Positions 1 to 64,000 of a stretch of 64,000 bases of DNA are shown here, one piece after another. The notes under the pieces were generated by a model. The model had not been told where the DNA came from. It saw nothing but the letters and a program-made list of their open reading frames with translations, and made no database searches. The DNA is taken from positions 1 through 64,000 of the forward strand of contig CAITDI010000011.1 of NCBI GenBank assembly GCA_903891095.1, written 5' to 3'. The translations under genes were made by a program, and so were the position numbers. The DNA is from an uncultured bacterium. GTDB lineage: Bacteria; Planctomycetota; Phycisphaerae; Phycisphaerales; SM1A02. Each line of letters begins with the position of its first letter. Positions within the stretch are counted from its first letter, which is position 1.

Positions 1-1
1 G

Positions 2-736
2 ATGCAGGATCTCCAGCTCCGCGAGGGCAGCGAGAAGATCGGCATCCTGCTCTACCCGGGATTCGTCTCCCTCGATGCGATCGGGCCCTACCACGTGTTC
101 CTCAACATGATGGGCGCGCAGGTGCGCTTCATCGCGAAGACGCGCGAACCCGTGCCGTGCGAGGGCAAGTCCGCGGTCACGCCGCACGCGACCTTCGCCG
201 AGGCGAAGGATCGGCTCGACCTCCTGCTGGTTCCCGGAGGCATGGAGGGCACGCTGGCCGCGATGGAGGACGAGGAGACGCTCGAGTTCCTCCGCACGCA
301 CGGCGCGCGCGACGGCATCGTCGGAAGCGTGTGCACGGGTTCGCTCGTGCTCGCCGCGGCCGGCCTGCTCGAGGGGCACCGCGCCACGAGCCACTGGATC
401 TCGCGCGAGGTGCTGGCGTGCGCGGGGGCGACTCCGGTGAACGAGCGCTTCGTGATCGACCGCAACCGGATCACCGGTGGCGGCGTCACCGCGGGCATCG
501 ACTACGGCCTGCACCTCGTGCAGCGCTGGCGCGGCGACTCGTATGCGAAGGCCGTGCAGATGTTCATCGAATACGACCCGAAGCCGCCGTTCCGCAGCGG
601 GACGCCCGAGGGCGCGGACGCCGACCCCGCGATGGCGCTGCTGCTGAAGTCGGCGCACGAGCCGTTCAACCAGATGGCGACCGCGGCGATCGGCCGCAGC
701 CTGGGCGCGAGGAAGCGCACGTCGCGCGGATCGTGA
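2..736 (+). CDS. DJ-1/PfpI family protein, isonitrile hydratase-like
   Basis: This is a DJ-1/PfpI (class I glutamine amidotransferase-fold) protein of 244 residues. The nucleophile elbow reads GSVCTGS with Cys111, and a His-Trp pair (SHW) follows about 20 residues later. An acidic residue sits near the N terminus in LDAIGPY (Asp25). This Asp/Cys arrangement is the one known from isonitrile hydratase, which converts isonitriles to N-formamides, and from the sensory half of some AraC-type regulators. No DNA-binding domain follows, so an enzyme or stress protein is more likely than a regulator. The true substrate cannot be read from the sequence. The ATG is the second base of the window, so a start further upstream outside the window cannot be excluded. 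It converges on the subtilase gene across a 132-bp gap. Confidence 0.85.
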   Translation: MQDLQLREGSEKIGILLYPGFVSLDAIGPYHVFLNMMGAQVRFIAKTREPVPCEGKSAVTPHATFAEAKDRLDLLLVPGGMEGTLAAMEDEETLEFLRTHGARDGIVGSVCTGSLVLAAAGLLEGHRATSHWISREVLACAGATPVNERFVIDRNRITGGGVTAGIDYGLHLVQRWRGDSYAKAVQMFIEYDPKPPFRSGTPEGADADPAMALLLKSAHEPFNQMATAAIGRSLGARKRTSRGS

Positions 737-868
737 GGCTCGTCGGGCCATCGGTGCTGCCGGCGACTCGCTGCGCGCAGGCCCCGCGCGCGAGGACGAC
801 GAGGGGCGTACCCTGAGGTCCGCGCGTCTGCAACCGCTCGGGGCATTCGGGCCCCGGCCCGTTCGCGC

Positions 869-3082
869 TCAGCCCGTCCACGCCGACAGGAGCATCGCCA
901 CATCGGGCGCGCCGACGCTGCCGTCCTGGTTGATGTCGGCGGCGCCGCCGGCGTCGCCCCAGGCCGAGAGCAGCGACGCGAGGTCGATGCTGTTGACGGC
1001 GCCGTCGCGGTTGATGTCGGCGCGGTTCACCACGCCGCCGTTGAAGAGCCGCCCCGCGGGCACATAGTCGCCCGCCGTGCCTGGGCCAGACCACGCGAGC
1101 GTGAGACCAGCGCCGCCGCCTGCTTCGAAGAACTCGACTCGGAGCTCGTGCAGTCCCGCCGCGAGCGCGCGCGTGCCGGTGACGGTCGCCATGCCGTGCA
1201 GTCCGTCGTTGTTCGCGACGAGTTCGCCGCCGATGTAGAGCTTGGAGCCGTCGTCGCTGGTGATGCTCAGGCTCCAGAACCCAGTCGCGGGAACGTCGAT
1301 CCATCCCGTGTACGTCGCGCCGACATCGTCCGCGCGGCCGCTGCCGGCGTAGTTGCCGTTCGTCGACGGGAAGTTGATGTTCGCGACCGTCTCGGACGCG
1401 TAGCTCGTGAGCGTCGAGAAGTCGGGCAGCACGGCCGGCGCGCTGAGCGCGTAGTACTTCGCGACAAGTCCAGGCGTCGCGCCCGTGGGGTTGTCGGGGA
1501 GACGCGGGGTCGCGGTGTCGATGAACGCCGTCGCGGTGGAGGTTGCGCCGCTGTTTGGCTCGACGAGCGTGTAGCTCAGCGACTGCGTGCCCGCGGTCGG
1601 GCCGGTGTTGGCCACCAGAAGCCGATCGCGCGCGCCGGCTGTTCCGGCGATGAGCGTGACGGCGCTGCCCGCGGTCGTCGTGGCGCTGAACGACTGGATC
1701 CTGAGCGCGTCCATGTTCGGGTCGAAGTCGTTGGCGAGCACATCGAGCTCGACAGCGGCCGTCGTGACGCCGCGCGCGCGGTCGTTGCGGCCGACGGGCG
1801 GCTGCGGAATCAGCGCAGACTTCGCGGTTTCCGCCGCGCGCTGCAGGTTGATGCGGCCCCAGCCGTTGGTCTCGCTGTTGGGCTCGGTGTCCCAGAAATC
1901 GCACGTGTTGAGGAGCACATACTCCGCGTGCGCCGCCGAAAGCAGCGGATTCGCCGAGCGCACGAGTGCGAGCGCGCCGTTGGCAACGGGCGTGGCCATG
2001 CTGGTGCCGCTGGCGAAGCCGTAGGTTCCATCGCGCAGCGAGCTGAGGATGCTCACGCCAGGGGCGAAGAGGTCGAGCCCGAGTCCGTAGCTGCTGAAGC
2101 CTGCGCGCTGGTCGTTTTGCGCGCTCGCGCCGACCACGAGCACGTGGTCGAAGTCGAAGTCGGAGAGGTTCGACGCCGAATTGCCCGCGGCCCAGAGCAT
2201 CGACGCGTCGCGCGAGCGGACGTACTCGCCCGTCGTTTCGATCGGCGGGTAGCCGATGCCCGAGTAGCTGGTGCTGATGACCTTCGCGCCGTGATCCGCG
2301 GCCCACTGGATGCCTTCGAGGAGGTCGTCCATCGAGGCGCCGCCGTTGTCGGCGTTGCTCACGCGGATCGGCATGATGCGGAAGTTCCAGCCCATGCCGC
2401 TCACGCCGACGCCGTTGTTGCCGCGCGCCGCGGCGCAGCCGGCGACATGCGTGCCGTGTCCGTTGATGTCGAGCATGTCGGCGCCGTCGGCCTCGGCGAT
2501 GTTGCTCGCGCTGTTGTAGCCGAGCACGCGGTTCTGCAGGTCCTCGTGCGCGACGATGCCCGTGTCGGTCACGGCGATCACGATCTCGTTGGCGCCGTCG
2601 GCGCGGGTGATGTCCCACGCGAGGGCGGACTTCATGGTCGCGTGGTGCCACTGCTCGCCGAAGCGCGGGTCGTTCGGAACGCCGCAGGGGAAGAGCATCC
2701 AGTTGGGGCAGACGTACTGGAAGAGGCCGGAGTCGAGGAGCCGCGAGGCGACGGCGCGCTCGGCGCTGCCTGGTGCGACCGGGCCGAGTCCGACGGTGAT
2801 CACGAAGTCATCGGTGCGGGGGTTGCGCTTGGGGCTGTAGCTGGCGAGGAGCACGAGTGCCTGCGCGCGTTGCGAGCGCGAGAGATCCTGCCGCGGGCGG
2901 GCGATGAGCTGGCCGGTGAATTCGCGCTCGCCTGGGACCTCGGCGAAGCGGAGTTCGGAGAGCGCGATGTGCGCGGGCTTGATGTCGGCGGCGAGCAGGG
3001 CCGCCGGCGTGGATGCGAGGGTTGAGGCGACCACGCAGAGCGCGGCGGTCCAGCTGAGGGGTCCGATGCGGGTGGGCTTCAT
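869..3082 (-). CDS. secreted subtilisin-like serine protease with PA14 and dockerin-type modules
   Basis: This is a secreted S8 family peptidase of 737 residues from the ATG at 3082. A signal peptide covers about residues 1-32 (Trp11-Ala32 hydrophobic, cut near AALLAA). The triad is Asp173 (VTDTG), His209 (GHGTHVAG) and Ser361 (GTSMATP), with the oxyanion Asn301 in AAGNSAS. A PA14-like module lies at about residues 500-650 (GLVAKYYA, then SDDGSKLYIGG), as in carbohydrate- or surface-binding extensions. The C terminus holds two calcium-loop repeats (ADINRDGAVN and ADINQDGSVG, each followed by a LLSAW motif), the dockerin-like tail common in planctomycete exported proteins. An upstream ATG at 3139 would add a Thr/Ala-rich stretch before the signal peptide. 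I prefer 3082 because the signal peptide begins there, although neither start has a clear ribosome binding site. Role: extracellular or surface proteolysis. Confidence 0.9.
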   Translation of the reverse strand: MKPTRIGPLSWTAALCVVASTLASTPAALLAADIKPAHIALSELRFAEVPGEREFTGQLIARPRQDLSRSQRAQALVLLASYSPKRNPRTDDFVITVGLGPVAPGSAERAVASRLLDSGLFQYVCPNWMLFPCGVPNDPRFGEQWHHATMKSALAWDITRADGANEIVIAVTDTGIVAHEDLQNRVLGYNSASNIAEADGADMLDINGHGTHVAGCAAARGNNGVGVSGMGWNFRIMPIRVSNADNGGASMDDLLEGIQWAADHGAKVISTSYSGIGYPPIETTGEYVRSRDASMLWAAGNSASNLSDFDFDHVLVVGASAQNDQRAGFSSYGLGLDLFAPGVSILSSLRDGTYGFASGTSMATPVANGALALVRSANPLLSAAHAEYVLLNTCDFWDTEPNSETNGWGRINLQRAAETAKSALIPQPPVGRNDRARGVTTAAVELDVLANDFDPNMDALRIQSFSATTTAGSAVTLIAGTAGARDRLLVANTGPTAGTQSLSYTLVEPNSGATSTATAFIDTATPRLPDNPTGATPGLVAKYYALSAPAVLPDFSTLTSYASETVANINFPSTNGNYAGSGRADDVGATYTGWIDVPATGFWSLSITSDDGSKLYIGGELVANNDGLHGMATVTGTRALAAGLHELRVEFFEAGGGAGLTLAWSGPGTAGDYVPAGRLFNGGVVNRADINRDGAVNSIDLASLLSAWGDAGGAADINQDGSVGAPDVAMLLSAWTG

Positions 3083-3131
3083 GGTCGTGGTTGCGGTCGT
3101 GGTTGCGGTTGCGGTTGCGGTCGTGTTGTGG
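3083..3131. repeat. GGTCGT/GGTTGC hexamer repeats before the protease signal peptide
   Basis: About eight hexamer units of the pattern ggtcgt or ggttgc lie directly 5' of the protease ATG at 3082. If the alternative start at 3139 were used they would encode a Thr/Ala-rich leader. They look like a slippage-prone microsatellite. The rest of the 362-bp gap up to 3444 holds two family B palindromic repeats and nothing that looks like a gene. Confidence 0.6.
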
Positions 3132-3221
3132 TGCGCCATGGGGAGGAGCGCCAACTGTGTCTGCAGGCGTAGCTCCGCGCAAGCGGGAACTCGGGATTGG
3201 GTGCAGATTTGGCGGGCGTGG

Positions 3222-3305
3222 AGATGGGATCGGCGCTTCGCGCCGCGGAGAACCGAGATGTGGTGTTCCGCGACCACTACCTGCTTCGCAGGAAGTGGCA
3301 CCCGC
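3222..3305 (-). repeat. family B interspersed palindromic repeat, copy 1
   Basis: Read on the minus strand this copy starts GGGTGCCACTTCCTGC, then GCAGGTAGTGGTCGC, and ends in a GGCGC-gaa-GCGCC hairpin about 50 bases later. The same order of two short hairpins recurs at 3358, 56006 and 56186. This copy is inverted with respect to copy 2, so the pair forms a head-to-head unit between the protease and lutC. Confidence 0.7.
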
Positions 3306-3357
3306 GCCTGCGGCGCGGCGACCGGCGCGGTCGTTCGCCGCGGTCGTCACATCAACC

Positions 3358-3444
3358 GCCGCCCGGAGGGCGGGTGCCACTTCCCCGGAGGGGTAGTGGT
3401 CGCCGTGCGTCGGAGTCTCGCGCGGGTGCGCCGCGCAGCGGCGG
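3358..3444 (+). repeat. family B interspersed palindromic repeat, copy 2
   Basis: This copy starts with a CCGCCCGGAGGGCGG hairpin, followed by GTGCCACTTCC, a diverged CCGGAGGGG centre and TAGTGGTCGCCG, and ends in a GCGCCGCGCAGCGGCGG arm. It stops at the lutC stop codon (3445-3447). It probably acts, at most, as a transcript-end hairpin for the lut operon. Confidence 0.65.
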
Positions 3445-4080
3445 TCAGTCGACGAGGACGATCTCAACCGCCGCGGGTCCATGCACGCCCGTCACGAGCA
3501 CGCCTTCGATATCAGCGGTCTTCGACGGGCCTGTGATGACCGTCGTCGACGCGGCGTCGAGCGCGTCGGCGCGCGATTCAAACAGGTCGACCAGGTCGGC
3601 GACAACCTGCGATGCGCGCACGATCGCGATGTGGATCGGCGGCGTGATCCACGCGTTGCGGATGCGGCCGTTGGTCGAGATGACCAGCGACCCGCTCTCC
3701 GCGATCGCGCAGTCCACATCGGTGACGCCGACTTCGCAGTCAAACAGGATGTCGTCGTTGTCGTTGGGCGCGAGGCGCGCGCCTGCGGCTGCGTTCGCGC
3801 GGGCTGCGAGGCTCGTGTCGCGCGCGGCGACCACGGTCTTGCCGCGGGTTTCGAGGAGTTTCGCGAGCACCGCGTCGAGATCGCCTTCGGCAACGCGCGT
3901 CACGCGCATGCCGACCGACTGCGCCTTGGCCGCGAACAACGACACGAGGTCCGCCTGGTCGCGCGCGACGCGGCGCACGACCGTGTGCGCGGGCACGGCC
4001 GCGACCGTCACGGGTTGCGCGCGCACGGCCTCACGCACGCGCGCGAGCAGCGCGTCGACGGCGGGGCTGCGCGAAGTCAT
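3445..4080 (-). CDS. lutC: lactate utilization protein C (LUD domain)
   Basis: This is a LutC/YkgG-type LUD-domain protein of 211 residues, the third subunit of the LutABC iron-sulfur L-lactate oxidizing complex. The family pattern is visible in VGVTDVDCAIAESGSL, followed by an ITPPIHIAIV-like segment. The ATG at 4080 overlaps the lutB stop as ATGA, which fixes the start against longer in-frame alternatives. It is the last gene of the lutA-lutB-lutC operon. A family B repeat begins right after the stop codon. LutC carries no cysteine cluster, as is normal for the family. Confidence 0.93.
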   Translation of the reverse strand: MTSRSPAVDALLARVREAVRAQPVTVAAVPAHTVVRRVARDQADLVSLFAAKAQSVGMRVTRVAEGDLDAVLAKLLETRGKTVVAARDTSLAARANAAAGARLAPNDNDDILFDCEVGVTDVDCAIAESGSLVISTNGRIRNAWITPPIHIAIVRASQVVADLVDLFESRADALDAASTTVITGPSKTADIEGVLVTGVHGPAAVEIVLVD

Positions 4081-5576
4081 GAACCGCCTCCCGTCTTGCC
4101 GCGATTCGCAAACCACTCACGGAAACTCTCGCCCGTCGCGACACCAAGATCGCGCGACTGCGTCCAACCCGCGCCAGGCCCTGGCGCCGACTTGAGCCAC
4201 GAACGCTCGCCATCGGCCGTCTTCTCGCGCTGCCCGAGCATCCGCGCATGCAGCCGCACCGCGCGGATCGCAAGCCGGAACATCGCCGGCCGCTCCGCAA
4301 GCCAACGCCACAGCTTGAGCGTGTGACCTTCCGACTTCGGCGACAGCCCACGCTCGCGCAGGCGCGCGCGGTCGTGCATCAGGAACTTGGGTATGTCGAT
4401 CTTGACCGGGCACGCCTCGTAGCACGCGCCGCAGAGCGAGCTCGCGCGCGGGAGATCGGCGTAGTTGGCGAGGCCCGCATCCGCGTTGCCCTGCGCGCGC
4501 TCGAGCTCGGGCGTGAGCACGGCGCCGATCGGGCCCGCGTACATCGAGCCGTAGGAATGTCCGCCGACCTTGCGGTACACGGGGCAGGCGTTGAGGCACG
4601 CGCCGCAGCGGATGCAGCGAAGGAGGTCGCGCTTCTCGCTCGCGAGCACGCCCACGCGGCCCGCGTCGACGAGCACGAAGTGCACTTCCTTCGGCCCGCC
4701 ATGCTCGCCCGCGCGGCGCGGACCGCGCACGAAGCTGGTGTAGACCGTGAGCGGCTGCGCGGTGCCGCTGCGCGCAAGCAGCTTGAGGAACGGCGCGAGG
4801 TCGCGCGCGCCGCGGATGAGCTTCTCGATCCCCACGAACACGATGTGCACCGGCGGCCCGCCGACCGAGAGGTCGAAGTTGCCTTCGTTCGTGCAGATGA
4901 CCGCCGCGCCTTCGTCGGCGAGCAGGAAGTTCGCGCCCGAGACGCCGATGTCGGCCGAGCGGTAGAGCCCGCGCATGTGCTCGCGGGCGATCATCGTGAG
5001 CTCGGTCGGATCCTCGGTGTAGCGCGCGCCGAGCTCGCGCACGAAGCTCTTCGCGGTCGCGACGCGGTCCTTGTGGATCATCGGCGTGACGATGTGCGAC
5101 GGTGCGTCGCCGTCGATCTGCAGGATGAACTCGCCGAGGTCGGTCTCGAGCGTCTTGATGCCGGCGGCCTCGAACGCGGGGAGGAGGCCGATCTCCTCGG
5201 TGACCATCGACTTGCTCTTGACGCACGACATGGCTCGATCTTGGGCGCTGTGCGCGCGCGCGATCGCGAGCGCGATGTCGCAGGCCTCGCGGCCGGTGGT
5301 CGCGGCGTGGACCTTCGCGCCTGATTTCTCGGCGCTCGCGATGAAGCGCTCGAGGAGCTCGTCGAGGTGATCGAGCGCGTACTGCTTGGTGTCGCGCGCG
5401 ACGGTGCGGAGGTCGTCGTAGTCGGGCCCGAAGTCGCGGCCGAAGATGCCGCCGCGCTGCGTGTCCTTGAGATGCGTCGCGTTGCCGACGAACTGCTGCA
5501 GCTTGAGGTCGCGCACGGCCTCGCGCGCGCGCGGCTTCATGTCGAAGGGGAGCGGTGGGGCGATGAGGGGGTTCAT
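4077..5576 (-). CDS. lutB: lactate utilization iron-sulfur protein B
   Basis: LutB has 499 residues. It joins an N-terminal LUD domain (residues about 60-300, with VSGANFLLADEGA and a TNEGN motif) to a ferredoxin-type domain. The latter has two [4Fe-4S] cysteine sets, CIRCGACLNACPVYR (about residues 315-330) and CGACYEACPVKIDIP (about 380-395), plus the usual C-terminal DUF3390 region. It belongs to the cytoplasmic LutABC complex that oxidizes L-lactate to pyruvate. The ATG at 5576 overlaps the lutA stop codon (ATGA), and its own stop overlaps the lutC ATG, so the three genes are translationally coupled. Longer upstream in-frame starts lie inside lutA and were not used. Confidence 0.95.
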   Translation of the reverse strand: MNPLIAPPLPFDMKPRAREAVRDLKLQQFVGNATHLKDTQRGGIFGRDFGPDYDDLRTVARDTKQYALDHLDELLERFIASAEKSGAKVHAATTGREACDIALAIARAHSAQDRAMSCVKSKSMVTEEIGLLPAFEAAGIKTLETDLGEFILQIDGDAPSHIVTPMIHKDRVATAKSFVRELGARYTEDPTELTMIAREHMRGLYRSADIGVSGANFLLADEGAAVICTNEGNFDLSVGGPPVHIVFVGIEKLIRGARDLAPFLKLLARSGTAQPLTVYTSFVRGPRRAGEHGGPKEVHFVLVDAGRVGVLASEKRDLLRCIRCGACLNACPVYRKVGGHSYGSMYAGPIGAVLTPELERAQGNADAGLANYADLPRASSLCGACYEACPVKIDIPKFLMHDRARLRERGLSPKSEGHTLKLWRWLAERPAMFRLAIRAVRLHARMLGQREKTADGERSWLKSAPGPGAGWTQSRDLGVATGESFREWFANRGKTGGGS

Positions 5577-6379
5577 TGTGTTCCCCCATTCGGGGCCGCG
5601 TGATTCCCCCCATTCGGGGCCCCGGTCTCGAGCAACCCGAGCGATTCGGCGAGCGCTTCCGCGGGCGAGATTACGCGCAGCGCGACGCCCTTGCGATGCG
5701 CGAGCCCCGCGAGATGCGCCGCGCAGCCCGTGTCGCTTGCGACGAGCGTCGCGGCGCCGGTCGACGCGACATGCGCGAGCTTTTCCTCGCCGAGCGCGGT
5801 CGAGACCTCGGGAAACTGCGTGCTGAACATCCCGCCAAAGCCGCAGCACTGCGCCATGTCGGGCAGCTCGCGCACATCATCGCCGCAGCACGCGCGCATG
5901 AGGAACGGCGCGGTCGCGCCGTGGCGATGGATCCCGCGCAGGTGGCACGCGTCGTGGCAGGTGAGGCGCTGTGCGCTCGCGCCGCTCGCCGCACGCGGAG
6001 CGAGCTTTGTCGGATCCACCTTGAGCTGCGTCTCGAGGAACTCGACGAGTTCGAAGGTCTTGCCCGCGAGCGCGACCACCGCCTTGTGGTCGGCGGAACC
6101 GTGCGCGAACAGCGCCTCGTACTTCTCGCGCACCACCGAGCAGCACGAGCCCGACGGCGTGACGACCGCGTCGTACGGCGCGAACACCTCGCACATGCGC
6201 CGCGCGAGCGCCGCGGCGTCGGCGGGCAGGCCGTTCGAGAGCATCGGTTGTCCGCAGCAGGTCTGCGCGGCGGGGAGCTCGACGGTCACGCCGACATGCT
6301 CAAGCACCAGCACCGTCGCCTTGAGCGCGCGCGGGGCGAGCGCTTCGGCGAGGCAGGTGGTGAAGAGGGCGACGCGCAT
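5573..6379 (-). CDS. lutA: lactate utilization iron-sulfur protein A (CCG domains)
   Basis: LutA has 268 residues and two cysteine-rich CCG domains, the first with CCGQP after about 40 residues and the second with CHDACHLRG then CCGFGGMF. The domain type binds [4Fe-4S] clusters and is shared with glycolate oxidase GlcF and heterodisulfide reductase. It is the first gene of the lutABC operon. The C terminus is odd: GAPNGG occurs, then AAPNGG, encoded by a near-perfect duplicated block (5581-5597 and 5604-5621) just before the stop, whereas the family usually ends shortly after the second domain. A -10-like TATCCT box lies 10 nt upstream of the ATG. Confidence 0.94.
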   Translation of the reverse strand: MRVALFTTCLAEALAPRALKATVLVLEHVGVTVELPAAQTCCGQPMLSNGLPADAAALARRMCEVFAPYDAVVTPSGSCCSVVREKYEALFAHGSADHKAVVALAGKTFELVEFLETQLKVDPTKLAPRAASGASAQRLTCHDACHLRGIHRHGATAPFLMRACCGDDVRELPDMAQCCGFGGMFSTQFPEVSTALGEEKLAHVASTGAATLVASDTGCAAHLAGLAHRKGVALRVISPAEALAESLGLLETGAPNGGNHAAPNGGTQ

Positions 6380-6389
6380 GAGGCGCGCA

Positions 6390-6395
6390 AGGATA
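6390..6395 (-). promoter_or_regulatory. candidate -10 box of lutA
   Basis: Minus-strand TATCCT ends 10 nt before the lutA ATG at 6379. The 66-bp gap separates lutA from the three-lipoprotein operon upstream, so a separate promoter is plausible. No good -35 is visible. Confidence 0.4.
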
Positions 6396-6445
6396 AAGAC
6401 AAGCCCGCCCGTGCGCTATCCGCCTCAGTAAGATTGAACTTCGAG

Positions 6446-6904
6446 TCAGTTGCCCGGTGCCGCTGGGTCGATCTGCTGTGCTTCGAGGAACATCGCCTTT
6501 GAGTAGGCCGCAAAAAACTGCTGGTAGAACTCGGCGTCCTCGACTGGAATCACGTTGTACTGGGCATTGGCTCGAACCAAGAGCTGGGTGGTTCCGCGCT
6601 TGCGAACGGTAATGGTCATCTTCGTGGCAGAGTTTGCAAGCTTTGTCGCGGTTACGCTTCCCAGTTCGGCATCCGCATTGTCGATGACGAATCCGAGATC
6701 TTGCAGCGTCGCCATGGCGGTGCGAACAGCTTTGTTTTGGTCGGTGGTCTCGTATGCACGGGTCTGAATTGCGCGCAGTTTCAAGGCGACTTCACCGGTA
6801 GTGGCTTTGGGGGCAGATGCACAGCCAGCAAGACTGGTTGCGATGCCGCAGAGCGCGAGCACGCATACCAGTGCCGTGCGCGAAAGATCACTGATGGTTT
6901 GCAT
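6446..6904 (-). CDS. putative lipoprotein, paralogue of the gene upstream
   Basis: This 152-residue lipoprotein has a signal peptide ending in the lipobox LAGC (Cys28). The mature part has the pattern LRAIQTRAYETTD...ATLQDLGFVIDNAD. A nearly parallel version occurs in the upstream neighbour (IRARQSKRYATTD...QLLQDLGFNLEDSN), so the two genes look like diverged duplicates. Both end in a (Y/E)-rich FLEAQ(E/Q)I segment. The ATG at 6904 shares its A with the upstream stop (TAATG), so they are co-translated. Proteins with this pattern are found in envelope-associated lipoprotein clusters of many Gram-negative bacteria, but I know of no defined function. Base composition is visibly less GC-rich than in flanking genes. 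Confidence 0.8.
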   Translation of the reverse strand: MQTISDLSRTALVCVLALCGIATSLAGCASAPKATTGEVALKLRAIQTRAYETTDQNKAVRTAMATLQDLGFVIDNADAELGSVTATKLANSATKMTITVRKRGTTQLLVRANAQYNVIPVEDAEFYQQFFAAYSKAMFLEAQQIDPAAPGN

Positions 6905-7458
6905 TAGCCAATCTCCTGAGCTTCAAGGAACAGTGACTTGGACAGTTTTTCGTAGAACTCGGTGTATAGCTCAGGCGTGTCCAGGCGCTCGAGTTTGTAG
7001 AGGACCCCTTGGTCATTCCATACGAGCCTCTGGAATGTGACTCTCACGTCGATTGCGTTATTGTCCGAGGATGGCGACGTAACGACCGATGCACGGATCT
7101 TCTGATCCTTGTCAATGGGGACGCGGACACCGAGAATCACCGCAGCGAGTACCTGTCCCGCGACTTGGCCGCCATCCACTGCGGTCCTGTCCTTTGAGGC
7201 GACGAGTAGCCCCACGTCTTTGTTGGAATCTTCGAGGTTGAATCCAAGGTCTTGCAGCAGTTGGTTGGCCGCAACCATCACCGATTTTTCATCGGTCGTC
7301 GCGTAGCGCTTCGACTGGCGCGCTCGGATCTCCGTCGCCGGTTCCTTTAGCAGTAGGGCGTCCTTTGGAATGGTGGTTTGGCCGCAGCCAAGCCAGCTCG
7401 CGCCAAGGATGAGCGTCCAGCAGGCGGTGCATAGAAGTTTGTAGGACCGATCATTCAT
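6904..7458 (-). CDS. putative lipoprotein with LQDLGF motif
   Basis: This 184-residue exported protein starts at the ATG at 7458. A hydrophobic segment runs up to SWLGCGQ, where Cys is the likely lipidation site. The mature domain contains KRYATTDEKS and LLQDLGFNLEDSNKDVG, a beta-rich stretch with alternating charged residues, and the C-terminal FLEAQEIG shared with the downstream paralogue. It is longer than the paralogue by an insertion around VAGQVLAAVILGVRVP, which could be membrane-interacting. It is the middle gene of a three-lipoprotein operon whose first gene is BamE-like. The upstream in-frame start would extend into the intergenic region and lacks a signal peptide, so it was rejected. 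Function unknown. Confidence 0.78.
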   Translation of the reverse strand: MNDRSYKLLCTACWTLILGASWLGCGQTTIPKDALLLKEPATEIRARQSKRYATTDEKSVMVAANQLLQDLGFNLEDSNKDVGLLVASKDRTAVDGGQVAGQVLAAVILGVRVPIDKDQKIRASVVTSPSSDNNAIDVRVTFQRLVWNDQGVLYKLERLDTPELYTEFYEKLSKSLFLEAQEIG

Positions 7459-7500
7459 GGGTAGGTGCCTTCTCGGTGAGCCAATCAAAGGCTCCGCGTA

Positions 7501-7902
7501 CTAGAACTTGGACTGGTGATATGCGACGTCGCTCACCTTCTTTTCGGCGTCGAATTTGACCACCACCGTTAGCGTGGATTGTGTTGAGCGGCGAATGCCA
7601 ACTCCGGCATCCTGCGACGCGAAGGTCCAGCCTCCTGCCGCGCTGGCCTCAACTTGGGAAAAGGTACGGTCGTACACCCATACTTCGCTCCCATTGGGGC
7701 CTGAGGTCACCATGTTCGGTGAGCCCAGGGTTTCTGCGACCTCAGATCCAGACATTCCCCTGTGGATCGACTTCTGAACGACACCAACCGTGAGATTCTG
7801 CTTGCCATCCCGATCGGTAGGCAACTCAGGGGCGGTGATCGTGCACGCGGTTAGCAGCACGGATGCGAGAAGTGAACTCAAGGTTCTTTGGCGAAGATGC
7901 AT
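7501..7902 (-). CDS. SmpA/OmlA (BamE)-like lipoprotein
   Basis: This lipoprotein of 133 residues has signal peptide MHLRQRTLSSLLASVLLTAC with the lipobox LTAC at its end. The mature region shows the SmpA/OmlA-type pattern: VQKSIHRGMSGSEVAETLGSPN, then EVWVYDR and a terminal beta hairpin ending DVAYHQSKF. BamE helps assemble outer-membrane beta-barrel proteins, but the fold is also used by unrelated small lipoproteins, so only the fold is claimed. The start at 7902 is supported by the signal peptide and by a TACTGT box 6 nt upstream. An upstream in-frame extension was rejected. It heads the operon with the two LQDLGF lipoproteins. Confidence 0.8.
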   Translation of the reverse strand: MHLRQRTLSSLLASVLLTACTITAPELPTDRDGKQNLTVGVVQKSIHRGMSGSEVAETLGSPNMVTSGPNGSEVWVYDRTFSQVEASAAGGWTFASQDAGVGIRRSTQSTLTVVVKFDAEKKVSDVAYHQSKF

Positions 7903-7908
7903 GAGGGA

Positions 7909-7914
7909 ACAGTA
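7909..7914 (-). promoter_or_regulatory. -10 box (TACTGT) for a leaderless start
   Basis: Minus-strand TACTGT is followed by exactly 6 nt (tccctc) and the ATG at 7902. This is the spacing that would place transcription start on the A of the start codon. A weak TTTCAT lies 17 nt further upstream. Confidence 0.55.
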
Positions 7915-8121
7915 CCAGGCGGGTTTGAAAAATGAAAGGCAAGTCATAGAGAGGCAAGCAAAATGTTGCACCTCGTTTCCAGCCGATTGAAGTGTTGTTG
8001 GCTGCCCGGAGCGGCCTTCAAAGCAGCGGGCTCGACGCGTGGCGAGGTGAGAGGTTGAGGTGTCCACCTGGCCGCGCCGTAACGAAAAACGGCGGGGTAA
8101 TCCGCGTAATCCCTAGCCGAC

Positions 8122-9330
8122 TCAGAGTCCGCCCGAGGCGGCGCGCAGAACCAGCGGTGCGGCGAGCGGCGTGCATGCCGCGATTGCGACTGCGATCGCG
8201 AGTCCAGCGCACACCAGCGCCACCGCCTCCGCTGCGATGAACACCGCCACGCTCCCGCGACTCGCCCCCAACCTCCGCATCAACGCCAGCTCATCCGCGC
8301 GCAGCCGGATCGACAGCGCGAACGTGCTCGCCGCGACCAGCGCGACGAGCAGCGCGATCGCGCCCGCGACCGCGCCGAGCACGCGGCCGACGCCGAAGAT
8401 TCGCTCGAGCACGCGCTCGGTGAACACATCGGGCCGCATCAGCTGCAGCCGCTCGTCCTTGCCCGTGAATCGTCCGAGGAGGATCGCCTGCGCCTTCGCG
8501 TCGGCGGGGCGCACGATCGCGCCGTCGATCGGGAAATCGTCCGTCGAGCCGTGGAAGTGAAAGTCGGCGGCGACGCCTTCCGCGGCGCTGCGCGCGATCG
8601 GCAGCGCTTCGCCGGCGATCTTGTTGTCGCCGGTCGCGGTCGGGACGGTGCCGATCACGGCGCCGGGCGTCGCGCTCTGCGCGGGTTCATCGTGGCGGTG
8701 ACCGAGGCCGCGGATCGTCCACATCGTGCGGAGGTCGACGAAGATCGCGCCGTCGTCGGGGCTCTGCGTGGGCGCGAGCACGCCCGTCACCGTGAGCTCG
8801 AGCGGGAACACGCCCGCGAGGTCGGAGAGCGACGCGGGGTCGGTGAAGAATCGGTCGCCTGGCTTGACGCCGCCGAGCGCGCGCGCGGCGTTCGCGCCGA
8901 CGACGCACTCGCCGATCGTGGCGAACATGCGGCCGTGCGCGGGCCGCGCGGTGGCGGCGAAGTAGTCGATCGTCGTGCCGACGACGGGAGTCTTGCGTGC
9001 GGTGGCGCCGACGGCGATCGGGACGGCGGTCGCGAGCGACTCGCTCTCGACGCGCGCGAGGTCGCGCATCGCGAGGCCGCGCGCGGGCTGCGCCGCAAAG
9101 AACAGCGCGCCGAAGACGAGGTCTGCTTCGCTGCCGCGCGCGCCGAGGAGAAGCGGCGCGACCGACGCGCGTGCGCGCATGTCGCTCGACGCCTGCGCGA
9201 GCAGCGTGGTGAGCGCGACGGGGAGGCCGAGCGATACGCCGAGGACGATCGCGAGGAGCGCGCTGCGCTTCCACGAATGGCGCAGCGAGCGCGCGGCGAT
9301 GTAGCTCGCGTGGCGGAGGAGGGCGATCAT
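8122..9330 (-). CDS. FtsX/MacB-type ABC transporter permease
   Basis: This ABC permease of the FtsX/MacB/LolC superfamily has 402 residues. A first transmembrane helix lies near residues 20-45 (SALLAIVLGVSLGLPVALTT), and a large extracytoplasmic domain of about 200 residues follows. Two C-terminal helices sit around GAVAGAIALLVALVAASTFAL and AVALVCAGLAIAVAIAA. The LMRRLGASRGSV segment between the last helices is the cytoplasmic loop typical of FtsX permeases. Its ATG at 9330 overlaps the stop of the ATPase gene (ATGA). A fourth helix expected in FtsX proteins appears shortened at the C terminus. Possible roles are lipoprotein or metal handling. The divergent metal-binding protein at 10111 suggests the latter. 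Confidence 0.85.
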   Translation of the reverse strand: MIALLRHASYIAARSLRHSWKRSALLAIVLGVSLGLPVALTTLLAQASSDMRARASVAPLLLGARGSEADLVFGALFFAAQPARGLAMRDLARVESESLATAVPIAVGATARKTPVVGTTIDYFAATARPAHGRMFATIGECVVGANAARALGGVKPGDRFFTDPASLSDLAGVFPLELTVTGVLAPTQSPDDGAIFVDLRTMWTIRGLGHRHDEPAQSATPGAVIGTVPTATGDNKIAGEALPIARSAAEGVAADFHFHGSTDDFPIDGAIVRPADAKAQAILLGRFTGKDERLQLMRPDVFTERVLERIFGVGRVLGAVAGAIALLVALVAASTFALSIRLRADELALMRRLGASRGSVAVFIAAEAVALVCAGLAIAVAIAACTPLAAPLVLRAASGGL

Positions 9331-10058
9331 TGCGGCGCGCCTCCGCCGATCGCGAGCATGCCGTCGAACAGCGGCAGGATCGACTCGTCGTGCGTCGCGA
9401 CGACGAGCGCGGCGCCTGCGGTGCGCGCTTCGTGCAGGAGCAGCTCGGCGATCGCGCGCTTGAGCGCGGGGTCGAGGTTGCCCGTGGGTTCGTCGGCGAG
9501 CACGATGCGTGGGCGCGTGACGAGCGCGCGCGCGATCGCGACGCGCTGGCGCTCGCCGTGGGAGAGCGCGTGGATCGCGCGACGCTGCTTGTCGGCGAGG
9601 CCGACGCGCGCGAGGAGTTCGCGCGCATGCGCCGTGGCTGCTGCGTCGAGCGTGAGCGAACCGTGGAGGCGGAACGGCAGCAGCACGTTCGCGAGGACAT
9701 CGAGCGACGCGACGAGCTCGAAGGTCTGGAACACCTGTCCGCAGCGCGTGGCGCGATAGGCGCGGCGCTCGGATTCGCTTGCGGCGGTGATCTCGCTGCC
9801 CGCCGCAAAGACGCGGCCCGACGCGGGCAGCAGTTCGCCCGAGAGCAGCGCGAGCAGCGTGCTCTTGCCCGAGCCCGACGGGCCGCGCACGGCGAGCGAT
9901 TCGCCAGCGTCGAGCGCGAACGCGGGCGTCGACAGCGTGAAGCCCGAGCTGCGGCGGAACACGAGTTCGGTCGCGGCGAGCACGGGCGCCACGAGCACGG
10001 GCGCCACGGCGGCGCTGGCCGTGGAGTTTGCGGGGCTTGTGGAGCGAGGTTCCGTCAT
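9327..10058 (-). CDS. LolD/MacB-type ABC transporter ATP-binding protein
   Basis: This is an ABC ATPase of 243 residues. Walker A is GPSGSGKST, the Q-loop is GQVFQTFELV, the signature motif is LSHGERQRVAIARAL, Walker B is RIVLADEPTGNLDP and the switch His is in VATHDES. The QRVAIARAL and EPTGNLD strings place it in the LolD/FtsE/MacB group that works with FtsX-type permeases, and it is indeed coupled to one by an ATGA overlap. About 25 Ala/Pro/Val-rich residues precede the nucleotide-binding domain. The signature has His at the third position in place of the usual Gly. The gene diverges from the ZnuA-like gene over only 52 bp, so the two promoters probably share control. Confidence 0.9.
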   Translation of the reverse strand: MTEPRSTSPANSTASAAVAPVLVAPVLAATELVFRRSSGFTLSTPAFALDAGESLAVRGPSGSGKSTLLALLSGELLPASGRVFAAGSEITAASESERRAYRATRCGQVFQTFELVASLDVLANVLLPFRLHGSLTLDAAATAHARELLARVGLADKQRRAIHALSHGERQRVAIARALVTRPRIVLADEPTGNLDPALKRAIAELLLHEARTAGAALVVATHDESILPLFDGMLAIGGGAPQ

Positions 10059-10098
10059 GGGCGCGAGGCGTAGGCGGACAGCCTATCGCGCATGCAGA

Positions 10099-10104
10099 TA
10101 TGCT
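10099..10104 (+). promoter_or_regulatory. -10 box (TATGCT) of the metal-binding protein gene
   Basis: TATGCT is followed by exactly 6 nt and the ATG at 10111, as for a leaderless transcript. A CGGACA hexamer at 10075-10080 is a possible -35 with an 18-bp spacer. It lies in the 52-bp divergent region with the ABC ATPase gene. Confidence 0.6.
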
Positions 10105-10110
10105 GCGTCG

Positions 10111-11127
10111 ATGCTGGTTTCCTCGCGCGTGCCGAAGTGGATCCGAGTGACGCTGTTCGTGTCGACCGTGTTGCTGATGGTCGCGGGGATCATCTCGGCG
10201 ATCGTCTCGGCGCTCCCGGGTTGCGACGCGCGGCCGACGACGGAAGAGGCGCAGGCTGCGCAGGGCACGTCGCGCGCGAAGATCCGCGTCTTCGCGTCGC
10301 ATCCGTTTCTCGTCGAGGTCGTCGAGCGGCTCGCGGGCGATTCGGTCGAGGTCGTCGCGCCGTGGAAGAAGGGCGACGGCGACCCCGCGTTCTGGAAGCC
10401 GACCGCCGACGAGATCGGCGCCATCCAGTCGTGCGACCTGATCGTGCTCAACGGCGCGGGCTTCGAGCACTGGACCGACCAGGCGGCATTGCCGCGTGCG
10501 CGCGTGTGCGACACGACCGCGTCGCTCAAGGCGAAGTTGATCGAGGTCGCGGGGCCGACGCACAGCCACGGGCCGCAGGGCGAGCACTCGCACGCGGGGA
10601 CGGCGTTCACGACGTGGGTGTCGCCCGAGTTGGCGCGCGTGCAGGCGCATGAGGTTGCGGCGCGGTTGGAGAAGCTCGTGCCCGTGCGCGCAGCGGCGAT
10701 TCAGGTGACGCTTGCGGAGATCGACGCGGAACTCGCCGCGACCAGCGCGGCGCTCGCCGATGCCGCGAAGCACGAGCATCGCTGGCTCGCGTCGCATCCC
10801 GTCTACGGCTATCTCGGGCAGGCGGCGGGAATCGAGATCGCGTCGGTGCTCTGGGAACCGGGTGAGATGCCGTCGGAGGACGAGTGGGCGAAGTTCGCGG
10901 CCCTTCTGTCCGGCTTGCGCGCCACGCAGCCGATGCCGACCGCGTGGATGCTGTGGGAGGCGGACCCAGGCAGCGCCGTGCGCGCGAGGCTCGACGCGCT
11001 GGGCGTCAAGGTCGTCGTGGTGCCGCAGTACGGCGATGACGGCGGCGGCGCGGGCGGCTCGGTGATCAAGCAAATCCGCGCGTCTGCAGAGGCGATGCGC
11101 GATGCGGTCGCACAGCCGAAGCCGTGA
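10111..11127 (+). CDS. ZnuA-like metal ABC transporter substrate-binding protein
   Basis: This exported cluster A-I (ZnuA/TroA-like) solute-binding protein has 338 residues. An N-terminal hydrophobic segment is followed by a possible lipidation cysteine (SALPGCDAR). Metal-ligand regions expected for the family are visible: VFASHPFLVEVVERLAGD near the start, a His-rich loop HSHGPQGEHSHAG, then HRWLASHPVYGYLGQAAGIE. The His-rich loop argues for zinc or manganese. Usual ZnuB/ZnuC partners are absent. The divergent neighbours are a LolD-like ATPase and FtsX-like permease, an arrangement known from a zinc-responsive MacB-type operon in Pseudomonas. The start at 10111 fits the signal sequence and an upstream TATGCT box. 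A longer in-frame reading into the neighbouring gene was rejected. Confidence 0.85.
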   Translation: MLVSSRVPKWIRVTLFVSTVLLMVAGIISAIVSALPGCDARPTTEEAQAAQGTSRAKIRVFASHPFLVEVVERLAGDSVEVVAPWKKGDGDPAFWKPTADEIGAIQSCDLIVLNGAGFEHWTDQAALPRARVCDTTASLKAKLIEVAGPTHSHGPQGEHSHAGTAFTTWVSPELARVQAHEVAARLEKLVPVRAAAIQVTLAEIDAELAATSAALADAAKHEHRWLASHPVYGYLGQAAGIEIASVLWEPGEMPSEDEWAKFAALLSGLRATQPMPTAWMLWEADPGSAVRARLDALGVKVVVVPQYGDDGGGAGGSVIKQIRASAEAMRDAVAQPKP

Positions 11128-11133
11128 GCGGGG

Positions 11134-11139
11134 TAGACT
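11134..11139 (+). promoter_or_regulatory. -10 box (TAGACT) for a leaderless start
   Basis: TAGACT, then 6 nt (ccgcgg), then the ATG at 11146. The box sits in an 18-bp gap after the metal-binding protein gene, so the downstream gene can be transcribed on its own. Confidence 0.55.
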
Positions 11140-11145
11140 CCGCGG

Positions 11146-12699
11146 ATGCTCTTCCGCAACGCTCTCGCGGCCCTTGCCGCGCTCACGCTGACCGCTTCAC
11201 TCCTCGCACAGACGGCCGCGCAGAACGAGTCGCCCAAGCCCGCCGACGCGAAGGGGGGCTCGTCGCAGAAGGAAGTCCGCCCCGCGGGCATCTGGTACGG
11301 CATCAAGGACGCGCGTCCCAAGCAGAAGGGCGCACTGCGCCTCGCGGCGTACAACGTCGAGAACTTCTTCGACGACAAGGACGACCCGTCGCTGCAGGGC
11401 GAGTACGACGACATCAAGATGCAGACCAGCGAGTCGCGCCTGCGCGGCGTCGCGCGGATGATCAAGGAGCTCGACGCCGACGTGCTGTGCCTCGAGGAAG
11501 TCGAGTCGAAGGAATGCCTCGAGTGGTTCCGCGACAAGTACCTCAAGGGGCTCGGCTATGACTACTGCGCGAGCATCGATGTCGGCTACTACCGCGGCGT
11601 CGAGCAGTCGGTGCTGTCGCGCGTGCCGATCGTGAGCGCGACGATCTTCAAGGACAAGGACGCGGTCGTGACCGACATGGAGTCGCGCCGCACGCCTGAG
11701 AGCGCGAAGAAGCTCGGCGGCGAATGGGCGGCGCCCGCGAAGGGCGCGTCGCAGCAGGATCACTTCCAGCGCTCGCCGCTCAAGGTCGATCTCAAGACGA
11801 AGGACGGCTACGAGCTCACGGTGTTCGTGTGCCACTTCAAGGCCGGCGGCAAGGACTTCGCGCAGCAGCGCGAGCTCGAGGCGCTGCAGACCGAGGCGTT
11901 CGTCGGCGAGATGCTGGCGAAGAATCCGAACGCGAACGTCGCGGTGGTCGGCGACTACAACGCGATGCCGAACGACATGGCGGTCAAGGCGCTGCGCCAG
12001 AGCGACGAGGGCCTGGTGAGCGCGTACGACTGGCGCTTCGACAAGAAGGCGTCGAAGGACACGTACACGACGCACGCGAGCGGCCGCACGATCGACTACA
12101 TCATCATGACGCCGGGGCTTGCGGCGGATTGCGTGGATGGCTCGTACTTTGTCCTGGGCACGCTGCATCCGGCGAGCGACTGGGATTTCCGCAAGGCGGA
12201 GCAGATCCCGCCGCCGGACGGCTACGCGAGCGATCACTGCCCGGTGGCGATCGACCTGATGACGAAGCCCGACAAGGCTGCGCCCGCGGGGAAGGGCGCG
12301 AAGGTTGCGGCGCCGAAGAAGGAAGAGGCGGCGAAGGACGAGAAGCCCGCGGAAGCCGCAGCGCCGGCGAAACTGCGCGAGCTCGACGGCGGCAAGAAGG
12401 CGTCGGATACGGACATCGCGCTCTCGAACAAGCTGCTCGCGGCGGGTTGGGAGTACGTGATGCCCGAGCCGAAGAGCAACGCGGCCAAGTGGGGCAACAA
12501 GTCGCCCAAGACGACGTGGTGGCCGGGCTACTGGAAGAACAACGCGAGCGGCAAGACCAGCGCGACGCAGCCGACCGAGGCCGACGGCTTCATGGGCGAC
12601 GGCGAGCCGAAGCCGAAGTGGAAGGACGGCGGTTCGCCGAACGCGCCGAGCTACGTGGAGTGGCTCTGCTCGAAGGCCGGCGGCATCAGCCCCGAGTGA
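11146..12699 (+). CDS. secreted endonuclease/exonuclease/phosphatase family protein
   Basis: This 517-residue protein has a signal peptide (ALAALAALTLTASLLAQTAAQ). An EEP (DNase I-like) domain spans about residues 60-370. Diagnostic residues are visible: AYNVENF (Asn), LEEVES (Glu metal ligand), VGDYNAMP (Asp/Asn) and YASDHCPV (Asp-His catalytic pair). The family hydrolyses phosphodiesters or phosphomonoesters in nucleic acids, inositol phosphates or lipids, and the substrate here is unknown. A Lys/Ala/Pro low-complexity linker (about 375-405) leads to a C-terminal extension of about 110 residues containing WWPGYWKN and a repeated PKPKW-like motif, which I do not recognise. The gene converges on trpB over a 46-bp gap made of short repeats. 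Confidence 0.85.
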   Translation: MLFRNALAALAALTLTASLLAQTAAQNESPKPADAKGGSSQKEVRPAGIWYGIKDARPKQKGALRLAAYNVENFFDDKDDPSLQGEYDDIKMQTSESRLRGVARMIKELDADVLCLEEVESKECLEWFRDKYLKGLGYDYCASIDVGYYRGVEQSVLSRVPIVSATIFKDKDAVVTDMESRRTPESAKKLGGEWAAPAKGASQQDHFQRSPLKVDLKTKDGYELTVFVCHFKAGGKDFAQQRELEALQTEAFVGEMLAKNPNANVAVVGDYNAMPNDMAVKALRQSDEGLVSAYDWRFDKKASKDTYTTHASGRTIDYIIMTPGLAADCVDGSYFVLGTLHPASDWDFRKAEQIPPPDGYASDHCPVAIDLMTKPDKAAPAGKGAKVAAPKKEEAAKDEKPAEAAAPAKLRELDGGKKASDTDIALSNKLLAAGWEYVMPEPKSNAAKWGNKSPKTTWWPGYWKNNASGKTSATQPTEADGFMGDGEPKPKWKDGGSPNAPSYVEWLCSKAGGISPE

Positions 12700-12703
12700 A
12701 ATC

Positions 12704-12750
12704 GGTGCCTGGCACCGCGTCAGGGGACTGGGTCAGGGCACCGCGTCAGG
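12704..12750. repeat. GGTGCC palindrome plus 13-bp tandem repeat across the trpB stop codon
   Basis: GGTGCC-t-GGCACC (12704-12716) is a perfect inverted repeat. It runs into three 13-bp units (12712-12724, 12725-12737, 12738-12750), of which the first and last are identical (gcaccgcgtcagg). The last unit contains the trpB stop codon (12746-12748, read on the minus strand). The element fills the convergent gap and may help end transcription from both sides, but no T-run is present. Confidence 0.65.
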
Positions 12751-13957
12751 ACTGGCCGAGCAGGCGCATGACTTCCGTCACGTCCTTGTCGCCGCGGCCT
12801 GACACGTTGATCACGAGGTTCTGCTCGCGCTTCATCGCGCGGGCCGCGACGATCGCGCCGTGGATCGCGTGCGACGTCTCGAGCGCGGGGATGATGCCCT
12901 CCAGCCGCGCGAACAGCTGGAACGCCTCGAGCGCCTCTGCATCGGTCGCCGCGACGTACTCGACGCGCTTCGTGTCCTTCCACCAGCTGTGCTCGGGTCC
13001 GACGCCGGGGTAATCCAAGCCCGCGCTGCACGAGTGCACATCCGCGGTCTGCCCGTACTTGTCCTGCAGCACGTAGCTCATCGAGCCGTGCAGCACGCCA
13101 GGCGTTCCCAGCGTGAGCGGCGCTGCGTGGTCGCCCGGCGTCGCGCCGCGGCCACCCGCCTCGACGCCGATCAGCCGCACGCCCGCGTCCTGCACGAACG
13201 GATAGAACACGCCCGCCGCGTTCGAGCCGCCGCCGACGCACGCCACGACCGCTTCGGGGAGTTGCCCGAGCTTCTCGAGGCACTGCGCGCGGCACTCGCG
13301 GCCGATCACGCTCTGGAAGTCGCGCACCATCATCGGGAACGGATGCGGCCCGACCACCGAGCCGATGATGTAGTGCGTCTTGCCGACCGAGCCCATCCAG
13401 TCGCGCATCGCCTCGTTGGTCGCGTCCTTGAGCGTCTTCGAGCCGGAGTCGACCTCGATGACCTTCGCGCCCATGAGCTTCATGCGGAAGACATTGAGCT
13501 TCTGCCGGCGCACGTCCTCGACGCCCATGTACACGCAGCACTCGATGCCGAAGCGCGCGCACGCGGTCGCGGTCGCGACGCCGTGCTGGCCCGCGCCCGT
13601 CTCCGCGATGATGCGCGTCTTGCCCATGCGCTTGGCGAGGAGCGCCTGCCCGAGCGCGTTGTTGATCTTGTGCGCGCCCGTGTGCGCGAGGTCCTCGCGC
13701 TTGAGCCAGATCTGCGCGCCGCCTGCGTGCGCGGTCAGGCGCGGCGCGGGCGTGAGCTGCGTCGGCCGGCCGACGAACTCGCGCAGCAAGCGGTCGACCT
13801 CGCCGAGGAACGCGGGGTCCGCCTTCGCAGCGCGGTAGGCAGCGTCGAGTTCCTCAAGCGCGTTGAACAGCGTCTCGGGCACGTAGCGTCCGCCGAACTG
13901 GCCGAAGCGGCCGTGGATGTCGGGGACTTTCGTATGGTCGATCGTCGGCGTGCTCAT
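12746..13957 (-). CDS. trpB: tryptophan synthase beta chain
   Basis: TrpB has 403 residues, the normal length. It condenses indole with L-serine to tryptophan using pyridoxal phosphate, in complex with TrpA. The PLP lysine is Lys97 in HTGAHKINN. The phosphate-binding glycine loop [10 protein letters not shown] and the N-terminal [15 protein letters not shown] are intact. The ATG at 13957 overlaps the stop of pssA (ATGA). No trpA or other trp gene is in the window. It is the last gene of a LOG protein, lipoprotein, pssA, trpB run. The stop codon lies inside a 13-bp tandem repeat. Confidence 0.97.
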
Positions 13958-14874
13958 GCGGATGTCGTCGTGCTAGGCGTTGAACTCTGCTGCTGCGTCG
14001 GCCGCGCGGGCTTGAGCAGCGCCATGACCGGTCCCGACAGCGCGTAGAACACGAATCCCGCGGCCAGCGCCTCGCGCGGCCACCAGACCGCGATCAGCAC
14101 GGGCAGGACCACGCGGATCAGCCCGGGGAACGTGCGGCGCGAGCGCAGCACCTTGTTCACGAAGTGCGAGTAGCGGATGTTCGAGACCATCGCGAACGCG
14201 ACGATCGCCGTGACCAGCGGAATGCCGAGCGCCGCCGCGCGCGCGAACGCGAGCCCGTCCTCGATGCCCGCGTGCTGGTGCAGCAGGTACTGGTGCAGCA
14301 CGATCAGGCTCGCGACCGTTCCGCCGGCGCCGGGCGACGGCAGGCCCTTGAAGTACAGGTGGTCCTCCGCCTTGTCGCTGCGCACCTCGGCGTTGAAGCG
14401 CGCGAGCCGCAGCGCCGTGCAGCAGACGTAGAACGCGGCGATCGCCCACAGGATCTTCGCGTACGCGTTGTCGGCGGGACCGAGCAGCGCGTGGTCGCCG
14501 CCAGGGGCGCCTTCGGGACCGTAGTAGTGGCTCACGAGCCGCAGCGTCATGAACGCGGGCGCGACGCCGAAGGTGATCACGTCGGCGAGGCTGTCGAGCT
14601 GCGCGCCGATGTCGGAGGTCGAGCGCGTGAGGCGCGCGACGGTTCCGTCGATCGCGTCGAAGAACATCCCAAGGAAGATCAGCCCGCCCGCGAACGAGAG
14701 CGTCGAGTAGCCGAACGCGCTGTCCTCGATGGGCTTGGCCGCGTAGTGGATCGCCGCGAAGCCGCAGATCACGTTGCCGAGCGTCATCAGCGTGGGCAGC
14801 ACGCTCGCGGCGCGTCGGCGCCGGCGGGGGCGTTGGTCGCTGCGGGTTTGCTGCTCGCGGTCGTCGGTCGGCAT
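13954..14874 (-). CDS. pssA: CDP-diacylglycerol--serine O-phosphatidyltransferase
   Basis: This integral membrane CDP-alcohol phosphatidyltransferase has 306 residues. The family motif DG-x2-AR-x8-G-x3-D-x3-D is complete in [19 protein letters not shown] plus SLAD. It transfers phosphatidyl from CDP-diacylglycerol to L-serine, making phosphatidylserine, the precursor of phosphatidylethanolamine. About seven hydrophobic segments follow an Arg-rich N terminus (PRRRRRAAS). The assignment to serine over other alcohols rests on the [18 protein letters not shown] opening, typical of PssA. The start at 14874 lies 8 bp after the upstream lipoprotein stop, and the stop overlaps the trpB ATG. No phosphatidylserine decarboxylase gene is nearby. 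Confidence 0.92.
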
Positions 14875-14882
14875 GTCGGGTC

Positions 14883-15704
14883 TCAGCGGGCCGGCGGCTG
14901 CTTGGCCGCGGGGACGGGCAGCATATCCTCGAACCCCGCGGTCACGACGAGCACGCTTGCCTTCGTCTTGATGCGGTTCTCGGCGAAGAGCAGCGCCGCG
15001 ACCGTCGGCGGTCCCTGCATTTCGGCGCCTGCACCGCGGGATGAGCGCGAGGCAAGCACGGGCGTCTCGAGCACGACGAGCGCCTCGTCGGGCGCGATCT
15101 CGACGGTCTCGCGGCCGTCGCCGACGTCCTCGAGCCGCGTGGTTCCCGCGGTTGCGTCGAGCACGGCGCGCGTTCCCGTCGACGAATCGCGGCAGATCCG
15201 CAGCTCGACGCGCGCGCGCGCCGAGTCGACGGTCGGAAAGCTCCAGCCGCGGAGCGCGAGGCGGTAGATCGTGTCGCCCGTGCGCGCGGGCTTGCCCGAG
15301 ACGATCACGGTCGCGCCGTCCTCGACGCGGGACCATTCGACCTCGCTCCACGAGGTCACGTTGCCGAGAAGTTCGCGCTGCACCTGCGGGCTGCCGCCGA
15401 GCGCCGCCGCAAACGCGGGAATCTTCTCCATGCGAACGCGGTAGATCGAGAAGCCGCTCGAGCGCAGGCGCGTGTCGACGGCGGTCGCGAGGCCTTCGTC
15501 GACGGCCTTGGCCAGGCCGTCGCGGCGCGCCTCGGGGTCGATCGGCACGAACCAGCGCTGGAGCTCGAGGCCGACGCCGACTTGCTTGTTCGCGAGCGGA
15601 CCGGTCGCGGTGCGCGTCGACGAGCACGCTGCGATCGTCGCGCAGCAGGCCGCGGCGGTCGCGAGGCACCACGCGGCGGCGAGCGCGGCGCGCGGGGCAC
15701 GCAT
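14883..15704 (-). CDS. hypothetical lipoprotein in the pssA operon
   Basis: This 273-residue protein has a lipoprotein signal ending IAACSS (lipobox IAAC, about residue 27). The mature part shows short conserved-looking strings such as QRWFVPIDPEARRDGL and LRGWSFPTVDSARAR, and ends in a Pro/Ala-rich tail. It has no catalytic motif I can recognise. It is probably an envelope-anchored structural or accessory protein. Its start codon shares one base with the stop of the LOG-family gene (TGATG), and pssA follows after 8 bp, so it belongs to the LOG-lipoprotein-pssA-trpB transcription unit. Starts further upstream lie within the LOG gene. Confidence 0.75.
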   Translation of the reverse strand: MRAPRAALAAAWCLATAAACCATIAACSSTRTATGPLANKQVGVGLELQRWFVPIDPEARRDGLAKAVDEGLATAVDTRLRSSGFSIYRVRMEKIPAFAAALGGSPQVQRELLGNVTSWSEVEWSRVEDGATVIVSGKPARTGDTIYRLALRGWSFPTVDSARARVELRICRDSSTGTRAVLDATAGTTRLEDVGDGRETVEIAPDEALVVLETPVLASRSSRGAGAEMQGPPTVAALLFAENRIKTKASVLVVTAGFEDMLPVPAAKQPPAR

Positions 15705-16777
15705 CAGTGGATCGGCCTCGCGGGCATGCCGTTGATGGCGTCGATGAACGCGCGCAGGCGGCTCCACGCGCGGCGGTTGAACTGGAACGCCACGCGCGGC
15801 AGGTCGCGGTGGTCCTCTTCCTCCTCGAACGCATCGACGCGGCGGAACGTGCCGTCGCGCTCGCAGAGATCCTTGCGGAACTCGCCCTCGAAGAGCGCGA
15901 GCTCGTGATCGGTGAGCGGCGTCTGCAGGCGGAGCACGAGTTCCTTGCCCACGAAGCGCATCGAGTGGTAGCGGCGGTAGAAGCCGACGACCTCCTCGAC
16001 CGCCTTGTGCGGATCGGTGTGGATCGAGTAGAGGCCGCGGTCCTCGGGCGAGATCAGGCGGCGGCGCGCGAGCGGGAGCACGCAGCCGTCCTCCCAGTTC
16101 TTCCAGTAGTCGCCGCCTTCGTGCTCGAGCAGGATCACGGGCACGAGGTTCGACTTGCCGGTCTGGATGAGCGTGAGCGCCTCGAAGAGCTCGTCCTGCG
16201 TGCCGAAGCCGCCGGGGAACACCGCGACCGCGTCGCTGTGCGCCATGAACATCAGCTTGCGCGTGAAGAAGTAGCGGAAGTTGACGAGCTTCGGATCGCC
16301 GTCGATCACGCTGTTCGCGCCGGCCTCGAACGGCAGGCGGATGCGCAGGCCGAAGCACTTCTCGACGTCGGGGCCCTCGTGGCCGGCCTTCATGATGCCG
16401 TCGCCCGCGCCGGTGATGACCATCATCCCCGAGTCGGAGATGATGCGGCTGAACACGCGCGCCATCACATAGTCGGGGTCGGTCGGCGGCGTGCGCGCGC
16501 TGCCGAAGATCGAGATCTTGCGCGTGCCCTTGTACGGGCTGAAGATCCGGTACGCGTGGCGCATCTCCTTGAGCGCGGTGCGCACGAGCTTGAGCTGCCC
16601 GAGGTCCGCGCCGTCGGCGACGAGCTTGAGGCCGGAGAGCATGATCTCGGCGACGAGTTCGCGCGCTTCTTCCGAAGGCTCGACGCCGGTCGCGGTGAAG
16701 AACGAGTCGACCGCAGACTCGATGTGCGAGAGATCGAGCGCGGGACGGCCGGAGGGATTGGGGTTTGGCGTGCTCAT
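15704..16777 (-). CDS. LOG family protein (cytokinin riboside phosphoribohydrolase-like)
   Basis: This 357-residue protein has a Rossmann-fold LOG domain with the hallmark PGGFGTQDELFE and the nucleotide loop TGAGDGIMKAGHEG, preceded by IFGSARTPP. Family members split nucleoside 5'-monophosphates (cytokinin nucleotides or, in PpnN, purine or pyrimidine nucleotides) into base and ribose 5-phosphate. It is longer than the roughly 200-residue plant-type LOG. The extra helical N terminus (EEARELVAEIMLSGLKLVADGA) and a C-terminal domain resemble the long PpnN-like group. The ATG at 16777 was chosen over an upstream in-frame start because the extra residues are not family-like and overlap a palindrome. 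It heads the pssA-trpB run. Confidence 0.85.
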   Translation of the reverse strand: MSTPNPNPSGRPALDLSHIESAVDSFFTATGVEPSEEARELVAEIMLSGLKLVADGADLGQLKLVRTALKEMRHAYRIFSPYKGTRKISIFGSARTPPTDPDYVMARVFSRIISDSGMMVITGAGDGIMKAGHEGPDVEKCFGLRIRLPFEAGANSVIDGDPKLVNFRYFFTRKLMFMAHSDAVAVFPGGFGTQDELFEALTLIQTGKSNLVPVILLEHEGGDYWKNWEDGCVLPLARRRLISPEDRGLYSIHTDPHKAVEEVVGFYRRYHSMRFVGKELVLRLQTPLTDHELALFEGEFRKDLCERDGTFRRVDAFEEEEDHRDLPRVAFQFNRRAWSRLRAFIDAINGMPARPIH

Positions 16778-16815
16778 GGGCGCGTGCAGTCTGAGGGAGT
16801 CGGGCCGGCCATCGT

Positions 16816-16857
16816 GGTCATGCATGACCGGTCATGCATCATCGGTCAGGGCCGCTT
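16816..16857. repeat. 14-bp tandem repeat with a 20-bp perfect palindrome at the AsmA-like gene end
   Basis: Three 14-bp units begin GGTCA (16816, 16830, 16844). The first two overlap to give a perfect 20-bp palindrome at 16820-16839, centred between 16829 and 16830. The third unit contains the stop codon of the AsmA-like gene (16846-16848). It lies 39 bp or more upstream of the LOG-family start, so it could be a transcription-end structure, an operator for the downstream operon, or only a slippage product. Confidence 0.7.
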
Positions 16858-19800
16858 GGTTTCGTCGGCGGATGGCGCCTTGCTTGCGGAAACCGGCGCG
16901 GGCGAGGTTGTTGCAGGGGTTGTTGCAGGGGTCGTTGCAGGGGGCGTTGAAGGCGTTGCGGGGGGCGCCGGGCTTGTCGCCGGCGTTGTCGGCGGGGGCT
17001 CCGATGGAGCCGTTGGTTTTTCGGTCATTCCCGGCAGCGCCGTGAGGGTCGCCTTGGGTTCGCTGAGCGTGCCCGACAGGTCGATCGCGAAGAACTGGTT
17101 GGTCACGCCGCCGATGACGTCGCTCACGATCGGCACGGTTCCGCGCGGGAAGAGCCGCATGCCGATGCGCAGGGTCGGGATGTCGATGGTGCCCGTGCCC
17201 GCGAGGCGGATCGTGCCGCTGGTGAGTTCGCACTGGGTGATCTCGGCGGTGTTGCCGCGGATCTTGAGCTCGGCGTCGGTGTCGGAGATCGCGCTCGATG
17301 TTGGCAGCATGAGCTGCGTGATCTGCAGGACGCGCAGCGCCACCGGCATCGACGCCAGCGACGCGTTGCGGATGCCCACGCGCCCGCTGCCCGTGCGCGA
17401 GTCGACCGAGCCCGTCGTCGAGCCCGCGAACGACACCACTCCCGCCATGCGTCCCTTGCTGCGCGGCTCGCCGGGCTTCGCGGGCTTGCCCGCGCCGAGG
17501 ATGTCGTAGTCGGCGTCGGCGATGCGCACGCGCGAGGTGAACGTCTCGGTGTTGAAGTTCACGTCGCCCACCACGTCGAAGCGGCCGAACGCGACGTCGC
17601 CGTTGGCGCTGATGTGGAGGATGTCGCCGGTCTGGTCGGTGGTGAGGTCGATCGTCGACTCGCCGATGGCGCGGTCGAAGATCCGCGCGCCCGTCATGCG
17701 CAGCGTGCTGCGGAGATCGGTCGGCTTGGCCGCGCGCGGCTCGTAGTGCAGGTAGATCGGCATCGTGCCGTCGATCGCCGAGATGCGCGTGCCCGCGTTG
17801 AACGCCGCGCCCTCGAGCCGCGCCTCGCCGCGCAGCTGGTAGACGTCGGGCTTGTCCGCGCTGCCTGAGCTCGGCCAACGCAGCTCGATGTCGGGGAGAT
17901 CGAGCTTGAAGCGGCCCGCGGTGACCATGTCGATCGCCTCGGTCGCGTCGTCGAGCGGCGGCGGGAGCTGCTTGCGGAGCGCGGGCGTGAGCGCGGCGGA
18001 GTCGATCGCGAGCGAGGCGGTGATGCGGTTGTCGGTGCCCGCGTCGAACGACCCGCGCGCGGCGATCGTGCCCGCATGCGCGCCGGTGAGCGCGCCGTGG
18101 AGGTCGAAGCGCATGTGCTTCGAGTCGCCCTCGATCTTGTCGGTCGGTGCGAACGACATCTCGACGCGCGCGTCGGGCTGTCCGACGGTCATCTGCCGCG
18201 GGGTGATCTCGATGTGCTCGTCGACCGACTGCGTGTAGCGCGCGTCGTAGAGGCCCTTGACGGCGCGCGCGCGCAGCAGCTCGATCACGCCGTCGGCGCG
18301 GCCCGCGAGCGCGCCGCGCAGCGCGGGCGACTCGAAGCGCCCGCCCGTGATCGCGATGTCGAGCGTCGCGGGCGGATTGAGCGACGGCGCGCGGCTGTTG
18401 GTCGAGAGCGGCCCCGAGATGCGCAGCAGTCCGTCGTCCTGCGTGCCTTCGCTCAGGCGGAACTCCATGCTTTCGGCGCGGATGTCGTCGTCCTCGATCG
18501 CGACGCGTCCCGCGATCCGGTCCGCGCGCACGCGGCTGCCGTCGAGCTCGAGCTCGATGAACTGCGGCGTGAGCGAGCCCTTGGTCTCGGCCGAAGCCGC
18601 GGTGACCTCGCGGCGCAGCGTGCCGTCGATCGAGCCCGTCGGCTTGTACTTGTCAAAGCGCGCGGCGGCTTCCTTCGAGTCCTCGGCGAGATAGCCCTGG
18701 AACGCGCGGCCGACCGGCACCGACTTCAGCGTCAGCTCGACCTGGCTCGCGGGACCCTTGATCTCGACAAAGCCCTTCGAGGTGATGAGTCCCGCGCCGG
18801 CGCGGCCTTCGCAATCCTCGAGGACGACGCGCTCGGGCGTGATCGTGAGCGCGGCCTTGCAGTCCTTGAGCGTGAACTCGGGCGGCCAGGGGAGGCCCTT
18901 CTCCTCGAGCCGCGCGCGGCCTGCGTCGCTCGGCGCCGCGGTGCCTTCGTCGAAGGCGATCTTGAAGGTGAAGTTCTCGCGGTTGTCCGGCGTCGAGTCG
19001 ACGGTGCCCTCGAGCTGCACGCGGCCCGAGAGCCCGAGCGACTCGAGGAACTCGCCCGCGGCCGAGAGCGTCTTGCCCGGCCAGCCCGCGGGGATCTCGT
19101 CGCCGTCGTGCGGGATCGCCGCGAGGAGCGTGCCGTTGATCGCGTCGTTGGTGTCGGTGATGCGGATGAGCGGCCTCATGCCGCGTTCGGTCTTGCCGTC
19201 CATCGACTTCTGCCGCGGGATCTCGACCTTTCCTGCGACGACGAACTCGCCGCCTGCAGGGGTGATCGCCTTGATGCCGCCGCCGACGATCTCGATCGCC
19301 TCGTCGAGCACGCGGATCTCGCCGTACTTGAGGCGCAGCGGATACGGGAAGTTCCCGAACACGAGGCCCGCGTCGCGCACGCGCACATCGCCCGTGACGA
19401 ACACGGGCTGGCCGAAGCCCTCGGGCGAGTACACGCGGATGGTGAACCCGCAGCGGCCGCCGAGCGCGAACGCTCCTGCCGCGATGCTGCGCTCGAGGCG
19501 CGCGCGCGTGAGCCGCGTGGCGTCTGCGTCGGGCAGGCGCGCGAGTTCCTGCCGCTGCGTCACCAGCGCGCCAGCGTCGGGCAGGAGCCCTGCGTCGCCG
19601 AGCGAGCGCGCGGCGCGCGCGTCGAAGAGCAGCTCGAGCGCCTCGCGCGCCGACGAGTCGAACGCGGCGAAGAGCCGCTCGTCGATCGGCGCATCGGCGC
19701 AGGTGATGTTGAGGTCGATCTCCGCGCCCTTCGAGAGTCCGTCGAGTCGGCCCGTGAGCGAGACGTGCGAGCCTTCGGCGCCGGTCGCCACCATCTCGTC

Positions 19801-21258
19801 GATCACGAGGTTGTCGTCGGCGTAGCTGATCGTGCCGCTGACCTCGTCGAGGTTGTAGGGGAACTCGCTGTACGAGCCCGCGGCGTGCGCGAGCTTGAGC
19901 AGTCCGCTCGAGCGGATCGGCGCGGGCTCGCCGTCCTCGCTCGGTTCGCCGCGCGAGATCTTGGTCTCGATGTCGAGCGTCCACTTGGTGATGTTGAAGT
20001 CGGAGAGGATCTTGGTCACCGCGGTCGGCAGCTGCAGCGTGTCCGCTGCGCCCGGCGCGGGCGTCGGCGAGCTGAAGTCGTGGATCGCGAGCGCGATCGA
20101 GAACGGCGCCGCGCGCGCGGCGGCGGCGAACCAGGTGTCGCGCGATTCCCACTCGAACGCGGGCAGCGCGTCGGTCGGAAGCTTGAGCGAGAACGCGCCC
20201 GTGAACGGCACGGGGATCACGCGGCGGTCGCCGCCATCGGCGCCGAGCTCGCCCGACACGTCGTCGAAGCGCACCTCGTTGTTGTTGAGCCGCAGCGAGC
20301 CGTGGCGCAGCGTCATGCGCGGCGTGGCCTTGAGGTCGACCTTCTTGCCGTTGGCGAATCCGGCCCACTCGCCTGCGAGCGCCTCGCCGCCGAGCGCGTC
20401 GACGGGGATGTTGGTCGCGACGCCCTCGAGGTCGAGCTCCGCGGTCGGCTCGGTGCCCGGCGCGTAGCGGAACTTGGCGTGCGGGATGCGGCCGGCGACG
20501 CCGAGCCGCGTGGTCCACGCGCGCACCGCGATCGGCGCGACCGCGAGCTGCGTGCCGTCGATGTCGAAGCCGTCCACGTCGACCGCGACGGCCTTCTTCT
20601 CGCCGTCGAAGGAGCCGCTGATCGAGCCGATCGAGAGGCGCCCGTCGGCGTCGGGCCGGCCGCTCAGGCGGAAATCGAACTCGGAGCGGCCGTCGTCCTT
20701 GGGCGTGAGCCGGCCCTGGAAGCGCAGGTCGCCGAGCTTGCGGTAGCCCTCGCGGGTGACGATGCCGTTCTCGACGATGAGCTCGTCGATCGAGATCTCC
20801 GATGGCCGCGGCGGCGAGGACTTCGCGTCGGGCTCCGTCTCGTGCGGCTTGAGCGAGAGCAGCGAGAACTCGCCAGGCGAGTCGGCGCGCTCGGTGAGAC
20901 GCAGGTCGAGTCGATCGGCCTTGACCGAGTTCACGCGGAGGTCGCCGATGAGGAGGCGCAGCAGCGAGAACTTGATCTCGATGCGGTCGGCGTACAGGAT
21001 CTCGCCCGACTCGCCGTCCCAGCCGGGCGCGCGCACGCGGAGGTCCTCGATCACGAGCTTGTTGATGCCGCCGAGGGCGACGCGCGAGGCGCTGACTTCG
21101 CCGCCGATCGCGCGCGTCGCGCGGGGGAGGATGATCCCCGCGAGCGTCGACGGCCGCGTGAAGTAGATGAGCGTCGCCACGAACCCGAGCGCCAGGAACG
21201 CACCGAGGATCCGCCACCTCTTGGCGCGTCGTCGATGCTGTGCGGGCGTGAGGACCAT
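16846..21258 (-). CDS. large AsmA-like membrane-anchored protein
   Basis: This 1,470-residue protein has a single N-terminal transmembrane helix (WRILGAFLALGFVATLIYF) and a very long extracytoplasmic region of repeating beta strands. The N-terminal part (VSASRVALGGINKLVIEDLRVRAP) and the C-terminal half (FDVVGDVNFNTETFTSRVRIAD, then the last 250 residues with LRIGMRLFPRGTVPIV) follow the AsmA/TamB/YhdP pattern. Those proteins form grooves that move phospholipids between the two membranes. The tail (last about 55 residues) is Pro/Thr/Ala-rich, encoded by 12-bp repeats near 16910-16950. The ATG at 21258 is chosen because the helix begins about 15 residues later. It diverges from the SDR gene. 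Substrate and polarity are inferred from the family only. Confidence 0.85.
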   Translation of the reverse strand: MVLTPAQHRRRAKRWRILGAFLALGFVATLIYFTRPSTLAGIILPRATRAIGGEVSASRVALGGINKLVIEDLRVRAPGWDGESGEILYADRIEIKFSLLRLLIGDLRVNSVKADRLDLRLTERADSPGEFSLLSLKPHETEPDAKSSPPRPSEISIDELIVENGIVTREGYRKLGDLRFQGRLTPKDDGRSEFDFRLSGRPDADGRLSIGSISGSFDGEKKAVAVDVDGFDIDGTQLAVAPIAVRAWTTRLGVAGRIPHAKFRYAPGTEPTAELDLEGVATNIPVDALGGEALAGEWAGFANGKKVDLKATPRMTLRHGSLRLNNNEVRFDDVSGELGADGGDRRVIPVPFTGAFSLKLPTDALPAFEWESRDTWFAAAARAAPFSIALAIHDFSSPTPAPGAADTLQLPTAVTKILSDFNITKWTLDIETKISRGEPSEDGEPAPIRSSGLLKLAHAAGSYSEFPYNLDEVSGTISYADDNLVIDEMVATGAEGSHVSLTGRLDGLSKGAEIDLNITCADAPIDERLFAAFDSSAREALELLFDARAARSLGDAGLLPDAGALVTQRQELARLPDADATRLTRARLERSIAAGAFALGGRCGFTIRVYSPEGFGQPVFVTGDVRVRDAGLVFGNFPYPLRLKYGEIRVLDEAIEIVGGGIKAITPAGGEFVVAGKVEIPRQKSMDGKTERGMRPLIRITDTNDAINGTLLAAIPHDGDEIPAGWPGKTLSAAGEFLESLGLSGRVQLEGTVDSTPDNRENFTFKIAFDEGTAAPSDAGRARLEEKGLPWPPEFTLKDCKAALTITPERVVLEDCEGRAGAGLITSKGFVEIKGPASQVELTLKSVPVGRAFQGYLAEDSKEAAARFDKYKPTGSIDGTLRREVTAASAETKGSLTPQFIELELDGSRVRADRIAGRVAIEDDDIRAESMEFRLSEGTQDDGLLRISGPLSTNSRAPSLNPPATLDIAITGGRFESPALRGALAGRADGVIELLRARAVKGLYDARYTQSVDEHIEITPRQMTVGQPDARVEMSFAPTDKIEGDSKHMRFDLHGALTGAHAGTIAARGSFDAGTDNRITASLAIDSAALTPALRKQLPPPLDDATEAIDMVTAGRFKLDLPDIELRWPSSGSADKPDVYQLRGEARLEGAAFNAGTRISAIDGTMPIYLHYEPRAAKPTDLRSTLRMTGARIFDRAIGESTIDLTTDQTGDILHISANGDVAFGRFDVVGDVNFNTETFTSRVRIADADYDILGAGKPAKPGEPRSKGRMAGVVSFAGSTTGSVDSRTGSGRVGIRNASLASMPVALRVLQITQLMLPTSSAISDTDAELKIRGNTAEITQCELTSGTIRLAGTGTIDIPTLRIGMRLFPRGTVPIVSDVIGGVTNQFFAIDLSGTLSEPKATLTALPGMTEKPTAPSEPPPTTPATSPAPPATPSTPPATTPATTPATTSPAPVSASKAPSADETKRP

Positions 21259-21394
21259 GGGGGCGGATTCCGAGTCGAGGATTCTACGGAAATCGGTCGA
21301 CGTTCGATGGCGTATGATCGCCGTTTCTCCTGCTCGGACAGCGGATTCGGATCGCGCGATCCGCCGCGGACCTGCAGAGTACGCGCGGCCGCCA

Positions 21395-22213
21395 ATGGAC
21401 CATTCGAGCAACGATTTTCCAGACGGAAATCACCGCGACTTTCCCAGCGGTCCGCGTGGCGTCGCGCTGGTCACCGGCGCGTCGCACCGAGTTGGCCGGG
21501 CGATCGCCCGCGAACTCGCGCGGCACGGCCTCGGCGTGCTGCTGACCTACCGCACGCGCAGCGACGAATGCCACGAGACCGCTCGGCTGGCCATCGCGGA
21601 TGCGCGCGCGGCGGGGCATGCGGTGACGGCGGCGGTGCGGCAGCTCGATCTCGAGGACGCGGCCGCGGTCGCGCGGTTTGCCGAGAGCGTGCGCGCAGGC
21701 TGCGCAGGCGGCGCGCTGGACTGCATCGTGCACAACGCGTCCGCGTACGAGCCGACGCCGATCGACACGCTCGCTGCGGCGCAGGTCGAGTCGATGCATC
21801 GCATCGAGGTCGTGTCGCCGCTGGTGTTGACGCACGCGCTGCGCGCGGAGCTCGCGCGCTCGAGGCTCGACGGCGGCGGGGCGGTGGTGTTCTTCAGCGA
21901 CATCCATGCGCTCGGCCGCGCGCGGCCTGGGTTCACGGCGTATCTCCTCGCGAAGGCCGCGGTGCAGACGCTCGCGCAGCAGCTCGCGGTCGAACTCGCG
22001 CCGAAGGTGCGCGTCCACTGCGTTGCGCCCGGCGTGATCATGTGGCCCGAGGGATTTCCCGACGACACCAGGCAGGCGATCCTCGCGCGCACGCCGCTTG
22101 GCCGCGCGGGTACGCCTGAGGAAGCCGCGAAGCTCGTGCGTTTCCTCGTGCTCGAGGCGCCGTACATGACCGGCGAGACGATCGCGATCGACGGCGGGCG
22201 TTCGCTGCGATAG
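21395..22213 (+). CDS. SDR family oxidoreductase, pteridine reductase-like
   Basis: This short-chain dehydrogenase/reductase has 272 residues. The cofactor motif TGASHRVGR (residues 27-35) has the TGxxxRxG form typical of pteridine reductases/FolM rather than the usual TGxxxGxG. NAG is replaced by HNAS, and the catalytic Tyr183 and Lys187 lie in YLLAK, with Ser in FFSD. FolM-type enzymes reduce dihydropterins with NADPH in folate or monapterin metabolism, and that is the best guess. The start at 21395 (MDHSSNDF) leaves a short unstructured leader. Longer in-frame starts overlap the divergent AsmA-like gene. It converges on the TPR lipoprotein gene, with an inverted repeat spanning both stop codons. 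Confidence 0.85.
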   Translation: MDHSSNDFPDGNHRDFPSGPRGVALVTGASHRVGRAIARELARHGLGVLLTYRTRSDECHETARLAIADARAAGHAVTAAVRQLDLEDAAAVARFAESVRAGCAGGALDCIVHNASAYEPTPIDTLAAAQVESMHRIEVVSPLVLTHALRAELARSRLDGGGAVVFFSDIHALGRARPGFTAYLLAKAAVQTLAQQLAVELAPKVRVHCVAPGVIMWPEGFPDDTRQAILARTPLGRAGTPEEAAKLVRFLVLEAPYMTGETIAIDGGRSLR

Positions 22214-22225
22214 CGGGAGCCGCTA
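22211..22225. terminator. inverted repeat spanning two convergent stop codons
   Basis: TAGCGG-gag-CCGCTA is a perfect 6-bp inverted repeat. Its left arm starts with the SDR stop codon (22211-22213) and its right arm ends with the TPR gene stop codon read on the other strand (22223-22225). It may act as a small shared hairpin. No T-run follows, so intrinsic termination is not certain. Confidence 0.35.
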
Positions 22226-23278
22226 CTTGGTCGCGGGTTCCGCGCGCAGGAGCGCCTCGATGCGCGCGCGTTCTTCGGCGCCGCCCTTGATCGCGTCGAG
22301 CGCGGCGAGTTCCGCGGCGGCGCGCGCGGTGTCGCCCGCGCGATGGAACGCGAGCGCCGACTGCGCGCGGACATACGGATCGTTGAGGTTCGCGCGGCGG
22401 GCTTCGTCCCACGCGAAGGCCGCGGCGCGAAGGTCGCCGCTCTCGGCGAGCGCGAGCGCGAACTGCTCGGCGATCGCGGGCTTCGCGCGTTCGGCGGGCT
22501 CGAGCGCGGAGAGACCGCGCGCGGCTTCGGCGGCGCGGCCCGCCTTGCGAAGCGTGCGCGCAAGCAGCAGGCGGAACTCGAGCCGCTCGCGATCCGCGGC
22601 GACGGCCGCGCGTGCGGCTTCGACCGACGCGTCGAAGCGGCTCTCGGCGAGCGCGATCTCGGCGTCGAGGCCCGCGTTCCACGCTTCGCCGGGCGAAGCG
22701 AGCTTGCGCATCGCGACGAGTTCCTTGGCGCGGGCGAGGTCGGCGCGGCCGATCGCGGCGAGCGCAGCCTGCATGAGGTTGCCTGCGTCGTTCGGGGCAA
22801 TGGCGACGGCCTGGTCGAAGAGCTGCTTCGCGCGCTCGGCGTTGCCCGAGCTCGACGCGAGCAGCGCGGCGAAGCCGAGCTTGGCCGCATCGGGTGCTCC
22901 CGCCGCAGCGCCCGCGCTCGCGGCGCGATCCGCGCAGGTCGCGGCCTCCGCGATCAGCGCGCGTCGCTCGGAGCGCGTGATCGGTTCGTCCGGCACCTGC
23001 GTGCGCGCAAACAAGGCGCGCGCCATCATCTCGTTCGCCGTCGCGTACGCGCTCGACCCAGCGGGCGCGCGCTCGAGCAGCTTGCGCGCGACGAGCTCCG
23101 CCTCGTGCATGCGGCCCGCGTTCATGAACTTCTCGATCGCCTCGCTCGCGTCGATCACCTCGCGCGCGGTCGGGCCAGTCTCGGTGTTCGGCGTCGTCGC
23201 GGGCGCGCTGGGCTTTCCGTCGCAGCCGGCTGCGGCGGCCAGGCACAGGAGGATGGCGAGTCGTTCGCGCAGGCGCAT
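22223..23278 (-). CDS. TPR-containing lipoprotein
   Basis: This 351-residue protein has signal peptide MRLRERLAILLCLAAAAGC and lipidation at the final Cys (lipobox AAGC). The mature protein is almost wholly alpha-helical and Ala-rich, with several tetratricopeptide-like repeats. Examples are SGNAERAKQLFDQAVAIAPND and ESRFDASVEAARAAVAADRE, each about 34 residues, from about residue 120 to the end. TPR lipoproteins act as scaffolds for envelope complexes, and no partner can be named from context. The start at 23278 follows the signal peptide and a GATAGT box 6 nt upstream. It diverges from valS over 75 bp. Confidence 0.8.
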   Translation of the reverse strand: MRLRERLAILLCLAAAAGCDGKPSAPATTPNTETGPTAREVIDASEAIEKFMNAGRMHEAELVARKLLERAPAGSSAYATANEMMARALFARTQVPDEPITRSERRALIAEAATCADRAASAGAAAGAPDAAKLGFAALLASSSGNAERAKQLFDQAVAIAPNDAGNLMQAALAAIGRADLARAKELVAMRKLASPGEAWNAGLDAEIALAESRFDASVEAARAAVAADRERLEFRLLLARTLRKAGRAAEAARGLSALEPAERAKPAIAEQFALALAESGDLRAAAFAWDEARRANLNDPYVRAQSALAFHRAGDTARAAAELAALDAIKGGAEERARIEALLRAEPATK

Positions 23279-23337
23279 CGCCGCACTATCGCACAAATCC
23301 CGCGGGAACTGCACAACTTGCCCCTTCGCGTTGCAAG

Positions 23338-23343
23338 TAGAAT
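23338..23343 (+). promoter_or_regulatory. candidate -10 box (TAGAAT) of valS
   Basis: TAGAAT lies 10 nt upstream of the valS ATG at 23354, within the 75-bp divergent region shared with the TPR lipoprotein. A very short leader is implied, without an obvious ribosome binding site. Confidence 0.45.
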
Positions 23344-23353
23344 CGCCCCCCTT

Positions 23354-26300
23354 ATGTCATCAGAGACGACGCACGGATCCGCATCGCCCGCCCCGACGAA
23401 CCCGCAAGGCAATGCGCAAGGCAATGCGCAGGCGACGCCCGCCGAACTGCCCAAGGCCTATGTCCCGTCGGAGGCCGAGGGCGCCGTGCGCTCGCGCTGG
23501 AACAACAGCGGCTGCTTCCACGCCGAGCCCGGCAACTCGGGCGACGCGTACACGATCTTCATCCCGCCGCCGAATGTCACGGCCGCGCTCCACCTCGGCC
23601 ACGCGTTCAACAACTCGCTGCAGGACCTGCTCGTGCGCTACCACCGCATGCGCGGCTTCAACACGCTGTGGATGCCGGGCACCGACCACGCGGGCATCGC
23701 CACGCAGACCGTCGTCGAGAAGCGCCTGCTCATGCAGGGCAAGAAGCGCACCGACTTCACGCGCGAGGCGTTCGTGCAGAAGGTCCAGGAGTGGAAGGAC
23801 GAGTACGAGGCCACGATCCTCTCGCAGCTCGAGGGCATGGGCTGCTCGTGCGACTTCAAGCGCACGCGCTTCACGATGGACGAGCCGTGCGCGACGGCGG
23901 TGCGCCATGCGTTCTTCACGCTGTTCAAGGACGGCCTGGTCTACCGCGGCAAGCGCCTCGTGAACTGGGATCCCGTCTCGCAGACCGCGCTCGCCGACGA
24001 CGAGGTCGAGATGGAGGAGGTCGACGGCAGCTTCTGGTACCTCAAGTACCCGCTCGCCGACGGCTCGGGCCATGTGACCGTCGCGACCACGCGTCCCGAG
24101 ACGATGCTCGGCGACACCGCGGTCGCCGTGAATCCCAAGGATCCGCGCGCCGCGGCGCTGCGCGGCAAGAAGCTGCGCCTGCCGATCGTGGGCCGCGAGA
24201 TCCCGATCGTCGAGGACGACTACGTGGTCATGCCCGCGTCGCTCGGCGGCGATCCCGCCGATCCGAAGGCGCAGTTCGCCACGGGTTTCCTCAAGGTCAC
24301 GCCCGCGCACGATCAGAACGACTGGGACATCGGCCAGCGCCACGCGCTCGCCGCGATCAACATCATGGCGCCCGATGGCTCGATCTCCGATCGCCACGGC
24401 TGGATGGATGTCTCCGCCGACGCGAAGCAGTTCGTCGGGCTTTCGCGCGAGGAAGCGCGCAAGAAGATCGTCGCCTGGTTCAAGCAGAACAACCTGCTCG
24501 AGGAAGTGAAGCCGTACCGCCACTCCGTCGGCCACTCGTACCGCTCGCATGTGCCGGTCGAGCCGTATCTGAGCGACCAGTGGTACGTGCGCGTGACCGA
24601 CGACCGCCTGCGCGGCACCGCGCTGCGCTCGATGGCGAAGGACCAGGTCGAAGGCACGCTGCCCGCCGAGGTCGCCGCTGGCCCGAAGATGGCGGGCGAC
24701 GGCGAGCTGCGCTTCTTCCCCGCGCGCTACGCGAAGAACTTCCAGTCGTGGCACGAGAACATCCGCGACTGGTGCATCTCGCGCCAGCTGTGGTGGGGCC
24801 ATCGCATTCCCGTGTGGACCAAGCGCGGCGAAGGCGCGTCGCTCGCGACGCACCTCGGCATGCTGTCGTCGCTCTCGTCGTCGCGCGCGAGCGTGCGCGC
24901 GGTGCGCGTGGCCGATGGCGCGGAGGCCGCGATTGGCTCGCTCGCTTCATCGAAGGGCGACTTCGACCTGCATGTGTGCCTGCTCGACGACGCCGACGGC
25001 GCGCCGCTCGAAACCGCTGGTTTCAAGCGCGATCCCGATGTGCTCGACACGTGGTTCTCGTCGGCGCTGTGGCCGCTGTCGACCCTCGGCTGGCCCGATC
25101 CGTCGAAGTGGAGCGAGATGGCGGGGCTCCTCGACCGCTACAACCCGAGCTCGGTCCTCTGCACCGCGCGCGAGATCATCACGCTGTGGGTCTCGCGCAT
25201 GGTGATGTTCAACCGCTACTTCCTCGGGCGCGTGCCGTTCAAGCATGTGTTCATCCACGCGATGATCCAGGACGGCCACGGGCAGAAGATGTCGAAGTCG
25301 CTCGGCAACGGCGTCGATCCGCGCGACATCATCCACTCGCACGGCTCCGACGCGATGCGCTTCACGCTCGTGCAGATGGCGACCAACACGCAGGACGTGC
25401 GCCTGCCGGTCGATCTCGTCGATCCGCACTCGGGCGAGACGTTCGGCCCCAAGTGGACGACCGCGAGCGGCGGCTACACCGTGGCCGACGCGATCCAGAC
25501 CTCGCCCAAGGACCCGTCGAAGAAGATGGTCTCGGGCTACGGCGCCGCGACCGGCACCGCGACTCCGACCGCGGAGATGCCGCTCGCGCGCAACACCAGC
25601 GCGCGCTTCGACCTTGGCCGCAACTTTGCCAACAAGCTGTGGAACGCCACGCGGTTCGCGCTGTCGAATCTCGCGCAGGCGTCGCCTGACTCCAAGCCCG
25701 AGCCGCTCACCCTGCTCGACCGCTGGATGCTCGCGCGCCTCGAGCACGCATCGCGCGCGATCGACGCGGCGATCGCCGACTACGAGTTCCACCGCGTGGC
25801 CGAGGCGCTGTACGACCTCGTGTGGCGCGACTTCTGCGACTGGTACCTCGAGGGCGTCAAGCCGACGGTGCGCACGAACGCCACGCAGCAGCGCGTCCTC
25901 GCGGCGGTGCTCGACTCGATCCTGCGCATGCTGCACCCCGTGTGTCCGTTCGTGACCGAGACGCTGTGGCCGAGCGTGCAGGCGCTGGGAGCGAGCGGCG
26001 CAGTCGACGGGATCGCGCTCAGGCCGAGCGCGCTCTGCGCGACCGCTGCGTGGCCCGCGTTCGACGCGAAGCTGCGCGATGAGCGCGCGATCGCCGAGTT
26101 CGCGCGCGTGCAGGCGCTCGTCGACAGCATCCGCCGGGTGCGCGGCGAACGCCAGGTCTCGCCCAAGCGCAAGGTCGTGCTGCTCGCAGGCGACTCGGTG
26201 CGCGCGCTCGTCGCCGCATCGGGCGGCGTGGTCGAGACGCTCGCTGGCATCGAGAAGGTCGACGCGAGCCCGGCTTCGCGGCCGATGACTGCGGTCGCGC

Positions 26301-26551
26301 TTCCGTTCGAAGGCAGCGAGGTGCTGCTCGACGGCCTCGTCGACGCGGTCGACGCGGGCGCCGAGAAGGCGCGCCTGACCAAGCTCATCGCCGAGCGCGA
26401 GAAGCAGGCGTCCGGCATGCGCGGCAAGCTCTCCAACGAGGGCTACATCGCGAAGGCCAAGCCCGAGCTCGTCGAGGAGACGCGCAAGAAGCTCGCGGAG
26501 ATCGAGGCGGACATCGCGGCGGCCCAGAGTGCGCTCGCAGCGCTGGGGTGA
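23354..26551 (+). CDS. valS: valyl-tRNA synthetase
   Basis: ValS has 1,065 residues and charges tRNA-Val. The class I signatures are present: PPPNVTAALHLGHA (HIGH variant) near residue 75 and KMSKS near residue 646. The editing (CP1) domain shows TTRPETMLGDTAVAV and TPAHDQNDWDIG. A C-terminal coiled coil (EKARLTKLIAEREKQ onward) is the tRNA-binding arm. The enzyme is longer than the E. coli form. An insertion of about 55 residues after NTQDVRLPV (bases about 25,420-25,600, Gly/Thr/Ser-rich, with GPKWTTASGGYT) precedes the RNFANKLWNATRF anticodon-domain motif. The first 30 residues are Pro/Gln/Asn-rich. An in-frame upstream extension overlapping the TPR gene was rejected. Confidence 0.97.
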   Translation: MSSETTHGSASPAPTNPQGNAQGNAQATPAELPKAYVPSEAEGAVRSRWNNSGCFHAEPGNSGDAYTIFIPPPNVTAALHLGHAFNNSLQDLLVRYHRMRGFNTLWMPGTDHAGIATQTVVEKRLLMQGKKRTDFTREAFVQKVQEWKDEYEATILSQLEGMGCSCDFKRTRFTMDEPCATAVRHAFFTLFKDGLVYRGKRLVNWDPVSQTALADDEVEMEEVDGSFWYLKYPLADGSGHVTVATTRPETMLGDTAVAVNPKDPRAAALRGKKLRLPIVGREIPIVEDDYVVMPASLGGDPADPKAQFATGFLKVTPAHDQNDWDIGQRHALAAINIMAPDGSISDRHGWMDVSADAKQFVGLSREEARKKIVAWFKQNNLLEEVKPYRHSVGHSYRSHVPVEPYLSDQWYVRVTDDRLRGTALRSMAKDQVEGTLPAEVAAGPKMAGDGELRFFPARYAKNFQSWHENIRDWCISRQLWWGHRIPVWTKRGEGASLATHLGMLSSLSSSRASVRAVRVADGAEAAIGSLASSKGDFDLHVCLLDDADGAPLETAGFKRDPDVLDTWFSSALWPLSTLGWPDPSKWSEMAGLLDRYNPSSVLCTAREIITLWVSRMVMFNRYFLGRVPFKHVFIHAMIQDGHGQKMSKSLGNGVDPRDIIHSHGSDAMRFTLVQMATNTQDVRLPVDLVDPHSGETFGPKWTTASGGYTVADAIQTSPKDPSKKMVSGYGAATGTATPTAEMPLARNTSARFDLGRNFANKLWNATRFALSNLAQASPDSKPEPLTLLDRWMLARLEHASRAIDAAIADYEFHRVAEALYDLVWRDFCDWYLEGVKPTVRTNATQQRVLAAVLDSILRMLHPVCPFVTETLWPSVQALGASGAVDGIALRPSALCATAAWPAFDAKLRDERAIAEFARVQALVDSIRRVRGERQVSPKRKVVLLAGDSVRALVAASGGVVETLAGIEKVDASPASRPMTAVALPFEGSEVLLDGLVDAVDAGAEKARLTKLIAEREKQASGMRGKLSNEGYIAKAKPELVEETRKKLAEIEADIAAAQSALAALG

Positions 26552-26638
26552 GCGGTGGCGAACAGGGCGGCTTCGCTCGATTTACAGGCGAGTTCCGCGT
26601 GCCTTCGTCCGATGACGGAGTAGACTGCGGGACCGCCC

Positions 26639-27766
26639 TTGATCGAGCGCACGCACATCACCTTGCTGACCCTCGCCGCGATCACGACGATCGGGTGCAG
26701 CATCGGGGGGTGTCGCTCGTCGGGTTCCGCGATGTCGGGTTCTGCGACGTCGGGTTCTGCGACGTCCGCCTCATCCGCCTCGCCCGCCGCAGTCAGCCCC
26801 GGCGCGCGTCGCGCGGAGCCGCTCATCGAGCCGTGGCGCTTTGGCGCGAGCAACGGCGAGTGCATCGACACGGGCACGCACCGCATCCACTCGACGCTGC
26901 GCGATCCGATCATCCGCGAGCGCATGCAGATCTTCCTGCCGACGGCGCTCGACCACTACCGCAGCGCGCTCGTTCCGCTGCCCGCGCCCGACGGGCCGAT
27001 CGACTTCTTCCTCTTCGGTACGCGCAGCGACTGGATGGCCTACACCCGCGAGCGTCTGCCGCAGGAAGCCGCGATGTACGAGAAGATCGGCCGCGGCGGC
27101 TACACCATCGAGGGCGACGCGGTCCTCTACGACATCGGCCGCTGGGACACCTTCACCATCGCCGCGCATGAGGGCTGGCACGCGTATTCGCAGCGCGTGT
27201 TCCGCCATCCGCTGCCGGTGTGGATGGAGGAGGGCATCGCCTGCTACATGGAAGGCGTGCGCGCGGGCGTCGACGGCGGGCCGCCGAAGTTCATGCCGTG
27301 GCGCAACACCGAGCGGTTTGGCGAGCTGCGCGATGTGGTCAACGAAGATCGCTTCGTGCCGCTCGAGGAATTCGTGCAGGGCACGCCGCAGGACTACCTC
27401 CGCGACGGGCGCCGCACGCTGCTCGCGTACTACGCGCAGGCGTGGGCGCTCGTGCATTTCCTCGACGAGGGCGAGGGCGGCCGCTACCGCAAGGGACTCG
27501 ACCGGCTGCTCGCCGACGCGGTCGACGGCCGCATCTCGGGCACGATCTGGGAGTCGAACAAGGCGGGAACCCGCAACGACCGACGCATCGCCATCGGACG
27601 GCAGATCGGCCCCGCGGTCATGCGCGAGTACTTCGACGAGGACATCAAGCGGATGGGCGAGGAATACCAGCGGTTCTGCCGCGCGCTCGTCCAGCGCGGC
27701 AACGGCGAGCGCATCTGGCGTGGCGAGAACCCGCTCAATCCGCTGCCTCCCGCGCCCGCGAAGTGA
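26639..27766 (+). CDS. lipoprotein with HExxH metallopeptidase motif (DUF1570-like)
   Basis: This 375-residue protein begins with a lipoprotein signal ending ITTIGC, followed by a low-complexity Gly-Ser-Ala-Thr linker made by three 15-bp in-frame repeats (about 26,735-26,780). The mature domain contains a gluzincin-type zinc motif, AAHEGWHAY (His177, Glu178, His181), followed by PVWMEEGIACYMEG, where Glu is the likely third ligand. This is the layout of DUF1570-type peptidase-like proteins common in planctomycetes. Peptidase activity is inferred from the motif. The start is TTG at 26639, with a TAGACT box 12 nt upstream. No ATG lies upstream in frame. rsmD follows closely. Confidence 0.78.
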   Translation: MIERTHITLLTLAAITTIGCSIGGCRSSGSAMSGSATSGSATSASSASPAAVSPGARRAEPLIEPWRFGASNGECIDTGTHRIHSTLRDPIIRERMQIFLPTALDHYRSALVPLPAPDGPIDFFLFGTRSDWMAYTRERLPQEAAMYEKIGRGGYTIEGDAVLYDIGRWDTFTIAAHEGWHAYSQRVFRHPLPVWMEEGIACYMEGVRAGVDGGPPKFMPWRNTERFGELRDVVNEDRFVPLEEFVQGTPQDYLRDGRRTLLAYYAQAWALVHFLDEGEGGRYRKGLDRLLADAVDGRISGTIWESNKAGTRNDRRIAIGRQIGPAVMREYFDEDIKRMGEEYQRFCRALVQRGNGERIWRGENPLNPLPPAPAK

Positions 27767-27779
27767 CGCCGTCACGCTG

Positions 27780-27785
27780 TACACT
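27780..27785 (+). promoter_or_regulatory. -10 box (TACACT) for a leaderless rsmD start
   Basis: TACACT, 6 nt (cgcgcc), then the GTG start at 27792. It lies directly after the stop of the upstream lipoprotein gene. It supports the GTG start. Confidence 0.55.
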
Positions 27786-27791
27786 CGCGCC

Positions 27792-28394
27792 GTGCTCAAG
27801 ATTCTCTCTGGTGACTATCGCTCACGCGTCCTCCTCACGCCCGACGGCGAGGACCGCACGCGCCCGATGACGGCGCGTGTGAAGGAGTCGGTGTTCGCGA
27901 TGCTGCATGGCTGGTTCAAGGACGCGCGCGTCCTCGACCTGTTCGCGGGCGTCGGGACCGTCGGCCTCGAGTGCGCGAGCCGCGGCGCGAAGGAAGTCGT
28001 CTGCATCGAGCGCGACCGCGACGTGTTCCGCTACCTCGAGCACAACATCGCCGCGCTCAAGGCGGGCGAGCGCGTGACCGCGCTGCAGGCCGACGCGCTC
28101 GGCCCGACCGCGCTCGCGCGCAGCCCGAAGCCCGTCGACCTGGTGTTCATGGATCCTCCGTACGCGCTCATGGTCGAGGAGGCGACGCGCAAGCTCGTCC
28201 TCGCGCAGGCCGCGCGCACGCGCACGCTGTTCGCCGACAAGGGCTTCCTCGTGCTGCGCACGCCGGTCGATCTCGTCGAGCCCGAGCGCTCGATCCCCGG
28301 GTTCGTCGGCCCCGAGAGCCACCGCTACAAGGACGACATGTGGGTCTATCTCTACATGCCGGAGAGGGTCGACGCGGAGAAGGCGGATGCCTGA
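27792..28394 (+). CDS. rsmD: 16S rRNA (guanine(966)-N(2))-methyltransferase
   Basis: RsmD has 200 residues and uses S-adenosylmethionine to methylate G966 of 16S rRNA. It shows the family opening LKILSGDYRSRVL, TRPMTARVKESVFAML, the SAM-binding loop VLDLFAGVGTVGLECASRG, the acidic tip CIERDRD and the catalytic DPPY in LVFMDPPYA. The GTG at 27792 is chosen because it matches the family N terminus and follows a TACACT box by 6 nt. The hydrolase gene overlaps its end by 8 bp (ATGCCTGA), so the two are coupled. The usual partner coaD is not adjacent. Confidence 0.92.
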   Translation: MLKILSGDYRSRVLLTPDGEDRTRPMTARVKESVFAMLHGWFKDARVLDLFAGVGTVGLECASRGAKEVVCIERDRDVFRYLEHNIAALKAGERVTALQADALGPTALARSPKPVDLVFMDPPYALMVEEATRKLVLAQAARTRTLFADKGFLVLRTPVDLVEPERSIPGFVGPESHRYKDDMWVYLYMPERVDAEKADA

Positions 28395-29169
28395 GCTCGG
28401 CGGCGGCCTGCCCGCAAGCGTGCGCGAGCGCGCGAGGTTCGAGAGCTTTGCGGGAGTGCCTGCGCTGGTCGTGCATCCTGGCTTCGCGTCGGACGGCGCG
28501 CTGCACGGCGAGCGCGCGCCGGTCCTGCTGTGGATGCACGGACGCACGGCGAACAAGGAGCTCGATCCCGGGCGGTTCCTGCGGCTGATGCGCGCGGGCA
28601 TCGCGACGGTGTCGGTCGATCTCCCCGGTCACGGCGCGCGGCACGACGACGCGCTGCAGCAGCCCGAGCGCACGCTGGAGTTCGTCGAGCAGATGGCGCG
28701 CGAGATCGACGCGGTGGTCGAGGCGATGCTCGCGACCGGCTGGTTCGACGACACGCGCATGGCGATCGGCGGCATGAGCGCGGGCGGCATGTCGACGCTG
28801 ATCCGGCTGTGCAGCGCGCATTCGTTTCGCGCGGCGTGCGTCGAGTGCACGACGGGTTCGTTCGCGTGGCAGCGGAACCGCGCGATGTACGACGCGCAGC
28901 GCGCGACGCGGCTCGATCCGATCCAGCATCTCGACGGCTGGCGGGCGATCCCGCTGCTTGTCCTGCACAACGAGCTGGATGCGTGGGTCGCGGTGGATGG
29001 CCAGCGTGAGTTCGTCGAGTCGCTGAGGGCGCGCGGGCTTGCGAAGGACGTCGAGATGCACGAGTACGGCGAGACGGGCGCGCCGTACGAGCACTCGGGG
29101 TTCGGCCGGTTCGCGAGCGACGCGAAGGACCGGCAGACGAACTTTCTCGTGAAGCATCTGCGCGCGTAG
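28387..29169 (+). CDS. alpha/beta hydrolase (dienelactone hydrolase/prolyl oligopeptidase-like)
   Basis: This is an alpha/beta-hydrolase-fold protein of 260 residues, cytoplasmic with no signal peptide. The oxyanion strand is PVLLWMHGRTANKE, the nucleophile elbow is GGMSAGGM (Ser), a possible acid is in LHNELDAWV, and the catalytic His is probably in the terminal EHSGFGRF. The SVDLPGHGARHDD segment is typical of acyl-peptide or ester hydrolases. The substrate is unknown. The ATG at 28387 overlaps the rsmD stop codon, so it is co-translated with rsmD. After its stop comes a 14-bp tandem repeat and a pair of family A palindromes. Confidence 0.8.
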   Translation: MPELGGGLPASVRERARFESFAGVPALVVHPGFASDGALHGERAPVLLWMHGRTANKELDPGRFLRLMRAGIATVSVDLPGHGARHDDALQQPERTLEFVEQMAREIDAVVEAMLATGWFDDTRMAIGGMSAGGMSTLIRLCSAHSFRAACVECTTGSFAWQRNRAMYDAQRATRLDPIQHLDGWRAIPLLVLHNELDAWVAVDGQREFVESLRARGLAKDVEMHEYGETGAPYEHSGFGRFASDAKDRQTNFLVKHLRA

Positions 29170-29178
29170 CGGTGGGCG

Positions 29179-29262
29179 GGGACTGATGACGCGTGGTTGA
29201 TGAGCCGTGATTGATGACTCGTGATCGATGATCCGTGGTTGATGATTCGTGGTTGATGATTC
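29179..29262. repeat. 14-bp tandem repeat, six units
   Basis: Six units of 14 bp follow the hydrolase gene, with consensus gtggttgatgattc. The last two are identical and the first is the most diverged. The unit is unrelated to the family A palindromes that follow, but its period equals that of the repeats at 16816 and 38819. Confidence 0.75.
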
Positions 29263-29282
29263 AAGGCCTTGAACGTACGCAG

Positions 29283-29386
29283 CCGTGAATGCCCGCAGGC
29301 GTGAGCCTGCGGCACGGTTGACGTGGGGGTCGGTGGTGACTTTTGCGTCTTGTGTTCCGCAGGCTTCCGCCTGCGGGCATTCACGG
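29283..29386. repeat. family A interspersed palindromic repeat, inverted pair
   Basis: The left copy (29283-29315, reversed) contains CCGCAGGC-gtga-GCCTGCGG. The right copy (29351-29386, forward) reads GTTCCGCAGGCTTCCGCC followed by TGCGGGCATTCACGG and contains CCGCAGGC-ttcc-GCCTGCGG. The outer 17 bases of the two copies are exact reverse complements, so the whole 104 bp is a large inverted repeat. It lies between the ends of two convergent genes (hydrolase and esterase). Related copies are at 38501-38826. Confidence 0.8.
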
Positions 29387-29438
29387 CTTTGGGTAACTCA
29401 CGGCTTTGGGACAGGCGTGGTGTTGCGCCCGCGCGCCG

Positions 29439-32400
29439 CTACTTCGCTGGCTCGATCTCCACGTCGCAGAAGGTCAGCGCGGCGATGCCGTTTGCGCCGC
29501 GGATGAGGCGCTTCTGCTCCCAGCGGTCGCTGTCGACATACTTGATCGTGCGCGCGTCGGTCTTCGACTTGAGCTTGAGGCGCACCGTGCTTCCGTCGCC
29601 CGAGCTCGCCGCAACCTCGGCCTTCTTGCCGCCGAGGTGGAACTCCTCCGCGCACTCCGGCCGCCACACGACGGGCTGGTCGAACTCGAGCACGATCTCG
29701 TCGCACGCGGCGCTCGCGAAGCGCGCGCGCAGGATGTTCGGCGGCGTGATCGATCCCTGCGGCTTGACGCCGTAGTTGTCGCGGTCGACGAGCGGCGCGA
29801 TGAGCTTCGCGAACTGCGCATATCCCGCGGCGGGGTAGTGGCAGCCGCCCGGCGGCTCGATGCCGAGCGTCGACATCACGCTCATGTTCGAGAACGCCGC
29901 GGGCAGCGTGCGCTGCACCTCGCGCAGCCGGTCGTCGGAATCGTCGCGGCCCATCGCGCACGACTTCGGCCAGATCTGGAACATGTAGTAGTGCTGCACG
30001 TTGGGGAACGCGAGCTTCCACGCCGCGACCATGTCGAGGAAGTACGCTCGGTAGGTCTCGAATCCGAAGCCGCCCGTCGGGCCGTCGGAACCCTGGTCGT
30101 TCTCGCCCTGGTGCCAGAGCACGCCGCGGATGCCGTCCTCGAGCCGCGCCTGATGCACGCGCCAGAGCAGGCGGCCGTGGATCGTGTCGCGGTTCTCGGG
30201 GTTCGCCTCGTCGCGCTGGTGCTGGTCGACGCGCGTGCCGCCGACCGCGCCGTTGATGATGCAGATCGGGACATGCTGCGTGTCGACGAGATGCTGCGCG
30301 AGGTCGTAGCCCCAGTAGCCGATCGAGAGCTGGTCGTCCTTGCCGCGGCGCACGGCGTTGCCCCAGCGCACGCTGCCGGGATTTCCGCCGGTCGCGCCGA
30401 AGCTGCGGATCCACTCGTTCGAGTCGTCGAACTTGCCCTCGCCCCAGTCGGTCGAGACGGCGTTCGACTGGCCTTCGATGATGTACGCGTCGCCGCAGAC
30501 GATGTTGCGGACGGTGTCGATCACCGTGTCGTGCGCGCCGTACTTGGCGGTCGAAGTCGTTCCGAACTCGACGGTGTAGTGAACGAGCCCAGGCTTGAGC
30601 GTCGCGCTGAGCGCGTAGCGGCGATCGGCGGCGAGCGTCGCGCGCTTCTCGGCAAACGGCTTGCCGTCGGCGAGCACGCGCAGGAACACGCCGTCGATCG
30701 CACCAGGCACCGCGCCTGCCGATTCCGCAAGCACGCCGTTGTAGGCGAGCGTCGCTTCGTTCTCGTCGTCGCGCGCGTAGAAGGCGTTCTCCTCGGGCTT
30801 CTCGTCGGGGCCAGGCGTGCGATGCACCCATGCTTCTCGAGTGGCGTCCTGCGAAGGCTCGCGCACCGCGATCGTCGCGCTCCTCGTGATCGGCGTGCCG
30901 CCGTTGTCGATCGTCGCGGTGACCGTGAGCGTGCCGCTGTTGAGCGCGCGCGAGAGCCGCAGCGCGCCCGCCGAATCGCCGCTTGCCGCGTCGATCTCCT
31001 TGCGCACGGACATCGGGCCCGTCGTCCACGCCACGCGGAGTTCGCCCGCGGACTGGCCCTTGAGCGCCGCGAGATTGCGCACGCGCGGCTCGATCTTGAT
31101 CGGCTTGCGTCCGTCCCACGATGCCGGCGCGACGAGCTCGAACTGCGGATCGGCGACGGCCTCCGCGATCTTGATCGCCGCCGACTTGGTCCTGACGCCA
31201 TCCGCGAACACGGCCTTGCACTCGAGCGTCGCGAGTTCATCGCCGCTCACGCGGCCTGCGTCGACCGAACACGAGAGCCGATCGGTCGCGACCACCGTCT
31301 CGCGGCCGCCACGCTTGAGCGTCCAGGTGATCTTCTGCGCGCCGTTCGCGCGTGCGGTCACGGTGGCCTTCGCGCCTTCCTTGATCGTGAGCTTCGCGTC
31401 GGAAAGCGTGAACGCATCGCGTGCACTCGCGCCCGCACGCGCATCCGCACGCGCATCCATCGCGACGATCGGCCCGACCGCCGTCTGCATCGGCTTCTGG
31501 TTCTCGTACTCGAGCTTGATCCAGTCGGCCGAGCGCGCGACGCTCGCGATGCGCACCTCGTCGACATCGCCGACGAAGTTGTAGTTGCCGTGCCAGCCGC
31601 CGATCCAGAGCGCGGAGGTGTCGGGGATCTTGACCTCGGGCGTCGACGCGCCGTCGAGAACGCCGTTGATGTACACGCGCGAATCCTTGGCCGAATACGT
31701 GTGCACCACGTGGTACCACTCGCCCGTCGCGAGCTTGCTCTCGGCGTCGACATCGGCGAAGTAGCACTGGATCGCGATGCGCGGCGGACTGAGGAAGTTC
31801 ATCATCACCTTCGCGGGGCGCTTCTCCTGGCCCCACGCGACGACGGTGCCGTTCACGCGCTCGGCGCGGAACCACGCGCTCGTCGACATCGGCCCCATGC
31901 CCTTCGGATAGGTCGTGATGTCGCTGCCCGCGAACACGCCCTGGCCGCCCGCGAGATGGCGCGCGTCGCCCACGATGCCGCGCGTCGAGGTCGTGCGCTC
32001 GTCCTTGGACTCGACGCTGCCCGTGTCGTCGGCGACGGGCTCGTTCATGTGCCACACGCTGCAGAAGCCGTTGCTTTCGTTGAACACCGCCTTGCCGTCG
32101 GACGCTGGCGCGGCGCCCGCGTTGCCCCAGTGGATGCGCAGTTCCTGGCGCGCGTTGCCGGCGATGTGGGGAATCCGAACCCAAATCGTCGCGCTTCCGA
32201 CCGTGGCGTTCCACTCCTCGATGCGATACGCGAGCGGCGCGCCGTCGGCGGCGGAGAAGCGGATGTCGTCGCCGTTCGCCTTGCACTGCGCGAAGTCGAG
32301 GAAGTCGCCGTTCAGACGCACGAGCAGCGGAAACCCGTCGATCGACGCCGAAGCGGGGAGGTTCGCGCCATCGGGCGTCGTGAGGATGTTGATCGTGCCG

Positions 32401-32480
32401 TGGTGCTGCCACGCGGCGTAGTCGTCGGCGAGCGGTGCGGGCGAACCAAGCGCGAGGGCGGCGATGAGCGTGGCGTGCAT
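29439..32480 (-). CDS. exported multidomain sialate O-acetylesterase-like protein
   Basis: This 1,013-residue exported protein starts at the ATG at 32480 (MHATLIAALALG signal, short). Domains in order: a DUF2341-like beta domain (about 20-125, NGDDIRFSAADG), a concanavalin/LamG-like domain (about 130-335, GEWYHVVHTYSAKDSRVYING), Ig-like or linker regions (about 350-560), and a SASA/SGNH esterase domain (about 660-930). The esterase nucleophile lies in IIEGQSNAVS (near residue 672), with the downstream LWHQGENDQG block near 788 and CHYPAAGYAQ near the C-terminal His. SASA enzymes remove O-acetyl groups from sialic acids or polysaccharides, so a role in extracellular glycan use fits. Catalytic residues appear intact. 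It diverges from the zinc-ribbon gene. Confidence 0.85.
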   Translation of the reverse strand: MHATLIAALALGSPAPLADDYAAWQHHGTINILTTPDGANLPASASIDGFPLLVRLNGDFLDFAQCKANGDDIRFSAADGAPLAYRIEEWNATVGSATIWVRIPHIAGNARQELRIHWGNAGAAPASDGKAVFNESNGFCSVWHMNEPVADDTGSVESKDERTTSTRGIVGDARHLAGGQGVFAGSDITTYPKGMGPMSTSAWFRAERVNGTVVAWGQEKRPAKVMMNFLSPPRIAIQCYFADVDAESKLATGEWYHVVHTYSAKDSRVYINGVLDGASTPEVKIPDTSALWIGGWHGNYNFVGDVDEVRIASVARSADWIKLEYENQKPMQTAVGPIVAMDARADARAGASARDAFTLSDAKLTIKEGAKATVTARANGAQKITWTLKRGGRETVVATDRLSCSVDAGRVSGDELATLECKAVFADGVRTKSAAIKIAEAVADPQFELVAPASWDGRKPIKIEPRVRNLAALKGQSAGELRVAWTTGPMSVRKEIDAASGDSAGALRLSRALNSGTLTVTATIDNGGTPITRSATIAVREPSQDATREAWVHRTPGPDEKPEENAFYARDDENEATLAYNGVLAESAGAVPGAIDGVFLRVLADGKPFAEKRATLAADRRYALSATLKPGLVHYTVEFGTTSTAKYGAHDTVIDTVRNIVCGDAYIIEGQSNAVSTDWGEGKFDDSNEWIRSFGATGGNPGSVRWGNAVRRGKDDQLSIGYWGYDLAQHLVDTQHVPICIINGAVGGTRVDQHQRDEANPENRDTIHGRLLWRVHQARLEDGIRGVLWHQGENDQGSDGPTGGFGFETYRAYFLDMVAAWKLAFPNVQHYYMFQIWPKSCAMGRDDSDDRLREVQRTLPAAFSNMSVMSTLGIEPPGGCHYPAAGYAQFAKLIAPLVDRDNYGVKPQGSITPPNILRARFASAACDEIVLEFDQPVVWRPECAEEFHLGGKKAEVAASSGDGSTVRLKLKSKTDARTIKYVDSDRWEQKRLIRGANGIAALTFCDVEIEPAK

Positions 32481-32549
32481 GAGGCGCGCAGCGTCCGCGA
32501 TTTTCGCACCGTTGTGCGCGCGGGCTTGTGGTCGATGCGTGAATTTCGC

Positions 32550-32555
32550 TAGGTT
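32550..32555 (+). promoter_or_regulatory. -10 box (TAGGTT) for a leaderless start
   Basis: TAGGTT, 6 nt (agggcg), ATG at 32562. A TTGTGG hexamer at 32526-32531 gives a possible -35 with an 18-bp spacer. It lies in the divergent region with the esterase gene. Confidence 0.6.
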
Positions 32556-32561
32556 AGGGCG

Positions 32562-33854
32562 ATGCACCAATGTCCCGCCTGCAGCTACCGCCTCGACGCG
32601 CTTCCCGGCGTGCCGCGCGTGCAGTTCGGCGAGTTCAACCACGATGTCGCGTGCCCCGAGTGCGGCTTTGTGATTCGCAAGGGCCAGCGGGTCGTGGTCG
32701 GCAGCACCGTGGCTGCGGCGGTCGGCGCGCGGATGAGGTGGTCGCAACTCGCGGGCGCGCTGGTCGGCATCCTGTTCACGCTCAACTGGAGCATCCAGGG
32801 TCTGTACGCCAAGGCCAAGGTGTTCGGCGCGACGGGCGACTGGAGCTTCTCGTGGCGCGATCCCGTGCAGTTGCTGTTCATCGTGGGATTCGCGTTCATC
32901 GCGCGCTGGCTGTATCGCATGCTGTTCTCAGCGAAGTACGAGCCGAAAGCCGGCGTCGAGTCGAATGCCGCGTGGATCATCGAGCCAGGCGCGCTGCGCG
33001 TGCTGCGTGCGGCCAAGATCGGCGAAGCGGCCGAGCAGGTGGCGGTGCTGTCTGCAGGCGAGATTCGCACCATCCGCGCGGTCGAGCTGCCGCGCGTTGC
33101 GTCGGCCACGAGGCTGCCGATCCAACTCGCGGTCTATCGCGATTCCGAGAAGGACACGCCGCACGTGATCCACGTTTCCGCGCAATGCATCGCCGACGAA
33201 CTCGCGACGAGCCTGCTCGCGAGCGTGCGGCGCGAGATGCGCGCCGAGGAGCTTCGCGCGCGCGAGGCCGCGCCGATTCTTGCGGGCCAGCCGATCGTGG
33301 TCCGCGGCGTGCCGTTCGAACCGATGGATGTGGGCGAGGTGCCGTCGCCGTTGCGCGGGTGGAAGGGCACGGCCGTTCGCTTCGCGGGTCCGGCGCTCGG
33401 AATGGTGTTCTTCTTCGGTGTGATGACGGGATTGGGCGCGCGAGCCGGCGGGCAATTGCTTCCGATGATGATCGCGTTGGGTGGGTTCCTGCTGACGTTC
33501 TGGATGGTCGCGCACCTCCGCAGCGTCGCGCGTGAGAAGCGCTCGAGCCGCGCCACCTGGACCTGCTCGCGCGACGGCCTCGTGATCGAGACGAACCTCC
33601 GCCGCTACCTCTTCAAGCGCCGCGAAACCAAGCGTTTCTCGCCGCAGGCCGTGCGCTCGATCGATGTCCGCATGAAGCACGGCGCCGCGTACCTCGAAGT
33701 CTCGTCGGTGCACGAACGCGAGCCCGTCGCGGTGCTCCACCCCGACGACTGGTCGGGCTCCGCGCCTGACACGCTCGCGCAGGCGATGCGCGAGGCGCTT
33801 GGCGAATCCTCGCCTGCGAACGCTTTGGCCGGACGCGCGTCGCAGGTACAGTGA
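32562..33854 (+). CDS. zinc-ribbon membrane protein of unknown function
   Basis: This 430-residue protein opens with a zinc-ribbon-like pair CPACSY...CPECGF (residues 4-7 and 32-35). Two hydrophobic segments follow near residues 65-80 (LAGALVGILFTLNW) and 105-120 (VQLLFIVGFAFIARWLY), and two more near 285-330 (GPALGMVFFFGVMTGLG, LLPMMIALGGFLLTFWMV). Cytoplasmic soluble parts lie between and after these. The C-terminal part (TWTCSRDGLVIETNLRRYLFKRRETKRF) resembles a PH-like domain. No enzymatic motif is visible and I do not recognise a family. The gene stands alone with its own -10 box, and the alpha-toroid gene starts 5 bp after its stop. Confidence 0.75.
   Translation: MHQCPACSYRLDALPGVPRVQFGEFNHDVACPECGFVIRKGQRVVVGSTVAAAVGARMRWSQLAGALVGILFTLNWSIQGLYAKAKVFGATGDWSFSWRDPVQLLFIVGFAFIARWLYRMLFSAKYEPKAGVESNAAWIIEPGALRVLRAAKIGEAAEQVAVLSAGEIRTIRAVELPRVASATRLPIQLAVYRDSEKDTPHVIHVSAQCIADELATSLLASVRREMRAEELRAREAAPILAGQPIVVRGVPFEPMDVGEVPSPLRGWKGTAVRFAGPALGMVFFFGVMTGLGARAGGQLLPMMIALGGFLLTFWMVAHLRSVAREKRSSRATWTCSRDGLVIETNLRRYLFKRRETKRFSPQAVRSIDVRMKHGAAYLEVSSVHEREPVAVLHPDDWSGSAPDTLAQAMREALGESSPANALAGRASQVQ
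33847..33852 (+). promoter_or_regulatory. -10 box (TACAGT) for a leaderless start
   Basis: TACAGT, 6 nt (gacccg), ATG at 33859. It overlaps the last codons of the upstream gene. TTTGGC at 33824-33829 is a possible -35 with a 17-bp spacer. Confidence 0.6.
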
Positions 33855-33858
33855 CCCG

Positions 33859-35007
33859 ATGCTGATCCCGCTCGCTGCGCTGCTCATCTCGATCGCTCCG
33901 CCCACGGAAGTCGCCGCGAAGCCCGCGCTCCCAACCGACGCCGAGGCGATCACCGCGGGCATCGCGCGCATCGTCGCGCTGCAGGAGAAGGGCCCGGGCG
34001 CCGATGTCGCCGCCGAGTGGCCCTACGAAGGCGTCTACCGCGTGGGCGGCAACATTCCGTACGGATATCGCGTCGGCGGCACTTCGATCGCGTGTCTCGC
34101 GCTGATGAAGGCGCCGGGCTTCGCGAGCGACGCCGCGCGCAAGGACGCGGTCGCGCGCGCGATCGACTTCGTCGCGAAATCGAAGGACGAGCCGCTGCTC
34201 TCGCCCGCGTACGACGGCGGCTACGACGTGCGCGGCTGGGCGCATTGCTACGGCCTGCGTTTTCTCATCGCCGCCAAGAAGGCGAACGCCGTGAGCGACG
34301 CGCAGAAGCCCGCGGTCGACGCGGCGATCGCGTTCTACCTCGACGCGCTCGCGAAGACCGAGATCCCGCAGGTCGGCGGCTGGCAGTACGCGCGCGGTCC
34401 CGCGCTCGATGCGCCGTGCGCGACCTCGCCGTTCATGACCGCGCCGTGCCTGATGGCGCTCGTCGAGGCGAAGGACGCGGGGCTCGCGGTGAGCCCCGAA
34501 CTCATCGCGCGCACCGTGCATGCGCTCGAGCTCACGCGCGGCGAGTCGGGCTACGTCGCCTACAACGCGCAGAAGCAGACGCGCGACGACACCAGGCAGA
34601 TCCCAGGCGCGATCGGCCGCATGTGCGCCGTCGAGGTCGCGCTCGCGCACGCGGGCAAGAAGGACGAGAAGCGGCTGCGCTTCGCGGTCGACCGGTTCTT
34701 CGAGTTCTGGCCCGAGCTCGAGAAGCGCCGCAAGAAGTCGGGCACGCACCTGCCGCCGTACAACGTCGCGCCGTACTACTTCTACTACGCGTTCGAGCAC
34801 GCGGCCGCGGCGATCGAGATGTTGCCGGAGGCGGACCGGCCTGCGCTGCGCGCGAAGTTCCGCGAGACGCTGTTCAAGTCGCGCGACGCGGATGGGACAT
34901 GGAACGACCGCGTGTTTGCGCGCAGCGCGAGCTTTGGTACGGCGATGAGCGTGCTGGCGTTGATGGAGGCGGGGGAGGCACTCGTCCCAGCGGCGCCTAC
35001 GAAGTAG
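33859..35007 (+). CDS. exported alpha-toroid (terpenoid cyclase/prenyltransferase fold) protein
   Basis: This 382-residue protein has a short signal sequence (LIPLAALLISIA). The body is made of paired-helix repeats with Gly-rich turns, as in the alpha/alpha-toroid fold of squalene cyclases and planctomycete prenyltransferase-like proteins. Examples are IARIVALQEKG, the GGTSIACLALMKAPG block, YDGGYDVRGWAHCYGLRFL, VGGWQYARGP and FARSASFGTAMSVLALMEAGE. No DxDD or other cyclase catalytic motif was found, so enzymatic cyclization is not claimed. Such proteins are frequent, function-unknown exported proteins in this phylum. The start at 33859 is supported by the box at 33847. Short 15-bp repeats follow the stop. 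Confidence 0.75.
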   Translation: MLIPLAALLISIAPPTEVAAKPALPTDAEAITAGIARIVALQEKGPGADVAAEWPYEGVYRVGGNIPYGYRVGGTSIACLALMKAPGFASDAARKDAVARAIDFVAKSKDEPLLSPAYDGGYDVRGWAHCYGLRFLIAAKKANAVSDAQKPAVDAAIAFYLDALAKTEIPQVGGWQYARGPALDAPCATSPFMTAPCLMALVEAKDAGLAVSPELIARTVHALELTRGESGYVAYNAQKQTRDDTRQIPGAIGRMCAVEVALAHAGKKDEKRLRFAVDRFFEFWPELEKRRKKSGTHLPPYNVAPYYFYYAFEHAAAAIEMLPEADRPALRAKFRETLFKSRDADGTWNDRVFARSASFGTAMSVLALMEAGEALVPAAPTK

Positions 35008-35020
35008 CGCGACACGAAGT

Positions 35021-35071
35021 CGCGCCGCCCAGAATCGCGCCGCCCAAAGCCGCGCCGCCCAATCTCGCGCA
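35021..35071. repeat. 15-bp tandem repeat after the alpha-toroid gene
   Basis: About 3.4 units of cgcgccgcccaaagc-like sequence start 13 bp after the stop codon at 35007. The bases around the stop (cgaagTAGcgc) resemble the flank of the first unit (cgaagTCGcgc), which suggests local duplication. The rest of the gap to cheX at 35242 holds the cheX ribosome binding site and nothing else recognisable. Confidence 0.6.
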
Positions 35072-35241
35072 GCACATAGGGCATCCTCCCCTCTTTGCCC
35101 CCATCGCCACACCACGCGCGAAGTCGCTCGCGCCGTCCGCCGATCCCTGCGTGTCCCATCAATCGGACACGCGCATCGTGCAGGAATGGCCCTGCCCGCA
35201 GCAATCTCGACGTTGGCCCGAAGTCGGCTCTAGGGAGGCCC

Positions 35242-35760
35242 ATGGACGCACAGCAAATCACCTCGTTCGTCGTCAGCACGCACCAAGTCTTCTCGACGAT
35301 GCTCTCGCTCGCCGTGACGGCGGGAAAGCCGTACACCTGCTGCGCGGTTCCCAAGTTCGAGAACGAGGTCAGCGGCATCATCGGCATGTCAGGCGACATG
35401 CAGGGCATGGTCGTCCTCTCGTTCCCCACGTCGACCGCGAAGAACGTCATCCGCGCCTTCACCGGCATGGACATGGAGCCGTCATCGCCCGACTTCGCCG
35501 ACGCCGTCGGCGAGCTCGTCAACATGATCTCGGGCGCGGCGAAGGCCAAGTTCGAGGGCAAGAACGTCTCGATCTCGTGCCCGTCGGTCGTGATCGGCAA
35601 GGGCCACAAGGTCCAGCAGCCGAGCGACGCGGTGTGCATCACGATCCCGTTCGAGTGTCCGGCCGGCGCGTTCTCCGTCGAGGTCGCGATCAAGAGCGCG
35701 AAGAGCGCCGCCAATCCCGCAAATTCCAATCAGCACGGCGCCGCGGCCAAGGCCGCGTGA
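35242..35760 (+). CDS. cheX: CheX family CheY-P phosphatase
   Basis: This 172-residue protein belongs to the CheC/CheX/FliY phosphatase family that dephosphorylates CheY-P. The catalytic ExxN motif is present in GELVNMISG (Glu and Asn), preceded by MSGDMQGMVVLSFP, the usual beta-strand pair. Only one ExxN helix is visible, as in CheX, which dimerises. The start is set by a strong AGGGAGG at 35232-35238. The next gene, 27 bp downstream, is a stand-alone CheY-like receiver, its likely substrate, followed by a FapA-like gene. No cheA, cheW or receptor gene is in the window. The C-terminal 15 residues are Ala/Asn-rich. Confidence 0.9.
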   Translation: MDAQQITSFVVSTHQVFSTMLSLAVTAGKPYTCCAVPKFENEVSGIIGMSGDMQGMVVLSFPTSTAKNVIRAFTGMDMEPSSPDFADAVGELVNMISGAAKAKFEGKNVSISCPSVVIGKGHKVQQPSDAVCITIPFECPAGAFSVEVAIKSAKSAANPANSNQHGAAAKAA

Positions 35761-35787
35761 TCCACGCCTGCACCACAGGAGCCCATC

Positions 35788-36159
35788 ATGAAAGTCATGC
35801 TTGTCGACGATTCGAAGACCATGCGCACCATCCAGCGCAACATCCTGATGCAGCTTGGCTACAAGGAGATCGAGGAGGCGTGCGACGGCCAGGACGCGCT
35901 GTCGAAGGTCGCGGGCTTCGGCCCCGAGCTGCTCCTCGTCGACTGGAACATGCCCAACATGGACGGCATCACGTTCGTCAAGACCTATCGCGCGCAGGGC
36001 GGCAAGAGCCCGATCGTGATGGTCACCACCGAAGCCGAGAAGACCCGCGTGGTCGAGGCGATCAAGGCGGGCGTCAACAACTACGTCGTCAAGCCGTTCA
36101 CGCCCGACTCGCTTTCGCAGCGCATCAACGAGACGCTGTCGCGCACGAAAGCGGCGTGA
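35788..36159 (+). CDS. cheY: CheY-like single-domain response regulator
   Basis: This stand-alone receiver domain has 123 residues. The acidic pocket is Asp7/Asp8, the phospho-acceptor is Asp52 (LLLVDWNMPNMDG), the switch residues are Thr80/Thr81 (VMVTTE) and Lys102 is in VVKPF. All key residues are intact, so phosphorylation is expected, but the kinase is not encoded here. With no output domain it should act by protein binding, as in motility control, but it could equally serve a type IV pilus or exopolysaccharide pathway. A CAGGAG ribosome binding site precedes the ATG. It is sandwiched between its probable phosphatase cheX and a DUF342 gene. Confidence 0.92.
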   Translation: MKVMLVDDSKTMRTIQRNILMQLGYKEIEEACDGQDALSKVAGFGPELLLVDWNMPNMDGITFVKTYRAQGGKSPIVMVTTEAEKTRVVEAIKAGVNNYVVKPFTPDSLSQRINETLSRTKAA

Positions 36160-36201
36160 GCCAGGCCCGCGCGCAGCATGAAGACGGCGGGAGGTTCGCC
36201 A

Positions 36202-37677
36202 ATGCCCGAAATCGCAACTGAACGCCTTCCCTTTGTCAGGCTCCTCGACAACGGCCGAAAGGCCGTCCTCGAGATTCCATCGAATTCGGCCCCGGAGCTC
36301 GTAACTGAGGACGCGCTCCTGGGTCTCGTCCGTGAACGCGGAGTCCTTGTCGATCGCGCGGTCGAACAAGCCATTCGCGCACTCGCGGCACGACACAAGT
36401 CGCGGCCGGCCGGAGACGCCACCGACATCGAGAGCGCCATCGCCGAGTGGGTTCCACCCGCCCACGGCGAGGACGCGCGCATCGATTGGGTCGAGCGATT
36501 CCGTCCGGACGCGGCAACCAGCGACGGCGCCGACGGCGACGCCGACACCGCCACGCCCGTCGACCACTACAACCGCGTCAAGCGCGTCAAGGTCGCGGCG
36601 GGCGAGGTGCTCGGCAAGCTCGTGCCGCCCGGCGAAGGCGTCGACGGACGCGATGTCAGCGGCCGCTCGATCGCCGCCAACCGCGGGCACAAGCTCGCGC
36701 TCCAGCCCGACGGAAGCGTGCAGGTCGAGGCCGACGGCTCGATCCGCGCGCTCAAGGACGGCGTGCTCTCGCTCGCGCGGCTCAAGCTCGCGATCGTCGA
36801 CACGATGGAGGTCGAGGGCGCGGTCGACTTCTCGACGGGCAACATCGACTTCGTCGGCAGCGTCAAGGTTTCCGACGGCATCCGCGACAACTTCACGCTG
36901 CGCGCGACCGGCGACGTGACCGTGCGCGGCATGGTCGAGGCGTCCGATCTCATCGTCGGCGGCGACTGCGTGTGCGAGCGCGGCGTCGCTGCGCGCGGGC
37001 GCGGGCATCTGCTCGTCGACGGCGCGCTCGAAGGCGCGTACCTCAACGGCGTCTGCGGACGCGTGCGCGGTTCGGTGACGGTCGCGCGCGAGATCGTCGG
37101 CTGCGAGCTCCTCGTGGGCGGCGACGTCCGCGTCGAGCGCGGCTCGATCGTGGGCGGAACGCTGGTCGTCGGCGGCGCGCTGCGCGCTGCGTCGATCGGC
37201 ACCGAGGGCGGCGCGAAGACCGTCATCCGCATCGGCGGCATGCCGATCCAGCTCGCGAAGGCGGCCCGCATTTCCCAGCTCGCAAAGGAGCTCGCGACGC
37301 GCGTGGCGCCCCTCGAAGAACGGCAGTTCGCGATCACCTCAAGCGGCGAGAAGGCGACCGCCGCCGAGAAGGAGAGCCTGACCGAGCTCGCGTTCGAGAT
37401 CGCCGAAGTCCGCCGCCGCCTGCGCCTGCTCGAGGAGAAGCGCATCGCGCTCCTCGTCGAGGCGGGCGCGTCGCGCGTGGTCAAGGTCGACGTCTCGAAG
37501 GCGATCCATGCGGGCACGACGATCCTCGTCGGCAACCGCGAGGCGAAATTCACGAGCACGCTCAAGGGCCCGCTCACGCTCGGCTGGGACGAGAACCGCA
37601 ACCTGCAGTTCCGCCTCGCGGGCGGGCGCGTGCAGGAGCTGCGCGACGTGGCGAGCGTGCGCGAAGTGGCGGCGTAG
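36202..37677 (+). CDS. FapA family protein (DUF342)
   Basis: This 491-residue protein contains the flagellar assembly protein A (FapA, DUF342) domain. A variable N-terminal region is followed by AGEVLGKLVPPGEGVDGRDV. Then come beta-helix-like repeats from about residue 185 to 345 (VEGAVDFSTGNIDFVGSVKV, RATGDVTVRGMVEASDLIVGG, VGGDVRVERGSIVGGTLVVGG). A coiled-coil and beta C-terminal part comes last. FapA-like proteins are linked to polar organelles and motility in several bacteria, with unclear biochemistry. The start at 36202 is preferred over the ATG at 36178 because GGGAGG lies 7 nt upstream of it. It follows cheX-cheY and is probably in the same transcription unit, suggesting a joint signalling or polarity role. 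Confidence 0.85.
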   Translation: MPEIATERLPFVRLLDNGRKAVLEIPSNSAPELVTEDALLGLVRERGVLVDRAVEQAIRALAARHKSRPAGDATDIESAIAEWVPPAHGEDARIDWVERFRPDAATSDGADGDADTATPVDHYNRVKRVKVAAGEVLGKLVPPGEGVDGRDVSGRSIAANRGHKLALQPDGSVQVEADGSIRALKDGVLSLARLKLAIVDTMEVEGAVDFSTGNIDFVGSVKVSDGIRDNFTLRATGDVTVRGMVEASDLIVGGDCVCERGVAARGRGHLLVDGALEGAYLNGVCGRVRGSVTVAREIVGCELLVGGDVRVERGSIVGGTLVVGGALRAASIGTEGGAKTVIRIGGMPIQLAKAARISQLAKELATRVAPLEERQFAITSSGEKATAAEKESLTELAFEIAEVRRRLRLLEEKRIALLVEAGASRVVKVDVSKAIHAGTTILVGNREAKFTSTLKGPLTLGWDENRNLQFRLAGGRVQELRDVASVREVAA

Positions 37678-37693
37678 GAAGGGGCGCGTTCGC

Positions 37694-37699
37694 TATCAT
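37694..37699 (+). promoter_or_regulatory. candidate -10 box (TATCAT) of ispD
   Basis: TATCAT lies 8 nt upstream of the ispD ATG at 37708, immediately after the FapA-like gene. It implies a leader of one or two bases at most. Confidence 0.5.
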
Positions 37700-37707
37700 C
37701 GCCGCCC

Positions 37708-38493
37708 ATGCGCATCGGAGTCATCATCGCGGCGGCAGGCAAGAGCACGCGTTTCGGCGAGGGCGACAAACTCTCGCAGGATCTCGGCGGTCGGCCCGTG
37801 CTGCTGCGCACCGCGGAGGCGTTCACCAAGCGTGACGAGGTCACCACGATCATCGTCGCGGGTCCGCCGGACGACATCGAGGGTTTCCGCCAGCGCTTCG
37901 GGCCTGCGCTCGGGTTCAACGGTGCGCGCATCGTCGAAGGCGGCCGCATCGAGCGCTGGGAGTCGATCAAGCTCGCGCTCGACGCGATGCCCGACGACGT
38001 GACGCACATCGCGGTCCACGACGGCGCGCGGCCGTGCATCGGCAACGAGCTGCTCGACCGCGTGTTCGCGGCGGCGCGCGTGGTGCCTGCGGTCGTGCCG
38101 GGCGTCCCCGTGCGCGACACGCTCAAGCGCGTGACCGAGGAGTCGTTCAGCGCGAGCGAGGACGACGCGGTTGCGGACATGATCCTCGGCGACGTGGGCA
38201 AGTCCGCGACCAGCGGGCGGCGCGTGACCGAGACGGTCTCGCGCGCGAACCTGCAGGCCGTGCAGACTCCGCAGGTGTTCGACGCGGCGCTCTTGCGGAA
38301 GGCCTACAAGACGGTGGAGCTGTCGGGCACGACCGACGACGCGAGCGTGATCGAGCGGATGGGCGAGCCGGTGCTCGTGGTCGAGGGCGATCCGCGGAAC
38401 ATCAAGATCACGTCCGTCGACGACCTCGCGCTCGCGCGCGCGATCATGAACATCGCGCCGCCGGCGGACCGCGCGGCGCATCTGCGGTTCTGA
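37708..38493 (+). CDS. ispD: 2-C-methyl-D-erythritol 4-phosphate cytidylyltransferase
   Basis: IspD has 261 residues. It couples CTP with 2-C-methyl-D-erythritol 4-phosphate in the non-mevalonate isoprenoid pathway. The nucleotide loop AAAGKSTRFGEGDKLS, the VHDGARP motif, TPQVFD and NIKITSVDDL are present. It is about 25-30 residues longer than most IspD, owing to an acidic insertion after VRDTLKRV (TEESFSASEDDAV...TSGRRV) in the loop near the dimer arm. ispF is not adjacent. The gene has its own -10 box and is followed by 400 bp of repeats. Confidence 0.93.
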   Translation: MRIGVIIAAAGKSTRFGEGDKLSQDLGGRPVLLRTAEAFTKRDEVTTIIVAGPPDDIEGFRQRFGPALGFNGARIVEGGRIERWESIKLALDAMPDDVTHIAVHDGARPCIGNELLDRVFAAARVVPAVVPGVPVRDTLKRVTEESFSASEDDAVADMILGDVGKSATSGRRVTETVSRANLQAVQTPQVFDAALLRKAYKTVELSGTTDDASVIERMGEPVLVVEGDPRNIKITSVDDLALARAIMNIAPPADRAAHLRF

Positions 38494-38500
38494 CGTCCTG

Positions 38501-38826
38501 CGTTCCGCGGGCTTCCGCCCACGGGCATTCATGTCACTGGTATTCGGCAACTGGTGGTCGTGAGCCGGCCACCGTGAGCCTTCGAGGGACATGAATGCCA
38601 CGAAAGCCATGAATGCCCGTCAGGCGTAAGCCTGCGGCACGGGTTGCGTGAGCCTTCGATGATCCGACTCCGACGTCCAACGTTCCGCGGGCTTCCGCCC
38701 ACGGGCATTCATGTCACTGGTCGTCGGAAGCTGGTGGTCGTGAGCCGGCCACCGTGAGCCTTCGATGACCCGACTCCCACATCCAACGTTCCGCGGGCTT
38801 CCGCCCACGGGCATTCATGTCACTGG
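38501..38826. repeat. family A palindromic repeats, four copies
   Basis: Three forward copies (38501, 38681, 38787) read CGTTCCGCGGGCTTCCGCCC then ACGGGCATTCATG and TCACTGG. One reverse copy (38608-38641) reads CATGAATGCCCGTCAGGCG then TAAGCCTGCGGCACG. The second and third forward copies belong to a larger 106-bp duplication that includes GCTGGTGGTCGTGAGCCGGC. These repeats fill most of the 408-bp gap between ispD and the Feo partner gene, and no open reading frame in it looks like a gene. Confidence 0.8.
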
Positions 38827-38874
38827 TTGTCTGTCACCGGTTGTCTGTCACCGGTCGCCGGTCACTCGTGGTCG
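38819..38874. repeat. 14-bp tandem repeat, four units
   Basis: Four 14-bp units of gtcaccggttgtct type start at 38819 and overlap the end of the last family A copy. They lie 3' of the small Feo partner gene (stop at 38902, minus strand). Confidence 0.7.
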
Positions 38875-38901
38875 CGATCCCTCGGCTCTCGCCGCACACG
38901 C

Positions 38902-39120
38902 CTACGGCTTCACCCGCTTGCCGCCGATCGTCAGATCGACGTGCTTCGGCCTCGGCGGCTTGTTCGCCGCTTCGCCGCTCGGGCAGCCCGGGCAGCTCGC
39001 CGACTTCTTCCCGCGCTTCGGGATGAACGGCTTCGCCACCGCGTAGATCGCCGCCAGCATCAGCGCGGTCGCCACCCAGAACTGCCAGTCGTCGACCGGA
39101 AGACTCGCAATCATCATCAT
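38902..39120 (-). CDS. small membrane protein downstream of feoB (FeoB-associated type)
   Basis: This 72-residue protein has one transmembrane helix (WQFWVATALMLAAIYAVAKPF), a basic stretch PKRGKK, a cysteine pair CPGC and a basic tail. The layout matches FeoB-associated Cys-rich membrane proteins. These small proteins are encoded next to feoB and are thought to replace or assist FeoC, with the cysteines possibly sensing iron or redox state. Its ATG at 39120 overlaps the feoB stop (ATGA); two further ATG codons follow at once, so initiation could shift by one or two residues. It is too short to be certain of the family. Confidence 0.75.
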   Translation of the reverse strand: MMMIASLPVDDWQFWVATALMLAAIYAVAKPFIPKRGKKSASCPGCPSGEAANKPPRPKHVDLTIGGKRVKP

Positions 39121-41102
39121 GCGGCTCCTGCGGCGATCACCGCCGCGTGCGTGATCCAAGCGAGCACATACGCCACGCCCGACATCCAGCCGAACTGCAG
39201 CGCGGCCCATTTCCACGAGCCCGTCTCGCGGCGCGTGACCGCGAGCGTGGGCAGGCACTGCATCGCGAGCACGTAGAACACAAGCAGCGCCGCACTCGTC
39301 GGTGCGTCGAAGAGCAGCGTTCCGTCGGCGCGCCTGGCCTGCGCGAGCTGGTCCGCGACCTTGCGGTCGTCGTCGGAATCGCCGCTCGCGACCAGCACCG
39401 TGACCGTGCTGCGGAACACCTCGCGCGCGAGGAAGCTCGTCATCACCGCGACCGTCAGGCGGTCGTCGAGGCCGAGCGGCGCGAACACCGGCTGCATCGC
39501 GCCGCCGATTCGGCCTGCGAACGAATACTCCTGCTGCGCGCGATGCTCGAGGTTCGCGGCCTCGGCGCGCAGCGCGCTCGCTTCATCCGTCTTGCCCGCG
39601 GTCGCAGCCTCGGTCGCACGCGCCTCGATGCGCACGGCTTCCGCGGGCGTCTGCGCCTTGGGATACGCGCTGATCCACCACATCACCACGCAGATCGCGA
39701 GGATCACCGTGCCCGCGTTCTTGAGGAACACCACCGCGCGGTCGTAGGTCGTGAGCAGCGCGCTGCGGAGATCGGGCACGCGGTAGGGCGGCAGCTCGAG
39801 CACCATCGGGCGGCTCTTTCCGCGCAGGATCGTCCGGCGGAACAACAGCGCCGTCAGCAGCGCCGCGATCGCGCCCAGCGCGTAGCAGCCCGCGAACGCG
39901 AGCCCCGCGAGCAGCCCCGAGTGCGGGAACAGGATCGACACCAGCAGCACGTACACGCCCACGCGCGCCGAGCAGCTCATGAACGGCGCGACGAGGATCG
40001 TCGTGAGCCGGTCCTTGGGGTCGGGGATCAGCCGCGTGCTCATGATGCCGGGCAGCGCGCACGCGTGGCTCGAGAGCAGCGGCACGAACGCCTGGCCAGG
40101 CAGGCCGAAGCGGCACATGATGCGGTCCATCACGAACGCGGCGCGCGCGAGATAGCCCGTGTCCTCGAGCAGCGCGAGCAGGAAGAACAGCAGGCAGATC
40201 TGCGGCAGGAACACGACCGTGCCCGACACGCCGCCGATGATGCCGTCGACGAGCAGGCTCGTGAGCGCGCCCGCAGGCAGCGCGCCCGCGAGCGTCGTGC
40301 CGATCCATGCCGACGCGGATTCGATCAGCTCCATCGGCACGCGCGCAAGCCGGAAGATCGTGAAGAACATCAGCGCCATCGCGGCGACGAACACGATGCC
40401 GCCGAGGACGGGATGCGTGAACGCGGCGTCAAGGCGATCGGTGAGCCGGTCCGCGTCGCTGCCGAGCGTGTTCGGTCCGCCGACGATCGCGGTCGCGGTC
40501 TGGTCGATCCACTCGGGCGCGAGGCTCGCGGCCACGACCTGCGGCGACGGCTCGCGCGACGCGTGGATCGCGGCGATGAGCGGCTCGATGCCCGTGCCTT
40601 CGCGGCCGTTGGCGATCACGCACGGAACGCCGAGCGCAACCGACAGCCGCTGCGCGTCCACCGAAAGCCCGCGCGCGCGCGCGAGGTCGGTCATCGTGAG
40701 CGCGACCGCGACCGGGCGACCGCTCGACGCCACCGAACGAAACAGCTTGAGCCCGCGCGACATGTTGGTCGCGTCGATCACGACGAGCATCGCGTCGGGC
40801 ATGCAGCCGGCGAGCCGCCCCGCCAGGCAGTCGCGGCAGAGCCTCGACTCGGGCAGCTCGAGGTCGATCGCGTACACGCCGGGGAGGTCGACAAACTCGA
40901 TGATGGAATCGCTGCCCGCGCCGTCGGCCACGCACGAACCGATGCGCGCCTCGACGGTGGAGCCCGCGAAGTTCGCGGTCTTGGCGCGCACGCCGCAGAG
41001 GCGGTTGAACAGCGAAGTCTTGCCGACGTTCGGATTGCCGACCATCGCGACGCGGGTCGGCGGGGAAGCGGGGGCGTTGGCGGCGCTCATGCCGGGGCTC
41101 AC
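39117..41102 (-). CDS. feoB: ferrous iron transport protein B
   Basis: FeoB has 661 residues with a cytoplasmic G domain followed by the iron-permeating membrane domain. G1 is GNPNVGKTSLFN, switch region STVEARIG, G3 DLPG, and G4 TMTD in place of NxxD. The Feo core motif SSHACALPGIMSTRLI and the gate segment MSCSARVGVYVLL are present, with about eight to ten membrane segments. It is shorter than E. coli FeoB. A charged coiled-coil stretch (AVRIEARATEAATAGKTDEA) lies between helices. The start could be GTG at 41102, overlapping the feoA stop as GTGA, or ATG at 41090. It imports Fe2+ and is coupled to feoA upstream and a small partner downstream. Confidence 0.95.
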   Translation of the reverse strand: MSPGMSAANAPASPPTRVAMVGNPNVGKTSLFNRLCGVRAKTANFAGSTVEARIGSCVADGAGSDSIIEFVDLPGVYAIDLELPESRLCRDCLAGRLAGCMPDAMLVVIDATNMSRGLKLFRSVASSGRPVAVALTMTDLARARGLSVDAQRLSVALGVPCVIANGREGTGIEPLIAAIHASREPSPQVVAASLAPEWIDQTATAIVGGPNTLGSDADRLTDRLDAAFTHPVLGGIVFVAAMALMFFTIFRLARVPMELIESASAWIGTTLAGALPAGALTSLLVDGIIGGVSGTVVFLPQICLLFFLLALLEDTGYLARAAFVMDRIMCRFGLPGQAFVPLLSSHACALPGIMSTRLIPDPKDRLTTILVAPFMSCSARVGVYVLLVSILFPHSGLLAGLAFAGCYALGAIAALLTALLFRRTILRGKSRPMVLELPPYRVPDLRSALLTTYDRAVVFLKNAGTVILAICVVMWWISAYPKAQTPAEAVRIEARATEAATAGKTDEASALRAEAANLEHRAQQEYSFAGRIGGAMQPVFAPLGLDDRLTVAVMTSFLAREVFRSTVTVLVASGDSDDDRKVADQLAQARRADGTLLFDAPTSAALLVFYVLAMQCLPTLAVTRRETGSWKWAALQFGWMSGVAYVLAWITHAAVIAAGAA

Positions 41103-41413
41103 GCCTTCGGCGTGTCCTGTGCGCAGCAGCCCGATTCAGGGCAGTCGCACGGACGGGTCAGGATGCGCTTGGCGAGATCGGGCGAAAGGCCGAGCCGCGT
41201 CGCGTCGAGCTGGATGATGCACGGCCCCGAGGACCCCGCGCGGCAGACCGTGAAGGTGCAGCGCTCGTCGAGGCCCATCGCGTGGAGCACCGCGCGGTCC
41301 TCCTCCGACAGGCTCGACCCCGCGACCATCGCGCGGTCGCCGCGCTTGAGCTGCGTCAGCGGCAGGCGCACGGGTTCGCGAACTGGTTCGGGCTCGGTCA
41401 TGGTGGGGGGCAT
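41099..41413 (-). CDS. feoA: ferrous iron transport protein A
   Basis: FeoA is a small SH3-like protein of 104 residues (92 plus the N terminus if the ATG at 41401 is used). The core is LKRGDRAMVAGSSLSEEDRAVLHAMGLDERC, then an IIQLDATRLGLSPDLAKRILT strand pair that fits the FeoA fold. FeoA stabilises or activates FeoB at the inner membrane. Unusually it ends in a cysteine-rich tail CDCPESGCCAQD, absent in typical FeoA, which might sense iron or redox. It is the first gene of feoA-feoB-partner. A promoter with a palindrome between -35 and -10 lies directly upstream. Confidence 0.9.
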   Translation of the reverse strand: MPPTMTEPEPVREPVRLPLTQLKRGDRAMVAGSSLSEEDRAVLHAMGLDERCTFTVCRAGSSGPCIIQLDATRLGLSPDLAKRILTRPCDCPESGCCAQDTPKA

Positions 41414-41424
41414 CGGTCCTTCGG

Positions 41425-41453
41425 AGGATATTGCGACCGAGTCGCAACAGCAA
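41425..41453 (-). promoter_or_regulatory. feo promoter with an operator-like palindrome in the spacer
   Basis: On the minus strand the order is TTGCTG (41448-41453), a 17-bp perfect inverted repeat TTGCGAC-tcg-GTCGCAA (41431-41447), then TATCCT (41425-41430). The palindrome fills the whole -35/-10 spacer. A repressor bound there would block RNA polymerase, and a Fur-family or other metal-responsive repressor is the obvious candidate for feo. Confidence 0.65.
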
Positions 41454-41582
41454 CGGCTGGAGCGGATTGCTTGCGGGTTCCTTTGCGAATTCGCCCTCGC
41501 GGAGTGCGGGGACAGCGCACGCCGGAGCCGCGATGTCGGTCCTGGTCCGAAACGCCGCTGAAGACCGCCCTCAAACCTGCCG

Positions 41583-42350
41583 ATGGGTCGGCGTATGAGG
41601 CTCTGGTTCAGGAGCATTGCGGCGCTGATCGGCGCCGACCGCGGCGAGGAAGACTCGGTCCGCTCGATCCTCGCGCTCGCAGCAGCGCGATCGTCGTCGA
41701 TTGGCGTTGTCATGGGGAGCGGCACGCTCGATGGCGCGGAGCTCCCGAGCCCGCTCTCGGGCCATGTCGTCGAACTCGAGCCGAGCGCGCTCGTCATCAG
41801 CCGTCCCTTTGAAGGCGCAGCCCGTCGCGAGCTCGTGATGGGCGAGAAGCTCCGCCTCTCGATCGCCGCCGAGAAGGGCTTTCACCACGGCGAGGTCGAG
41901 GTGCTCGGCCGCTGGGTCGCTGGCGCAGGCGCCGAACGGCGATACGGCTACCGCGTGAGCCTGCCCCGCGTTCTCCTGCACGAGGAGCGTCGCGGCCTCC
42001 ATCGCATTCCTGTCGCGTTCGACCTCTCGCCCAAGGCGGTCCTGCTGCGGCCGATCACGCTCGCTGAAGTCGGCGAAGGCATCGTGGTCGACATCTCCGA
42101 GGGTGGCCTCTGCGTGCGCGCCGAACTCAAGACGCTCGTGCGCCCCGACGAGCAGATCATCGTCAAGGCGGAGTTCCCCGCGATCCTCCCGCCGATCCAC
42201 ACGCGCATGACCGTCGCCCACGTGATGGACGCGCGCAAGCCTGGTCACTCCGAGCTTGGCCTGCGGTTCGACGAGACCCAGCAGGACCTCGGCCGCGCGA
42301 TCCGCGCGCTGGAACTGCGGCGGGTCAACCGGCCCGGCGCCGCGGCTTGA
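41583..42350 (+). CDS. PilZ-domain protein (YcgR-like c-di-GMP receptor)
   Basis: This 255-residue protein has an N-terminal YcgR-like beta domain (about 35-125, with SPLSGHVVELEPSALVISRP) and a C-terminal PilZ domain. The two c-di-GMP binding motifs are intact: RGLHR (Arg137 and Arg141) and DISEGG (Asp170, Ser172, Gly175). It should bind cyclic di-GMP and pass the signal to a partner such as a flagellar motor or a secretion or polysaccharide apparatus. An ATG 12 bp later (41595) is an alternative start. It diverges from feoA over 169 bp. The stop codon is part of a 21-bp tandem repeat. Confidence 0.88.
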   Translation: MGRRMRLWFRSIAALIGADRGEEDSVRSILALAAARSSSIGVVMGSGTLDGAELPSPLSGHVVELEPSALVISRPFEGAARRELVMGEKLRLSIAAEKGFHHGEVEVLGRWVAGAGAERRYGYRVSLPRVLLHEERRGLHRIPVAFDLSPKAVLLRPITLAEVGEGIVVDISEGGLCVRAELKTLVRPDEQIIVKAEFPAILPPIHTRMTVAHVMDARKPGHSELGLRFDETQQDLGRAIRALELRRVNRPGAAA

Positions 42351-42392
42351 AGACCAAGCGCTGCGGCTTGAACACCACGCGCTGCGGCTTGA
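42337..42392. repeat. 21-bp tandem repeat across the PilZ stop codon
   Basis: About 2.7 units (42337, 42358, 42379) each carry GCGGCTTGA. In the first unit TGA is the PilZ stop codon (42348-42350). Because the unit is exactly seven codons, the duplicates keep the stop in frame. Confidence 0.7.
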
Positions 42393-42404
42393 CATGACTG
42401 CAAG

Positions 42405-42680
42405 TCACTCGGTCGCCGCGCCGTCGCGGTCGCCCGTCTTGCGGTAGCGCGAGCGGCGGCTGGCGTATTCCTCGGGCGAAACCGGCAGGTCCATCGGCTT
42501 CCCGTCGAGGTGCAGCTGGTGGAGCTTCTTGAGGAACGGCACGCACCACTGGCAGCCCGTGCCCGCCCCGAGGCACTCGGAGATCTGGCTCGCGACGGTC
42601 GGCTTCTCGCGCGCGACAAAGTTCGCGATCTTGCGAAGCGACACGTGAAAGCACAGGCAGACATGGTCGTCCGGGTCCAT
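42405..42680 (-). CDS. Bfd-like [2Fe-2S]-binding protein
   Basis: This 91-residue protein has the BFD-type (2Fe-2S) fold. The four likely cluster cysteines are Cys8 and Cys10 (HVCLCFHVS) and Cys43 and Cys46 (GTGCQWC), in the C-x-C...C-x2-C spacing of Bfd and NifU-middle domains. Bfd reduces ferric iron in bacterioferritin to release stored iron, and no bacterioferritin gene is in the window. The C-terminal third (about 35 residues, SPEEYASRRSRYRKTGD) is an extra basic tail not found in Bfd. The start at 42680 is supported by TACCCT 6 nt upstream. Longer in-frame readings into the neighbouring gene were rejected. Confidence 0.85.
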   Translation of the reverse strand: MDPDDHVCLCFHVSLRKIANFVAREKPTVASQISECLGAGTGCQWCVPFLKKLHQLHLDGKPMDLPVSPEEYASRRSRYRKTGDRDGAATE

Positions 42681-42686
42681 CGCCGC

Positions 42687-42692
42687 AGGGTA
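42687..42692 (-). promoter_or_regulatory. -10 box (TACCCT) for a leaderless bfd-like start
   Basis: Minus-strand TACCCT, 6 nt (gcggcg), ATG at 42680. It lies in the divergent gap with the Gln/Gly-rich protein gene. Confidence 0.55.
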
Positions 42693-42768
42693 CGCGGCGG
42701 GCGCTTCGGATCGCGCCGCATTCGTCACGGAAATCCGTCGGAAATCAGGGAGCGCGCGGGGTGAGAGG

Positions 42769-42774
42769 TATGAT
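42769..42774 (+). promoter_or_regulatory. candidate -10 box (TATGAT)
   Basis: TATGAT ends 12 nt before the ATG at 42787. It is a good match to the -10 consensus, and the implied leader is about 5 nt. Confidence 0.45.
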
Positions 42775-42786
42775 GGCTGGACTCGC

Positions 42787-44835
42787 ATGGATCGCATCCG
42801 AAGCATCATCGCCCTCGCGCGCCGGCAGCTTGTGATCGCCGCGCTTGCCGACGCCATCGCATGGGGACTCGTCTCCGCGTCGATCGTCGCGTTGCTCGCC
42901 GTTGCGTTCGTCAAGATCGGCGGCGATCGCCTGCCCGCGATCGCGCAGCAGCCGAGTTCGGTGTACGCGCTGGTCGCGGCGGCGCTCGTGATCGGCACCG
43001 CGGTTGCGTTCGCGCTGCGCCGTCGCGCGATGCCGTCCGAAGCGAGCCTCGCGATCCGCGTCGACGAGCGCCTCAAGCTTGAGGAACGATTGACCACCGC
43101 GCTCGCGCTCGAGCGCTCGACCGATTCGTACGCGCGCGCCGCCGTCGCCGACGCCGTCGAGAAGGCGTCCGACCCGGCGCTGCCTGCGCGCGTGCGCGCG
43201 GCGTTCCCCGTCAAGGTGCCCGCGCGCGGTCTGTGGTCTGCGGCTGTCCTCGCGCTGGCGATCGTCGCGCAGATGTTCGTCCCCGCGCGCGCCTGGCCGC
43301 AGGACGAGAAGAAGGCCGAGCCCGTCGGCCTCGCCGCCAAGAAGCCCGCCGAAGAAGCGATCGAGCGCCTCAAGCAGGAGGCCGAGAGTTCGAAGGCGCT
43401 TCCGCAGGATGTCCGCGACGCGATGAACGGCCTCGCGAAGAACGCCGAGCCCAAGGTCGGCGGCGAGGCCAGCGAAAGCGACGAGCGCCGCGAGGCGATC
43501 CGACGCATGAGCGAGCTGCAGAAAAAGCTCGACGAGGTGCGCAAGTCCGACCAGGCGCGCGCGGCCGAGGCGCTCAAGCGCGATCTCGCCGACCTGCAGC
43601 AGTCCGACGGCGAACTCTCCAAGCTCACCGAGGCGCTCTCCAAGGGCGAGTTCAGCGCCGCCAAGCAGGAACTCGGCGACCTCAACAAGAAGATGGAGTC
43701 GGGCGAGATGAGCGAGGCCGAGAAGGCCGCGACCAAGGAAGCGCTCGAGAAGATGGCGAAGTCGCTCGAGAACCTCGCCAAGAACCAGCAGTCGATGAAG
43801 GACGCGCTCGAGCAGGCCGGCCTCGACGCGCAGCTCGCGAACAACCCCGAAGCGCTGCAGCGCGCGATCGAACAGGCGCAGAACCTGAGCGAGCAGCAGC
43901 GCGCGGAACTCATGAAGACCGCCAAGGCCGCCAAGGTCAGCCAAGAGACGCTCAAGAAGCTCGCCTCCGCCGCCAAGAAGGCCGCGCAGAAGAAGCAAGG
44001 CGAGAAGAAGCAGCAGCAGCAGCAGAAGGGCCAGCAGCAACAGGGCCAGCAGCAGCAGGGTCAACAAGGTCAGCAGCAACAAGGTCAGCAGCAGCAGGGC
44101 CAGCAGCAGCAGGGCCAGCAGCAGGACCAGCAAGGTCAGCAGCAGCAAGGCCAGCAGGGCCAACAGGGTCAACAAAGCCAGCAGGGCCAGCAAGGACAGC
44201 AAGGCCAGCAGGGCCAGCAAGGCAAGGAAGGCGAGAAGGGCGAGCAAGGCCAAGACGGCGAGCAAGGCCAGCAAGGCATGTCCGAGCTCGGCGACACGCT
44301 CAGCGATCTCGAGGCCACCCAGCAGATGATGGAGGAGGCCGAAGCGCTTTCGAACATGACCGACCAAGAGAGCCAGTCGCTTGGTGAAGGCATGGCGAAG
44401 GGCGGACAGCCCGGCCAGACGCCATCGCAGCAGCAGGGCCAGCAGATGACTCCTGGTCAGCAGCGCGGTCCGCAAGGCGGACCGGCGCAGGGCGGCAACA
44501 CCGGCAAGTCCAAGACCCCCACCGGCACCAAGACCCAGAAGGCCAAGTCGAAGAACGCCGGCGGCGATGTGATCGCGCGCCAGTTGATCGAGAACCCCAA
44601 CCCCGAGGTCGGCGCGAGCGTGATGCCGTCCGAGTCGACGGGCGAGGCCGCTGCGGGCGGCTCTGGTTCGGCGGTCAACGAGGAGCAGGTGCCCGCGCAT
44701 CTCAAGGACGCGCACAAGCACTACTTTGGCACGCTCAAGCGCGAACTCGCGAAGAAGCCGAGCGGCGCCGCGCCCGCCGCGCCCGCGGCGGCTCCTGCGC
44801 CTCCTGCGTCTCCCGCAACGCCCAGCAAACCGTGA
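42787..44835 (+). CDS. membrane protein with coiled coil and Gln/Gly-rich region (DUF4175-like layout)
   Basis: This 682-residue protein has two N-terminal transmembrane segments (about 18-42 and 58-76) and a third near 147-168 (GLWSAAVLALAIVAQMF). A long charged, probably coiled-coil region follows (about 180-400, many EAL, KKLDEV, KMAKSLENLAKNQQ). From about residue 408 to 495 it is almost pure Gln and Gly (units QQQG and GQQ), and the rest is Pro/Ala/Gly/Lys-rich. The layout recalls DUF4175-type proteins with EQQQ-rich tails that sit near MoxR/vWA operons in other bacteria, but this is pattern-based. Gln is encoded by both CAG and CAA, so selection on protein rather than simple DNA slippage is likely. 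Function unknown. Confidence 0.75.
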   Translation: MDRIRSIIALARRQLVIAALADAIAWGLVSASIVALLAVAFVKIGGDRLPAIAQQPSSVYALVAAALVIGTAVAFALRRRAMPSEASLAIRVDERLKLEERLTTALALERSTDSYARAAVADAVEKASDPALPARVRAAFPVKVPARGLWSAAVLALAIVAQMFVPARAWPQDEKKAEPVGLAAKKPAEEAIERLKQEAESSKALPQDVRDAMNGLAKNAEPKVGGEASESDERREAIRRMSELQKKLDEVRKSDQARAAEALKRDLADLQQSDGELSKLTEALSKGEFSAAKQELGDLNKKMESGEMSEAEKAATKEALEKMAKSLENLAKNQQSMKDALEQAGLDAQLANNPEALQRAIEQAQNLSEQQRAELMKTAKAAKVSQETLKKLASAAKKAAQKKQGEKKQQQQQKGQQQQGQQQQGQQGQQQQGQQQQGQQQQGQQQDQQGQQQQGQQGQQGQQSQQGQQGQQGQQGQQGKEGEKGEQGQDGEQGQQGMSELGDTLSDLEATQQMMEEAEALSNMTDQESQSLGEGMAKGGQPGQTPSQQQGQQMTPGQQRGPQGGPAQGGNTGKSKTPTGTKTQKAKSKNAGGDVIARQLIENPNPEVGASVMPSESTGEAAAGGSGSAVNEEQVPAHLKDAHKHYFGTLKRELAKKPSGAAPAAPAAAPAPPASPATPSKP

Positions 44836-44881
44836 ATCGATCGCGGGCGCGTCGTCGCGTCCGTCAGGAGGATGGAGCAGC

Positions 44882-46000
44882 GTGCAGTCGCGTCGAGAGG
44901 TGATCCGTTCGCTCGGTCAGTCGATCGGTGCACTCGCAGTTGCGGGTGCATGCACGCGTTGGATGACCGGCTGCGGCACGGGCTCGCGCGGCACGCGCGT
45001 GGTCGGCTACATCTCTGCGGACGATGTGCTCGCGCGCGAGGTGCTCGCCGCGTGCGCGCGCGCGACGGGCGTCGAGGTCGACGCCGTGTACGACACCGAG
45101 GCCACCAAGACGACCGCGCTCGAGAACCGCATTCGCGCCGAGCGCGACCGGCCGCGCGCGGATTTCTTCTGGAGCTCGGAGGGTTTCGCGGCGGTGCGGC
45201 TTGCGGCCGACGGTTTGCTTGCGGAGTTGCCCGAGCCGCTCTGGAGCGCGTGGCCCGAGGCGCATCGCGACGGTGCGCGCCGCTGGCTCGCGTTCGCGGC
45301 GCGCGCGCGGGTGGTGGTGGCGCGGAAGGCGTCGGCGGCGTCGGCGTCCTCGGCGTCATCGCCCGCGCCGATCGCGCAGTGGTCCGATCTCGCTGCAAGC
45401 GATCGCAAGGTTGCTGGATCGGGCGCTGCGCAGTCGATCTCGATCGCCATCGCCGACCCGCGCTTCGGCACGACCAACGGACATCTCGCGGCGCTCGAGC
45501 AGGCGTGGGGCGCTGCGGCGCTCGACGCGTGGCTCGACGGACTGCGCGCGAACGGCGTGCGCGTGCTTCCTGGCGGCAACGCCGCGACGGTCGACGCGGT
45601 CGCGGGCGGCGAGTGCACGTACGGCCTCACCGATTCCGACGACGCGCTCGCTGCGATCGAGCGCGGGCTCCCGCTTGAGATGTTCGTGCCGCGCACGCTC
45701 GCCGCGGGCAGCGCGGGCGGCGGCACGATGCTCACGCCGAACACCGTGTCGCTCATCGCCAACGCGCCCGGAAATCGCGCGGCCGCCGAGAAGGTCGTCG
45801 CGTGGCTCGTCTCGCCCGAGTGCGAGGAGCTCATCGCGCGCTCGCCGTCGCGCAACCTCCCGCTCGGGCCGAAGGCGCGCGTCGCGGCGGCGCCGTTTGC
45901 CGAGCCCGATCCGCTGCGATTCGATGTCGCGCGCGCGAGCGAGCGGGCGATGCAGGTGGCCGTTGCCGCCAAGAACCGCCTCGAGGGCAAGCGCGCGTGA
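44882..46000 (+). CDS. iron(III)-type ABC transporter substrate-binding protein
   Basis: This 372-residue exported protein belongs to the FbpA/AfuA-type (cluster D) solute-binding family. A basic N terminus (QSRREVIRSLGQSIGAL) precedes the hydrophobic segment, and a lipidation cysteine is possible in AVAGAC or WMTGCG. Family-like segments are VVGYISADDVLAREVLAACARATGVEVDAVYDTEATKT, FFWSSEGFAAVRLAADGLLA, GLTDSDDALAAIERG and FVPRT...GGGTMLTPNTVSLI (shown here only in parts). Start is GTG at 44882 with AGGAGG 10 nt upstream; an ATG at 44872 is in another frame. The stop overlaps the permease GTG (GTGA). It probably binds ferric iron or a similar anion or metal complex; the Tyr ligands typical of FbpA are not obvious. 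Confidence 0.8.
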   Translation: MQSRREVIRSLGQSIGALAVAGACTRWMTGCGTGSRGTRVVGYISADDVLAREVLAACARATGVEVDAVYDTEATKTTALENRIRAERDRPRADFFWSSEGFAAVRLAADGLLAELPEPLWSAWPEAHRDGARRWLAFAARARVVVARKASAASASSASSPAPIAQWSDLAASDRKVAGSGAAQSISIAIADPRFGTTNGHLAALEQAWGAAALDAWLDGLRANGVRVLPGGNAATVDAVAGGECTYGLTDSDDALAAIERGLPLEMFVPRTLAAGSAGGGTMLTPNTVSLIANAPGNRAAAEKVVAWLVSPECEELIARSPSRNLPLGPKARVAAAPFAEPDPLRFDVARASERAMQVAVAAKNRLEGKRA

Positions 46001-48756
46001 CGACTCGCCGCAGGAGTGCTTCCGCATCGCAGATCGCCGCGCTCGCCGCGGTGGCAGCCGTCGCGTTGATCGTGCTCGCCGCCATCGCGTGGCCGTTGCT
46101 CGCGCTCGTGGCGAAGTCGTCGGGCGTGGTCGCCGCGACGGCCTCGCGCGACGGCCGTGGCGTCGGCCTCACGCTCGGCGCGGGCGAACTCTCGACGCCG
46201 CTCGCGCTGTTCACGCGCAGCGTCGCGTACGCCGCGTGCGCCGCGCTCGCGGGACTCGCCGTCGCGTGGCCCGCGTCGCGCGCGGTGCGCATGCGCGCGT
46301 CGGCCAACCGCGCGCTCGCGGGGCTGATCCTGCTTCCGATCGCGCTGCCGCCGTGGCTGCTCTATGCGGCGCTGTGGATGTCCATGGGCCCGGGCACGGC
46401 GGTCGGCGACTTCTGCGAGCGGCGCGATCTCGTGAGCGCGCTGCGTGTGGTGCTGCTTGCGATCGCGCTCCTCGTGTGGTGCGCGGCTGCGTCGTTCGCC
46501 GTGCTTTCGTGCGCTGCGCCGAGGGCGATCGCGACGGACGCTCGGCTTCTCGCGCTTGACGGCGCGGGAGTGCTTGCGCGCGTCCGTTCTGCGCTTGCGC
46601 GCGACGCGCGGAGCCTGCTCGTCGCGGGAGTCGCGTGCGCGGTGTTCCTGCTCGGCGAGACGACGGTGTTCGATCTCGCGCAGGTCGCGACGTATGGATT
46701 CGAGCTCCGCACCCTCGACGCGATCGGCGGAACGCCGCGCGACATCGTGCTCGCGTCGCTGCCGGTGGTCGCGCTGGTCGCGGTCGCGATCGCGCTGGTC
46801 CCGCGCATCGCGCGATCGGCGGGCGATGACGCACTGCGCGCGCGTGGCGCGTCAGGTCGCGGACCGAGCGCAGCCGCAGCCGCCGCTGCCTCACGCCTTC
46901 CCGCCAACGCCGTCCTCGTCGCTTGCGCGCTGCCGATCGTCGGCGTGTTGCTCGCGCTTGCGCGCGTGATCGTGTCGGTTCCGCGCATGTCGGACTTTGT
47001 CGCGCTGCATGGGCGTGCGTTCATGAGCACGCTCGGCGTTGCGCTGTCGGCGGCGGCGCTCGTCGCGCTCCTCGCCGCGGGGATCCGCGCACTGCTTGCG
47101 GCGCGCGCGCTGTGGCTTTGTCGCGCCGCGCGCGTTGCCGCGCTCGCCTGCGCATTTGGCGGACTGATCCCCGGCACGATCTCCGCGCTTTCGATGGAGA
47201 GCGCGTACAACTCGGCGCTCTTCGCGTGGATCTACGACACGCCGATGGTCGTCGTGCTCGTTCTCGTCGCGCGCGCGGCGCCCGTTGCGGCGATCGTCGC
47301 GCTGGCGCTCGACGCGCGCGAACATCGCACTGCGCGCTGGCTCCGCGAGATCGACGGCGCGTCGGTCGCCGCGATCTGGCGCGGCATCCGCGGTGAACTC
47401 GCGATCGCCGCCGCCGCGTCGGGCGCGCTCGCCTTCGCATGGAGCCTTGGTGAACTCACGGCGAGCGGCCGCGTGGTCCCGCCGGGAATGGCGTGGCTCG
47501 CCACCGACATCCTGAACTCCGTCCACTACCAGCGACCCGACACGGTCATCCTCGCGGCGTCGGCGCTGGTGGTCGCGGCGCTGCCCGCGGTGCTCGCGCT
47601 GGGGCGGTTCGTGTCGCGCATGCAGGTCGCGCGCGTCGCGGCGTTGACGCTTTCGGCGACCCTTGCGGCGACCCTTTCGGCCACGCTTCTCACGCTCGCC
47701 CCTGGATGCAGCGACGCGGCGCCCGCCGCCGCCAGCGATTCCGAGACCGACCGCGAGATGGACGCCCTCCGCCGCACGGCGCCTTCGGTCGCGACGCCGC
47801 TCGCGGTCGAGTCGCAGTTCGCAGGCGTCGGCCGCGGCAAGGGGCAGTTCGTCGGGCCGCGCGTCGTCGCGTTCGACAACGGCGACGGGTCGACGTTCGT
47901 GATCGACAAGGACGCGCGCGTCCAGCGCATCATGCGCGACGGCGAGGTCCGCAACGAGTGGCGCATGCCCAAGTGGGATCGCGGCAAGCCGGTCGGCGCG
48001 AGCATCGCGCCCGATGGTTCGCTGGTCGTCGCCGACACGCACGAGCATCGCATCCTCTGCTACGACGCGCAGGGCAAGCGGCTGTGGGAGCTCGGCAGCT
48101 ACGGGCTCGAGCCTGGGCAGTTCGTGTATCCGACCGACATCGCCTTCGCGCCCGATGGGCGGATGTTCATCGCCGAGTACGGCGGCAACGACCGCATCCA
48201 GGTGTTCGGGCCCGACCGAAGGTTCCTCTACGCGTTCGGGCGGTGCGGCATCGGCGACGGCGAGTTCCTCCGCCCGCAGTCGATCGCCTTCGATGCCGAG
48301 CGCGACGAGCTCTACGTCGCCGACGCGGGCAACCACCGCATTCAGGTGTTCACGGCCGACGGCGAGCACCGTCGGAACATCGGGCGCCTCGGATCAGGGC
48401 CGGGCTCGGCGCCGGGCGAGTTCTCCTACCCGTTCGGCCTCGTCCTCGAGATCGGCGGCCGCGCCATCGACAGCCGTGCGGCTGGCGAGTGCTCCGACCC
48501 CGCGCTCGCCCGCGACGGCCGCCGCACGATCGTCGTCGCCGAGCACGCCAATCACCGCGTCCAGCGCCTCGACGCGAACACGGGCGAAGTCCTCGCGATC
48601 GCCGGCGGACTGGGCAACGAGCAGGGCAGGCTCAAGTATCCTTGGGCTCTCGAGCCGGCAGGGCTCGCGGCCGACGGCTCGCAGCGCTACGCGGTCTGCG
48701 ACAACGGCAATTCGCGCATCGTGTTCTTCACGCTTCCGGATGGTTCGCGCAAGTAG
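45997..48756 (+). CDS. ABC permease (FbpB-like) fused in frame to an NHL-repeat lipoprotein-like domain
   Basis: This 919-residue open frame begins at GTG 45997, overlapping the binding-protein stop. Residues 1-540 form an FbpB-type permease with about twelve helices and two EAA-type loops (ALDGAGVLARVRSALAR and EIDGASVAAIWRGIRGE). At residue 542 an internal ATG (base 47620) starts a segment that looks exactly like a lipoprotein signal: 29 residues of Ala/Leu/Thr ending LAPGC (Cys571). After it come six or so NHL beta-propeller repeats, for example LVVADTHEHRILCYDAQGK, FIAEYGGNDRIQVFGP and LYVADAGNHRIQVF. There is no stop between the parts. It may be a true fusion, or two proteins with internal initiation, or a lost stop codon. 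No ATPase gene lies nearby. Confidence 0.8.
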   Translation: MTTRRRSASASQIAALAAVAAVALIVLAAIAWPLLALVAKSSGVVAATASRDGRGVGLTLGAGELSTPLALFTRSVAYAACAALAGLAVAWPASRAVRMRASANRALAGLILLPIALPPWLLYAALWMSMGPGTAVGDFCERRDLVSALRVVLLAIALLVWCAAASFAVLSCAAPRAIATDARLLALDGAGVLARVRSALARDARSLLVAGVACAVFLLGETTVFDLAQVATYGFELRTLDAIGGTPRDIVLASLPVVALVAVAIALVPRIARSAGDDALRARGASGRGPSAAAAAAASRLPANAVLVACALPIVGVLLALARVIVSVPRMSDFVALHGRAFMSTLGVALSAAALVALLAAGIRALLAARALWLCRAARVAALACAFGGLIPGTISALSMESAYNSALFAWIYDTPMVVVLVLVARAAPVAAIVALALDAREHRTARWLREIDGASVAAIWRGIRGELAIAAAASGALAFAWSLGELTASGRVVPPGMAWLATDILNSVHYQRPDTVILAASALVVAALPAVLALGRFVSRMQVARVAALTLSATLAATLSATLLTLAPGCSDAAPAAASDSETDREMDALRRTAPSVATPLAVESQFAGVGRGKGQFVGPRVVAFDNGDGSTFVIDKDARVQRIMRDGEVRNEWRMPKWDRGKPVGASIAPDGSLVVADTHEHRILCYDAQGKRLWELGSYGLEPGQFVYPTDIAFAPDGRMFIAEYGGNDRIQVFGPDRRFLYAFGRCGIGDGEFLRPQSIAFDAERDELYVADAGNHRIQVFTADGEHRRNIGRLGSGPGSAPGEFSYPFGLVLEIGGRAIDSRAAGECSDPALARDGRRTIVVAEHANHRVQRLDANTGEVLAIAGGLGNEQGRLKYPWALEPAGLAADGSQRYAVCDNGNSRIVFFTLPDGSRK

Positions 48757-48795
48757 TTGGCGCGGCTGGTGAGACTGGGTGGGATTCGCCACAGC

Positions 48796-51756
48796 ATGCA
48801 CTTCGAACGCCCCGCATTCCTCCTGCTCCTCGCGCTGCTCGTGCCCGTGCTCGTGCTCGCGTGGCGCAGCCGTCGCAGCGAGGAACCGTGGAAGTGGTGG
48901 ACCAGCCTCGCGCTCCGCACGCTCGTCGTCCTCGCGCTCGTGCTCGCGCTCGCGCAGCCGATGTTCGTGCGCCGCGGCGAGGCGCTCACGACGGCGTTCG
49001 TGCTCGACCGCAGCCGCTCGATCCCCGCGCCGCTGCTGCAGCGCGCGCGCGACTTTGCCAAGACGCTCGTCACCAACAAGAAGAAGCCCGAGGACCGCGT
49101 CGCCGCCGTCACCGTTGGCCGCGAGGCGGAGATCTCCGCGCAGCCCGACGCGCGCTCGATCATCGCGGACGAAGAGCACTCGGGCGACCGCGACGCGACC
49201 AACCTCGCGGGCGGCATCCGCCAGGCGCTCTCGATCCTGCCGCCCGACACCGCCAAGCGCATCGTGATCCTCTCCGACGGCAACGAGAACATCGGCAACG
49301 CGCTCGCCGAGGCCGATGTCGCCAAGTCCAACGGCATCCCGATCGACGTCGTGCCGATCGAGTACGAGTCACCGAACGAAGTCGTGTTCGAGTCGATCAA
49401 GGCGCCGCCGCGCGCGCGACCTGGGCAGACGGCAGAACTTCGCCTGCTGCTCCGCAGCCAGCGCGCCGCGAAGGGCACCGTGTTTCTCAAGGAGGGCGGC
49501 CGGCCCGTCGACCTCGATCCCGATGCGCCAGGCGCGGGACTCGCCGTCGACCTCGAGGCGGGACCGCGCACGATCACCGTGCCGTACCCGCTTGAAGGCG
49601 CGGGCACGCGGCGGTTCGAGGCGGTGTTCGAGCCCGCCGACCAGACGCAGGACGCGATCCTCGAGAACAACCGCGCGATGGCCGTGACATTCGTCGACGG
49701 CAGCGGCCGCGTGCTCGTGGTCGACCCGACCAGCGGCAACGACACGCGCAGCTTTGTCGACGCGCTCGCGAAGACCTCGATCGAGCCCGTCCTCGTCACG
49801 CCCGATGCGCTCACGCAGGGCGGCGACTTCCTGAGCGGGTTCGACGCGATCGTGCTCGCGAACGTCCCGCGCTGGTCGATCGACGGCGAGACCGACCGCC
49901 TGCTCAAGGCGTATGTGCACGACCTCGGCGGCGGACTGCTCATGCTCGGCGGCGACCAGAGCTTTGGCGCGGGCGGCTGGATCGACTCCGACACCGCGAG
50001 CGTGCTGCCCGTCAAGCTCGATCCGCCCGCGACGCGCCAGATGGTGCGCGGCGGACTCGTGCTGATCGTCCACTCGTGCGAGATGCCGCAGGGCAACTAC
50101 TGGGCGCAGCAGGTCTCGATCGCCGCGATCGAGGCGCTCACGCGGCTCGACCTGATCGGCATCATCACGCTCGTGAGCGGCCCCGAGTGGGCGCTCCCGC
50201 TGCAGGAAGCGGGCGACAAGTCGAAGGCGATCGCCGCCGCGCGCTCGATGGTCGTCGGCGACATGTTCGACTTCGACAGCTCGGTCGCGATGGCCGAGAA
50301 GGCGCTCAGCGATTCGAAGGCGGGCCAGCGCCACATCATCATCATCTCCGACGGCGACCCCGCGCCGCCGAGCGCCGCGACGCTCGCGCGCGTCAAGGCC
50401 GCCAAGATCACCATCTCGACCGTCATGGTCAGCGGCCACGGCACGCAGCAGGACTACGTGAACATGAAGTTCGCCGCCGAGGAGACGGGCGGGCGCTTCT
50501 ACGAGGTCACGAACCCCAAGGAACTCCCGAAGATCTTCACGAAGGAAGCGGCGGTGGTCTCGCGCTCGCTGATCGTCGAAGGCGAGTTCGCGCCGCAGAT
50601 CGCGCCGTCGACGTCGGGCCCGCTGCGCGGCGTGACGGGCGTGCCCGGGCTTTCGGGCTACATCCTGTCCGTGCCGCGCGAAGGCCTCGCGCAGGTGCAG
50701 ATCTCGAACAAGACCGAGGAAGGCGTCGACCCGATCTTCGCGTGGTGGAACCACGGCCTCGGCCGCTCGGTGATCTTCGCGTCCGACACGGGCGCGCGCT
50801 GGACCAAGCAGTGGACCTCGTGGGGCGAGTACCGCGCGTTCTGGGAGCAGACGGTGCGCTGGCTGCTGCGACCCGCGGTGCCCGCGAACGCGCAGGTGCG
50901 GACGCGCGTCGAAGGCGAGACGGCGATCGTCGAACTCGAGGCGACTGCTGCATCGGGCGGCTTCGCGACCAACCTCGATCCCGAGGCGATGAGCGTCGGC
51001 CCGACGGGCACGACCTCGCCGCTCGTCGTCGTGCAGACCGGACCAGGTCGCTGGCGCAGCGAGTTCCCCGTCGCGGAGGCGGGCGCGTATCTCGTCAACT
51101 TCAGCCTCGGCAAGGGCGAGGACGGCAGGCGTTCGAGCGTGCAGGCGTCGGTGAGTGTGCCGTACCCGAAGGAGTTCCGCACCGTGCGCGACAACCGCGC
51201 GCTGCTCGAGCAGATCGCCGACAAGACGGGCGGCCGCGTGCTCTCGCTTGCGTCGGCGCAGGGCGTCGATGGATTCCTGCGCGAGGGGCTGCCGATCCCC
51301 GAGAGCGCGCGGCGCATCTGGGATCTGATGGCGATCGCGGCCGCGGTGCTCTTCCTGCTCGATGTCGCGGTGCGCCGCGTCGCGATCGACTGGGCGGGTG
51401 TCCGAAAGGACGCGTCCGACGCGGTCGCCGTCCGCAAGGTCGGCGACGGAACCGTCGCCGCGTGGAAGAAGGCGCGCGCGAAGAGCGGCGAGTCTGCATC
51501 GACGACTCCCGCCGCCAGCGACGCGATGCGCAAGGCGATGGAGGAAGGTCCGTCGCTCGACGTGCGCAACGAAGTCAAGGACGACGGCGCCGCCGCGCGC
51601 GCGCAGGCAGCTCGCGCGGCAGGCGGCGACAAGCCCGCCGACGATGCGGCCGCGAAGCCCGAGGCCGACGAGAACACGACCTCGCGCCTGCTCCGTGCGA
51701 AGCGCCGCGCGACCGGTGGCGACGACGCCGATGGCGGAGGCCCGCGTGGCAGCTGA
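48796..51756 (+). CDS. BatA-like membrane protein with two vWA regions and a glutamine amidotransferase-like domain
   Basis: This 986-residue protein opens with the BatA-type motif FERPAFLLLLALLVPVLVLAW and has a second helix near residues 48-65. A first vWA domain (about 70-200) has a DxSxS-like MIDAS motif, DRSRSIP. A glutamine-amidotransferase-like region (about 310-420) contains GGGLLMLGGDQSFGAGGW. A second vWA (about 425-600) has HSCEMPQGNY in place of DxSxS, so its metal site is degenerate, while IIIISDGDP is kept. Beta-sandwich regions and a C-terminal helix (about 855-870) precede a low-complexity Ala/Lys tail. The start at 48796 fits the BatA opening. It is the first gene of a MoxR operon. 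The MoxR gene begins inside its last codons. Confidence 0.85.
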   Translation: MHFERPAFLLLLALLVPVLVLAWRSRRSEEPWKWWTSLALRTLVVLALVLALAQPMFVRRGEALTTAFVLDRSRSIPAPLLQRARDFAKTLVTNKKKPEDRVAAVTVGREAEISAQPDARSIIADEEHSGDRDATNLAGGIRQALSILPPDTAKRIVILSDGNENIGNALAEADVAKSNGIPIDVVPIEYESPNEVVFESIKAPPRARPGQTAELRLLLRSQRAAKGTVFLKEGGRPVDLDPDAPGAGLAVDLEAGPRTITVPYPLEGAGTRRFEAVFEPADQTQDAILENNRAMAVTFVDGSGRVLVVDPTSGNDTRSFVDALAKTSIEPVLVTPDALTQGGDFLSGFDAIVLANVPRWSIDGETDRLLKAYVHDLGGGLLMLGGDQSFGAGGWIDSDTASVLPVKLDPPATRQMVRGGLVLIVHSCEMPQGNYWAQQVSIAAIEALTRLDLIGIITLVSGPEWALPLQEAGDKSKAIAAARSMVVGDMFDFDSSVAMAEKALSDSKAGQRHIIIISDGDPAPPSAATLARVKAAKITISTVMVSGHGTQQDYVNMKFAAEETGGRFYEVTNPKELPKIFTKEAAVVSRSLIVEGEFAPQIAPSTSGPLRGVTGVPGLSGYILSVPREGLAQVQISNKTEEGVDPIFAWWNHGLGRSVIFASDTGARWTKQWTSWGEYRAFWEQTVRWLLRPAVPANAQVRTRVEGETAIVELEATAASGGFATNLDPEAMSVGPTGTTSPLVVVQTGPGRWRSEFPVAEAGAYLVNFSLGKGEDGRRSSVQASVSVPYPKEFRTVRDNRALLEQIADKTGGRVLSLASAQGVDGFLREGLPIPESARRIWDLMAIAAAVLFLLDVAVRRVAIDWAGVRKDASDAVAVRKVGDGTVAAWKKARAKSGESASTTPAASDAMRKAMEEGPSLDVRNEVKDDGAAARAQAARAAGGDKPADDAAAKPEADENTTSRLLRAKRRATGGDDADGGGPRGS

Positions 51757-52840
51757 GCCCGCGCCCAACTACTCCGCCGATGAACGCGACCTCGACGGCG
51801 CGGGCATCGACGACGTCGCCGAGGCGCGGCGCCGCTGCGAGGCGTTTCGCAAGATCTTCGCGCGGCTCCGCAGCGAGGTCGGCAAGAGCCTCGTCGGCCA
51901 GCGCGAGGTCGTCGATCTCGCGCTCGTCACGCTCTTCGCCGACGGACATCTCCTCCTCGAAGGCGTGCCTGGCCTCGGCAAGACGCTCCTCGTGCGCTCG
52001 CTCGCGGCGGCGACGGGGCTCGGCTTCTCGCGCATCCAGTTCACGCCCGATGTGATGCCCGCCGACATCACGGGCACGAGCATCCTCGTCGAGGACGAGT
52101 CCGCGGGGCGCCGCTCGATCCAGTTCCGCCCAGGGCCGCTGTTCGCGCAGCTGGTCCTCGCCGACGAGATCAACCGCGCGAGCCCCAAGACGCAGTCCGC
52201 GCTCCTCGAGGCGATGCAGGAGCGCTCGGTCACGAGCGGCGGCGAGACGCGCCCGCTGGGGCGGCCGTTCTTCGTGATGGCGACGCAGAATCCGATCGAG
52301 CAGGAGGGCACGTTTCCGCTGCCCGAGGCGCAGCTCGACCGCTTCCTGCTCAAGGTCGATGTGCCGCCGCCCGACCGCGAGACGCTGCGCGAGGTGCTCG
52401 AGCGCACGACCAAGACCGAGCTCGTCATGCCGTCGCAGGTGCTCGACGCGCGCGCGATCATCGCCGCGCAGAAGCTCGCGCGCCGCATCCCGATGGCGCC
52501 CGAGGTCCAGGACTGGATCGTGCGCCTCGTGCTCGGCACGCATCCAGGCGGCGAGTTCTGCAGCGACGAGAACGCGCGGCTGATCAGGATCGGCGCGAGT
52601 CCGCGCGCGGCGCAGGCGATCGCCTCGTGCTCGCGCGTGGTCGCGCTCATGGCGGGTCGCTACGCGGTGAGCTTTGACGACGCGCGCAAGGTCGCGCGCG
52701 CCGCGCTGCGCCATCGCCTGCACCGGTCGTTCGAGGCCGAGGCCGAAGGCGTGTCGAACGACGAGATCGCGCGCCGCGTGATCGCCGCGACGCCGACGGA
52801 ATACGCGCGAATCGGCGCCGCGAAGGGCGGTGTCGCATGA
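51746..52840 (+). CDS. MoxR family AAA+ ATPase
   Basis: This is a MoxR-type AAA+ ATPase of 364 residues. Walker A is GVPGLGKT, Walker B is LVLADEINRASPKTQSALLEAM with sensor motif ATQNPIEQEGTFPLPEAQLDRF, and the C-terminal AAA lid is present. MoxR proteins act with vWA proteins as chaperones that assemble or mature metal-containing or membrane complexes, and here three vWA-type genes flank it. GTG at 51746 has GGAGG at 51736-51740 with a 5-nt gap. The ATG at 51731 in the same frame lacks a binding site, so GTG is preferred. It overlaps the upstream gene by 11 bp and its stop overlaps the next ATG. Confidence 0.93.
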   Translation: MAAEPAPNYSADERDLDGAGIDDVAEARRRCEAFRKIFARLRSEVGKSLVGQREVVDLALVTLFADGHLLLEGVPGLGKTLLVRSLAAATGLGFSRIQFTPDVMPADITGTSILVEDESAGRRSIQFRPGPLFAQLVLADEINRASPKTQSALLEAMQERSVTSGGETRPLGRPFFVMATQNPIEQEGTFPLPEAQLDRFLLKVDVPPPDRETLREVLERTTKTELVMPSQVLDARAIIAAQKLARRIPMAPEVQDWIVRLVLGTHPGGEFCSDENARLIRIGASPRAAQAIASCSRVVALMAGRYAVSFDDARKVARAALRHRLHRSFEAEAEGVSNDEIARRVIAATPTEYARIGAAKGGVA

Positions 52841-53778
52841 ACGCCGCAAACGCAGCCGGCGCCGGCAGCAGCAAGCCGCTCAAGAAGCTCGACGACCTCC
52901 TCGACTCGACGCTCATGGCCAAGCTCGACGCGATCGACGTCGTGAGCCGCAAGATCTTCTCGGGCAAGCTGCAGGGCGAGCGCCGCTCCAAGCGCCGCGG
53001 ACAGTCGATCGAGTTCGCCGACTACCGCCCGTATGTCCACGGCGACGACCTGCGCTTCGTCGACTGGAACATCTTCGGCCGCCTCGACAAGCTCTTCCTC
53101 AAGATGTTCCTCGAGGAGGAGGACCTCTCGCTCGTGATCGCGCTCGACACCAGCGCGTCGATGCGCGCGGGCAATCCCGATGCGTTCGACTACGCGCGCC
53201 GCGTGGCGATGGCGCTCGCGTACGTCGGCCTCACCAACCAGCACCGCGTGTCGCTCGTCGGGTTCTCGCAAGGCAGGATCGACCGCGCGTCGAACCTCCG
53301 CGGCCGCCGCAAGGCCGCCGATGTCGCGCAGTGGCTCCTCGCGCGCGAGCCCGAGGGGGCGTCGGGCTTCGAGGACGCGATGCGGCTTGTCGGCACCACG
53401 CGGCTCGGCCGCGGCATCATGGTGGTGCTGTCGGATTTCCTCTTCCACGAGGGCTTCGAGAAGGGGCTCGGCATGGTCGCGGGCCGCGGGTTCGACCTGT
53501 ACGCGCTGCAGGTGCTCGCGCCGCAGGTCGCCGATCCCGCGCGCGAAGGCGGCGTGTCGGGCGATCTCGTCCTCGTCGACAGCGAGACCGAGGCGGAGAC
53601 CGAGGTCACCGTCACGCCTGAACTCCTGCGGATCTACCGCGAGCGGCTCGACCGCCTGTGCGGCGCGCTGCGCGGCTACTGCACGCGGCGCGACATCGTG
53701 CACATGGTGGTCGAGACGTCGACGCCGGTCGACACGCTGATGCTGGAGTACTTGCGACGGCGGGGGTTGTTGCGATGA
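52837..53778 (+). CDS. DUF58 (vWA-like) protein
   Basis: This 313-residue DUF58 protein has the core motif ERRSKRRGQSIEFADYRPY followed by HGDDLRFVDWNIFGR, and a vWA-type MIDAS ALDTSASM. It has no membrane helix. DUF58 proteins are the regular partner of MoxR, and the ATGA overlaps with MoxR upstream and with the next vWA gene downstream show tight co-expression. The most likely role is as an adaptor presenting clients to MoxR. The N terminus has about 25 extra residues compared with the minimal domain. Confidence 0.9.
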   Translation: MNAANAAGAGSSKPLKKLDDLLDSTLMAKLDAIDVVSRKIFSGKLQGERRSKRRGQSIEFADYRPYVHGDDLRFVDWNIFGRLDKLFLKMFLEEEDLSLVIALDTSASMRAGNPDAFDYARRVAMALAYVGLTNQHRVSLVGFSQGRIDRASNLRGRRKAADVAQWLLAREPEGASGFEDAMRLVGTTRLGRGIMVVLSDFLFHEGFEKGLGMVAGRGFDLYALQVLAPQVADPAREGGVSGDLVLVDSETEAETEVTVTPELLRIYRERLDRLCGALRGYCTRRDIVHMVVETSTPVDTLMLEYLRRRGLLR

Positions 53779-55850
53779 GCGCGCCGGTACTCCTCGCCGT
53801 CCCATCGCTCCTCGCGGTCACATGGGTCACGCCCGTCGCCGGCGCCGTGCTCGGCGCGGCGATCCTCGCGCCGCTCGTCGCGCTGTGGTTCCTCAAGCTG
53901 CGCCGCAAGCGCCGTGTCGTGTCGAGCACGCTGCTCTGGACGCGCTCGCTCGCGGATCTCCGCGCGAACGCGCCGTTCCAGCGGATCCGATTCAGCTGGC
54001 TGCTGCTCCTGCAGATCCTCGCCGTCGCTGCGATCGCCATCGCGCTCGCGCAGCCCGAGGCGGAGGGCTTTGGCGCGAGCGGCGGACGCCACGTGCTCCT
54101 CATCGACCGCTCCGCGAGCATGAACGCGATCGAGACCGACGACGGCGCGGGCGGCAAGCTCGACAAGCCCGCCGCGCGCCTCGCGCAGGCCAAGCAGGCC
54201 GCGAAGGACCGCGTGCGCGCGCTCCTCGGCGGCGGCTGGTTCTCGAACAGCGGCGGCGATGTGATGGTCATCTCCTTCGGCGCGCGCGCCGAGGTGCGCG
54301 CGCCGTTTACCGACTCGATCGCCACGCTCGAGGCCGCGATCGACGCGATCCAGCCGACCGACGAATCGACGCGCCTCGACGAGGCCGTCGCGCTCGCCCG
54401 CGCGTTCACCACCAACCAGAACCGCAACGACAAGCGCGGCGAGATCACGCAGAACGCCGCCTCCGCCGAGCTGCCCACCATCGAGCTCTACTCCGACGGC
54501 CGCATCGCCGACCTCGGCAAGCTCGCGCTGCGCCCCGGCGAGACGATCGTCTACCACAAGGTCGGCGCGGCCTCGAACAACGCCGCGGTCGTCGCGATCA
54601 GCGCCGAGCGCCCGCCCGACGCGCCTGAGAAGGTGCAGGTCTTCGCCTCGGTCGTGAACCCGATGCCCGAGCCGCGCAGCGTCACGCTGCAGCTTGCGAT
54701 CAACGGCACGGTGCGCTCGATCCTCCCCAAGCCGATCGAGGTCGCGGCCGCGGTCGACCGCGACGGAACCTTCGTGCCCGGCCGCGCGCAGGTGACCTTC
54801 CGCCCGATCGACCAGCCGACCGACGCGTCGATCGAGGTCTCGATCGTCGAGGACGACGCGCTGCGCTCGGACGACGCCGCGATCGCCATCGTCCCGCCGC
54901 CCAAGCGACTCGCGGTGCTGCTCGTCGGCGAGGAGGGCTTCCTCCTCAAGACGCTCCTCGAGGGACTGCCGCTCGAGCGCTTCAACACGATGACCTCCGC
55001 CGAGTTCGACGCGCTGGTCGAGGCGAACGGCGCAGGCGCGTACGACGTGGTCGTCCTCGACGGCGTCGCGCCCAAGAAGCTCACGCCCGGCCGCTACCTC
55101 GCCTTCGGCGCCGCGCCGCCGGTCGACGGGCTCACCGCGTTCGGCACGCACGGCAGCGTGTACGCGCGCTCGGTGCGCGACGAGCATCCGCTGTTTCGTT
55201 CGGCGGGGCTCGACGAGCTCTTCGTGTCGAAGTCGGTCGCGGTGCAGGCGGACCGCAGCTTCCAGGTGCTCGCCGAGAGCGCCGAGGGTCCGCTGGTCGC
55301 GACGCTCGACCGCGCGGAGACGCATGTGGTGTACGTCGCGTTCGATCCGCTCGACTCGAACTGGCCGTTCCAGCGCTCGTTCGTGAACTTCGTCGCCAAC
55401 GCGATCGACTACCTCGGCCGCGCGGGCGACGCGATCGCGGGGCAGGGCGTCGCGCCCGGCGACGCGATCACGCTGCGCCTCCCGCAAGGCGTGCGCGACG
55501 CCGAGATCCTCGCGCCCGACGGCACGAAGGCCAAGATGGCCGTCGACGGCGAAGGCAACGCGTCATGGGGTCCCGCGATGCGCGCGGGGTTGTATCGGAT
55601 CAGTTTCAACGCGCCGGGTGGAAGTGGCGCGAGTGGCGGGGCGGAGCAGCGACTTGCGGCGGTGAACATCTCCGACGCGAACGAAGCGCGCATCGAGCCG
55701 CGCGCCGAGCTCGTCCTCGGCAACACGCAGGTGCAGGGCGTGAACATCGCCGCCACCCGCCGCGGCGCGATGTGGCCATGGGTGCTCGCGCTCGGCCTCC
55801 TCGTGGTCGTGGTCGAGTGGTGGTACTACCAGCGGCAGATTCGGGTGTAG
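53775..55850 (+). CDS. vWA domain membrane protein (BatA N-terminal type)
   Basis: This 691-residue protein has two N-terminal helices (about 18-40 and 73-92, the BatA-type anchor), then a vWA domain with the MIDAS motif LLIDRSASMN (about 109-118) and a probable Thr ligand in PTDESTRLDEA. Beta-rich domains follow, including a DUF-like region with LLVGEEGFLLKTLLEGLP. A C-terminal helix (WPWVLALGLLVVVVEWWYY) anchors the end, so the vWA domain probably lies outside the cytoplasm. It closes the BatA-like/MoxR/DUF58/vWA operon, starting with an ATGA overlap. After the stop at 55850 a 500-bp region consists of repeats. Confidence 0.88.
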   Translation: MSAPVLLAVPSLLAVTWVTPVAGAVLGAAILAPLVALWFLKLRRKRRVVSSTLLWTRSLADLRANAPFQRIRFSWLLLLQILAVAAIAIALAQPEAEGFGASGGRHVLLIDRSASMNAIETDDGAGGKLDKPAARLAQAKQAAKDRVRALLGGGWFSNSGGDVMVISFGARAEVRAPFTDSIATLEAAIDAIQPTDESTRLDEAVALARAFTTNQNRNDKRGEITQNAASAELPTIELYSDGRIADLGKLALRPGETIVYHKVGAASNNAAVVAISAERPPDAPEKVQVFASVVNPMPEPRSVTLQLAINGTVRSILPKPIEVAAAVDRDGTFVPGRAQVTFRPIDQPTDASIEVSIVEDDALRSDDAAIAIVPPPKRLAVLLVGEEGFLLKTLLEGLPLERFNTMTSAEFDALVEANGAGAYDVVVLDGVAPKKLTPGRYLAFGAAPPVDGLTAFGTHGSVYARSVRDEHPLFRSAGLDELFVSKSVAVQADRSFQVLAESAEGPLVATLDRAETHVVYVAFDPLDSNWPFQRSFVNFVANAIDYLGRAGDAIAGQGVAPGDAITLRLPQGVRDAEILAPDGTKAKMAVDGEGNASWGPAMRAGLYRISFNAPGGSGASGGAEQRLAAVNISDANEARIEPRAELVLGNTQVQGVNIAATRRGAMWPWVLALGLLVVVVEWWYYQRQIRV

Positions 55851-55867
55851 CGCGCGCCACGCGTTGT

Positions 55868-56003
55868 CGCCGCCCGAAGGGCGGTACGAACAACCGCGGT
55901 CCCCACGCCGACCGCCGCCCGAAGGGGCGGTACGAACAATCGTGGTCCCCACGCCGATCGCCGCCCGAAGGGCGGTACGAACAACCGTGGTCCCCACGCC
56001 GAC
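55868..56003 (+). repeat. 45-bp tandem repeat, three units
   Basis: Three units of 45-46 bp (55868, 55913, 55959) each begin CGCCGCCCGAAGGGCGG and continue TACGAACAAYCGYGGTCC then CCACGCCGA. A fourth start at 56004 runs into family B copy 3. A further single unit lies at 56140-56184 before family B copy 4. The hairpin CCGCCC-gaa-GGGCGG is in every unit. With the family B copies this accounts for most of the 500-bp gap 55851-56350. Confidence 0.8.
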
Positions 56004-56005
56004 CG

Positions 56006-56110
56006 CCGCCCGAAGGGCGGGTGCCACTTCCTGCAAAGCAGGTAGTGGTCGCCGCGCACACGAAGTCACACGGGTGCGGCGCGAAGCGCCGGTCCGACAT
56101 CACCAGTGAA
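56006..56110 (+). repeat. family B interspersed palindromic repeat, copy 3
   Basis: This copy starts with CCGCCCGAAGGGCGGGTGCC, then ACTTCCTGC-aaa-GCAGGTAGTGGTCGC and a GGCGC-gaa-GCGCC hairpin near 56089-56101. It matches copy 1 in order and sequence. The end is approximate. Confidence 0.75.
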
Positions 56111-56185
56111 CATCTCCTTCTGAACCCGCGCGGCGTCGATGGCCGCCCGAAGGGCGTTACGAACAACCGCGCGCCCCACGCCGAC

Positions 56186-56281
56186 CGCCGCCCGCAGGGC
56201 GGGTGCCACTTCCTGCAAAGCAGGTAGTGGTCGCCGTGCGCATGAAGTCACGCGGGTGCGGCGCGAAGCGGCGATCCGCTC
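56186..56281 (+). repeat. family B interspersed palindromic repeat, copy 4
   Basis: The same core as copy 3 (GTGCCACTTCCTGC-aaa-GCAGGTAGTGGTCGCC) is followed by a GTGCGGCGCGAAGCGGCG arm. It lies directly before the promoter of the BRCT gene. Confidence 0.75.
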
Positions 56282-56288
56282 CGATTGC

Positions 56289-56317
56289 TTGCGCCGCATG
56301 AAACCGCCCAGTAGTCT
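56289..56317 (+). promoter_or_regulatory. candidate promoter of the BRCT gene
   Basis: TTGCGC (56289-56294), a 17-bp spacer, TAGTCT (56312-56317). A leader of about 27 nt follows and contains AAGGAA before the ATG at 56351. This differs from the leaderless starts elsewhere in the window. Confidence 0.5.
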
Positions 56318-56350
56318 GCTCCGCCCTCAACAATCCGAGAAGGAATTGAA

Positions 56351-57235
56351 ATGGACCGTTCCTACTTCAAGTACACGACGAAGTCCCGGCTCGACAAGGC
56401 GATCAACTCGCTGCTCGGAATCGTGCAAGGGATCTCCATCGACGGCATGATCAACGACCGCGAGATGGCCTATCTGGCGAGCTGGATCGCCGAACACGGC
56501 GGCGGGGAGCAGCTGCATCCCTTTAGCGAGCTCCTGCCCGTTCTCCGCAATGCACTCGCTGACGGCAGGCTGGACGACGAGGAACGCGCGGACCTGAGGT
56601 GGATGTGCGACCAGTTTCGTTCAGCCGAGTTTTTCGACAAGGTCACAGGGGATCTGCAAAGGCTGCATTCGATGCTGGGTGGCGTCGGGGCGGACGGCGA
56701 GATTTCGGAAGAGGAACTCCGCCAACTCCGCGGCTGGCTCGAGGAGCACAGCCATCTTCAATCGTGCTGGCCGTATGACGAAGTTTCGTCAATCATCACG
56801 GGTGTCCTCGCGGACGGCCGGATCGACGAGACGGAGCACGAGTTGCTTCGCGCGTTCTTCGGTGATTTCACAGAGGCCTCTGATCGCAAGGTGCTAAGTG
56901 GATCTCTGGTAAGAATTCCTCAAGGGGTCGCCGGCATCTGCGCGGCGTGCCCGGAGGTTCGCTTCGCAGGCATGAAGTTCTGCTTCACCGGTGAATCATC
57001 GAGGTTCACGCGAGAGGAACTCTTCGCCACTGTCGAGCGACTCGGTGGAACGGTTGTCTCAGCCGTAAGCGGCAAGGTGAACTTCTTGGTCGTCGGTTCG
57101 GAGGGCAACCCTTGCTGGGCGTTTGCGTGCTACGGCCGCAAGGTCCAGAAGGCGCTCGAACTCCGCAAGGACGGTGCCCGCATCATGCTCGTGCACGAGA
57201 CCGACTTTCACGACGCAGTCGCGGATCACGGTTGA
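56351..57235 (+). CDS. TerB-like and BRCT domain protein
   Basis: This 294-residue cytoplasmic protein has two TerB-like helical repeats (about 10-85 and 95-180), each with an acidic ADGRLDDEE or ADGEISEEE turn, and a C-terminal BRCT domain (about 205-290). The BRCT signature is GMKFCFTGESSRFTREEL, then RLGGTVVSAVSGKVNFLVVG and KALELRKDGARIMLVHETDF. BRCT domains bind phosphoproteins or DNA ends. NAD-dependent ligase annotation by BRCT similarity would be wrong, as no adenylation domain exists. CAACPE before the BRCT may bind zinc together with a nearby Cys. It has its own promoter, uses an AAGGAA site, and is of lower GC than its neighbours. The DUF4041-T5orf172 gene follows by 45 bp. Confidence 0.82.
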   Translation: MDRSYFKYTTKSRLDKAINSLLGIVQGISIDGMINDREMAYLASWIAEHGGGEQLHPFSELLPVLRNALADGRLDDEERADLRWMCDQFRSAEFFDKVTGDLQRLHSMLGGVGADGEISEEELRQLRGWLEEHSHLQSCWPYDEVSSIITGVLADGRIDETEHELLRAFFGDFTEASDRKVLSGSLVRIPQGVAGICAACPEVRFAGMKFCFTGESSRFTREELFATVERLGGTVVSAVSGKVNFLVVGSEGNPCWAFACYGRKVQKALELRKDGARIMLVHETDFHDAVADHG

Positions 57236-57280
57236 TCTCAGATCAAGCTCAAGGCGCCTCGGCGACGAACGGACACCTCC

Positions 57281-58921
57281 ATGCAAACCACCACGATCCT
57301 CTTGCTTGCCATCATCGCCGCCTGCGCGTTGGCGATGGCCGTATTCGCAGTCCTCTGGTACACGGGCCGTGAGTGGCGAGCGACGGCGGAGCGCACGCTC
57401 GTAGACCGCGAGAGTCGGCTTCAGGCTTCGCTGCTGTCCGAGCAGCAACTCAATGCCCGCATCAAGAAGGCGACGGAAGCCCTCGAGGCGTTGCGGATCA
57501 CGAGTGCTGACGAGCGTCGCCAGGCCTCCGAACTCATCGAGCAATGGAAGGCGCGCTACGCGCGAATCGCCCACTGGGAAAGTGTCGAGGACTTTGCGGG
57601 AAAGGAGCGCGAACTAAAGGAGTCGGTCGCTGTCTTGGAGCGCGCGATCGAGGCGCTGCGAAACGTCGTCGAAGGTTACGGTTCTCGTTACGTGGTGCCG
57701 CCACAGTCTGTGCTCGACGAACTCGCGCGCGAGGCTGGCCACACCGAACCGGGCCAGCGCCTCAAGGAGGCTCGAGAGCGCTCCCGCCGCATGGTCCGCG
57801 ATCGCACCGCCGCGACCTGCGACTACACCGATGGAGCACGAGCCCAGCTCGCTGCGGATTTCGCGCTCGACGCGTTCAACGGCAAGGCCGATGCGATTCT
57901 CTCTGGCGTCAAGTCGGACAACATCGGAACCCTGCAGCAGAAGCTCAAGGACGCGTTCGTACTCGTCAATGAGCAAGGCGCCGCATTCCGGAACGCACGC
58001 ATTACCAAGGAGTACTTCGACGCGCGAATGCTCGAGCTCAAGTGGGCGGCAAAGGTGCAGCAGATCAAGCTGGACGAGCGGGAGGAGCAGCGGCGCGTCA
58101 AGGAGCGCATGCGCGAAGAAGCGAAGGCGCAGCGCGAGTTCGAGAAGGCGCAGCGCGATGCGAAGAAGAAGGAAGAGGCGATTGCTCGTGAACGCGAGCT
58201 GATCGAGCAAGCGCAGGCCAAGGCCGCCCGCGAGCAGCGCGAACTGTACGAGGCCAAGCTCCGCGACGAACTCGCGCGGGTCAGCGAGTCGCAGCGCGCC
58301 GCTGTCGAGGCTGAGTTCAGGACGAAGATGGCGGAGCAGGAAGCGTCCCAGCGAGCCGAGTACGAGGCTCGCCTCGCCGAGCAAGACGCAAAGCTGGCCG
58401 AAGCGCTTGCGCAGCGTGAACGCGCGAAGTCGATGGCGCAGCAGACGAAGCGCGGCACCGTGTACGTCATCTCGAACATCGGCTCATTCGGCGAGACCGT
58501 GTTCAAGATCGGGCAGACGCGGCGGCTCATTCCGATGGATCGCATCTGGGAACTCGGCGACGCGAGCGTGCCGTTTGACTTCGATGTGCACGCGCTCATC
58601 ACCACCGACGACGCGCCGGGGCTGGAAGGCATCCTTCACGAGCGGTTCGTGCTGGGTCAGGTCAACAAGATGAACTGGCGCAAGGAGTTCTTCCGCGTGG
58701 ATCTGACTGAGATCCGCAACGCCGTACAGGACATGGGGCTCGAGGCCGACTGGACCATGACCGCGGCGGCGCAGCAGTTCCGTGAGACTCAGGCGCTTGA
58801 AGAGCAATTCAAGCGGGATCCGGAACTGCGCGATCGATGGGTTCGAGAGCAGCGGGGCGAAGGCGCCCAGCGTGTAAGTACGGGCGTTGTCGAGGACGAA
58901 GAGGAATCCGATCAGGAGTGA
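57281..58921 (+). CDS. membrane-anchored DUF4041 and T5orf172 (GIY-YIG-like) protein
   Basis: This 546-residue protein has an N-terminal transmembrane helix (ILLLAIIAACALAMAVFAVLW). A coiled coil (about 30-110) precedes the DUF4041 domain (about 120-265, with YVVPPQSVLDELAREAG and AFNGKADAILSGVKSDN). A long charged helix (about 265-385, rich in EEAKAQREFEKA) leads to a C-terminal T5orf172/Mug113 domain (about 392-480, with GTVYVISNIGSFGETVFKIG and TRRLIPMDRIWELGDASVPF). T5orf172 belongs to the GIY-YIG nuclease superfamily and occurs in phages and mobile islands, often with DUF4041. The strings VYVISN and KIGQT fit its active region. Nuclease action on DNA is inferred. Its acidic tail ends DEEESDQE. 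It pairs with the BRCT protein upstream. Confidence 0.85.
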   Translation: MQTTTILLLAIIAACALAMAVFAVLWYTGREWRATAERTLVDRESRLQASLLSEQQLNARIKKATEALEALRITSADERRQASELIEQWKARYARIAHWESVEDFAGKERELKESVAVLERAIEALRNVVEGYGSRYVVPPQSVLDELAREAGHTEPGQRLKEARERSRRMVRDRTAATCDYTDGARAQLAADFALDAFNGKADAILSGVKSDNIGTLQQKLKDAFVLVNEQGAAFRNARITKEYFDARMLELKWAAKVQQIKLDEREEQRRVKERMREEAKAQREFEKAQRDAKKKEEAIARERELIEQAQAKAAREQRELYEAKLRDELARVSESQRAAVEAEFRTKMAEQEASQRAEYEARLAEQDAKLAEALAQRERAKSMAQQTKRGTVYVISNIGSFGETVFKIGQTRRLIPMDRIWELGDASVPFDFDVHALITTDDAPGLEGILHERFVLGQVNKMNWRKEFFRVDLTEIRNAVQDMGLEADWTMTAAAQQFRETQALEEQFKRDPELRDRWVREQRGEGAQRVSTGVVEDEEESDQE

Positions 58922-58952
58922 TGGCAGGAGTGATGGGTCGCGCCGGGCGCTC

Positions 58953-59582
58953 TCACTTCCCCCCCGCAATCTCCCTCAAAACCTCCTCATCAATCCCCAG
59001 ATACTCCCGCATGTGCTGCTCATACATCTCCTGATCGCGGTCCCGCGTGAAGTCCAGCCGCAGCTCGTTGATCACCTTCGTGCCCTGGCCGATCCACTGG
59101 CGCCACGTCTCCTGCGAGATGTTCTCCGCGATCCACGAGCCCACCGGCCCGCGCAGCGGCGGCGACGCCATCTTGGTCCCGGGCCGACCCGTGCGGCGGC
59201 ACACGAACGCACCCGCCTCGCGCAGGCGCTCCGCGGTCTCGGCCTCCTCGGCCATCAGCGGCGCCTTGCGGCCGATCGACTCGAGCAGCTTGCCCATCGC
59301 CTGCTGCGGCAGCCGGTCGCCCTTGCCCGCGGCGACGGCAAAGCCCTTCTCGAGCATCGCCACGGCCTTGTCCTCCCAGCCCGCCTTGATCATCGCCTCG
59401 CCGGCGAGCTGGTAGGCCTTGCTCATGTCGGCGTTGATCGCGATGCAGCGCTCGAGGCTCTGCGCGGCCTCCGCAAAGCGGCCGGTCTGGAGGTACGCGT
59501 TGCCGAGGCTGAAGTGCGCCATCTCGTTGGACGGATCGGCGGCGGCCATCTTCTCGAACTGTGCGATGCGGTCTGCGTTCAT
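58953..59582 (-). CDS. TPR protein with C-terminal YggX-like (Fe(2+)-trafficking) domain
   Basis: This 209-residue protein has one or two TPR-type repeats in the first 100 residues (NEMAHFSLGNAYLQTGRFAEAAQSLERCIA). The last 80 residues resemble YggX: a cysteine in AFVCRRTG, then GSWIAENISQETWRQWIG and QGTKVINELRLDFTRDRD, matching the YggX pattern ISxExWxxWxxxxTxxINE. YggX (about 90 residues alone) limits oxidative damage to iron-sulfur clusters. A TPR fusion is unusual and would give it protein-binding ability. The ATG at 59582 precedes the TPR. It is downstream of a zincin gene and pyrD on the same strand. Confidence 0.8.
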   Translation of the reverse strand: MNADRIAQFEKMAAADPSNEMAHFSLGNAYLQTGRFAEAAQSLERCIAINADMSKAYQLAGEAMIKAGWEDKAVAMLEKGFAVAAGKGDRLPQQAMGKLLESIGRKAPLMAEEAETAERLREAGAFVCRRTGRPGTKMASPPLRGPVGSWIAENISQETWRQWIGQGTKVINELRLDFTRDRDQEMYEQHMREYLGIDEEVLREIAGGK

Positions 59583-59653
59583 GGTGGGATCGTCTCGGTG
59601 CGTTGCCGTGCGGCGGGCTCGCCGCGGGGCGACCATCTTAGTAGGCGATCCGC

Positions 59654-60070
59654 TCAGGCGTATCCGAGCCCGTCGAGATCGTCCTCGTCGAGCCCAAAGT
59701 GGTGCCCGAGCTCGTGCAGCACGGTGATGCGGATCTCCTCGCGGATGCGCTCGACGCCGCCGAAGGGGCCGTCGTCGTCCTCGTCTTCCTCCCAGCCGCC
59801 CGCCATGTCCACCACGCCCTCGCGAAAGATCTGCACCACATCCGACGCATCGGGCCGCTCGACGCTGCGCTCGGTCAGCGCGACGCCCGTGTGCAGGCCG
59901 CAGAGGATCTCGTCCTCGTCGTCGATCCCGAGCTCCGCCAGCAGCTCGCGGCTCGGGCGATCCTCGAGCACGATCGGACACTCCTCGATCAGCCGATGGA
60001 TCCCCTCGGGCAGGCTCGCAAGGACCTCCTCGAACAGCTTGTCGAATCGTTCGCGTTCGGTCTTGCGCAT
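59654..60070 (-). CDS. metallopeptidase family protein (zincin, HExxH)
   Basis: This small cytoplasmic zincin has 138 residues. The zinc motif is LHELGHHFGLDEDDLDGLGYA, shown only in part; HELGHH supplies the two His and the catalytic Glu, and the downstream Asp in LDEDD is the expected third ligand. The pattern GVALTERSVERP and the acidic EEDEDDDGPFGG stretch are typical of the short 'metallopeptidase family' (Zincin_1) proteins found in many bacteria, with unknown substrate. The ATG at 60070 lies 4 bp after the pyrD stop, so the two are transcribed together. The acidic insert is longer than in most family members. Confidence 0.85.
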   Translation of the reverse strand: MRKTERERFDKLFEEVLASLPEGIHRLIEECPIVLEDRPSRELLAELGIDDEDEILCGLHTGVALTERSVERPDASDVVQIFREGVVDMAGGWEEDEDDDGPFGGVERIREEIRITVLHELGHHFGLDEDDLDGLGYA

Positions 60071-60074
60071 GGAG

Positions 60075-61025
60075 TCACGCCCTGGGCTTGCCGCTTCCCG
60101 CAGCGCCGACGAGCTCGCTCACCGAGCGGCAGCCCTGGCGCGCGACCCACTTCTCGAGTCCGTCGACCACCGCAAGCGGCGCGCGCGGATCGATGAAGAG
60201 CGCCGTGCCCATCCCGACCGCCGTCGCGCCCGCGAGGATGAACTCCGCCGCGTCACGCCAGTTGCACACGCCGCCGAGACCGATGATCGGCACTCCCTCG
60301 TCCTTCGCGACGCTGCGCCACACGTCGTGCACCATGCGCACCACGATCGGATGGATGCCTGGACCCGACAGCCCGCCGCGCCCGCGCGAGAGCCGGAACG
60401 CGCGCGTCTCGACGTCGATCGCCATCGCGCTGAAGGTGTTCGACACGACCAGCGCCTGCGCGCCGCCGTCGACCGCTGCGCGCGCCATCGCGACGATGTC
60501 GCCGACGTTCGGCGAGAGCTTGACGATCAGCGGCTTCGAGCGCACCGCGGGCTTGATCTCCGCAAGCAGCGCGCGCAGCGCCTGCGGATGCTCGCCGAAC
60601 TGCAGTCCGTCGGAGGTGTTCGGGCACGACACGTTGAGCTCGACCGCGGCGATCTCGCCCGCGCCGTCGAAGCGCGACGCGACCGCGAGGTACTCGTCGA
60701 CCGAGTGTCCCGCGACCGAGCCGATGAGCTTGCACGGCAGCCCGCGCGCGGCGGGGAGCTTGTCCGCGATGAAGCGGTCGAGCCCGACGTTCGCGAGGCC
60801 GATCGCGTTGAGCATGCCCGCGGGGCTGTCGATGATGCGCCACGGCGCGTTGCCGTCGCGCGGCTCGACGGTGATCGACTTAGTCGTGACCGCGCCGACA
60901 CGGCCGAGCGGGAACGCGTCGGCGACCTCGTTCACGTAGCCGCAGGTGCCAGCCGCCAGGACGACGGGGTTGGCGAGCGAGATGCCGGCGAGGTTGACCG
61001 CGAGACCAGTCGTGGGCAGGGGCAT
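60075..61025 (-). CDS. pyrD: dihydroorotate dehydrogenase (class 1B-like)
   Basis: This 316-residue class 1 dihydroorotate dehydrogenase oxidises dihydroorotate to orotate in pyrimidine synthesis. It is FMN-dependent. The catalytic base Cys is in LNVSCPNTSDGLQFGEHP. ANPVVLAAGTCGY, AVTTKSITVEPRDGN, KLSPNV, NTFSAMAID and the FMN-phosphate loop GLGGVCNW...AGATAVGMGTA are complete. The Cys base and NTFxAMAID favour class 1B, which uses an iron-sulfur PyrK subunit, but no pyrK gene is nearby. The ATG at 61025 is preferred to GTG 21 bp upstream because it matches the family N terminus. A TACGAT box lies 9 nt upstream of it. Confidence 0.93.
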   Translation of the reverse strand: MPLPTTGLAVNLAGISLANPVVLAAGTCGYVNEVADAFPLGRVGAVTTKSITVEPRDGNAPWRIIDSPAGMLNAIGLANVGLDRFIADKLPAARGLPCKLIGSVAGHSVDEYLAVASRFDGAGEIAAVELNVSCPNTSDGLQFGEHPQALRALLAEIKPAVRSKPLIVKLSPNVGDIVAMARAAVDGGAQALVVSNTFSAMAIDVETRAFRLSRGRGGLSGPGIHPIVVRMVHDVWRSVAKDEGVPIIGLGGVCNWRDAAEFILAGATAVGMGTALFIDPRAPLAVVDGLEKWVARQGCRSVSELVGAAGSGKPRA

Positions 61026-61034
61026 GGGGCGCGG

Positions 61035-61040
61035 ATCGTA
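61035..61040 (-). promoter_or_regulatory. candidate -10 box (TACGAT) of pyrD
   Basis: Minus-strand TACGAT ends 9 nt before the pyrD ATG at 61025. It would read through pyrD, the zincin and perhaps the TPR-YggX gene. Confidence 0.45.
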
Positions 61041-61066
61041 CCGCACGCGCCGCCTGTTGATTCACA

Positions 61067-61134
61067 TCACTGACGCGGGCCCGTTACTGACACGGCCCCG
61101 TCACTGGCACGGCCCCGTCACTGGCACGGCCCCC
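61067..61134. repeat. 17-bp tandem repeat across the FG-GAP protein stop codon
   Basis: Four units of 17 bp (61067, 61084, 61101, 61118) share the pattern tcactggcacggccccg. The last unit includes the stop codon of the FG-GAP gene (61118-61120, minus strand), and the three others are non-coding copies after it. Confidence 0.75.
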
Positions 61135-63643
61135 ATGCATTCAGGATCACCGCCAGGTCGCTCGCGCTCACGATCCCGTCGCCGTTGAGGTCGGGCGAGG
61201 TTCCGCCCCAGCTGTTGAGGAGGGTCGCGAGATCGGCCGCGTCGACCGTGTGGTCGCCGTTGAGATCGGCGGGGCACGGCTGCGGCGCGTTGCACTGGAA
61301 TGCGGTCACGATGAACTCGTCGACGCCCGCTTCGGTGGTCGAGTTGTTCGGCTGGTCGGCCGCGACAAAGCGCACGCGCACCGTCGAGTTGAGCGTCACG
61401 AAGTCGTTGAGCAGGTACGTGCGCGCGTTCCACGCCGTGTTGATGTTGGTCTTGATCTGCTCCATCAGCACCCACGGGCCGCCGTTCGACACCTCGACGC
61501 GGAACGTATCGATCTCCGCCGTCGTGTTGCTCGCGATGTCGTCGCAGAAGTACCAGAGCGACACCGTCAGCGAGGCAGCGCTCGCGGCCGACAGGTCGAT
61601 CGCGGGCGAGGTCAGCGTCGTCGGTCCGCCGTCGAGGTCCTGCGACGAAGCGGTACCGCCCGCAGCGCCGAGTCCCGTCACGAAGCACTTGGTTCCCGAG
61701 CCAGGCGTCGCGTCCGCGGTCGGCGAAGCGATGTTGGTGCCGCTCGCGGTGCCGATCGGCACGCCCGCGGCCCACGCGCCCGAGGTCACCGTCGCATCGC
61801 TCGTCACGGTCCACGCCGAGACGTCGCCCTCGAAGCTCTGCGCCATCGTCACCGACGAACTCGTCCGCGCGACAGCCGTGTAGTACAAGCCGGGCGCGCC
61901 GGCAGGATCCGTGCTGGTTCCGCCGTTCGAGAGATCGGCCGCGACGTAGTAGCGCAGGTTCGGTCCGCACGTCAGCGGCGGGAACGTCGCCAGCAGCATT
62001 CCAGGCACCTCGTCCGACATCGGATAGCCCGTGTACGAGACGCCGCCGTTGGTGGAGACATACAGCTTGGCCGTCCCCGGCACGATCGTGCCGCCGCCCG
62101 TGATCGATGTGCGCACGACGAACGAATTCGTCGTCGTCGGATCGACCGCCGTCGGCCGACCGCTCGGATACGAGAACGAGATGAAGATCGGCGGGTGGTT
62201 GATGAACACCTCGATGCCGCCGCAGCGGCCCACGATGAGGTCGAGCCAGCCGTCGCCGTTGATGTCGACCGTCGCGACGTCAAACAGCGAGTCCTGGCTC
62301 GCCGCGGGCAGCAGCAGTCCCTGCTCGTCGAGGAGCAGCGTGCCGACCACGCCGGTGTTGCGATAGATGTGCGTGCGGCGTCCCGTCGTCGGGCAGAACG
62401 GCCCGAGGTCGGCATCGACGTCGCAGATGATCACATCGGGCTTGCCGTCGTTGTCGAGGTCGGCCACGCGCGTGGTGTTGCCGAACTCGTTCAGGCTGTC
62501 CGCGATCGTGTACGAGGTGAACGACGCGTAGCCGCTCACGTTGTTGCCCGCGTTGATGAGGATCTTGTCCTGGCCGTCGTCGACGACCACGAGGTCGAGC
62601 TTGCCGTCGCCGTTGAGATCGGCCTTGTCGATGAAGTACGGCGCGCCCGCGACCGCCTGCACGGGACCGTTGAAGCTCGTCCCGAGGCCGTCGGCCTTCG
62701 AGTAGATCACCGCGACGTCCTGGCCCGCGACAAGCGTGTTCACGCGCACGACGTCGAGCTTGCCGTCGCCGTTCATGTCGGCCGCGAGCGCCGAGTTGCC
62801 GAACGCCGACGCGAGCTGCGGCGCCGTCATCCGCGTCGTGTCCGTGTCGACGAAGTAGCCCGGGTTCGCCGCGCCTTCGTTCACGAGGAACTTGTTGTTG
62901 AAGTCGTTCGTCGCGACCTCCGCCGGGCTCTGCTGGCACTCGCCCGCATCGAGCGTGTCGCCGTCGGCGTTGAGGTCGATGCAGATCGTGCCGCTCGTCT
63001 CAGGCGTGTCGTAGTCGGTGTAGTAGATGTCGACGTACCCGTCGCCCGTAAAGTCGCCGATCGCCGCGTCGCAGAAGCGCGGGTTCGCGATCGAGCCGTT
63101 CGCCGCGAAGAGCTGCGGGATGCGCGCGTCCTCGAAGCGGAATCCGCGCCAATGGCCCGTCTTGTCGTTGCCGAGGTTGCGGTACACGCGCGGCTGCCCG
63201 AGCAGCGTCGACACGAGGTCGCTCATCGTCGTCGCGGTCACGAGGTCGAGCCAGCCGTCGTTGTCGACGTCGACCGCCTTCACGTCGCGGTCGTTCGCGG
63301 CATCGAGCATGCCCTGCGAGCCCGCGTCGTCCGCCGCGCTGCCGAACTCGACGGTGCGGTCGACGAGCACGCCGCCTTCGTTCATCAGCAGGATGTCGCG
63401 GAACCCGCCCTGGATCGATCCCGGGAACTTGCGCATGCACACCACGTCGGTGTCGCCGTCATGGTCGAAGTCGCCCCATGCGAAGTCCTTCTCGAGGTTG
63501 TCGCTCACGACGAGGCTCGGCGACGCGACGAGTCGCGTCGAGGTCTCGTTGACGTAGTTGACCCACTGCGCGCTCGCCGAGCTGGCGATGAGGCTCGCAA
63601 TGAAGATCGTGGTGGTCTTGATTTGCATGTGCCTGAAGATCAT
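61118..63643 (-). CDS. secreted FG-GAP/VCBS-repeat protein with dockerin-like tail
   Basis: This 841-residue secreted protein has a signal peptide MIFRHMQIKTTTIFIASLIA ending SSASAQ. The N-terminal half (about 55-410) contains FG-GAP/VCBS repeats with calcium loops, for example FDHDGDTDVVCM, VDNDGWLDLVTA, TGDGYVDIYYTD and NGDGKLDVVRV, which build a seven-bladed propeller. A beta domain of unknown type (about 470-760) follows, and the tail has two dockerin-like repeats (ADLNGDHTVDAADLATLLN, then PDLNGDGIVSASDLAVILN). It is probably a surface or secreted binding protein. The ATG at 63643 has AGAAGG 6-7 nt upstream. A longer reading that includes the neighbouring dockerin frame was rejected. Confidence 0.85.
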   Translation of the reverse strand: MIFRHMQIKTTTIFIASLIASSASAQWVNYVNETSTRLVASPSLVVSDNLEKDFAWGDFDHDGDTDVVCMRKFPGSIQGGFRDILLMNEGGVLVDRTVEFGSAADDAGSQGMLDAANDRDVKAVDVDNDGWLDLVTATTMSDLVSTLLGQPRVYRNLGNDKTGHWRGFRFEDARIPQLFAANGSIANPRFCDAAIGDFTGDGYVDIYYTDYDTPETSGTICIDLNADGDTLDAGECQQSPAEVATNDFNNKFLVNEGAANPGYFVDTDTTRMTAPQLASAFGNSALAADMNGDGKLDVVRVNTLVAGQDVAVIYSKADGLGTSFNGPVQAVAGAPYFIDKADLNGDGKLDLVVVDDGQDKILINAGNNVSGYASFTSYTIADSLNEFGNTTRVADLDNDGKPDVIICDVDADLGPFCPTTGRRTHIYRNTGVVGTLLLDEQGLLLPAASQDSLFDVATVDINGDGWLDLIVGRCGGIEVFINHPPIFISFSYPSGRPTAVDPTTTNSFVVRTSITGGGTIVPGTAKLYVSTNGGVSYTGYPMSDEVPGMLLATFPPLTCGPNLRYYVAADLSNGGTSTDPAGAPGLYYTAVARTSSSVTMAQSFEGDVSAWTVTSDATVTSGAWAAGVPIGTASGTNIASPTADATPGSGTKCFVTGLGAAGGTASSQDLDGGPTTLTSPAIDLSAASAASLTVSLWYFCDDIASNTTAEIDTFRVEVSNGGPWVLMEQIKTNINTAWNARTYLLNDFVTLNSTVRVRFVAADQPNNSTTEAGVDEFIVTAFQCNAPQPCPADLNGDHTVDAADLATLLNSWGGTSPDLNGDGIVSASDLAVILNAWGPCQ

Positions 63644-63672
63644 GGTTGCCTTCTGGTTCGTCCGTCGCGTGC

Positions 63673-64000
63673 TCAGTGGCACGGACCCCAGTTGCCAAGG
63701 AGAAGCGCGATGTCCACCGCGTTCGTGATGCCGTTGTGGTCGAGGTCGCCCTGTCCGGGTGCGCCCCAGTTGTTGAGCAGGATGGCGATGTCCGCCGCGC
63801 CGACCTGGCCGTTGTGATCGAGGTCGGCAGGGCACACGACGCAGTCGTCGGGCACGCCGTTGAAGTCCGCGTCAGGCGAACCGTTGTAGATCTCGACGAA
63901 GTCGACGATGCCGTCGCCATCGCAGTCCGCCGTCGGGTCGAGCCCGTCGCGCGCAGCCGCGGCGAGGAAGCCATTCACGTCCACCTGGCCGATCGTGCCG
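63673..64000 (-). CDS. C-terminal part of a dockerin-type secreted protein (truncated by window end)
   Basis: This open frame runs off the right edge of the window, so its N terminus is missing. The visible part has EF-hand-like calcium loops: CDGDGIVDFVEIY, PDADFNGVPDD, ADLDHNGQVGAADIAILLNN and GDLDHNGITNAVDIALLLGN. It ends in WGPCH, just as the downstream gene ends in WGPCQ, so the two secreted proteins share a tail type. The stop at 63673 lies 30 bp before the start of the FG-GAP gene. The full protein is likely to be large and exported. Function unknown. Confidence 0.75.
   Translation of the reverse strand, partial: GTIGQVDVNGFLAAAARDGLDPTADCDGDGIVDFVEIYNGSPDADFNGVPDDCVVCPADLDHNGQVGAADIAILLNNWGAPGQGDLDHNGITNAVDIALLLGNWGPCH

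Follow-up and report, generated by a model that had tools for sequence, protein, structure and literature searches.

The two gaps described here lie in a window of 64,000 nt (contig CAITDI010000011.1 from an uncultured bacterium of the Phycisphaerales), and both are situated between convergent genes. Behind the second gap, the gene caller put the next gene after 38493 at 39117, where it overlaps ORF 38902–39258. The initial annotation had assigned to these two gaps six copies of a repeat, family A, and had described each as a GC hairpin with a 4-base loop followed by GGGCATTCA. Both statements were confirmed, and the covariance model R1 recovered all six copies (Table 1).

Table 1. Family A elements and flanking genes of the two gaps. 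For the elements, the strand is the one that reads GAATGCC before the hairpin.
Feature	Position	Strand	Evidence and score
Gene upstream of the first gap (260 aa), matched in 12 of 15 congeners	28387..29169	+	
Inverted doublet, REPIN-like (104-nt unit of the initial annotation)	29283..29386	.	Arm comparison, R1, folding
Family A element, left arm of inverted doublet; TGAATGCCCG CAGGC-GTGA-GCCTG CGGCAC	29284..29318	+	R1, 55.2 bits
Family A element, right arm of inverted doublet; loop GGAA	29351..29385	-	R1, 57.1 bits
Convergent gene beyond the first gap	29439..32747	-	ORF list, gene calling, congener comparison
Gene upstream of the second gap (261 aa), matched in 11 of 15 congeners	37708..38493	+	
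BIME-like mosaic in which X and Y elements are arrayed; contains the 97-nt direct repeat D7 in three copies	38489..38871	.	
X-form family A element with loop GGAA; on the GAATGCC strand the stem has a U.G wobble	38499..38533	-	R1, 56.8 bits
Y-form family A element with loop GTAA and a bulged T in the 5' arm	38608..38643	+	R1, 55.3 bits
Family A element, X form; inverted doublet with 38608–38643	38679..38713	-	R1, 56.3 bits
Family A element, X form	38785..38819	-	R1, 56.3 bits
Short convergent ORF beyond the second gap, start uncertain, at most 118 aa	38902..39258	-	ORF list and conservation in congeners

A pattern search with the 27-mer core, allowing up to three mismatches, gave five matches in the window compared to 0.00 expected from 100 shuffles; the copy at 38608, which has one extra stem base, was missed. 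The pair at 29283 indeed constitutes an inverted repeat between convergent gene ends, with arms of 35 nt that are 91% complementary and are separated by 38 nt. As single-stranded DNA it folds with -44.4 kcal/mol on the plus strand (z -9.3) and -43.5 kcal/mol on the minus strand (z -11.7). None of the three loci L006, L007 and L041 yielded an Rfam match above the gathering score, and a known structured RNA was therefore rejected.

Family A is dispersed over the genome, as the initial annotation had suggested, and it is also right that it differs in sequence from the second repeat family, B. The 22-mer core was found 57 times with up to three mismatches, whereas the reversed control gave no match. 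A looser element search led to 653 matches, most of them spurious, and was replaced by a stricter search together with the covariance model. This yielded at least 105 copies (E<1e-3) in 53 clusters, which is a lower bound because 150 of 9697 candidates were scored by the model; four further matches at E 1e-3 to 0.1 were excluded. For alignment A1, 17 of 104 search matches were filtered out, the remaining 87 were reduced to 69 distinct sequences, and L051:200-234 was restored to give 70 rows. Among the rows dropped, five with the foot GGGTGCC look real (L052 7926 and 8101, L057 3574, L058 6414 and 14555) and the others spurious, so that A1 under-represents copies with this tag.

Across the 70 distinct rows the 8-bp hairpin is kept: of 560 cells, 99.6% are paired, compared to a mean of 95.3% in shuffles (none of 500 as high), and 36 cells have changes on both sides (again none of 500 as high). 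Neither the number of pairs with changes in both arms (3 vs. 2.0 in shuffles, 100 of 500 as high) nor that of pair types (4 vs. 5.0, 500 of 500 as high) was above chance. The foot reads GA[AG]TGCC or nearly so, the tag being mostly AATGC-C, and the tetranucleotide GT[AG]G that stands at the 5' foot of canonical REPs was not found there. In some copies the hairpin is followed by GGCAC, and thus TGCC adjoins the foot on both strands. The elements are preferentially arranged as inverted neighbours: 40 of 52 neighbour steps are inverted, and where a plus copy precedes a minus copy, with the tags outside, the step is 60–89 nt in 19 of 20 cases. Family A thus shares several features with REP, BIME and REPIN sequences, namely many copies of a short palindromic hairpin, extragenic sites, and inverted doublets or mosaics with a preferred spacing.

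Nearly all placeable copies (83 of 85) are intergenic, and the two exceptions each overlap the predicted 5' end of a gene. The copies are therefore neither random within genes nor confined to the window. In the gene calling used, L077 4776–6338, presumably an S-adenosylhomocysteine-hydrolase-like gene as judged from its motifs, was called in the sense frame, and one transposase gene (C38, see below) was missed. Family A occurs in 22 of 73 convergent gaps but in only 2 of 74 divergent gaps (P=3.5e-6), and copies in convergent gaps have a median distance of 74 nt from the closest predicted gene end. At one locus the flanking genes are 0–85 nt apart in six of seven congeners but 408 nt apart here, so that the elements look like insertions; the family A core is absent from the orthologous convergent gene pairs found in congeners, and its presence at such gaps is thus lineage-specific. 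The distribution of the family is narrow: among 121 genomes including the own one, the covariance model matched only three others, all of them congeners, and the strict pattern gave no match in genome_contigs or viral_contigs, two collections that may lack near-identical records. Family A copies lie within 300 nt of at least 8 contig ends compared to 2.8 expected, and breaks in the own-genome assembly hence tend to fall at these repeats.

The enrichment at convergent ends bears out part of the gene-end reading in the initial annotation, which had raised the question whether the pairs serve as bidirectional terminators. It might be that the hairpins are functional RNA at gene ends, either as such terminators or as stabilisers of mRNA 3' ends, and have been spread or kept for that role. 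The enrichment in convergent gaps and the short distance to gene ends speak for such a role, and the GNRA tetraloops (seven types, in 63 of 70 rows) and 19 U.G wobbles on the same strand are what RNA stability would favour. However, the T-tract that follows the GC hairpin of an intrinsic terminator is absent directly 3' of the family A hairpins. Orientation relative to transcription also shows no significant bias, with 13 sense and 18 antisense copies in codirectional gaps (P=0.47) and 18 sense and 32 antisense copies in convergent gaps when judged by the nearest gene end (P=0.06). Furthermore, the same gene pairs in congeners lack elements in their gaps, and the distribution is narrow. The loop bias was given no weight for an RNA role because congener loops on the same strand are TTCA or GAA, and most copies in the congener Phycisphaera sp. 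RI_241 (G004) have TTCA rather than a GNRA loop. A terminator scan of 28300–39300 gave seven sites vs. 5.4±2.0 in shuffles, and the only site within the two gaps is the spacer stem 29320–29349 and not a repeat hairpin. Intrinsic bidirectional termination as the main role was rejected, since the T-tract and a strand preference are missing and relatives do without the elements, and a functional RNA role at gene ends appears unlikely. The preference for convergent gaps also fits insertions that are tolerated away from promoters. For annotators this means that paired hairpins of this kind should not be labelled as terminators.

Phycisphaera sp. RI_241 carries 100 pattern matches of a related family, compared to one in the reversed control. 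Linking forms connect the two families, with TGCCCGCAGACGCGAGTCTGCGGAAC in RI_241 at the place of TGCCCGCAGACGCAAGTCTGCGGAAC on the own contig 17, and three RI_241 sites match the family A covariance model at E 1.8e-6 to 3.5e-5. Tags in sister species read GAGTGC or GGGTGC. At G004:C15, three copies of the related family are located 126–289 nt upstream of a RAYT frame as queried; the share of the RI_241 genome within 300 nt of a cluster is about 1.1%. The encoded protein contains HVH, an HUH motif, and YIHLNPVRAG. It passes the NCBIfam model NF047646 for REP-associated tyrosine transposases (89.3 bits, cut-off 80) and matches TnpArep (PDB 4er8) weakly, at E=0.0064. The related copies are confined to one side of the gene, and a comparison of its two 500-nt flanks gave no common 12-mer. 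Doublet spacers of the two genomes looked homologous by eye, but the likeness proved only modest once tested: of 17 own spacers, 7 scored higher than every one of 100 shuffles, and own spacers scored 19–31 against RI_241 where random 46-mers from the window reached up to 33 (95th percentile 27). The spacer of the 29283 pair was no more similar to RI_241 spacers than shuffles were. Two further congeners, G009 and G003, gave 31 and 21 pattern matches, respectively. A search of these two genomes, which are 82–83% complete, for the RI_241-type RAYT gave no match in G009 and a weak one in G003 (E 5.7e-8).

Lineage-specific copies and a 104-nt inverted repeat, as in the 29283 pair, could also be expected of a MITE of about 100 nt that is moved by an unrelated DNA transposase, with the TGAATGCCCG ends as terminal inverted repeats. 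This is very improbable, as 22 of the 53 clusters are singlets, 32 of 52 neighbour steps are other than plus followed by minus, every arm is a conserved hairpin in itself, and the related family of the congener adjoins a RAYT gene.

In the own genome, whose assembly is broken at family A repeats, no RI_241-type RAYT was detected at E<=1e-5, and no REPtron, i.e., a RAYT gene flanked by a family member in the same genome, was found. It does contain two short Y1 (RAYT-like) genes, C117 and C38, with open frames of about 200 aa, which might have spread the elements in trans. Both match NF047646 (51.6 and 55.4 bits, respectively), and one family A copy is located 2.8 kb from the C117 gene. However, both scores are below the curated cut-off of 80 bits, and both genes adjoin their own GGCACGTGCC-type palindromes, as do similar genes in G004 and G003. 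Given these differing palindromes, the two genes were rejected as mobilisers of family A, and their involvement is regarded as improbable.

For RAYT loci across the Phycisphaerales, a 14-mer common to both flanks was found in 27 of 33 testable loci, compared to none of 22 control genes. The shared flank repeats include GTGCC at 21 of the 33 loci; with the other RAYT type removed, this was the case at 18 of 30 loci vs. a mean of 7.2 and a maximum of 13 in 1000 random draws. Thus, RAYT-flanking repeats of this order often carry GTGC-C rather than the published GT[AG]G.

Taken together, family A is most likely a REP/REPIN family, i.e., a population of non-autonomous intergenic hairpins that a RAYT (TnpA_REP, a transposase of the Y1/HUH kind) would have spread in the form of single-stranded DNA. 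Each element consists of a short tag, AATGC in most copies, and immediately 3' of it the 8-bp C/G-footed hairpin, mostly with a tetraloop, and the proposed moving unit is the doublet of two inverted elements with the tags outside, about 60–90 nt from start to start. A RAYT of this class may recognise tag and hairpin of one strand and copy the doublet, and the array at 38489–38871 could be the product of repeated doublets. Convergent gaps might be favoured because elements inserted there disturb no promoter. The cognate RAYT was probably lost from the own genome, or it may lie in an assembly gap, and the population would have been left ageing. It is conceivable, if on balance somewhat doubtful, that the Phycisphaerales harbour an undescribed REPtron class whose RAYTs use the tag GGTGC instead of GT[AG]G and in which hairpin arms turn over rapidly but the tag and the outer stem persist; family A would then be an orphaned population whose transposase is gone and whose tag has drifted to AATGC. 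If so, it presents a natural test of how a REP population decays without its RAYT, a fate that the modelling study PMC8049555 names as not yet addressed. Since the own genome has elements without a visible transposase and the congener has both, tag recognition and the outcome of RAYT loss become testable.

Compared to the REP, BIME and REPIN sequences of E. coli and Pseudomonas fluorescens, family A is alike in its intergenic hairpins of about 35 nt with around 100 or more copies, and in that these form inverted doublets or alternating arrays at favoured distances. Like the REPs of E. coli, whose subfamilies Y, Z1 and Z2 are described in PMC6006769 and PMC8266576, it falls into related forms, X and Y. 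It differs in its tag, AATGC (GAGTGC or GGGTGC in relatives) as opposed to GT[AG]G, in the hairpin sequence, in the mostly GNRA loops, and in that a cognate RAYT was not found in the own genome. The congener gene beside related elements passes the cut-off for RAYT/TnpA_REP proteins, whereas its similarity to characterised TnpA_REP proteins is only remote. Tagged palindromes beside Y1 transposase genes, Planctomycetes included, are known from the GTAG- and CGTC-tagged REP superfamilies (PMC3733652) and from the class 3 repeats, whose foot is CnGA (PMC6006769), and subclass 2.6 and class 3 repeats lack GT[AG]G (PMC6006769), as far as the accessible text of these papers goes. The recurrent tag GGTGC-C is mentioned in that text neither for the GTAG/CGTC superfamilies (PMC3733652) nor for class 3 (PMC6006769). 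A lineage of the Planctomycetota thereby most likely gains a REP/RAYT system whose tag departs from the published GT[AG]G.

The six family A copies of the window were recovered at the positions assigned in the initial annotation. The covariance model (R1) was built from an alignment of 70 distinct family A copies (A1). A search of the present genome (3.6 Mb in 131 contigs, the window being the initial 64 kb of contig 11), in which 150 of 9697 candidates were scored, yielded at least 105 copies at E<1e-3. For positional analysis, 6 copies outside the stretches examined and 14 at contig or stretch ends were left out. Among the 85 placeable copies, 83 are located between predicted genes and two overlap predicted 5' gene ends.

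The family A hairpin is genuine. Read in the GAATGCC-hairpin direction, A1 has 99.6% of its 560 cells paired, and slid controls of the alignment reach 30-36%. Double-sided changes occur at 3 of the 8 hairpin pairs (36 cells); neither the count of such pairs nor that of pair types in A1 exceeds the shuffles. The family consists of two main forms, which alternate: X, TGAATGCCCGTGGGC-GGAA-GCCCGCGGAAC, for which 19 of the 70 rows show a U.G wobble, and Y, TGAATGCCCGTCAGGC-GNRA-GCCTGCGGCAC, with one base bulged. GNRA loops are present in 63 of the 70 rows.

The 105 copies form 53 clusters, including 22 singlets. Within clusters, 40 of 52 neighbour steps are inverted (20 '+-', 20 '-+'), and the '+-' steps, which have their tags outside, span 60-89 nt in 19 of 20 cases. 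With gaps defined by the gene prediction made in this analysis, family A occupies 22/73 convergent, 17/242 codirectional, and 2/74 divergent gaps (convergent vs divergent, P=3.5e-6), or 22/48, 17/98, and 2/49, respectively, for gaps of at least 100 nt. Most stretches examined were picked around copies, which inflates the overall share of occupied gaps; we see no evident reason why this selection should favor one gap class. The initial annotation had asked whether pairs serve as bidirectional terminators. This reading was not borne out, as there is no T-tract, the copies do not significantly favor either strand, and the elements are missing from orthologous gaps. A putative side effect on RNA ends is possible. 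The first family A pair of the window is adjoined by a degenerate tandem repeat (unit ~16 nt, TGATGAnnCGTGGT..; see table), and comparable short arrays, some including the tag (TTGCATGAATGCCCG), occur beside other copies and in congeners.

Family A elements are lineage-specific additions. The gene pair around 38494-38901 is 408 nt apart in the present genome vs ~26 nt in G009, ~42 in G005, ~37 in G013, ~85 in G010, ~28 in G008, and ~0 in G007 (congener genomes; gap ends extrapolated from tblastn). In G014 the gap measures 224 nt and contains a different GGTGCC palindrome and no family A core. The flanks examined in G001, G015, G002, and G004 yielded no second gene, and in G004 (Phycisphaera sp. 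RI_241) the first gene is followed by one of that genome's own hairpins. Around 29170-29438 the two genes are 269 nt apart vs ~31 nt in G008, ~27 in G002, ~0 in G009, 111 in G006, and 169 in G003, and the family A core is absent from all five gaps; in the remaining seven congener loci the second gene was not found.

Among 121 genomes searched, the present one included, R1 matched in just three others, the congeners G003, G004, and G009. A looser pattern gave 19 matches in the present genome, 100 in G004, 31 in G009, 21 in G003, 10 in G007, 6 in G005, 2 in G014, and 1 in G015, the last forming no hairpin; the reversed control gave 0 or 1 per genome. Most G004 copies read TGCCCGCATGC-TTCA-GCATGCGGAAC or TGCCCGCAGGT-TTCA-ACCTGCGGAAC, frequently in alternating arrays, and single copies, e.g., TGCCCGCAGACGCGAGTCTGCGGAAC, are one base away from a contig 17 copy of the present genome. 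Doublet spacers of both genomes look alike by eye, but in a test against shuffles only 7 of the 17 spacers from the present genome outscored every one of 100, and the spacer at 29283 was unremarkable. On G004 contig C15, a Y1 transposase gene is preceded at short distance by three repeat copies; its product passes the NCBIfam cut-off for REP-associated tyrosine transposases (RAYTs); 3137 nt of this locus are identical to WGMP01000029.1 (Phycisphaera sp. isolate RI_241). Since the zones within 300 nt of repeat clusters make up ~1.1% of the G004 genome, this neighborhood is unlikely to be due to chance, although it is a single case and on one side of the gene only. The search of the present genome revealed no G004-type RAYT protein. 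Loss of the cognate transposase is uncertain: contig ends situated within 300 nt of family A copies number at least 8, vs 2.8 expected. Two short Y1 genes of the present genome, the second cut by a contig end, are both adjoined by GGCACGTGCC-type palindromes (see table). GGCACGTGCC is its own reverse complement and occurs at 41 places in the stretches examined (82 counting both strands). In G003 and G009 (loci L085 and L091) the outer stem CCGCAG..CTGCGG is retained around an exchanged apex, such as a longer one that contains an inner GGCGAAGCC hairpin.

Positions of transposase-like genes and further repeats in the present genome
Feature	Location	Positions
Y1/RAYT-like gene	L077 (C117)	6395-7220
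Y1/RAYT-like gene	L078 (C38)	15250-16055
Family B-like repeats	window	3263-3315; 55861-56278
Degenerate tandem repeat	window	29186-29265
Long CAG/CAA-rich run of 9-15-nt repeats, within predicted gene 42787-44835(+)	window	43966-44286

The family B-like repeats of the window, CCACTACCTGC-TTC-GCAGGAAGTGGCACC and GCCGCCCGAAGGGCGG, resemble RAYT-adjoining hairpins of G004 (L101: GGGTGCC-ACCACTT..) and G005 (L104: CACCACCTCCTGC-TTC-GCAGGAGGTGGTG); judged by this likeness, they probably represent a further REP family within this class. The RAYT loci comprised 35 regions (30 plus L031, L032, L096, L097, and L101), 33 of them with flank enough to test. A 14-mer common to both flanks was detected at 27/33 RAYT loci vs 0/22 control gene loci. 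The commonest pentamer of these flank-shared repeats is GTGCC (21/33 loci); without L031, L096, and L097 it occurs at 18/30, whereas 1000 length-matched random draws from these loci averaged 7.2 and never exceeded 13.

Tags named for REP sequences include GT[AG]G, CGTC, and CnGA (PMC3733652; PMC6006769). Our literature search, with most subscription papers outside its scope, found no paper linking REP sequences and a transposase with a GTGC tetranucleotide, and the novelty of the tag is therefore provisional. In most own copies the GTGC tag would have drifted to ATGC, and GGGTGCC is still present in five. For RAYTs studied so far, one hairpin strand is described as bound and cut, with tag, bulge, and loop contributing unequally (PMC8266576), and inverted doublets have been proposed as the moving unit (PMC3116915). 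The anatomy of family A agrees with this RAYT-doublet model.

Follow-up and report, generated by a model that had tools for sequence, protein, structure and literature searches.

A conserved in-frame fusion of an FbpB-type permease and an NHL propeller, with a lipoprotein-type signal at the joint, in Phycisphaerae

The cytochrome b/c1 polyprotein of Bradyrhizobium, fbcH, holds in one chain a polytopic membrane protein together with an exported one, and its internal signal sequence is cut after translation by signal peptidase I. To our knowledge, the post-translational cutting of one chain into two is rare in bacteria, and a lipoprotein signal is by definition taken to be N-terminal, with predictors examining the N-terminus alone. 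The lipobox consensus, its tolerated variation and the rules of processing by Lgt and LspA are set out elsewhere (PMC8048626). In the importer OpuABC, the outer domain lies at the C-terminus and is carried by an extra helix that follows the transmembrane domain and by a short linker, and this anchor and linker differ among species and are not conserved (PMC11065425). A limited literature search returned no paper describing internal lipoboxes, lipoprotein polyproteins or NHL-permease fusions of the kind reported below.

The gene under study lies in a stretch of 64,000 nucleotides, analysed as a whole and referred to here as the window. Like permeases of the FbpB/FutB type (e.g., FbpBC, 9j4r), its product joins two halves of six helices each in a single chain, with EAA-like loops, and its neighbour encodes a ferric-type binding protein; to this plan it adds a lipobox-bearing thirteenth helix and, at the C-terminus, an NHL propeller. 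As in OpuABC, a C-terminal outer domain follows an extra helix behind the transmembrane domain and a short linker; unlike in importers of the OpuABC/GlnPQ type, what is fused is an NHL propeller rather than a substrate-binding domain, the binding protein being the product of a separate gene. The single chain with a polytopic part, an exported part and an internal signal sequence recalls fbcH, from which it differs in that the signal at the joint is of the signal-peptidase-II (lipoprotein) kind. The fusion is a variant of known designs, namely fused importer subunits and polyproteins cut by signal peptidase, and its most unusual feature is the conserved signal-peptidase-II site embedded after twelve helices.

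The fused gene and its operon

The fused gene occupies positions 45997-48756 of the forward strand and is open over 919 codons, which encode an FbpB-type permease, an embedded lipoprotein signal and an NHL propeller. Its start codon is GTG, overlapping the TGA of the upstream gene as GTGA. The permease half (45997-47619, residues 1-541) comprises 12 helices and two EAA-like coupling loops, one in each half, with DGAG near residue 188 and DGAS near residue 453; the consensus among relatives is LLxLDGA...R...D and LRxLDG..., respectively (alignments A1 and A2). A profile built from 35 relatives matches 9j4r_A, the FbpBC protein of Thermus thermophilus, at positions 22-512 with an E-value of 1.8e-20. 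Comparison of the predicted model with the same structure gives a Z score of 27.4 and an rmsd of 4.2 over 474 residues (model residues 28-542), and Foldseek aligns the permease half to it with a TMt of 0.66. The two-half transmembrane domain of FbpB is thus found by sequence and by fold, in agreement with the earlier note, which had named the permease FbpB-like from the sequence. We note that, in departure from the FbpB/FutB type, the permease half has no match to Pfam BPD_transp_1, and neither Pfam nor NCBIfam assigns it a family name.

The C-terminal half is a six-bladed NHL beta-propeller (47791-48741, residues 599-915). It matches the Pfam NHL family (PF01436) at 4.6e-26 and the NHL domain of Thin in fold with a Z score of 36.9, which secures its earlier assignment as an NHL propeller; TRIM71 and PAL also match in fold.

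Upstream, on the same strand, the gene at 44726-46000 encodes a ferric-type substrate-binding protein (Pfam SBP_bac_8, 2.5e-10), whose true start lies inside the open reading frame and whose stop overlaps the start of the fused gene by 4 bases (GTGA). In phmmer searches, this protein matches the ferric-binding proteins 1y9u, 7w3w, HitA, FbpA and FutA, and its gene is kept as the upstream neighbour at 45 of the clustered loci. Downstream, the operon continues on the forward strand with a vWA/GATase1-like membrane protein (48757-51756; Pfam VWA_2 1.7e-15 and GATase1_like 6.8e-9), kept in 46 loci with a median gap of 15 bases, and a MoxR-type AAA ATPase (51362-52840; Pfam AAA_3 2.1e-60), kept in 38 loci, whose true start lies inside the open reading frame, past the vWA gene. 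The same operon includes a gene that we take to be DUF58-like from a reading of its sequence (52834-53778; kept in 36 loci) and a BatA-like double-TM/vWA protein (53772-55850; NCBIfam TIGR02226; kept in 35 loci). Taken together, these neighbours share the strand of the fused gene at 35-46 of about 50 loci. The locus was also compared with the MoxR-vWA beta-propeller ternary systems, as defined in PMC7159879, and set apart from them on domain layout: the vWA protein has no propeller among its Pfam matches, and the MoxR protein scores much higher with AAA_3 (202.8 bits) than with bpMoxR (56.1 bits).

Unlike the operons of FbpB/FutB-type permeases, that of the fused gene holds no gene for an ABC ATPase. 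An orphan ATPase of the PotA/FbpC type is found elsewhere in the genome (C30:55386-56528), beside genes that, by our reading, are presumably nusG and gmk. It looked a promising candidate for the partner of the permease, but its distribution does not follow that of the fusion: the orphan ATPase occurs in genomes without the fusion, and several genomes with the fusion have no close match to it.

The joint and its predicted topology

The joint spans positions 47620-47709 and begins with Met542, which is followed by one arginine, predicted to be cytoplasmic, by a thirteenth hydrophobic helix (residues 548-567) and by the lipobox LAPGC, in which Cys571 is encoded by the codon at 47707-47709. A flexible linker (47710-47790) leads from Cys571 to the propeller; in the AlphaFold model pLDDT falls below 50 at residues 566-583, and among relatives the linker has a median length of 12 residues. 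This succession of Met542, arginine, hydrophobic stretch and LAPGC bears out the resemblance to a lipoprotein signal that had first been noticed at the joint. The charged n-region, the h-region and a lipobox-like motif are all present; what departs from an ordinary lipoprotein is that 541 residues precede the signal, which is therefore not at the N-terminus of the primary product. The motif found here, APGC, differs from the strict consensus in its Ala at -3 and its Pro at -2, and retains Gly at -1 and the cysteine. The genome encodes one lspA and two lgt-like genes.

Conservation of the joint is concentrated on the lipobox. In all 128 fused proteins collected, the cysteine at the joint closes the thirteenth hydrophobic stretch, has one to six Lys or Arg residues upstream, and is preceded by Gly (100), Ala (19) or Ser (9), in a best-cysteine search that prefers cysteines preceded by these residues. 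Since the search has this preference, the column of the alignment is the better guide, being less biased though itself an alignment, and the two agree: Cys571 is cysteine in 76 of 76 aligned proteins, where the mean column identity is 28%, and between His510 and Gly612 it is the only invariant column. Apart from the cysteine and the Gly, Ala or Ser at -1, the joint is free to vary. The textbook lipobox [LV][ASTVI][GAS]C is found in 43 of the 128 proteins and the relaxed form [LVIMAF]x[GAS]C in 111. A strict definition of the signal, which takes in the h-region, the hydrophilic residues that follow, the charge and the residues at -3 and -1, is satisfied by 115 of 128 joints and by 2.7% of equally long windows taken from the same permeases. 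With 128 distinct fused open reading frames and this excess of strict signals over the controls, chance can be excluded.

The AlphaFold model (mean pLDDT 86.9, pTM 0.83, 76 sequences) predicts the twelve helices of the FbpB plan, with coupling helices at residues 176-187 and 444-453, followed by a charged turn near 542-547, helix 13 at 548-567, a disordered linker and the propeller. With the coupling helices inside, helix 13 would run outward and place Cys571 at the outer face of the membrane, where Lgt and LspA work; this predicted orientation follows from the helix count and the charged turns. The model thereby supports the earlier proposal that the propeller lies outside.

Fused and split forms among relatives

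The fusion itself is real. Besides the single open frame of the window, 128 distinct fused open reading frames, nearly all of the homologous sequences being metagenome-assembled, were collected throughout the class Phycisphaerae, with identities down to about 25-35%, so that permease and propeller do share one uninterrupted frame, as the earlier note had read them. In a survey of 100 related genomes, stop-free fused frames occur through most of the family and reach further families of the order; the single-contig genomes G024 and G047 and the chromosome record CP070772 carry them too. Beyond the class, a phylum-wide search (E <= 1e-60) listed propeller-only matches and no intact fusion, the one partial exception (G620) having an internal stop. 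The class-wide search also found pairs with a stop between the halves, and in all, 19 loci with the permease and propeller as separate genes were collected; the question of whether homologues are fused or are two genes is answered with both, the fused form at 128 distinct frames and the separate form at these loci.

At the split loci, the permease terminates just past its last helix (TM12) and the charged turn, and the propeller gene bears its own lipoprotein signal, ending in the lipobox cysteine. At one such locus (L191), the propeller signal MMGNVHRWLFILVLLVALGC comes immediately after the permease stop, and at another (L073) the two genes overlap as ATGA. The NHL-propeller lipoproteins that adjoin permease genes in other Phycisphaerae (L074, L191, L182 and others) thus have the same parts, in the same order and with the same lipobox as the fused protein of the window, and differ in that a stop and a new start lie between the genes, whereas the window has one frame.

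From the permease and propeller of 122 fused and 18 split members, the joint being omitted, a tree was built with FastTree; its deep branches, given that program, serve as a guide only. On this tree the fused or split state changes at least seven times, six of the changes being forced by well-supported branches, against a mean of 17.3 after shuffling. The clade of 91 rows that includes the window is fused throughout except for one split member, L060, and fused and split forms stand as sisters in the pairs L183/L182, L170/L186 and L033/L060. Both layouts, alternating as they do on the tree, seem to yield equivalent mature products, which suggests that the products are the same in fused and split forms.

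Proposed maturation and its alternatives

Given an intact signal for lipoprotein cutting and lipid attachment at the joint, the chain is probably split into two proteins once made; we infer this cleavage, as we do the lipidation, the location of the products and the role of the propeller. The explanation that we favour, with reasonable confidence, is a single polyprotein: Lgt would lipidate the embedded signal and LspA would cut it, leaving a permease of 13 helices and a propeller lipoprotein anchored in the membrane. The permease would be inserted with its twelve FbpB helices, followed by the short, positively charged cytoplasmic turn. Helix 13, acting as a complete lipoprotein signal peptide with no conserved start codon of its own, would then carry Cys571 of the lipobox across the inner membrane to its outer face. 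There, Lgt would attach diacylglycerol to the cysteine and LspA would cleave just before it. One product would be a ferric-type ABC permease that retains the signal helix as its thirteenth transmembrane tail, and the other an NHL-propeller lipoprotein anchored beside the permease, the two being made at one site in a 1:1 ratio.

The strongest challenge to cleavage is that the propeller stays covalently bound to the permease through helix 13 as in OpuABC, whether or not Cys571 is lipidated, and we regard this as unlikely, though worth weighing. A permanent tether, as the earlier note had raised it, is possible as far as topology goes, for the AlphaFold model is compatible with it, and OpuABC offers a direct precedent, its C-terminal extracytoplasmic domain being held by a helix that anchors it and by a linker of 11 residues (PMC11065425), close to the median of 12 among the relatives examined here. 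The anchor and linker of OpuABC vary between species (PMC11065425), however, whereas the small residue and Cys571 are kept in all 128 fused proteins, and if the joint were no more than an anchor, one would not expect so complete a retention of the signal-peptidase-II box. The presence of an LspA gene in the genome and the several sister lineages that encode the propeller as a separate lipoprotein gene also weigh against the tether. A conserved lipobox at the joint, which sets the gene apart from the OpuABC/GlnPQ type, leads us to expect cleavage.

Two further possibilities were weighed. Initiation at Met542, or at a nearby GTG or TTG, would yield a separate lipoprotein beside the read-through fusion; we consider this quite improbable, even with an ATG at 47620 in the gene of the window and some ATG, GTG or TTG in the right stretch in 118 of 128 relatives, since these frequencies are near those of control transmembrane windows (ATG in 45% of joints and 40% of controls; any of the three in 92% and 83%). 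Moreover, the column of Met542 is not methionine in the relatives, the position and codon of the candidate start vary even within the genus, and ten fused proteins have no ATG, GTG or TTG where the signal peptide could begin. With start codons neither conserved nor clearly above control frequency, internal initiation is not the shared mechanism and the suggested cryptic start does not hold as a general rule; an internal start at the ATG of residue 542 may be used in the window's own species. That the fusion is an error of assembly or sequencing, or a recent loss of a stop in a single genome, has a negligible probability: the source genome is a draft of 131 contigs, yet stop-free fused frames recur in the genus, through most of the family, in further families of the order and over the class at large, a spread that neither an assembly slip nor a recent stop loss would produce. 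The concern that a stop codon had been lost in this genome is accordingly set aside, the fusion being common to the genus, to the bulk of the family and to a large part of the class.

Returning to the polyprotein that is lipidated and cut, we lean, by a little, towards a class-wide version of it, in which the importer subunit, itself polytopic, forms an N-terminal extension to the lipoprotein and signal peptidase II carries out the maturation; this would fix the stoichiometry and the placement of a propeller partner linking ferric-type import to the MoxR/vWA machinery encoded in the same operon. The propeller itself most likely works outside the cytoplasm, as a partner either of the binding protein and permease or of the neighbouring vWA/MoxR complex. 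Because the same two genes form a natural series of fusions and splits, the tethered and the cleaved forms can be distinguished by direct test. The locus places an iron-type importer within a MoxR/vWA operon. If Lgt and LspA do process a signal that lies behind twelve transmembrane helices, annotation misses internal lipoprotein sites in polytopic proteins, and signal peptidase II would serve in the maturation of bacterial polyproteins.

Gene content of the operon and the orphan ATPase

The conserved operon that surrounds the fused permease–propeller gene (42787-55850) houses a ferric-type binding protein and the permease, together with genes for a Q-rich membrane protein and vWA/GATase1, MoxR, DUF58-like and BatA-like genes; an ABC ATPase gene is absent from its gene content. 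An orphan PotA/FbpC-type ABC ATPase lies at positions 4872-6014 of locus L231 (contig C30 of genome G000, 55386-56528), adjoins genes read as nusG and gmk, and maintains 76-84% identity within the genus. Genomes free of the fusion likewise carry this ATPase. Elsewhere in the window, a putative FeoB-like GTPase/permease gene (sequence cluster 18), read by eye, is located on the minus strand.

Split and second copies

Locus L060, where permease and propeller are separate genes spaced by approximately 4 kb, lies within the clade of fused genes, and its separate propeller retains the lipobox. A second, diverged fused copy, with a frame of 781 residues, is found in one genome (G051, contig C29, 22823-25144).

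Signal helix and lipobox

Within its signal helix, the window protein carries a short internal duplication, TLSATLAATLSATLL (bases 47645-47694), which is missing from the aligned relatives. At position +2, immediately after the lipobox cysteine, aspartate is the most frequent residue among the fused reading frames (34 of 128). In E. coli, an aspartate at this position would favour retention in the inner membrane.
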